The notes below the pieces were generated by a model. That model saw only the letters and a program-made list of their open reading frames with translations, did not search any database and was not told the DNA's origin. DNA of 24,050 bases from an uncultured Burkholderiaceae bacterium (GTDB taxonomy: Bacteria; Pseudomonadota; Gammaproteobacteria; Burkholderiales; Burkholderiaceae): contig CALMPB010000271.1 of the NCBI GenBank assembly GCA_937871985.1, positions 1 through 24,050 on the forward strand. Direction: 5' to 3'. Below are positions 1 to 24,050 of the stretch, in pieces (the first letter of the stretch is position 1; each line of letters starts with the position of its first letter). A program made the translations under genes and the position numbers.

Positions 1-1
1 C

Positions 2-669
<668 letters not shown>

Positions 670-673
<4 letters not shown>

Positions 674-1935
674 GCGACGAACGCGATCCGGAGAACGAGG
701 CCGATCGGAAGCCCGATGAGGCGCCGCAGCCAGAGGCGGTCGACGAGAAAGACGACCAGCCGCTCACGGGCGAGCCGGTCGCGCCGATGCGGCTGCGCCC
801 CGAGCCGCCGCGCGTCACCCGCCTGTCACGCAAGGTGCTGGCGAGCCTCGGCCTGGCAGCGAGCCTGGGCGTCGGTGGCGCACTGGTCTATGCGCTCCAG
901 ACCCGGAACGGCGGCAATCAGGGGCAGGAACTCTATTCCACCGACAACCGCTCGACGCCTGACGGATTGGCGGGTCTGCCGAAGGACTATGCCGGCGTGC
1001 CCAAACTCGGCCCACCGCTCCCCGGAGATCTCGGCCGCCCGATCCTCAACGCACAGAACGGCGGGCCATCCGTTTCGACACCAGGAGGTCCTGCTCCCGC
1101 ACCAGTCGGCCCCAGCCCGGAGGAGCAACGTCGGACGCAGGAACTGGAGGCGGCTCGCACCGCGCGCCTGTTCGCGTCCACGGAGACGCGGCCCGCCAAT
1201 ACTGCGACGGCCGCACAGCCATCCGCGACGGCTGCCCCCGCAACCGATCTCGCCAGCCTCGGTCTCGCACCGCAGCCAGCCACACCGTCGGCGCAGGATC
1301 GGCAGCTCGCCTTCCTCAACCAGGCGCCCGACAAGCGCACCGTCTCGCCCGATCGGGTCGTAGCGCCCGCCTCGGGCAATGTCCTTCAGGCCGGAGCGGT
1401 GATTTCCGCCGCGCTCATCACCGGCATCCGCTCCGATCTTCCTGGACAGATCACCGCGCAGGTGACGGAAAACGTCTATGACAGCCCCACGGGCAAGATT
1501 CTGCTCGTACCCCAAGGCACCCGCGTCATCGGGCAATATGATAGCGGCGTCGGCTTCGGCCAGCGGCGTGTGCTGCTCGTCTGGAACCGGATGATCTTTC
1601 CGAACGGCCGCTCGATCACCCTCGAGCGCCAGCCTGGCGCGGACGCCGAAGGCTATGCCGGGCTGGAGGATGGCGTCGATTACCATTGGGGCGAGCTGTT
1701 CAAGGCCGCGGCGCTCTCGACGCTGCTCAGCGTCGGCGCCGAGGCCGGCTCATCAGGACAGGAAAGCGACATCGCTCGCGCGCTGCGCAATGGTGCGTCC
1801 AACAGCGTCAACCAGACCGGTCAGCAGATCGTGCAACGCCAGCTCAACATCGCACCAACGCTCACCATCCGTCCGGGCTTCCCCGTTCGCGTCATCGTTA
1901 CGCGCGACCTTGTTCTCGAACCCTACAGAGGCTGA
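670..1935 (+). CDS. trbI: TrbI, VirB10-like conjugation protein
   Basis: This is a 421-aa protein spanning inner and outer membranes in the P-type conjugation channel. I chose GTG at 670 because it overlaps the trbG stop and has GGGAGG at 656-661, eight bases upstream; the frame is open further upstream but lies inside trbG. Residues 1-50 are a charged cytoplasmic tail. One membrane segment follows (LGLAASLGVGGALVYAL), then a Pro/Ala-rich periplasmic linker. The C-terminal VirB10/TrbI domain starts near VVAPASGNVLQAG and contains VYDSPTGKILLVPQGTRVIG and LERQPGADAEGYAGLEDGVD, both hallmarks of the family. Length and domain order are complete, so the protein is probably functional. Confidence 0.96.
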
Positions 1936-1936
1936 C

Positions 1937-2176
1937 ATGGCGAAGTTGAAATTGGGGCCGATCGCCGACGACAAGCCCGTCAAGGTCACGGTGGAACTGC
2001 CCGCCGGCCTCCATCGCGATCTCACCACCTATGCGGAAATTCTCGGCCGCGAGGCGGGTCAGCCGGCGACCGATCCGGTGCGCCTGATCGTTCCCATGCT
2101 GGAGCGATTCATTGCGACAGATCGAGGCTTCGCGAAGGCAAAGCAGGCGGACTCATCGCCGCGCCCGCCTGCCTGA
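1937..2176 (+). CDS. DUF2274 family small protein
   Basis: This 79-aa protein begins one base after the trbI stop, with GAGG five bases before the ATG, so it is the last gene of the trb operon. The sequence MAKLKLGPIADDKPVKVTVE followed by LPAGLHRDLTTYAEILGRE matches the DUF2274 family, which regularly follows trbI in alphaproteobacterial and related ICEs. The family's function is not known to me. The basic N-terminus and the helix with LHRDLTTYAEIL resemble a ribbon-helix-helix DNA-binding layout, which would suggest a regulator or accessory transfer role; that is inference. Its last 68 bases overlap the end of the convergent LysR gene. Confidence 0.88.
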   Translation: MAKLKLGPIADDKPVKVTVELPAGLHRDLTTYAEILGREAGQPATDPVRLIVPMLERFIATDRGFAKAKQADSSPRPPA

Positions 2177-3068
2177 TGGCCGGCCGATCGGTGCGCGCCA
2201 GCATCCGGGCGAGGCTCAGAAACCTGCGGCACGCCGGATTGTCGTTCTTGCGCGACCATATCGCGCTGAACGGCAGGACTTCATCGACGATCGGGCGATA
2301 GGCGATGCCGGGAAACCGCGCACCTGTCGCGGCCTCGCTGACCACCGTAAGTCCGCGCCCTATGGCCACCATCGACAACAGGACGTCCCTCCCGACATAT
2401 TGGGGGTGGATATTCGGATGGCGGCCAAGATCGGCCAGGCGCTGAATCAGATAGTCGCGGATCTCCGGCCCCGGCGCCGCATCGCTGACGATGAATCTTT
2501 CGCCGGAGAGATCGTGCCAGCGCAGCGTCTGCTTCTCCGTAAAGCGGTGTTCCGTCGGCAGGACGGCGAAGACACCTTCCGACCAAAGCTGTTCGGTTTC
2601 GCAGCCGGGCCAATCGCCTGTACCGGTGATGAGCGCCACATCGAGCTGGAGCTGCCGGATAGCGGCCACATGGACCTCTGGGTTGCCCTCGATCAGCTCG
2701 ACCGCCACCTGCGGGTATCTTTCAGCGAACGTCTTCAGCAACGCGAACATGAAGCCCGACGCCAGCGATGAGAAGATGCCGATCTTGACGATGCCGTCCT
2801 CGGATCGGCCGATCGCGGCGACGTCGCTGATGCCATCTTCGATCTGCTGAAGCGCGATGCGGGCGCGCCGAATGAAACGCTGTCCCGCCACCGTAAGAGA
2901 AACCCCGCCAGAATGGCGGTGAAACAGGGAAGCGCCGAGCCGATCCTCAAGATCGCGGATGCGCCGACTTACCGCGGACTCCTCAATATTCAGAAGCATC
3001 GCGGCCTTGCGAAGGCTGCCTTGTTCTGAGGCGGCGACGAAATATCGGATATGACGCAACTCGATCAT
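2109..3068 (-). CDS. LysR-family transcriptional regulator
   Basis: This is a 319-aa LysR-type regulator, the usual length. The N-terminal winged helix-turn-helix (residues 1-65) reads IELRHIRYFVAASEQGSLRK, then LNIEESAVSRRIRDLEDRLG and LFHRHSGGVSLTVAG, the classic signature. The rest is the two-lobed effector-binding domain, with IGIFSSLASGFMFALLKTF and VLLSMVAIGRGLTVV. I chose ATG at 3068; the frame extends to 3137, but that adds 23 residues before the normal IELRH start. The effector and target are unknown. Alphaproteobacterial ICEs often carry a LysR gene at this place after DUF2274, so it is probably element backbone. It has the same orientation as the defence operon and starts 99 bp after it, so read-through is possible. 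Confidence 0.93.
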   Translation of the reverse strand: MIELRHIRYFVAASEQGSLRKAAMLLNIEESAVSRRIRDLEDRLGASLFHRHSGGVSLTVAGQRFIRRARIALQQIEDGISDVAAIGRSEDGIVKIGIFSSLASGFMFALLKTFAERYPQVAVELIEGNPEVHVAAIRQLQLDVALITGTGDWPGCETEQLWSEGVFAVLPTEHRFTEKQTLRWHDLSGERFIVSDAAPGPEIRDYLIQRLADLGRHPNIHPQYVGRDVLLSMVAIGRGLTVVSEAATGARFPGIAYRPIVDEVLPFSAIWSRKNDNPACRRFLSLARMLARTDRPAIRQAGAAMSPPALPSRSLDLSQ

Positions 3069-3167
3069 AATGGAGACACCCTTCTCCAGTTTTCGAGCTG
3101 CAAATTGGATCACGTCGATTGCACGATATGAAGCCAAGCAGTTTCACACTTCTTGATGTATTAATTT

Positions 3168-5942
3168 TTACACGCCACTCGCGATCTCAACGTATCCTAT
3201 TAACTCGGCGGAATAGCTGCCGTCGCCGTTCGCAGCCCCCTTGTGTTTCAGTTCACGCTGCAAAGTCGGCTCGACGGCTTGCGCGAAAATATCCGCTCGC
3301 TGCTCCGGTTGGAAAGTTGGTGGGGCCGCCGGCGCATGTAGATATTTCTCGCACGCCCGTTCAACCGCTGGGATGCGCGCGCCGTCCAGGTTGACGGCAA
3401 TGGGCTGCACCACCACGCGACGCTCACCGTTGCCAGCGGACGTCTCCACCATCCACAAAGATAGCAGCACCGGCCCTTCAACATCACCGGACACGGCAAT
3501 GCCGATTTCCTCTGGAGCCACACTACGCCAACGCCCCAACTCCTCTTGTACCAGCGGGTGATCCAGACCCATCAGTTGCAGCTCATCCTGATTTGTTGCC
3601 GCCTCACGATTCAAGGTGAAGCGCGCGCGACGATTGCCCTCAGAAGTGACGAGATCGTATGTGGCGTCGTCCACCTTCACCAGCTTCTGCTGGCGGTCCA
3701 CGACCGCTGCCGCGAAGAAACGCACAAGTCGATCCAGACTGGACGAGACATCCGAAAACGGCTTGTAGTCATCCAAACTGAATCCATCGAGATCTTGGAA
3801 AAGATCGAAGACAACCTGCCGAGCTTCACGAGAGTTAGAGAGCGCTGCCTCCAATTCCACTTGGGTACGCTTTAGCTCAGGATCAGACAGCGCCTCTTGG
3901 TACAGGCGGTCATAATTTAACCGTTCGGACAACTGCCCAAGAATCTGCGCCCGCAAATCTTCCGCAACATTGCCCTGCTCGTCGACTTTGCCCACCGTCC
4001 GGGCGATTTCGGTCAACTTCTCATCCAGCAACAGGAAGATACGCCCCTCGATGGTGTCCGAGAGAACAAGGTTATAAACCTGCGCGGTGTGGCTCTGGCC
4101 GTAGCGGTGGATGCGCCCGATGCGCTGCTCCATATCCATCGGGTTCCACGGCAGATCGAAGTTAAACAAGATACGCGCAAATTGCAGGTTGATGCCTTCG
4201 CGGCCCGCCGCTGTGCAAACCAACACGCGAGGCCCGTCCTTCTGTCGGAAGCGACGTTCCGCCGCCACCTTGGCCCCGTGATCCCCGCCGCGCAACACCA
4301 CCACGCCCTGACCGGGGAAGGTTTGCTCAATCTCGCGGGCGATCATGTCCACCGTGCCGAGATAGGTGGCGAAGATCACGATCTTCTCGTTCTGGTTCTG
4401 CCGCCAAAGCGTCCCCAAACCATCGAGCAGCTTCTGCATTTTGGTTTCGCGCTGAGGCGGAAACGCACCCAGCAGATCGCCGATACGCAAGCGCTCTTCT
4501 GGCAAGTGCAGATTGACGACCGCAGAGGCAGCTTCTTCCGCATGTGAGGCCGAATACTCGCTGTCGTAGGGGTCGGAGGCCATCTCCAGGGCCTCTTCAT
4601 CCAGCTTCTTGACTAGCCGGTATTTCAAGTCGGCCAGCACACGATCCACCTCGCTGCGCCCGATGCTATCGCGCGGCAGATCGAATTCCTGGTGGATCAG
4701 TTCGCGCGCTTCCTCAGTCAGCCGTTCCCGCCCCTCGATGTCCAATTCCTTGTCGCGCAGCAGCGCCTCATGCAGGGTCAGCATCAACAAGCGGCGCTTG
4801 AGCGTTCGGCGCACGGCCGCGAAACTCGAGGCGGCGATCTTCTGAAAGATCGCCATCAGGAAGCCCAGCGCGCGCCCTTGGTTGCCCTGACGACGCGCGA
4901 GATCGAAGCCGTCCTCCAGATACTCGCGCAGCTTTTCGTAAAACAGCCGCTCTTCCTGCGCCATGATGAAGGATTCGGTGTGAACCCAACGCCGTGCGAA
5001 CAACGGCGAGCCATCTGGCTGGCAAGCATCAGCTTTGGTGCGGCGGAACATCACCGTGTTGAGCCGGTGGCGATTATCCACCATCTCCTCGGGACTGCGG
5101 AACAACGTCGGATTCAGCAACTGCGCCAGCATCCAGAACTGAAAATGGTTACCCTGGTGCGGCGTGGCGGAGAGGAGGAGAAGATCGCGCGAATGATCCT
5201 TGAGCGCCTCCGCCAGCTTGTAGTTCTCCGTTTTCCGTACCTTGCCCCCGGTACGGTAGGCGGTCAGATGATGCGCTTCATCAAACACCACCAAATCCCA
5301 TCGTGGCGCATCCAGCAGCCGCTTGATACGCGCCGGACGCTTCAACGTGTCGATGCTGGCGATCAGCCGGTCGTGCTTGGCAAAGGCGTTCGTCTTGCGA
5401 TCGGTGATGTCGCCTTCGGAGCCGAACACCTCGAAATCGAGATTGAACACCTCATTCAATTCGCGATGCCAATTGTTTACGAGACCGGCGGGCACGACCA
5501 TCAAAGCGCGGTTCAGCTCCCCCCGACTGGCAAGCTCGCGCAAGATCAGCGCGGTTTCGATGGTTTTCCCCAAGCCCACTTCGTCGGCAATCAGATAGCG
5601 CCGGGGTGAAGCCGTGGCGATGCGATGGGTCAGGACCACTTGGTGCGGCAGAAGATCAATCTTCGCTGATGTCAGCGCCGAGGCGCTTTCCATCACCGGA
5701 AGCGCATGCGCCTCGTAAGACAGCCACGCCTTGCGACCGCGTTCAGCGCTGCCGTCCACGGCGCGCAGAATGCGCTCGGTGCGCGTAAGCTCTCGCCGTA
5801 GCGAAGCAGCCGGGACACGCCGCTCGCCGACGCTGAAGAAGGCCCGCAGATAACCGTCTCGAGCCTGCTCAAGGACGACGCCCTGACCATGTTCGTGGTG
5901 AGTGATACGCTCGCCGGGCTGGAACTGAAACTCTACCGTCAC
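3168..5942 (-). CDS. SNF2-family helicase (RapA/HepA-like, DrmD-like)
   Basis: This 924-aa SF2 ATPase of the SNF2/RapA type has complete helicase motifs: motif I DEVGLGKTIE (about 120-129), motif II DEAHH (221-225), motif III LLLSATPHQGN (about 255-265), and in the C-terminal lobe TAAGREGINLQ and QRIGRIHRYGQ. Residues 8-23 (QPGERITHHEHGQGVV) look like the Tudor/CarD-like N-terminal module of RapA-type proteins. The last 300 residues are family-specific and probably regulatory. The start is a GTG with GAGG eight bases upstream, nine bases after the preceding stop. Similar helicases occur as BrxH-II in type 3 BREX and DrmD in class 1 DISARM, where they are thought to translocate on or remodel phage DNA. 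It is the last gene of the operon. Confidence 0.93.
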   Translation of the reverse strand: MTVEFQFQPGERITHHEHGQGVVLEQARDGYLRAFFSVGERRVPAASLRRELTRTERILRAVDGSAERGRKAWLSYEAHALPVMESASALTSAKIDLLPHQVVLTHRIATASPRRYLIADEVGLGKTIETALILRELASRGELNRALMVVPAGLVNNWHRELNEVFNLDFEVFGSEGDITDRKTNAFAKHDRLIASIDTLKRPARIKRLLDAPRWDLVVFDEAHHLTAYRTGGKVRKTENYKLAEALKDHSRDLLLLSATPHQGNHFQFWMLAQLLNPTLFRSPEEMVDNRHRLNTVMFRRTKADACQPDGSPLFARRWVHTESFIMAQEERLFYEKLREYLEDGFDLARRQGNQGRALGFLMAIFQKIAASSFAAVRRTLKRRLLMLTLHEALLRDKELDIEGRERLTEEARELIHQEFDLPRDSIGRSEVDRVLADLKYRLVKKLDEEALEMASDPYDSEYSASHAEEAASAVVNLHLPEERLRIGDLLGAFPPQRETKMQKLLDGLGTLWRQNQNEKIVIFATYLGTVDMIAREIEQTFPGQGVVVLRGGDHGAKVAAERRFRQKDGPRVLVCTAAGREGINLQFARILFNFDLPWNPMDMEQRIGRIHRYGQSHTAQVYNLVLSDTIEGRIFLLLDEKLTEIARTVGKVDEQGNVAEDLRAQILGQLSERLNYDRLYQEALSDPELKRTQVELEAALSNSREARQVVFDLFQDLDGFSLDDYKPFSDVSSSLDRLVRFFAAAVVDRQQKLVKVDDATYDLVTSEGNRRARFTLNREAATNQDELQLMGLDHPLVQEELGRWRSVAPEEIGIAVSGDVEGPVLLSLWMVETSAGNGERRVVVQPIAVNLDGARIPAVERACEKYLHAPAAPPTFQPEQRADIFAQAVEPTLQRELKHKGAANGDGSYSAELIGYVEIASGV

Positions 5943-5951
5943 GCCGCCGCC

Positions 5952-6449
5952 TCACGTTATCCGCAGGTGGAACAGGCCTGCCGGCCTGCCGCCGTCGTGC
6001 AGCAGGATCTCCTGCGGATATTCGTTGGCTTGTCCCCACAGGATACGGCCGAAGTCGATCTGATGGCCGTGGGGCGCATGACACAGCCAACTCACCTCAT
6101 CCGTGGCGGCCTGCGCCCTGATGCGGTTTTGGCCACCGGGCAACCAGAATGCCAGCGCGGCCTCGCCCTCGTATTCGTCCTGGAACGACAGGATGGCCGG
6201 TTTGATGGCATCGCCCAGCCATGCCTCCGCATCCGCCGGTGTCAGCAGGTCGAGGCTGCCGTCCAGCCCCGCAACCACCAGCGTCTTGCCCCGATTGCTC
6301 GGCAGGTCGTCCGGCCAATTGCCGACCGCTCGCAGAAACTGACGTAGGCTCCAGACCTCGCCAGCCGCGCAAATCTGATTGCGCGCTTCCTCGTCCCACA
6401 CCCAACTGGCGCCGCGCCGCTGCCATACCGTATCAAGCAGTTGCCTCAT
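5952..6449 (-). CDS. Unknown 165-aa protein of the defence operon
   Basis: I do not recognise this family. The protein is 165 aa, acidic and Trp-rich, with no membrane segment, signal peptide or cysteine cluster. It starts with MRQLLDTVWQRRGASWVWDE and later contains ILSFQDEYEGEAALAFWLPG and a C-terminal beta-like run ending GRPAGLFHLRIT. The ATG overlaps the methyltransferase stop (ATGA), with GAGGA nine bases upstream. It lies nine bases before the helicase GTG, so it is made together with both neighbours. Such placement suggests a small partner or adaptor of the methyltransferase or helicase; that is inference from position only. It does not show the P-loop expected of the small BREX protein BrxF. 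Confidence 0.85.
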   Translation of the reverse strand: MRQLLDTVWQRRGASWVWDEEARNQICAAGEVWSLRQFLRAVGNWPDDLPSNRGKTLVVAGLDGSLDLLTPADAEAWLGDAIKPAILSFQDEYEGEAALAFWLPGGQNRIRAQAATDEVSWLCHAPHGHQIDFGRILWGQANEYPQEILLHDGGRPAGLFHLRIT

Positions 6450-9400
6450 CGCGCATAGTCCTCATCGTCACCGAACAGCGCCCCCTGAACGGGCTGAGGC
6501 GCCTGGCTGGACTGCCAGGTTTTGTAGATCGACACGGCCCGAGAAGCCGCATTGCGGGTGGTCTGGTCAGGGCCGTTACGGTGAAGCCATTCCAGCAGCG
6601 GCCTCAGCGCGACGTGCGGCTTGAAGTTCTCATTCTTCAATGTGTCAGAGGCATTGATTCCACTGTTGTCGAAGCACGCCCCGATCAACACCAGCGCCTG
6701 GTCCAGATCGGAGGTCAGACGGCGACGGTGTTTGCCTGACCATTCTCGCGCGAAATTCAATGGATCCGCACGGGTGAAAATCTTGTTCTTCTCCGCGCAC
6801 CAGCCCCGCTGCACGAACTCATCCGGTGTGGTGATCGACCCTTTCAGGAACTTCTGCAACTGATCGCGCTGGAGATCGATCGCGCTGCCAAAGGTGCGTA
6901 AAAACTGGCGCGTAATCGGTTCGGCGTTGACGGGCGGCGGCTCCTTGCCCTTGTCGGCGTCCTCATCAATGAGCTGGTTGATGCCGACCAGCGCATCCTT
7001 GACGGAGATGGTCCGCCCCTCATCGACATAGACCTTGCCGTAGTGCCGCGAGAAATATTCCAGTGCCTTGCCGCGACGGATCACCTGTAGGTCCGCAGCG
7101 GGCAGCCCCTCCTTTGCATGATTTTCCAGCATGGCTTGCAACTGACGAACGTCACCCATCACTTCTCGCCGCATCCGGCCCCAGCTTACCGGCTTGGGCT
7201 CCTCGGTGCGTTTCCGACAGACGTGGATGATGTCGTACTCGATGGTCTTCGAACCAAACTCGCCGTCCCCCTTGGTTTCATCGGAACGGATTGGGTACGT
7301 TGCTTCGAGGTAGAAGCCGGCGTCGAATAGCGATTCCAGAACTGCCACCCACGGTTCATCCTCGCTGTGATGAAAGGTGAAAGCGAGGATGCCACCGGGT
7401 TTGAGCGCACGGTGGGCCTCTCTCCAGCACTGAGTGAGCAGGCGCTGATAGAAGCCGTCTGGGTCTTCCGGTTCACGCGCCTTGTTGGCGACTGCTTCTA
7501 ACGATTTTGGCGTATAGTCAGCGGTGAAGTAATCCGGATATTTGTCCTTAAGCGCTAGGCGCAGCCAGACGTAGAAGAAATCGGATAGCTCCGAATAATG
7601 CAGCAGGCCGCCGAAGGGTGGATCCGTGATGACGAGATCGAGGGTGCCTGCCGAAATGTGCGTTAGGTCGGTCGATGACCCGCAGGTGGCATCTGCCCCC
7701 AATACCGGATCACCAGGATAGACCTTCTCGCTCTTGCCGACGATATTTTCTGCAAGAGTTGCATCGATGCGCCCCAACCCTTCTGCGCTTACAAGCTCCC
7801 AAACTTCAGCTTTCCACTCAATGGCCCCCAACAACCCACGGACAGCAGATTTCCAGTTCCCGTCGCCCACGGCGTTGAATACGCCCGATTCTAGACTTGT
7901 AGATTTGGGATGGAAATTATTGTTGCTTAGCGCTGCCGATATTTGATTATTCTTAATGTGCCATATGCTGAGATTGTTCCCGCATCTCAAATATTGCTGG
8001 ATCGCGCCCAGCACAAACTCCCGTACTTTCCATTCATACTTGCCAACGCTCACGACAGCCTTCAACAATTGCGCATGAACGAGCAACTGACGCGGGTTGA
8101 ACATCATCCACCAGTGGGTGAAACCATGGCCTTCGCGAATATCGCCATTGGCGATGCCAGTCATAAAGCCATAGGGCACACTGGAGCGCGGGTAGTATTC
8201 TTTTAGATCAGCATCCTTGCGCTCATTCCATTCGAGCGCTGCCGCGTCGTATTGCCTTGCAAATGCATTGTCGAAGGACGCAAAGAAACGCCCGCCGTAA
8301 GGATTGCCTGCCGCATCACGCTTGGGCGCATAACATTGCGCCGCGTAAGCTGCCATGGCACCAGTTTTCCCGCTGGCTCTCACCGTCGCCAACACATCCT
8401 GTACTGTGCCGCAAGCTGCACAGGCGAAGTTTGAGCGCTTCGGCACCGTGCCCTTCTCGGGCGCGAACGTGGCGCCCGTCTCCGGGTCCGTTACCTCGTC
8501 CGGCAGCGTGCCGCGCACCTCTAGCAAGCGAATCTTCGCAGCCCGTGCAGCATCCCAGCGGGTACTCGAAGCGACGTCGTCCTGCGCCGAACCGCCATAG
8601 GGCTGACCGTTTGCGTCCTGCTTCGCCTCACCTGCCAGCCATCGCGGATGCACCAGCAGACTCAACGTAACCTTCTTGTTCTTGCCCTTACCGAGATTCA
8701 CTAGCGCGCTGTGGCCGCAATGCGGGCAGACCACCCCTTTCCTTGGATCGAGTATGGAATAGGGCTTTTCGGTCGGTGCGACATAAAGCGGTGCATCTGG
8801 CGCCATGCGCGCAAGGTCATCCTCGACGTCGAAAGTCTCGCCGCACTTGCCGCAGCACTGCTCCCAATGCTTAACGGTGAGGGTCTTCACCGCCATCACC
8901 GGGCTGGTCATGATCGGTGTGCGATGACCGCAACCCGTCACCTGACAGGGACCATGCTTGGCCCAGAAGGTGTAGATGACCTCCGGACCTTCATATTTGT
9001 AATCCTTGCGCTCGTTGCGCGGGATGGTGAGCGGATCGAAACCGGCGGGCATCGCCTTGCCCGTGGGCAGATGCGTCCAGACACCTTTTTCGCCGTCGGG
9101 GCCGTCGCAATAATAGTACGGCATGATCTGCGGTTTGACCTCGGCCTCGATGTCGGCGAGGAGCTTCTTCACTTCCTCCAGATCGACATCGGCCAGTTCC
9201 TGCTTGACTACGAACCACGCCACCGGGTTGAGGTCGTTGCCGGCCATCTGCATCCCGAGGCGGGAACCTTCCACCAGCGTGGTGCCGCCCCCCATGAAAA
9301 TATCGGCGACCTTTAGGCTTCTAAAGGCCCCCTTCTTCTGATGGTTCGCGTAGTAATTGTCCCACACCAGCCTAGCCGAATGTGAGGGGTCATCCGGCGC

Positions 9401-9670
9401 TTTGGTCGCGGCAGCAATCAGCATCGAACGGAACACGCTCGATTGCCGTCGCGCCCACCATTTCGACATCTGATAGATCGGTTTCTTGGCTGCTCCGGAT
9501 GCCGCCTCAACGGCAGAAACATGATTGACCGGCAGGATCGGGAAATCGACTTCCAGGCAGGTTTTGGGGCGGTTGGGATCGTTGAAGTCGACGGTTTCGA
9601 GCGCGACGGCCTTGCCTGCGCCGACGGCCCTGGCGACCTCTTGTGCGAGTATTTCTTTCTTGGTGGCCAT
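6446..9670 (-). CDS. DUF1156 DNA methyltransferase (PglX-I type)
   Basis: This is a 1074-aa amino-methyltransferase that modifies a base in DNA using S-adenosylmethionine. The N-terminal DUF1156 region contains PIYQMSKWWARRQSSVFRSM (about 65-84). A SAM-binding motif follows, FMGGGTTLVEGSRLGM (125-140) with NDLNPVAWFV. The middle holds several Cys pairs consistent with zinc ribbons (CCGKCG, CPHCGHS, CAACGT). The catalytic motif is DPPFGG at 683-688, the form usual in N6-adenine enzymes. I preferred ATG at 9670 over the adjacent TTG at 9673; AAGGA lies nine bases upstream of the ATG and overlaps the stop of the PglZ gene. The relative is PglX-I of type 3 BREX and related defence loci (COG1743). 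Its likely role is self-marking and target recognition; the recognised site cannot be read from the sequence. Confidence 0.94.
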   Translation of the reverse strand: MATKKEILAQEVARAVGAGKAVALETVDFNDPNRPKTCLEVDFPILPVNHVSAVEAASGAAKKPIYQMSKWWARRQSSVFRSMLIAAATKAPDDPSHSARLVWDNYYANHQKKGAFRSLKVADIFMGGGTTLVEGSRLGMQMAGNDLNPVAWFVVKQELADVDLEEVKKLLADIEAEVKPQIMPYYYCDGPDGEKGVWTHLPTGKAMPAGFDPLTIPRNERKDYKYEGPEVIYTFWAKHGPCQVTGCGHRTPIMTSPVMAVKTLTVKHWEQCCGKCGETFDVEDDLARMAPDAPLYVAPTEKPYSILDPRKGVVCPHCGHSALVNLGKGKNKKVTLSLLVHPRWLAGEAKQDANGQPYGGSAQDDVASSTRWDAARAAKIRLLEVRGTLPDEVTDPETGATFAPEKGTVPKRSNFACAACGTVQDVLATVRASGKTGAMAAYAAQCYAPKRDAAGNPYGGRFFASFDNAFARQYDAAALEWNERKDADLKEYYPRSSVPYGFMTGIANGDIREGHGFTHWWMMFNPRQLLVHAQLLKAVVSVGKYEWKVREFVLGAIQQYLRCGNNLSIWHIKNNQISAALSNNNFHPKSTSLESGVFNAVGDGNWKSAVRGLLGAIEWKAEVWELVSAEGLGRIDATLAENIVGKSEKVYPGDPVLGADATCGSSTDLTHISAGTLDLVITDPPFGGLLHYSELSDFFYVWLRLALKDKYPDYFTADYTPKSLEAVANKAREPEDPDGFYQRLLTQCWREAHRALKPGGILAFTFHHSEDEPWVAVLESLFDAGFYLEATYPIRSDETKGDGEFGSKTIEYDIIHVCRKRTEEPKPVSWGRMRREVMGDVRQLQAMLENHAKEGLPAADLQVIRRGKALEYFSRHYGKVYVDEGRTISVKDALVGINQLIDEDADKGKEPPPVNAEPITRQFLRTFGSAIDLQRDQLQKFLKGSITTPDEFVQRGWCAEKNKIFTRADPLNFAREWSGKHRRRLTSDLDQALVLIGACFDNSGINASDTLKNENFKPHVALRPLLEWLHRNGPDQTTRNAASRAVSIYKTWQSSQAPQPVQGALFGDDEDYAR

Positions 9671-9682
9671 CAACCGTAATCC

Positions 9683-10672
9683 TTACTTGGTCAGCTCGAT
9701 GAAGGGCGACAACACCTCCAGCAGCGATAAACCGCCATGCGTGAGCGTCGGGTAGCCGCCGGGGCTGCGCCATTTCCTGCGGCCCAGGGCCAGCAGGTGT
9801 GCGCCATGTGGGCTGTCGATTTGCAGCGCTACGGGCGGCACGAAGGGGCCGGTATCACCTGTGCCAGGCTTGCTGCGCCCACTTGAAAAGGTCTGTTTGA
9901 GAAACTGGCCGACGTCGCCGTCCGCATCTGGGAAGTATCCAGTGGCGGCATAGCCGTGATCGGACGTGATGACCAACCGCCGCCCGGTGGCGAGGCGCTC
10001 CACGAACGCCCAGAAATCATTGCTGGTAAGCTGCTCGGCCGCATCTCGCGTCAATGGCTCCAGCCCTTGGCCAGCGCCGGAGCCGTCGTGCAACTTGGCG
10101 TCCGGCCAATGGTGCCAGAAGATTTGATTGGGCGCGTTACCGATCAGGGCCTCGCAGTCCTTCCACGGCAGATCGACGGTTTCCGTCTGCGCCGGTTGCA
10201 GCCGATGAGCCAAACCGCCACCATTGTTCTGGAGCTTGCTGCGGCTGGCAAAGCCGAGGGCACGTGCAAATTGGTCGGTTTCGCCCGGTAGCTCGGAAGC
10301 GTGGGCGCCAACCTCATGAAGGGTAAAGCCGCGCTCCTTGGCCCCCTGCAACAGCCATGGCAGCTCGCGCAGCGAGAGCCCGTCAAGGATCAGCAGAGCC
10401 TTGGCGCTGAAAGGTTCCGCCCACCAGCGCCCCAATCGATCCGAAGTCCGTTCCACGCTGTCGCCGAAGGCGCGCCACAAATCCCAACCGCTGGATGACA
10501 GGAACAGATCCAACTCACCGATTTCGCGGTCGCGCCTGACGACCTCGCTCGCCGCATTGGCCACGGCCAGGGGCTTGGATGCCACCTCGACCGCGTGGTC
10601 GACAATGACCCGCCAGGCATCGATTTCCGTGCCTTGCTCAAGAGTGTGCAGCGCGCTGACCGACAGGGCCAT
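9683..10672 (-). CDS. pglZ: PglZ-domain protein, short form
   Basis: This 329-aa protein has the metal-binding signatures of the PglZ branch of the alkaline-phosphatase superfamily: ALLILDGLSLRELPWLL with Asp97, VITSDHGYAATG with Asp238 and His239, and THGGLSLLEVLSPFIEL near the end. PglZ proteins are the common core of BREX and Pgl phage-defence systems. The full-length BREX forms I know are roughly 700-900 aa, so this is little more than the catalytic domain with a 90-residue N-terminal extension. The start is ATG at 10672, inside the stop of the DUF499 gene (TGATG), preceded by a very strong GGAGG-type site. The frame continues upstream to 10813 but that part lies inside the ATPase gene. 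Loss of this gene would be expected to abolish defence by analogy with BREX; this is untested here. Confidence 0.88.
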   Translation of the reverse strand: MALSVSALHTLEQGTEIDAWRVIVDHAVEVASKPLAVANAASEVVRRDREIGELDLFLSSSGWDLWRAFGDSVERTSDRLGRWWAEPFSAKALLILDGLSLRELPWLLQGAKERGFTLHEVGAHASELPGETDQFARALGFASRSKLQNNGGGLAHRLQPAQTETVDLPWKDCEALIGNAPNQIFWHHWPDAKLHDGSGAGQGLEPLTRDAAEQLTSNDFWAFVERLATGRRLVITSDHGYAATGYFPDADGDVGQFLKQTFSSGRSKPGTGDTGPFVPPVALQIDSPHGAHLLALGRRKWRSPGGYPTLTHGGLSLLEVLSPFIELTK

Positions 10673-13416
10673 CAATCGCCCTCCTTCTCGAGGTTCAACT
10701 CGAAGGTCATGCCTTCGGGCAGCTTCCTGAGCAGTTCCTTGAGCTGCGCGCCGGTGGCGGCCGACACCTTGATCGACACATCGGCGACGCGCGTGGCCGG
10801 CCCGATACCCCAACTCTCGATCTTGCCGATCAGGTTCAAGGGCGAGGTAGCCGGATTGGCGAGCGGGATACGCGATGGAGTGGTGGGGCCGCCGCCGCCA
10901 AAGATGCCCCCCGGCGCGGGATCGGGAGGAGAACTGGTCGTTCCATCGCCCCCCGGCATAGGTGGTGTGGGAGGTGTCGGCGCAGCCGTACCATCACCAC
11001 CGAAAAGCCCGCCTCCTGCTGTCGTCGGCGGCGATGGCTGAGTAGCTCCGCCCGTCGCAGGCACGGCGGAGGGCAACATCACGAACACATCGTCGAGATG
11101 CCGCCCCGTGAGCGAGAGCTTGGGGCGCAGGCGCCGCCATGCCGTATCCTCATCCTCGCCTGGATGGGTTTGCAGATATTCCATCCCGCGCACATTGAGA
11201 GCGACCTTGCCCCTGGCGCACAAGCGCAGAAGGCGCTCCTTCATCGCGGTTTCGCCCAGCCACGGAATACAATCCTGGCCAGCGGGGCGCGGCTCTTGCA
11301 GCTCGCGCAGCAGCTTGCCGACCGCTTCGTTGTTGTTGGCGAACTCGATCACCAACTCCTCGAAGTCCTCGGGTACAAAGAGATCGCTGGTCAACGCCTC
11401 TTCGATCGCCTCGGGGATCTGCGACCCTTGTTTGTCGAGGCGCTCCACGCTGAATTTGCATTGTGCCGGGTCGGCAAAATTCCACCGCGACAGAACCGCG
11501 AAGCGGTCAAACCGCTTTTTGAGATTGTCCCGCAGGGTGCTCTCAAATTCCTTGTGCAGCTTCCTGTATTCAGGATTTTGGCTGCCCCACTCCTGCGCCT
11601 TCATTTCGGCTCGCGCGAGGATAAGCAGATCGCGGTCCAGAAAAGCGTTTGTGCTGCCGGCGCGCGGTAGCAGGAAGCGCACGGTGTTGCGACGCTTCTG
11701 CAATTGGTCCTTGAGCCAACGCCCCAACGTGGCATCGAGCTTGTCCGGTTCCTCGGGCAGCACGAGAATGGGAAGGCGATCGTCCCATCTGTCAGGATGC
11801 TCGGCATCATCGAGCAGGGTCCACGGATCGTTGGCCCAGGTTCTCGGTAGAGCGATCACGCGAAAGGTCTTGGCAACCTCGTCGCTGCCGGCAATGACGT
11901 AACGGACCTGTTTCGCGAGCTGTGCTTGATCGGCTCCATCGGCGAACAGCTTGTCGTTGCGCGCATAAGCGATCAGTTTGGCGCGCGGGTTTTCCTCCTC
12001 CCGGAACAGCAGCTTGGTGCCTTCCTGGTGGATATTGAAACTGTTCTCAACAATGGTCGCTAGTTCGACGTGAAAAGCGTTGTCATCCACCGGCTTATTG
12101 CGGGTGATGTCCAGTTGCAGCGTGGCCGGCTCCGCTCCGGCAAGATTGCCCACAGCAATCGAGCGTAGCCACAACGCGCCGACGATCTCTTGCAGATGCG
12201 GCGCGACGCTGGCGTGATCGTGCCTCGCTTCCGTCACTGAGATGATATTCTGCTGAGCCTTCTCGCGCAGCGTGCGGTGGTGCTGGTTCGCGACAGCCTC
12301 AAGCAATGCGCCAATGCCCGAGGTATCATCGTCCAGCCGGAAATCGGCCGCGGTGAGCAGCGGGGCGTTCTCACCACGACTCTTGAACAGGTTCGCCAGG
12401 ATTCGGATCAGATCGCGCGTTTCCTGCGCGTCGGTAGCGATGAGCACCTGCTCTTCGAGCAAACGCAGCAAGTGCGGCGCATAGGGCCAGGACTCAGTGA
12501 ATTCCTGACGTTTGCGCTCCTGCTCGGCCGGCGGCACGTCGAGAAGACGGAAAGATTCGGAAACGTGCTGCGCGACGAGCGATTCAATAGTGCCGCTGGC
12601 GATCTGAAGACGGTTGTCGAACAAGCGGTGAAGCAGCATCCGGCGACGATCCTGCTGGATGCGTTCCGCGCTGCCACCCGCTTTGAAATCAATAGCGACG
12701 GGGTTGACGCGATGGACCTGCTGGTAAGCGTCGCTGCCTCCATTCCGCACAGAGATTACCAACACCAGAAGATCGGGACGCTCCTTGGAGATCTCCGATA
12801 GGATCTGGATGAAATTGAACGCCCAATGCTTCCATGGATATTGCTTGGTGTTCGTCAGGCCGTCGTACCACGTCTGGAATTCATCCAGCAGCAGCATGGT
12901 TGGCTTGTGCTCCAACAGCTCGATGATGAGCTTGTCGGATGGGATTTCGGTCTTGGATGCGCCCTGACCTTCCCACTTGCCCTTGATGAACGAGCCGTGA
13001 GGATGATTCTCGAACAGCACGTCCCACAGAAACTTGTAGCGTTGACGGTGCAGGCTTTCGCCGATGACGTGCATCCCGTCGCGCAACGCGATGTTGCCGA
13101 TGTTCGGGTCAGCCAATTTGGCGGCCCACTCCTTGAGCCACGCCCCCGTCGAAGCAGGATCAGTCACTGCATGGTAGAGCGCGGCCATCAAGTGCGACTT
13201 ACCCAGACCGCGCTCACCGATCACGACCACGGGGCGGCCTTGGTTGGGGCCGACGGCCTCAATGCCCTTCAGCAGGTCATGCGTGGGATAGGTAATTTCG
13301 AGAAACTGTTTGGCAGCAATCTGAGTGGCACCAGTTTGCTGATCGTTCGATAGTTCGATGGCAGTGCCCTTGAGGCGCTTCCCCCGAAATTCTTCTCGTA
13401 ATGTAAGTCCCAGCAT
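10672..13416 (-). CDS. DUF499 AAA+ ATPase (BrxC/PglY-like)
   Basis: This 914-aa P-loop ATPase belongs to the DUF499 group (COG1483). Walker A is GERGLGKSH (67-75), Walker B is TMLLLDEFQTW (Asp178-Glu179), and LVLVISVRNGG follows as a sensor-like strand. Long helical regions make up the middle. Residues of about 795-860 are a Pro/Gly/Thr linker with two related GGxFGG units, then a separate domain of about 60 residues ends the protein (QLKELLRKLPEGMTFELNLE). BrxC and PglY ATPases of BREX and Pgl are the functional relatives; they work with PglZ and PglX. The ATG overlaps the stop of the preceding 33-codon ORF (TAATG), with GGGGGA as ribosome site. The stop overlaps the PglZ start by one base. 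Confidence 0.93.
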   Translation of the reverse strand: MLGLTLREEFRGKRLKGTAIELSNDQQTGATQIAAKQFLEITYPTHDLLKGIEAVGPNQGRPVVVIGERGLGKSHLMAALYHAVTDPASTGAWLKEWAAKLADPNIGNIALRDGMHVIGESLHRQRYKFLWDVLFENHPHGSFIKGKWEGQGASKTEIPSDKLIIELLEHKPTMLLLDEFQTWYDGLTNTKQYPWKHWAFNFIQILSEISKERPDLLVLVISVRNGGSDAYQQVHRVNPVAIDFKAGGSAERIQQDRRRMLLHRLFDNRLQIASGTIESLVAQHVSESFRLLDVPPAEQERKRQEFTESWPYAPHLLRLLEEQVLIATDAQETRDLIRILANLFKSRGENAPLLTAADFRLDDDTSGIGALLEAVANQHHRTLREKAQQNIISVTEARHDHASVAPHLQEIVGALWLRSIAVGNLAGAEPATLQLDITRNKPVDDNAFHVELATIVENSFNIHQEGTKLLFREEENPRAKLIAYARNDKLFADGADQAQLAKQVRYVIAGSDEVAKTFRVIALPRTWANDPWTLLDDAEHPDRWDDRLPILVLPEEPDKLDATLGRWLKDQLQKRRNTVRFLLPRAGSTNAFLDRDLLILARAEMKAQEWGSQNPEYRKLHKEFESTLRDNLKKRFDRFAVLSRWNFADPAQCKFSVERLDKQGSQIPEAIEEALTSDLFVPEDFEELVIEFANNNEAVGKLLRELQEPRPAGQDCIPWLGETAMKERLLRLCARGKVALNVRGMEYLQTHPGEDEDTAWRRLRPKLSLTGRHLDDVFVMLPSAVPATGGATQPSPPTTAGGGLFGGDGTAAPTPPTPPMPGGDGTTSSPPDPAPGGIFGGGGPTTPSRIPLANPATSPLNLIGKIESWGIGPATRVADVSIKVSAATGAQLKELLRKLPEGMTFELNLEKEGD

Positions 13417-13517
13417 TACTGTCCCCCGCTTTCCGTCGTTGAGACACGGAAAGGCTCAACCTTAATTTTCTTGGCCCGGCGTATGACTCCGGCCAACTCA
13501 TGATCGAGCTGCCGCAC
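13416..13517 (-). CDS. Possible 33-aa micro-protein between regulator and ATPase
   Basis: A 33-codon frame exactly fills the gap between the WYL gene and the ATPase gene. Its GTG shares one base with the WYL stop (TAGTG) and its TAA shares one base with the ATPase ATG (TAATG). The product is basic with a helix-like body (VRQLDHELAGVIRRAKKIK) and has no recognised domain. The ribosome site is weak (GAG eight to nine bases upstream), so it would depend on coupling to WYL translation. It could be a real small protein, a leader that couples the two genes, or the leftover C-terminus of a longer ancestral regulator. The perfect fit at both ends argues against chance, but no homologue can be checked here. 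Confidence 0.45.
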   Translation of the reverse strand: MRQLDHELAGVIRRAKKIKVEPFRVSTTESGGQ

Positions 13518-14365
13518 TAGCCACTCGCGGGCTCACGCAGAAGCACGATCTGCTGATCCTGCGGGCGCCGCGCTTCAAGCGGGGTATCGAGTCCCAACCG
13601 CCTCAGCGCATAGTAGCGCAACGCCTTTCGAACTTGAATTTGAGCACGCCCCCCTCGCATGCCGTAATCGAGGGCGATGATTCGTTTTTGACTTTCGGAA
13701 AGCTCTGGATGTGGCCCTATTTCCAGCGTGATAAGCTCGTTCCAGTCGGCATCATCCTCGGGCGACACCTCGCTCGGGCGAGTTGATCTGACCTCTATGA
13801 TCCGCGACAGCAAAAAGTCCTTGAACGACCTGCTGACCTCACAAAAGGCGCGGGTGTGCCACCGAAACCCATCGAAGCCGATTGCATGCGGCGCGATCCA
13901 TCGCCACCGCGGATCATCGCTGGAGAGCGATTGATATTTGATCTCGACCGCTTGGTTCTGCCGGATCGCTGCAAGCATCGTTCGCAGCGTATCGTTGTTG
14001 ACGCCGCGGGCCGGTACAGGCGGTCCAGCATAAGGAGGAGAATGAGCAATCCAGGATTCGGAGGGGGCCAGAATACCTTCGGCGACGGAGCGAAGCTGGT
14101 TGAGGTACTGTCCGGCATCTGGTTTTAGAAAGCAGGGCTGGAACTCATTGCTCGCGATATAGCGCTTAGCGCTCTTGTCGTAGATGGCGTTCTGTGGCGC
14201 GCGTTCCTGGTACAGCGTCAAATCTTTCGACGCCTGTGGCACGGACACGTCGAACGCTCCGATGATGTCCGAACGATTCACGCCGCCTTCCCAGTAAAGG
14301 CGGAACTCGATGAATTCGAGCCGGCGCTCCACACCCCATTTCAATGCCGCAGCGGCCTCTGGCAT
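13517..14365 (-). CDS. WYL-domain transcriptional regulator (BrxR-like)
   Basis: This 282-aa protein has an N-terminal winged helix-turn-helix (about 25-60, with RSDIIGAFDVSVPQASKDLT) and a WYL domain (about 140-205, with VEIKYQSLSS, WRWIAPHAIGFDGFRWHTRA and FKDFLLSRI). A short C-terminal WCX-like part with ALRYYALRRLG follows. Length and layout match BrxR/CapW-type repressors that sit first in BREX and CBASS operons and bind their own promoters. GGAGG lies ten bases before the ATG. As the first gene of the operon, downstream of a good promoter with symmetric and repeated sequences, it is the likely autorepressor of the defence genes. The ligand is unknown; WYL domains are proposed to sense nucleic acids or nucleotides. 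Confidence 0.9.
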   Translation of the reverse strand: MPEAAAALKWGVERRLEFIEFRLYWEGGVNRSDIIGAFDVSVPQASKDLTLYQERAPQNAIYDKSAKRYIASNEFQPCFLKPDAGQYLNQLRSVAEGILAPSESWIAHSPPYAGPPVPARGVNNDTLRTMLAAIRQNQAVEIKYQSLSSDDPRWRWIAPHAIGFDGFRWHTRAFCEVSRSFKDFLLSRIIEVRSTRPSEVSPEDDADWNELITLEIGPHPELSESQKRIIALDYGMRGGRAQIQVRKALRYYALRRLGLDTPLEARRPQDQQIVLLREPASG

Positions 14366-14419
14366 TGCTTTCGTGCCTCCGCGCGCCGATGAGGATAAAA
14401 ACTATATGGACGTATCGAC

Positions 14420-14459
14420 GCGATCCGTGTAATTATTATTCCCATATGGGGCGATCCGT
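14420..14459. promoter_or_regulatory. Candidate operator of the WYL repressor
   Basis: Two direct copies of GCGATCCGT (14420-14428 and 14451-14459) lie 31 bp apart, about three helical turns. One overlaps the -35 box and the other the predicted transcription start. Between them, inside the promoter spacer, is the perfect 10-bp palindrome CCCATATGGG (14441-14450). Binding of a dimeric regulator here would block RNA polymerase. The assignment to the WYL protein is inference from position. Confidence 0.45.
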
Positions 14460-14462
14460 CAA
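14435..14462 (-). promoter_or_regulatory. Promoter of the defence operon
   Basis: On the minus strand there is a -35 TTGACG (14457-14462) and a -10 AATAAT (14435-14440) with a 16-bp spacer. A second AATAAT lies three bases further on with 19-bp spacing. The predicted transcript would start near 14428, leaving a leader of about 60 nt before the WYL ATG. This AT-rich block stands out against the GC-rich surroundings. It is the only convincing promoter-like sequence I found upstream of the operon. Confidence 0.6.
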
Positions 14463-14500
14463 TGGTGATTGGCCGGATGGCTTTTGGGGTGGGGCACGAC

Positions 14501-14644
14501 ATGCGGAAACGCGGTTCAGAGATTGAAATCGCCAACAAACGGACCGCCTGCGGCGGCGCCAAGGCGTTGCGCAGCCCCAACAGCAGCACGCTCGCAAGGA
14601 CGGCAGCCGCATCGACGACGCCCCAGCAGCTCGACAGCAAGTAA
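14501..14644 (+). CDS. Possible 47-aa small protein
   Basis: An ATG at 14501 opens a 47-codon frame ending in the TAA at 14642-14644, 20 bases before the next gene. A G-rich stretch (GGGGTGGGG) stands about six bases upstream as a possible ribosome site. The product is basic and its second half, AKALRSPNSSTLARTAAAST, resembles a widespread family of short hypothetical proteins with Ala/Ser/Lys-rich helical repeats; I base this on memory of the pattern, not a search. The function of that family is unknown to me. The antisense frame across the same bases is also open, as is common in GC-rich DNA, so the call is uncertain. Confidence 0.35.
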   Translation: MRKRGSEIEIANKRTACGGAKALRSPNSSTLARTAAASTTPQQLDSK

Positions 14645-14664
14645 TGCCCGGAAGGAGAGCGGCT

Positions 14665-17319
14665 ATGACCATCGCACATCGATCCACACTGGTCGTTCAC
14701 GGCCGCCTCGCTATGCGGGAGAGCCGACTGGCGGCGGGCCGTGGCGGTCGCCACGGCCTCCAGATCATGTCCTTTGAGCAGGCCGCCGTCCGGCTGGCCG
14801 GCGGCTTCGTCCGGCCCATCGACGACGAGAGCCTGCGCGCGGCCATCCAGGCGGCCCTGCCCACAACGCCGATGGGCGAGCTGGAGAGCATCAAGGCTCT
14901 TCCCGGCATGATCGACGCGGCGGCCGACACGCTCCACAAAGCCTGGCGCGCGGGCATCGATCTGGCGACACACGCGGCCAGTCATCAGCGGCTCGCCGCC
15001 ATCGCGCGCCTGGAGGCGGCCGTCCTCGACCAGCTTCCGTTCGGTATGATGCGGCCCCTCGACATCGTCGCCGCCGCTACCGCCCGCATCGATCATGCGC
15101 CGATGGTCCTCGGCCCGATGGAGATCGTCGGCCTTACCGAACTCTCGCCCTGCTGGCGGCCGCTGCTCCAGGCCCTCACGGCCCATATCCCCGTGCAGTG
15201 GACGGCCGGCCCGAGGAGCGTTCCCGCATGGCTGAGCGGCACCGGCGTCACGGTCACGCGCGCACCGGCGCAAGAGCCGGGGATCAGCGTGGTCAGCGCA
15301 GCGACGGCCTATCACGAGGCTATCGAGGCGATGCGTTGGGCGCGAAGCCTGCTCGCCTCGGGCGTCTCGCCCTCGGAGATCGCCATCGCGACCGCCTCGC
15401 CCGCCGACTATGACGATCATTTCCTGGCCCTGCGCGCCGACGCCAATATCGACCTGCACTTCATCCACGGCGTCCGCACCGTCACCACCCGCGAGGGCCA
15501 GGCGGCCGCCGCGCTGGCCGACATCGTGGTCCGGGGCCTGTCGCAGTCGCGGCTGCGGCGCCTCGCGGCGTTCTGCCGGGATAGCGGGCCTTTCGAGACC
15601 CTGCCCGAAGGCTGGCTGCGGGTCCTGCCGACCGATGCACCGCTTTCGACGCCGGGCGCCTGGAACCGTCTGCTGGCCCGGTTGACGCCGGAAGACTGGC
15701 CCGACGGCACCGACCATGTTCCGGCGCTGCGCGCAGCGATCGAGACTTTGGCGAAAGGATCGGACGCCGCCAGCGAGATCGGAGAAGCCTACCTCAAGGG
15801 CCGCGCGCTCGCGATCTGGCGTAAGGCACTGCTCGCCGGCCCTGCCGCCTCGATCGATGCGACGCTGGAAACCCTAAAGCAGGACGACGGACTGGAGGCG
15901 TGCGTCTGCGTCGCCTGGATGCCGGCTAGCGCGCTCGCCGCGTCGCCCCGCCGCTACGTGCGGCTCCTCGGGCTCAATTCCTCGCGCTGGCCGCGTGGGA
16001 TTGCCGAGGACCGGCTGATCCCGGACCACATCATCCCGACCCCGATGCTCGATCCGCTGCCGGTCAATCTCGCCGACCGCCGCGATTTCGAGACGATCCT
16101 CGCCACGACGGCTGGCGCCGTTGTCCTCTCGCGCGCCCGGCGCGACAGCGACGGGCGCCTTCTGGGACGCAGCCCCCTGCTCGCCGGTCGGGGCGACGAA
16201 ACCTATCTGCGCCGCAACGCGACGCCGGCGCACGCTTTCAGCGAAACCGACCGCCTAATGTCCCGGCCGCAGGAGTTCGCGACAGATCCGCAAGCGGTCG
16301 GCGCGCAGGGCTGCTGGCGCGACTGGCGGCAGGCCGAGATCACCCCCCATGACGGGCTCGTGCGCGCGGATCATCCGCTCATTCTCGCCATCCTCGGCCG
16401 CACCCAGTCGGCCAGCTCACTGCGCCGCCTGCTGCGCAATCCGCTCAGCTTCGTGTGGGTCTATGCGTTCGGATGGCGTGAACCGCAGAGCAGCTCCGAA
16501 CCGCTCGTCCTCGACGCCCTCGGGATCGGCGATCTCGTCCACATGGTTCTCGACCGCGCTTTGCGTGGCCTCGAAACCGGCGGCGGCCTTGCCTCCGCCG
16601 ACACGGAGACCATCGAGGCGGCGGTGGCGCAAGCCGGGCAGGCCGTCGCCGCCGATTGGGAAAGCGAGCGTCCGGTTCCGCCGGCCGTCATCTGGGGCCG
16701 AACCCTCGACGATGCCCGCGTGATGGCGGGGCGCGCCCTTTCCTATGGCGATGAGATCCTGCCCGGAGCGCGCGCCTTTGGCGAAGTGCCGTTCGGCGGC
16801 TTGGAGCCGAAATCCGACGCCGAGACGCCTTGGGATGCGAGCACGCCGGTCACGATTCCCGACACGGGCTTCAGCATCGCCGGCTATATCGACCGGCTCG
16901 ACATCTCGGGCGACGGCAAGCGCGCGCTCGTGCGCGACTACAAGACCGGCCGACCGCCGCGGGGCGAGATCCGGCTGAACGGCGGACGCGAGCTGCAGCG
17001 CTGCCTCTATGCCTTCGCGGTGAAGGCGCTCCTTGGCGACGACGTCGCCATCAGCGCCTCGCTGCTTTACCCGCGCGAGCCCGTCGATCTTCAGCTCGAC
17101 GATCCCGAGGCCGTGCTCGCGGAGATCACGGGCTATCTCCGCGCGGCAAGGACGAGTCTCGCCGACGGCGCGGCTCTGCCTGGCCCGGATACCGGCGGCG
17201 ATTATGACGACCTCGCCTTCGCCCTGCCGGCCAACGCCAGCGCCACCTATTGCAAACGCAAAATGCCTGCCGCGACGGAGCGGCTGGGCGAAGTCGCTCA
17301 GGTCTGGGAGGCGAAATGA
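14665..17319 (+). CDS. AddB-like PD-(D/E)XK nuclease family protein
   Basis: This is an 884-aa protein. The C-terminal third carries a RecB/Cas4-type PD-(D/E)XK nuclease with the ordered motifs GYIDRLD (Asp743), VRDYKTG (Asp758-Tyr-Lys760) and LQRCLYAFA (Gln778). The N-terminal two thirds look like an inactive helicase scaffold, as in AddB: I see no Walker A motif. The four-cysteine iron-sulphur signature of true AddB is also absent. The start at 14665 has AAGGAG seven bases upstream; an in-frame ATG at 14644 has no such site. The stop is embedded in the start region of the AddA-like gene, so the two are translated as a pair. Likely role: subunit of a DNA end-processing helicase-nuclease. Whether that serves ICE transfer, repair or defence is open. 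Confidence 0.85.
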   Translation: MTIAHRSTLVVHGRLAMRESRLAAGRGGRHGLQIMSFEQAAVRLAGGFVRPIDDESLRAAIQAALPTTPMGELESIKALPGMIDAAADTLHKAWRAGIDLATHAASHQRLAAIARLEAAVLDQLPFGMMRPLDIVAAATARIDHAPMVLGPMEIVGLTELSPCWRPLLQALTAHIPVQWTAGPRSVPAWLSGTGVTVTRAPAQEPGISVVSAATAYHEAIEAMRWARSLLASGVSPSEIAIATASPADYDDHFLALRADANIDLHFIHGVRTVTTREGQAAAALADIVVRGLSQSRLRRLAAFCRDSGPFETLPEGWLRVLPTDAPLSTPGAWNRLLARLTPEDWPDGTDHVPALRAAIETLAKGSDAASEIGEAYLKGRALAIWRKALLAGPAASIDATLETLKQDDGLEACVCVAWMPASALAASPRRYVRLLGLNSSRWPRGIAEDRLIPDHIIPTPMLDPLPVNLADRRDFETILATTAGAVVLSRARRDSDGRLLGRSPLLAGRGDETYLRRNATPAHAFSETDRLMSRPQEFATDPQAVGAQGCWRDWRQAEITPHDGLVRADHPLILAILGRTQSASSLRRLLRNPLSFVWVYAFGWREPQSSSEPLVLDALGIGDLVHMVLDRALRGLETGGGLASADTETIEAAVAQAGQAVAADWESERPVPPAVIWGRTLDDARVMAGRALSYGDEILPGARAFGEVPFGGLEPKSDAETPWDASTPVTIPDTGFSIAGYIDRLDISGDGKRALVRDYKTGRPPRGEIRLNGGRELQRCLYAFAVKALLGDDVAISASLLYPREPVDLQLDDPEAVLAEITGYLRAARTSLADGAALPGPDTGGDYDDLAFALPANASATYCKRKMPAATERLGEVAQVWEAK

Positions 17320-20300
17320 TGAGCAGCGTGTCCAAAGTGCTGAATGACGACGGCGCCCGCCGCGATGCGATCAGCCTCCATGATCGCTCGATCCTGGTCG
17401 AGGCTGGCGCGGGTTCGGGCAAGACCGCCGTCATGGCCGGCCGCATCGCCGCCATGCTGGCCGAAGGCGTCGCGCCGCGTTCCATCGCCGCCGTCACTTT
17501 CACCGAACTCGCCGCGAGCGAGCTGCTGTCTCGTGTCCGCGAGTTCGTCGCCGACCTTTCGGCCGGCACGATCGCGACCGAACTGCGCGTGGCGCTGCCC
17601 GATGGGCTGACCCAGACCCATCGCGACAATCTCGCCGCCGCCAGCGCCGCGATCGACGAAATCACCTGCTCGACCATCCACGGCTTCTGCCAGCGCCTGA
17701 TCAAACCCTATCCGGCGGAAGCCGACATCGATCCCGGCGCCGGTGTCATGGATCGCAACCAGGCCGATCTCACCTTCCTCGAAATTGTCGATGGCTGGCT
17801 GCGCGAACGCCTGTCCGGTGGCGAGGGCGGCATCCTGGCCGAGATGGTGCTGCACAGCCCCGGCGAGACCGTGGCGCTCATCCATAAGATCGCCGAGAAT
17901 CTGCGTCGCCGCCCCACGCTCGCGGCCCCGCCCGTCTCCCCGCTGGACGGACACCTGACGGCGTTCCGGCAGGCCGCAGCGGATTTCGCGGGCTTCATGG
18001 ATGGCGTGGCTGCGGCCGAGCCCGAAACGGTGACGATCGTCGAACGCCTAGCCGAAATGGCGACCGCCGTGGCGAACGGTCCCGATCCTGCGACGCCTGC
18101 CGGCCTCGTCCGGCTCCTGACCTCGCGTCCCCACCCGGACCTATGCACCAAGGCCGGCGCCTTCGCCTCCTACCGCAAGAAGGGCAAATGGGCCGCCGCA
18201 GCGAAGGAGGCTGGTCTTTCCAAGGCCGACGGCGATCGACTGAACGACGCCGCAGAGACCCACTACACCGCCTGCTGCGACGCCTGGGTCGTGCTCGTGC
18301 AAGCGGCAGCCGGCCATGCCCTGGCGGCGCTGATCGACGAAGCGCGTCCGATCCTGCAACGCTATCGCGACCACAAGCGCGCCAGCGCCCAGCTCGATTT
18401 CGACGATCTGATTTTCGCCGCGCGCGACTTGCTGCGCGACCATAATGCCGTGCGCCGGGCACTGGGGCAGCGTTTCGCTCATGTCCTCGTCGATGAGTTC
18501 CAGGACACCGATCCCCTGCAAACCGAAATCTTCTGGCGGTTGTGCGGCGAGCCGGTCGATGGCGATGACGACTGGCCCCGGTTTCAAATCCGGCCGGGCG
18601 CGCTCTTCCTGGTCGGCGACCCCAAGCAGGCGATCTATCGCTTCCGGGGCGCCGATGTCAGCGCCTATGTGCAGGCGCGCGACGCCTTCCGCGCCCAGGA
18701 CCCCGGCAGCCTCCTGTCGATCTCCACCAATTTCCGCTCCTGTTCCTCGATCCTCACCTTCGTCAACGAGCGCTTCGAGGCCGTGCTCTCGGCCGATGGG
18801 CAGCCGGGCTTTACCGCTCTCGACCCGTTTCATGACGACCGCGGCGGCCTGTGCGTGGCGGCCCTCGACATCGCCGTGGCCGACGAAAACGGCAAGGCCA
18901 GCGCCGAGCGGCAGCGTGACGCCGAAGCCGACGCCATCGCCGAGCTGTGCGCCCGGCTGATCGAAAGTCACCCCATTGTCGACCGTCGCAGCGGCTCGGA
19001 ACGTCCCTGCCAGCCGGGCGACATTGCCTTGCTGGCGCCGACCGGCGCGGAGCTGTGGCGTTACGAGGAAGCCCTGGAGCGCCGCGGCATCCCCGTGGCG
19101 ACCCAGGCCGGCAAGGGGCTGTTCCGCCGCCAGGAAATCCAAGATCTCATCGCGCTGACCCGCGTCCTGGCCGATCGCCGCGACACGCTCGCGCTCGGCG
19201 CGCTACTGCGCGGGCCTCTGGTCGGCCTCACCGAGGAAGACCTTCTGGACATCATCTGGGGGCTTCCACGTTCTGAGGAACGGCCGGATCGGATTCCGCG
19301 CCTTGATCTCAGCATCGATCCCGCTGTCATCGCGCACCCGCTCGCTCGCGAGGTCATCGAGCGGCTGCAATCGCTCTCCCGGCGCGGCAACAGCACGACC
19401 CCGCACGAGTTGCTCTCGCAAGCCGTGGACGTGATGCGCGTTCGTCCGCTCCTTCTCGAGCGCCATCGCGGCCAGGCAGAGCGCGCGCTCGCCAATGTCG
19501 ATCTCTATCTTAGCCTGTCGACAGGCTACGCCGTGCGCGGCCTGCGCGCCTTCGCCGAGGCGATGACAGCGGCGTGGTCCGACGAGGCGCGCGCCGTCGA
19601 GGGCCGGCCCGACGCGCAGGAGGAAGCGGTCGCGCTCTTCACCATGCACGCGGCCAAGGGGCTGGAATGGCCGATCGTCATTCCGGTCAACACCATGACC
19701 GGCGTCATGGCGCCCGAAAGCGCTATCATCGACCGCCAGACCGAGACTTTCTATTGCCCGGTTATGGGCGTCACGCCCGAAGGCTACGAAACCGCGCGCC
19801 AGGCGGAAAAGGAAGAGCTGGACCGCGAACGCATCCGGCTCTGGTATGTCGCGGCCACCCGCGCCCGCGAACTTCTCGTCCTCCCGCGGCTCGACACCAC
19901 GCCGTCTAAATCCGCCTGGATCGGTCTCGTCGATCTTTCGCTCGCCGACCTGCCCGGCCTGGACGTCTCCCACCTGCCTGCCGGCCTCACGGCCACAGGA
20001 GCGGGTGCGGACAACACCCAGACGCGCGCGAGTTTCGCCGCCGAAGCCGAACACATCGCCGCCGCGCAGACGCGGCTGACCTGGCTTGCGCCCAGCCGCG
20101 ACGAAAACGCCGCCGGGACCGTGCTGCTGGAAGAAGAAGCCGCGCTCTGGACGGGATCAGCCGACGACCAGCCTCCCGAGCTGGAAGCCGCCGCTTTCGT
20201 GCAGGGCGGCCGGGAACGCGGGCTGATCCTCCACAAACTGATGGAAGAGGTGCTGACCGGCGAAACCCCAGAGGCGGAAGCCGCCCTGACCGAACGGGCG

Positions 20301-20696
20301 GCCGACCTTATCCGCGCCCTCGGCCGCTCTTCGGTCGCCGACCCGGCGACGGGGCTGTCGGCTCAGGAACTGGCGGCCTGTGTCGCCCGGACCCTGGCCC
20401 TGCCCGACATCGCAGCCCTGCGGCCGGGTCTTCTGGCCGAATTTCCCGTCTATACCGCGCAGGCAACCGACGACATGGAAACCGTAACGGCCGGGATCGC
20501 CGACGCCCTGACCCTCACAGCCGACGGCCAACCCGCCGTCGTCGTGGACTGGAAAAGCGATGTGACGCCGGCGCCCAAGACGCTCGATCACTATCGCGCG
20601 CAGGTGCGGGCCTATCTCAACATGACCGGCGCCGAGCGCGGACTGATCGTGCTGATGACCTCGGAGCAGATTATTGAGGTTCAGGCCAGTGAATGA
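17319..20696 (+). CDS. AddA-like UvrD-family helicase-nuclease
   Basis: This SF1A helicase of about 1125 aa is fused to a C-terminal nuclease, the AddA/RecB layout. Motifs in order: Walker A EAGAGSGKTAVM (Lys35-Thr36), Ia AVTFTELAASEL, TCSTIHGFCQRL, motif II LVDEFQDTDPLQ (Asp392-Glu393), motif III LVGDPKQAIYRFRGAD, motif IV STNFRSCSSIL, motif V MHAAKGLEWPIVI, and motif VI WYVAATRARELLVL. The nuclease has GLILHKLMEEVL and VVVDWKSD (Asp1077-x-Lys1079) with a following QVRAYL. All catalytic residues expected are present. Two ATGs lie in tandem at 17316 and 17319; I chose 17319 because GGGAGG then stands seven bases away rather than four. It should unwind and cut DNA ends with its AddB-like partner. 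Confidence 0.92.
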   Translation: MSSVSKVLNDDGARRDAISLHDRSILVEAGAGSGKTAVMAGRIAAMLAEGVAPRSIAAVTFTELAASELLSRVREFVADLSAGTIATELRVALPDGLTQTHRDNLAAASAAIDEITCSTIHGFCQRLIKPYPAEADIDPGAGVMDRNQADLTFLEIVDGWLRERLSGGEGGILAEMVLHSPGETVALIHKIAENLRRRPTLAAPPVSPLDGHLTAFRQAAADFAGFMDGVAAAEPETVTIVERLAEMATAVANGPDPATPAGLVRLLTSRPHPDLCTKAGAFASYRKKGKWAAAAKEAGLSKADGDRLNDAAETHYTACCDAWVVLVQAAAGHALAALIDEARPILQRYRDHKRASAQLDFDDLIFAARDLLRDHNAVRRALGQRFAHVLVDEFQDTDPLQTEIFWRLCGEPVDGDDDWPRFQIRPGALFLVGDPKQAIYRFRGADVSAYVQARDAFRAQDPGSLLSISTNFRSCSSILTFVNERFEAVLSADGQPGFTALDPFHDDRGGLCVAALDIAVADENGKASAERQRDAEADAIAELCARLIESHPIVDRRSGSERPCQPGDIALLAPTGAELWRYEEALERRGIPVATQAGKGLFRRQEIQDLIALTRVLADRRDTLALGALLRGPLVGLTEEDLLDIIWGLPRSEERPDRIPRLDLSIDPAVIAHPLAREVIERLQSLSRRGNSTTPHELLSQAVDVMRVRPLLLERHRGQAERALANVDLYLSLSTGYAVRGLRAFAEAMTAAWSDEARAVEGRPDAQEEAVALFTMHAAKGLEWPIVIPVNTMTGVMAPESAIIDRQTETFYCPVMGVTPEGYETARQAEKEELDRERIRLWYVAATRARELLVLPRLDTTPSKSAWIGLVDLSLADLPGLDVSHLPAGLTATGAGADNTQTRASFAAEAEHIAAAQTRLTWLAPSRDENAAGTVLLEEEAALWTGSADDQPPELEAAAFVQGGRERGLILHKLMEEVLTGETPEAEAALTERAADLIRALGRSSVADPATGLSAQELAACVARTLALPDIAALRPGLLAEFPVYTAQATDDMETVTAGIADALTLTADGQPAVVVDWKSDVTPAPKTLDHYRAQVRAYLNMTGAERGLIVLMTSEQIIEVQASE

Positions 20697-20816
20697 ATTT
20701 CGCGACATAAAGGCATCAACTCGACCACCGAGAGTAAAAAATTAGAATCCTGATCTGGTTATTCTGGAATCTGGGCAACTGGCTTGCAAAGATGGATGTC
20801 CAAGGGGGGAACGGCT
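20697..20816 (+). other. Gap between AddA-like and HelD-like genes
   Basis: This 120-bp stretch is AT-richer than its flanks. It begins with a short sequence, TTCGCGACAT followed by AAAGGCATCA (20699-20718), that recurs beyond the HelD-like gene. I see no clear promoter or terminator in it. Confidence 0.4.
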
Positions 20817-23492
20817 TTGAGTTTGAGTTTCGACGAACGCGCCAGCGATATTGCACGAGAAGCTTTGGCCATCTTCGATCGCGTTGCGACAGGCGCAAGA
20901 GCGGAGTTGGGGCGGTTCAAGGGGCCGTCAGCCGAAAGCCTCGCCCCTCTGAATACACTAACCACCGAGAAGGCCGTCGCGAAACTCAATGAAATCGGCC
21001 GCGAGATGCTCAACGGTCACCAAATCCTTTCGCGCGAACCGGCTATCGCCAGGGTGATCGCGGCCGACGAATCTAACAAAATAACAACATTCTACATTTC
21101 CCGCTTCGCACCCTCGGGTTTGCTCGATGCCGGGGTGCGTTTTGCAAGTTACAACGCGCCAGTTGGCCGCCTCGCGTCGCTGCGTCCCGGCGGGTCTATC
21201 GATGTCCCGGGCGGCTCACTCGAAGTGGTGGAACGGACGGTGTTTCACACAGAAGCCCTGCCAGCCGGCTGGGACTCTCGGGACACGATATTCGAGGCTG
21301 ATGGCCAGAAAACCATCACTGTTGCCTCATTGCTTCGCCTGCTTTCTGAGCGCGATGCCCCTGCGGATGCGCTGGACGAGATCGAGCGGATGCTGAAGGC
21401 CGCTGAGGTTGACGATAACGTCACCATTGGGCGGAAGCGCGGAATCATCAACAAGATGCAGCTGCGCGATCAGGCGGTGCTGGATGAATATCAAGATGCA
21501 ATATTCCGATTATCGTTGGACTCGCAGCTTCTGATCCTTGGTCCTCCGGGCACAGGTAAAACGACAACGCTCATCCGTCGATTGGGACAAAAGCTCGACC
21601 CTCACGGCCTCAGTGACGATGAGCAGAGCTTGATCGACGCTTCGCCCTCGTCACTGCCGCACAGCCAAAGCTGGATCATGTTCACCCCAACTGATCTGCT
21701 AGGGCAATATCTGAAAGAGGCCTTCAACAGAAACAACGTGCCCGCGCCGGACCTCCGGATCAAAACGTGGATCGGACATCGGAAGGAGCTCGCGCGCAAT
21801 CACTTCTCAATTTTACGCACGGCGAATGGCGGCGGGCCCTTCATTCTGAAGGATAGCGCCGCCACCATCACCCCTGACGCCGTGCAATCACCGATCGAGT
21901 GGTTCGAGCAATTCCAAGCCAAGCAGAACAGTGACTTTTGGTCTGGTCTGGAGGGTGCTGCGGCAATTCTCGCGGCGGCCACGGACGCAGAAATCGCAAA
22001 GCTTGGCGATCGCCTCAGCGCCGCTATTCAGAGCGCCCAGATATCCTCCACTGCAAGCGGCATCTATGCTCTTGTCTCGCTAAGCGAAGACGTTCGCCGC
22101 GTCCTTGGTCGTGTTCGAGCAGACGTCGACGCCGTGCTCAAAGCTTCACTTTCTCGGGCACAGGTTGGGGCACGCGCGCAGGGCCAGAATTTCTTCGAGC
22201 AGTTGATAGCCTTTCTCGACACCCTGGATGACCAGACCGATCATGCCGACGACGATCTCGATGATGAGGAGGAAGAAGAGGAAGATCGTCCGACGAACAA
22301 ACCAGCAGCGGCGCAACGCGCCTATTATGCGGCCCTTCGATTGCAGGCACGCTCGAAGGCACGTCGTCGGTCAGCGAGCTCCCGCAGCGCGCTGGTTCTC
22401 GACTGGATTGGTGATCGGGGCTTAACCGACGCCGAGGCTAACGGATTGGCCGAACGATTGGGTTGGCAATTGTCCCTCAATCGCTTCAGCGCGCCAATCC
22501 GCCAGTATCTGAGCAAGGTTCCTGCTCGATATAGGCAGTTCCGGAGGAGTGAGCGCGGCGGGCGTTGGTATCCGGACGCGAACCCAGATCGCGACCTGCA
22601 TCCCCTAGAAGCAGACCTTGTCATTCTGGCCATGCTGCGCGCCGGAAACGAGTTGCTGGCAGACAATCGGGTGCGGCGGAACATTGAGCAATCCGCCTAT
22701 GAGCCCATTCGCGCGATGCGCGACATCCAGCGCAATCAGATTCTCGTCGACGAGGCGCCCGATTTCTCGCCGGTACAGCTCGCCTGCATGAGAGCGCTAG
22801 CGATCGAACCTATCGGGTCATTTTTTGCATGCGGCGATTTCAATCAGCGAATTACAGATTGGGGGAGCCGAAGCGAGGACAGTCTTCGGTGGGTTGAGCC
22901 ATCCCTCCAGATTCAAAGAGTTTCGATTGCCTACCGGCAAAGCCGTCAGCTTAACGATCTGGCTAAAGCGTTGGCGGACCCAACCAGCGGAAACCTTTCA
23001 GATGCTGATTTGCCGGAGGACGTGAACAACGATGCTGTATGCCCGGTGATGGCGTGTGGGCTTTCCGCGCCGGAAGATGTGGCCTTCTGGCTCAGTCAGC
23101 GCCTTTCCGAAATCGAGCGTTCAGTGTCCCCACGGCCGCTGCCTTCCATCGCGATTCTAGTGCACGAAGAAGCGGCTGTCCGCCCGATCACAGATGCCCT
23201 GAACGAGGTCATTGAAGATCAAAACCTTCATGCAGTCGCTTGCGTTGATGGGAAAATAATCGGTCGGGATGATGAGATCCGCGTATTTGATGTTCGTCAT
23301 ATCAAGGGGCTCGAGTTTGAAGCCGTTTTCTTCATAGGCGTTGACCGATTGGCGGCATCGGAACCGTCACTGTTTGAGCGCTATCTCTATGTCGGCGCGA
23401 CGCGCGCCGCGACATATCTAGGCATGTGTGCTGACGACGAGATCCCACCGTCATTGGATCGACTCAGCGCTCACTTTGGCGATCGCTGGTAG
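20817..23492 (+). CDS. SF1 helicase with HelD-like layout
   Basis: This 891-aa UvrD-like ATPase has Walker A LILGPPGTGKTTTLIRRL (Lys248), motif II VDEAPDFSPVQ (Asp645-Glu646), FFACGDFNQRITDWG as motif III, IAYRQSR as motif IV, HIKGLEFEAVFFIG as motif V, and RYLYVGATRAATYLG as motif VI. About 235 residues precede Walker A, including YISRFAPSGLLDAGVRFASY and NAPVGRLASLRPGG, reminiscent of the HelD N-terminal domain that contacts RNA polymerase; this is inference. A run of Asp/Glu covers about 472-492. I chose TTG at 20817 because AAGGGGGGA ends six bases upstream; the in-frame ATG at 20796 and TTG at 20784 lack a site. The gene is less GC-rich than the AddAB-like pair and stands 120 bp after it. 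Confidence 0.85.
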   Translation: MSLSFDERASDIAREALAIFDRVATGARAELGRFKGPSAESLAPLNTLTTEKAVAKLNEIGREMLNGHQILSREPAIARVIAADESNKITTFYISRFAPSGLLDAGVRFASYNAPVGRLASLRPGGSIDVPGGSLEVVERTVFHTEALPAGWDSRDTIFEADGQKTITVASLLRLLSERDAPADALDEIERMLKAAEVDDNVTIGRKRGIINKMQLRDQAVLDEYQDAIFRLSLDSQLLILGPPGTGKTTTLIRRLGQKLDPHGLSDDEQSLIDASPSSLPHSQSWIMFTPTDLLGQYLKEAFNRNNVPAPDLRIKTWIGHRKELARNHFSILRTANGGGPFILKDSAATITPDAVQSPIEWFEQFQAKQNSDFWSGLEGAAAILAAATDAEIAKLGDRLSAAIQSAQISSTASGIYALVSLSEDVRRVLGRVRADVDAVLKASLSRAQVGARAQGQNFFEQLIAFLDTLDDQTDHADDDLDDEEEEEEDRPTNKPAAAQRAYYAALRLQARSKARRRSASSRSALVLDWIGDRGLTDAEANGLAERLGWQLSLNRFSAPIRQYLSKVPARYRQFRRSERGGRWYPDANPDRDLHPLEADLVILAMLRAGNELLADNRVRRNIEQSAYEPIRAMRDIQRNQILVDEAPDFSPVQLACMRALAIEPIGSFFACGDFNQRITDWGSRSEDSLRWVEPSLQIQRVSIAYRQSRQLNDLAKALADPTSGNLSDADLPEDVNNDAVCPVMACGLSAPEDVAFWLSQRLSEIERSVSPRPLPSIAILVHEEAAVRPITDALNEVIEDQNLHAVACVDGKIIGRDDEIRVFDVRHIKGLEFEAVFFIGVDRLAASEPSLFERYLYVGATRAATYLGMCADDEIPPSLDRLSAHFGDRW

Positions 23493-23773
23493 TAGACTTC
23501 TCATTCCGATCAGTGCCGGGGTAAGCTGAGAATGTCAGATCATCGCATTCATCTTCGCGGCATCAATTAAAAGGCATCAGAGAAAGATGTCGTCACCAGC
23601 CTGGAAGACTTCGCCCACACCGAGAGACAGCGCACCCATCGGTTGAAAATCGCGGGCATTGTCCGATTTGCACGCCAGACCACGACATAGTTCTACGCTG
23701 GTAACTTTTGGCTTTCATTCGGCGTGATCTATCGCCTTCTATCCTTTCATGGAGACGGATGAAGGGATTTCAG
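23493..23773 (+). other. Intergenic stretch with a possible coding remnant
   Basis: No complete gene is visible in these 281 bp. After a TAA at 23568-23570 the same frame stays open for 39 codons to a TAG at 23688-23690, without a start codon. Its translation (for example DVVTSLEDFAHTERQRTHRL) looks protein-like, which suggests the tail of a lost gene. The region also holds the second copy of the short repeat found at 20699-20718. AAGGGA at 23762-23767 is the ribosome site of the following gene. I see no strong terminator for the HelD-like gene. Confidence 0.4.
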
Positions 23774-24050
23774 ATGAAGCCGCAAATCGAAACGGTCATG
23801 AGGCGCACCATCCGGCGCCACCAGCTTCGGGAAATAGTGCCTCTCGCCGACACCACGATCTATGACATGGAACAGCGCGGCGAATTTCCACAACGCTTCT
23901 ACCTCACCTCCCGCTGCGTGGTCTGGGATCTTTCCGAGGTCGAAGCCTGGTTGGAAGAACGGCGCCGCGTCTCACGCGCCAAGGCCGTGAAGCGCGCGCC
24001 CATTCCGGACGTCCAGCTCCGCAAGACCCGCCCCATCAAACATCCGGCTC
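23774..24050 (+). CDS. AlpA-family regulatory protein (3' partial)
   Basis: The frame opens with ATG at 23774 and runs off the window after 92 codons. It has an AAGGGA ribosome site six bases upstream. The sequence shows the AlpA/excisionase-type winged helix: TIRRHQLREIVPLADTTIYD, MEQRGEFPQRFYLTSRCVVW, then DLSEVEAWLEERR. The basic tail with KAVKRAPIPDVQLRKTRPIK is longer than in the shortest AlpA proteins. AlpA-type proteins act as small DNA-binding activators or directionality factors of integrases in prophages and ICEs. Its position at the end of the cargo zone fits an ICE regulatory module whose integrase would lie outside this window. Confidence 0.87.
   Translation, partial: MKPQIETVMRRTIRRHQLREIVPLADTTIYDMEQRGEFPQRFYLTSRCVVWDLSEVEAWLEERRRVSRAKAVKRAPIPDVQLRKTRPIKHPA

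Follow-up and report, generated by a model that had tools for sequence, protein, structure and literature searches.

A probable Type-3 BREX-Related operon behind a regulator cassette shared with other defense operons

On its minus strand, the window (the whole 24,050-nucleotide stretch of DNA analyzed here) carries five genes that we consider likely to be a Type-3 BREX-Related (BR) operon, a self-marking defense against foreign DNA working as proposed below. A sixth gene, for a WYL regulator, heads the operon but belongs to a separate cassette. The sequence-only reading had taken the locus for an unnamed, non-canonical system; this view was not supported, since the five-gene set is that of Type-3 BR as given in the main text of PMC12839542 (Rakesh & Krishnan 2026), i.e., a DUF499 ATPase, an N6-methyltransferase (MTase), a nuclease-free BrxHII-like helicase, a standalone PglZ, and a small iSTAND protein, the last present in 82% of the members described there. 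The operon is laid out as follows.

13517..14365, minus strand: CapW/BrxR-family WYL regulator, heading the operon as its first gene
10672..13416, minus strand: DUF499-type AAA+ ATPase (Pfam DUF499), BrxC-like scaffold, 914 aa
9683..10672, minus strand: standalone PglZ-domain protein, identified by fold, 329 aa
6446..9673, minus strand: DNA adenine methyltransferase, 1075 aa (matches to PF01555, HmaB, and PglXI)
5952..6449, minus strand: 165-aa protein, probably an iSTAND-like (BrxB/BrxF-type inactive P-loop) sensor/adaptor
3168..5942, minus strand: RapA/SNF2-family helicase, BrxHII-like, 924 aa (PADLOC; RapA structure match)

All six ORFs put forward earlier were found on the minus strand, with coordinates exact or nearly so. 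The gene identities also held, through family profile matches and, for PglZ, through the fold, the DUF1156 label of the MTase being sub-threshold; the same is true of the compact operon and its kinship with BREX in PglXI, BrxHII, BrxC, and PglZ logic. When 80 MTase loci from relatives were compared for synteny, the ATPase and PglZ genes were present in 75 and the 165-aa gene and helicase in 79. The ATPase–PglZ junction was unsplit in 75/75 loci (insert threshold >300 bases), while in L068 and L080, with 1.2-1.3 kb upstream of the MTase, PglZ was undetected there. Because this order recurs in relatives, the arrangement is not due to chance. Operons of this kind were seen in proteobacterial and some other genomes, and relatives of the PglZ also occur on plasmids, including clinical Klebsiella plasmids; the one Klebsiella plasmid operon inspected had the complete gene order. 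A megablast search of the operon against E. coli genomes gave no match, nor did a tblastn search of the PglZ in phages, and the window returned 0 Rfam matches and 0 tRNA genes.

The ATPase matched DUF499 at 29.7 bits (Pfam cut-off 23), and 72 aligned rows retain, with minor changes, its Walker A motif (GERGLGKS) and its Walker B motif (LLLDEF); residues 801-850 are hypervariable, and a Pro/Gly-rich linker precedes the final domain. For the PglZ gene, the ORF listed earlier from 10813 is real, but its start was misplaced: the true ATG lies at 10672 and overlaps the DUF499 stop. The protein had no PglZ match in Pfam and matched the PADLOC PglZ model weakly (E 0.023), while its profile, compared with sequences of solved structures, found PorX only at E 0.3. 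Its identity rests on the fold, in which the candidate metal-site residues are invariant. We predict a metal-dependent phosphodiesterase/nuclease, and a standalone PglZ with catalytic residues predicted to be intact is a feature of Type-3 BR.

The MTase matched N6_N4_Mtase (PF01555) at 29.5 bits (Pfam cut-off 26.7), and in PADLOC it scored higher with HmaB (125.5 bits) than with PglXI (79.1 bits). DUF1156 reached 15.6 bits, below the cut-off of 24, while a 76%-identical plasmid homologue carries the DUF1156 annotation. The protein contains the motifs KWWARR, FMGGGT, and DPPF, with TDPPF in 79/79 aligned rows. It also has two four-cysteine sets, putative zinc fingers that mark a subset of Type-3 BR: C243/248/274/277 and C316/319/418 are present in 100% of the 79 rows and C421 in 92%. 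The central target-recognition region (TRD; about 400-660) is long and variable. The helicase of locus L001 is 99% identical to that of the window, but MTase residues 401-650 are only 52-72% identical. In the twelve largest MTase contrasts, flanks stood at 83-95% and TRDs at 36-46% (93 and 46 for the window and L020). Such conserved flanks around divergent TRDs are as expected of changing site specificity.

Upstream of the operon lies a separate cassette, made up of the WYL gene, a 23-bp operator-like site, and a divergent PD-(D/E)XK/UvrD pair, which other defense operons share. Its features, and the third plus-strand gene, are as follows.

14394..14416, plus strand: operator-like site GATAAAAACTATATGGACGTATC; lies 28 bases upstream of the start of the WYL gene
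14435..14462, minus strand: promoter-like TTGACG-16-AATAAT for the WYL gene, from a consensus scan, upstream of the operator-like site
14644..17319, plus strand: PD-(D/E)XK nuclease-domain protein (PDDEXK_1, 62.7 bits), true start probably ~14665
17250..20696, plus strand: UvrD helicase with C-terminal PD-(D/E)XK (UvrD-helicase 183.5 bits, PDDEXK_1 30.8 bits)
20784..23492, plus strand: AAA/UvrD_C_2-type helicase, 902 aa, third plus-strand gene (UvrD_C_2, 43.1 bits)

The true start of the UvrD/PD-(D/E)XK helicase probably lies downstream of 17250. A minus-strand ORF at 14341-15717 was discarded, as it had no family match and is overlapped by the PD-(D/E)XK gene. The WYL protein matched its Pfam family at 45 bits, S. 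maltophilia CapW at 237.6 bits, and BrxR at 157.5 bits. A gene related to it was found in just 8 of the 80 relatives (three at 31-33% identity, one cut by a contig end), which rules out the regulator as a core component; in at least one further locus (L040), a more distant WYL/WCX protein is encoded upstream. The WYL gene, earlier counted as part of the system, is thus better described as a headpiece common to other defense operons. Elsewhere, the cassette heads type-1 BREX and also a DrmD-like operon (L142; in L140 without the site). We do not claim the L142 operon as DISARM, its DrmD match being 388.2 bits against a cut-off of 610. The PD-(D/E)XK gene is 93% identical in a Niveispirillum plasmid.

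The pattern of the operator-like site, whose arms are short (GATA/TATC), was exact in 6/146 loci (four distinct places), with 0.00 expected in the window, and near-matches were also located. None of the four pairs of inverted repeats of at least 8 bases in the gap between the WYL and PD-(D/E)XK genes lies at the site. The promoter scan gave one site against 0.5 expected, i.e., chance level, but all six aligned cassettes keep the TTGAC of this promoter-like site (GTCAA on the plus strand) unchanged; terminator-like sites numbered three against 1.0 expected. According to the relevant passages of PMC9122601, BrxR represses and binds 11-base repeats between its own promoter and gene.

We considered whether the six genes and the divergent pair are instead one larger system whose true DNA-degrading effector is the AddAB-like pair. 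The two sides have the divergent promoter region and the conserved operator-like site in common, L051 has the same combination, and the pair also flanks type-1 BREX. However, of the 49 relatives whose sequence extends 3 kb or more upstream of the DUF499 gene, only L051 has the PD-(D/E)XK gene; the match to the UvrD partner in L029 is weak (29% over 44%); and the pair also occurs next to operons where searches detected no BR gene. We regard this larger system as unlikely. A further reading is offered tentatively. A mobile unit of CapW/BrxR-type WYL repressor, 23-bp operator, and divergent AddAB-like PD-(D/E)XK/UvrD pair might plug in before unlike modification-based defenses (Type-3 BR, type-1 BREX, DrmD-like). 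One switch could then turn on the modification system together with a common nuclease-helicase that completes the destruction of DNA stalled or nicked by the main system. The regulator would be a chimera that keeps its DNA-binding half with the operator but differs between cassettes in its sensing half.

The remaining alternatives place the five genes in other known systems. The helicase matched the SNF2 family at 75.5 bits in Pfam, its best solved-structure match was RapA (147.5 bits), and GLGKT is present in 70/70 rows and DEAH in 69/70. In PADLOC, it scored best with BrxHI/BrxHII (339.5 bits), which, with the PglXI match of the MTase, would suit a degenerate or rearranged type-3 BREX, with the missing BrxA and BrxF acting from other parts of the genome. 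Yet in the 29 operon-carrying genomes checked (of 30 handles; 80 loci overall), BrxF was found in 0, BrxA in 4, always on contigs other than the operon's, and BrxB in 3. With the MTase closer to HmaB than to PglXI, a DUF499 ATPase, and a standalone PglZ of 329 aa, this origin is highly improbable.

An Hma (Type-1 BR) system plus extra genes seems more doubtful still. Matches to HmaA (313.3 bits), HmaB, and, weakly, HmaC (E 0.0024) speak for it, but the helicase is 924 aa long against 1176 for the HmaA profile, and Pfam found no nuclease family in it, whereas Type-1 BR has a helicase-nuclease fusion in 79% of members, or else another nuclease in the locus. Type-1 BR has also been described as having just three genes, against the PglZ and 165-aa genes that recur in the relatives, and the nearby PD-(D/E)XK gene adjoins the operon in only 1 of the 49 with enough upstream sequence. 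Least credible of all is a DISARM-like system with the SNF2 helicase (DrmD) as main effector: DrmD is the best NCBIfam match of the helicase, the DrmA model reached 167.8 bits via the helicase core, and the cassette precedes a DrmD-like operon elsewhere, but the DrmD score of 307.5 bits is about half the cut-off of 610, BrxH and HmaA beat every Drm model in PADLOC, and DrmB was found in only 1/29 genomes. PglZ is not known to be a part of DISARM. Of the DISARM likeness claimed earlier, only the SNF2 helicase stands. Membership in all three systems was rejected on the unmatched BrxF and BrxA, on DrmA and DrmB, on the DrmD cut-off, and on the helicase nuclease.

The reported lack of BrxA, BrxL, DrmA, DrmB, and DrmC was supported, none being a best match of any operon protein. 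The reported lack of BrxF and BrxB is less clear-cut: no operon protein matched BrxF, but this may be a lack in name only, the 165-aa protein being a candidate counterpart of BrxB/BrxF and probably an iSTAND-like adaptor. When its family profile was compared with profiles of BrxF (5 sequences) and BrxB (4 sequences), the local BrxF score was equalled by 59/60 shuffles, and the local and global BrxB scores by 6/60 each; the global BrxF score was equalled by 1/60, but over a meaningless 19-column tail-to-head alignment. Foldseek returned no match to the 165-aa model at E 0.001, and no BrxB or BrxF chain was among the 50 matches listed, which excludes nothing; the profile gave chance matches only against solved-structure sequences. 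In type-1 BREX, BrxB binding leaves PglZ nuclease activity unchanged, which argues against a simple switch role.

The gene content and its synteny, the fold of PglZ, the conserved motifs, the variable TRDs, the shared cassette, and the operator-like site are observed here; methylation, cutting, the role of the 165-aa protein, and repression are inferred, and may fit together as follows. The DUF499 ATPase and PglZ would form a scaffold; the MTase, directed by its variable target-recognition region, would methylate adenines at a host motif, and the RapA-like helicase would travel along DNA. At unmethylated sites, the PglZ phosphodiesterase of the complex would cut or block foreign DNA, the 165-aa protein probably linking sensing to PglZ, the role suggested for BrxB in BREX. 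The CapW/BrxR-type WYL, bound between promoter and gene, would hold expression down until a nucleic-acid or damage signal lifts this repression.

SIR2-HerA and AAA-subtilase modules share one fixed slot in operons of this kind, between PglZ and MTase. We also saw AAA_21+DUF4276 inserts, labeled PARIS-like here without a claim that they are PARIS proper. The label draws in part on the OLD-ABC/TOPRIM pairs described in the main text of PMC12839542. Term searches of that main text found no WYL cassette, operator-like site, or SIR2-HerA or subtilase inserts. The sharing of the cassette looks new, while the core operon looks to be of a known kind, published in early 2026. The operon is thus no orphan, and it offers three testable handles: TRDs that should predict different methylation motifs, fixed-slot accessory modules, and the shared regulator-site-nuclease cassette, which bears on how a single switch lets defense islands combine self-marking, restriction, and DNA clean-up.

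Compared with known systems, the operon shares its gene set with Type-3 BR, an assignment made by gene content: the DUF499 ATPase, an N6-MTase with TRD insert, the nuclease-free BrxHII-like helicase, a standalone active PglZ, and a small extra protein; the WYL cassette, operator-like site, and inserts are extra here. Type-3 BREX (BrxF, BrxC, PglXI, BrxHII, PglZ, BrxA) combines an ATPase, an MTase, a RapA-like helicase, and a PglZ by the same logic, but here BrxA and BrxF are unmatched, the ATPase is DUF499, and PglZ is short and standalone. Hma (Type-1 BR) likewise has a helicase, an MTase of DUF1156 type (a label that is sub-threshold in the window), and a DUF499 ATPase, to which PglZ and the 165-aa gene are added here, with the helicase nuclease not found. 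DISARM shares only a related SNF2 helicase (DrmD), with no DrmA, DrmB, or DrmC as best match. Finally, as in the BrxR/CapW arrangement described in those passages of PMC9122601, a WYL regulator stands at the head of a defense operon with a candidate site between promoter and gene; the operator-like site here differs from that of BrxR in having no long inverted repeats, and a single such site recurs across different operons, linked to a PD-(D/E)XK/UvrD pair.

Five tightly packed minus-strand genes, running from 13416 to 3168 in the order DUF499 ATPase, 329-aa protein, methyltransferase, 165-aa protein and SNF2 helicase, make up the core operon, and a WYL regulator gene lies 100 bases upstream of it. 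The operon and its flanks are laid out as follows.

Core operon and flanking genes in the window
1-3137, left flank: TrbG and TrbI (conjugation), DUF2274, LysR regulator
Minus strand, first of the five core genes: DUF499 ATPase, 914 aa
Minus strand, start overlapping the ATPase stop: 329-aa protein (PglZ)
Minus strand, 9 bases after the 329-aa gene: methyltransferase, 1075 aa
Minus strand, 4-base overlap with the methyltransferase gene: 165-aa protein
Minus strand, 9 bases after the 165-aa gene: SNF2 helicase, 924 aa
Right flank: PD-(D/E)XK protein, UvrD/PD-(D/E)XK protein, further UvrD-like protein, AlpA-type regulator (23708-24049)

The G+C content of the operon is 55-64%, compared to 64-67% in the left flank (1-3000) and 68-71% at 15-20 kb. 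Since TrbG/TrbI, DUF2274, LysR and AlpA-type genes flank the operon, the setting points to a conjugative element or plasmid, of which the operon is probably cargo. A Blastomonas locus (L069; L numbers denote homologous loci, or plasmid or genome stretches, compared with the window, L001-L080 being methyltransferase relatives) likewise carries trb genes and a LysR gene on the helicase side.

The sequence-only reading had taken this operon for an unnamed system. However, the accessible text of PMC12839542 describes BREX-Related (BR) systems centred on DUF499, among which Type-3 BR comprises a DUF499 ATPase, an N6-methyltransferase (with two 4-Cys fingers in a subset), a BrxHII-like helicase without nuclease, a standalone active PglZ and iSTAND; the standalone PglZ is near-universal in 569 Type-3 BR taxa, and iSTAND occurs in 82%. 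The window shows the other tested Type-3 BR features, the 165-aa protein being a candidate iSTAND and DUF1156 a sub-threshold match (15.6 bits, cut-off 24), and its methyltransferase holds two 4-Cys sets (C243/248/274/277 and C316/319/418/421). As far as testable, a system of this very gene content has thus been named already, the outcome that the sequence-only reading gave as its refutation, and the operon is of a known kind, probably Type-3 BR.

A methyltransferase scan of GTDB genomes yielded 238 relatives; the comparison used the best 80, a sample thus biased to close relatives. Of these 80, tblastn detected the ATPase and PglZ genes in 75 each, and the 165-aa and helicase genes in 79 each. 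Three loci (L042, L060, L069) are short or ended by a contig edge, and no PglZ was detected by tblastn in the 1.2-1.3 kb upstream of the methyltransferase in L068 and L080. Hosts among the best 80 of 238 include Alpha-, Beta- and Gammaproteobacteria, Acidobacteria, Synergistaceae, Planctomycetia and Bacteroidales. We also searched whole genomes for brx/drm helpers in 29 operon-bearing genomes (from 30 of the 80 loci). BrxF was found in 0/29, BrxA in 4/29 (on contigs distinct from the operon contig), BrxB in 3/29 and DrmB in 1/29; thus, trans helpers are generally not required. Among 72,556 plasmid records, 42 carry PglZ relatives; 28 of these 42 are Klebsiella, and 36 reach at least 60% identity. 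On one such Klebsiella plasmid (L114, NZ_CP084988.1; 142 kb, IncFII/IncU, conjugative), the Type-3 BR operon lies ~4 kb from a carbapenemase gene, and its DUF499 gene matches just 77% of that of the window.

By analogy, the DUF499-PglZ pair would form the restricting core. This is supported by the ATPase-PglZ junction, the sole operon junction with an insert >300 bases in none of the loci (0/75); such inserts occur in the PglZ-methyltransferase slot of 24/75 loci, the methyltransferase-165 slot of 7/78 and the 165-helicase slot of 9/79. Within the ATPase, residues 801-850 (about 10867-11016) form a Pro/Gly-rich hypervariable linker preceding a conserved C-terminal domain, with a mean identity of 38% versus 80% for the next 50 residues.

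Inserts >300 bases were present in 33 loci, 7 of them with two slots filled, and all slots are empty in the window. A Pfam scan of twenty insert proteins gave no family for 6, and the inserts were then assigned by similarity to this set; five (two in L029, one each in L053, L062 and L067) resembled none of the scanned proteins. The PglZ-methyltransferase slot holds an AAA ATPase with a subtilase (Peptidase_S8) in 8 loci (L005, L008, L017, L033, L034, L038, L039, L052) and SIR2 with HerA in 7 (L015, L018, L031, L046, L049, L070, L072), each pair confined to that slot; L057 carries a shortened SIR2-HerA copy there, and the Klebsiella plasmid L114 also has SIR2 and HerA there, annotated as SIR2 and ATP-binding protein. 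PARIS-like AAA_21 plus DUF4276 occupies the 165-helicase slot in all 7 of its loci (L007, L028, L033, L041, L052, L061, L072), while Schlafen/HATPase-type proteins occur in 4 loci, 2 in that slot and 2 in the methyltransferase-165 slot. The accessible text of PMC12839542 reports PARIS-like and Schlafen companions of BR systems; a term search of its main text gave no mention of SIR2/sirtuin or subtilase/subtilisin.

The methyltransferase is predicted to set self-marking. In L001, the helicase is 99% identical to that of the window, and the methyltransferase is 52-72% identical over residues 401-650 versus 94-100% in C-terminal blocks (701-1050). Among 79 aligned methyltransferases (window included), the twelve largest contrasts combine flanks at 83-95% with target-recognition regions (TRDs) at 36-46%; other pairs are alike in both (e.g., 97 and 96%), and the window TRD reaches at best 62% identity to any other. 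As judged from these alignments, the contrast fits the prediction for a TRD that is exchanged or changes fast in a putatively methylating enzyme.

A WYL related to that of the window occurs in 8 of the best 80 of 238 relatives, 3 of the 8 at 31-33% identity. For the 49 loci that extend at least 3 kb beyond the DUF499 gene on its upstream side, ten scanned upstream genes comprised five small HTH proteins, one remoter WYL/WCX, one integrase and three without a family. The core of the window is nearest to loci without a WYL cassette (L002, L009 and the Aminobacter plasmid L113; ATPase 94%, PglZ 94-96%). Its PD-(D/E)XK/UvrD pair is nearest (93-94%) to a Niveispirillum plasmid, where the WYL (51%) adjoins a sacsin-type protein and a helicase that scores 385.8 bits as DrmD-like (cut-off 610). 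The WYL-and-pair layout heads type-1 BREX (BrxA, BrxB, BrxC, PglX) in Sinorhizobium L111 and Mesorhizobium L112, a sacsin-type gene in L143 and, as in the window, Type-3 BR in L051. In L142, it heads a DrmD-like gene (388.2 bits), with a sacsin-type gene (47.6 bits, cut-off 50) and a DUF1156-type methyltransferase-like gene (76.8 bits, cut-off 1000); the L134 cassette has no recognised defence operon in the 8 kb around it. The WYL-headed loci L140, L142 and L143, which encode a sacsin-type ATP-binding protein, a DrmD-like helicase or both, may represent a further defence operon.

The PD-(D/E)XK protein matches 64 plasmid records, 16 of which were examined in context, and 9/385 genomes of one class, from 7 of which, besides L051, stretches were examined; L141 and L144-L146 gave no WYL, BR or BREX-1 match beside it. 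Where no WYL is present, the pair lies next to multiubiquitin/ThiF operons (L127-L132), TerB/ATPase/DEAD operons (L133, L136) and a methyltransferase/helicase/ATPase/endonuclease operon (L135). Together, these neighbourhoods make the pair look like a general companion module. The defence operons that neighbour the pair (14644-20696 in the window; L111, L112, L127-L139) are many and unlike, and most are on plasmids of Alphaproteobacteria: type-1 BREX, Type-3 BR, DrmD-like, multiubiquitin/ThiF/DUF6527, TerB/ATPase/DEAD helicase and methyltransferase/helicase/AAA/endonuclease. At 20784-23492, the window encodes a 902-aa AAA/UvrD_C_2 helicase, whereas L111, L112, L133 and L142 have a different ~1112-aa DEAD/DEAH helicase in that position.

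When the WYL-pair intergenic regions of six cassettes were aligned, a nearly constant block emerged. The window contains the pattern GATANAAANTATNTGGACNTATC a single time (14394-14416, against 0.00 expected from shuffled sequence). An exact match is present in 6/146 loci, or four distinct places (L118/L142 and L120/L051 being one place each), while L111 differs at one base and L121/L143, a single place, at two; at up to two mismatches the pattern occurred nowhere else in 2.22 Mb. Each match is 25-50 bases away from where the WYL start was mapped. The seven site-bearing cassettes (window, L051, L111, L112, L134, L142, L143) head Type-3 BR, type-1 BREX, DrmD-like, sacsin-type or no recognised operons. 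The site is absent at L115/L116/L140 (WYL 51% identical), L137 (39%), L023, L056, L063 and L083, nor does it accompany the remote WYLs of L027 and L061; L048 and L107, which end before the WYL start, are uninformative. Between the window and L051 and L134, the site is 20/23 identical, compared to 81/219 and 61/219 for the rest of the region and 21/36 and 18/36 for the promoter stretch, a contrast overstated by counting gaps as differences in these shorter regions. The remaining intergenic sequence of L111, L112 and L142 is 53-69% identical to the window, so shared descent explains part of the conservation.

The first 80 WYL residues are 78-90% identical to the window in the six other site-bearing cassettes, compared to 68-70% in L140 and 48-58% in L023, L056 and L063, which lack the site. 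Thus, the putative DNA-binding half goes with the site. Residues 121-280 are 52-72% identical in L051, L134, L143, L023, L056 and L063, versus 35-52% in L111, L112 and L142 and 28-52% in L140; loci of BR-type neighbourhood are more alike in the putative sensing half, with L134 and L143 (no BR operon shown) as exceptions.

We found no report of a shared WYL-site-pair cassette in the accessible literature, nor by term searches within the accessible text of PMC12839542, PMC9122601 and PMC12458937. PMC9122601 already describes BrxR-family regulators in the vicinity of diverse defence systems, and its accessible text reports the order promoter, site, gene for BrxR. The 11-base inverted repeats of BrxR have no equal in the window's WYL-PD-(D/E)XK gap by inverted-repeat search. 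A promoter-like TTGACG-16-AATAAT (one match, near chance at 0.5 expected) lies upstream of the site, placing the candidate site between promoter-like sequence and WYL gene, in the same order as in BrxR.
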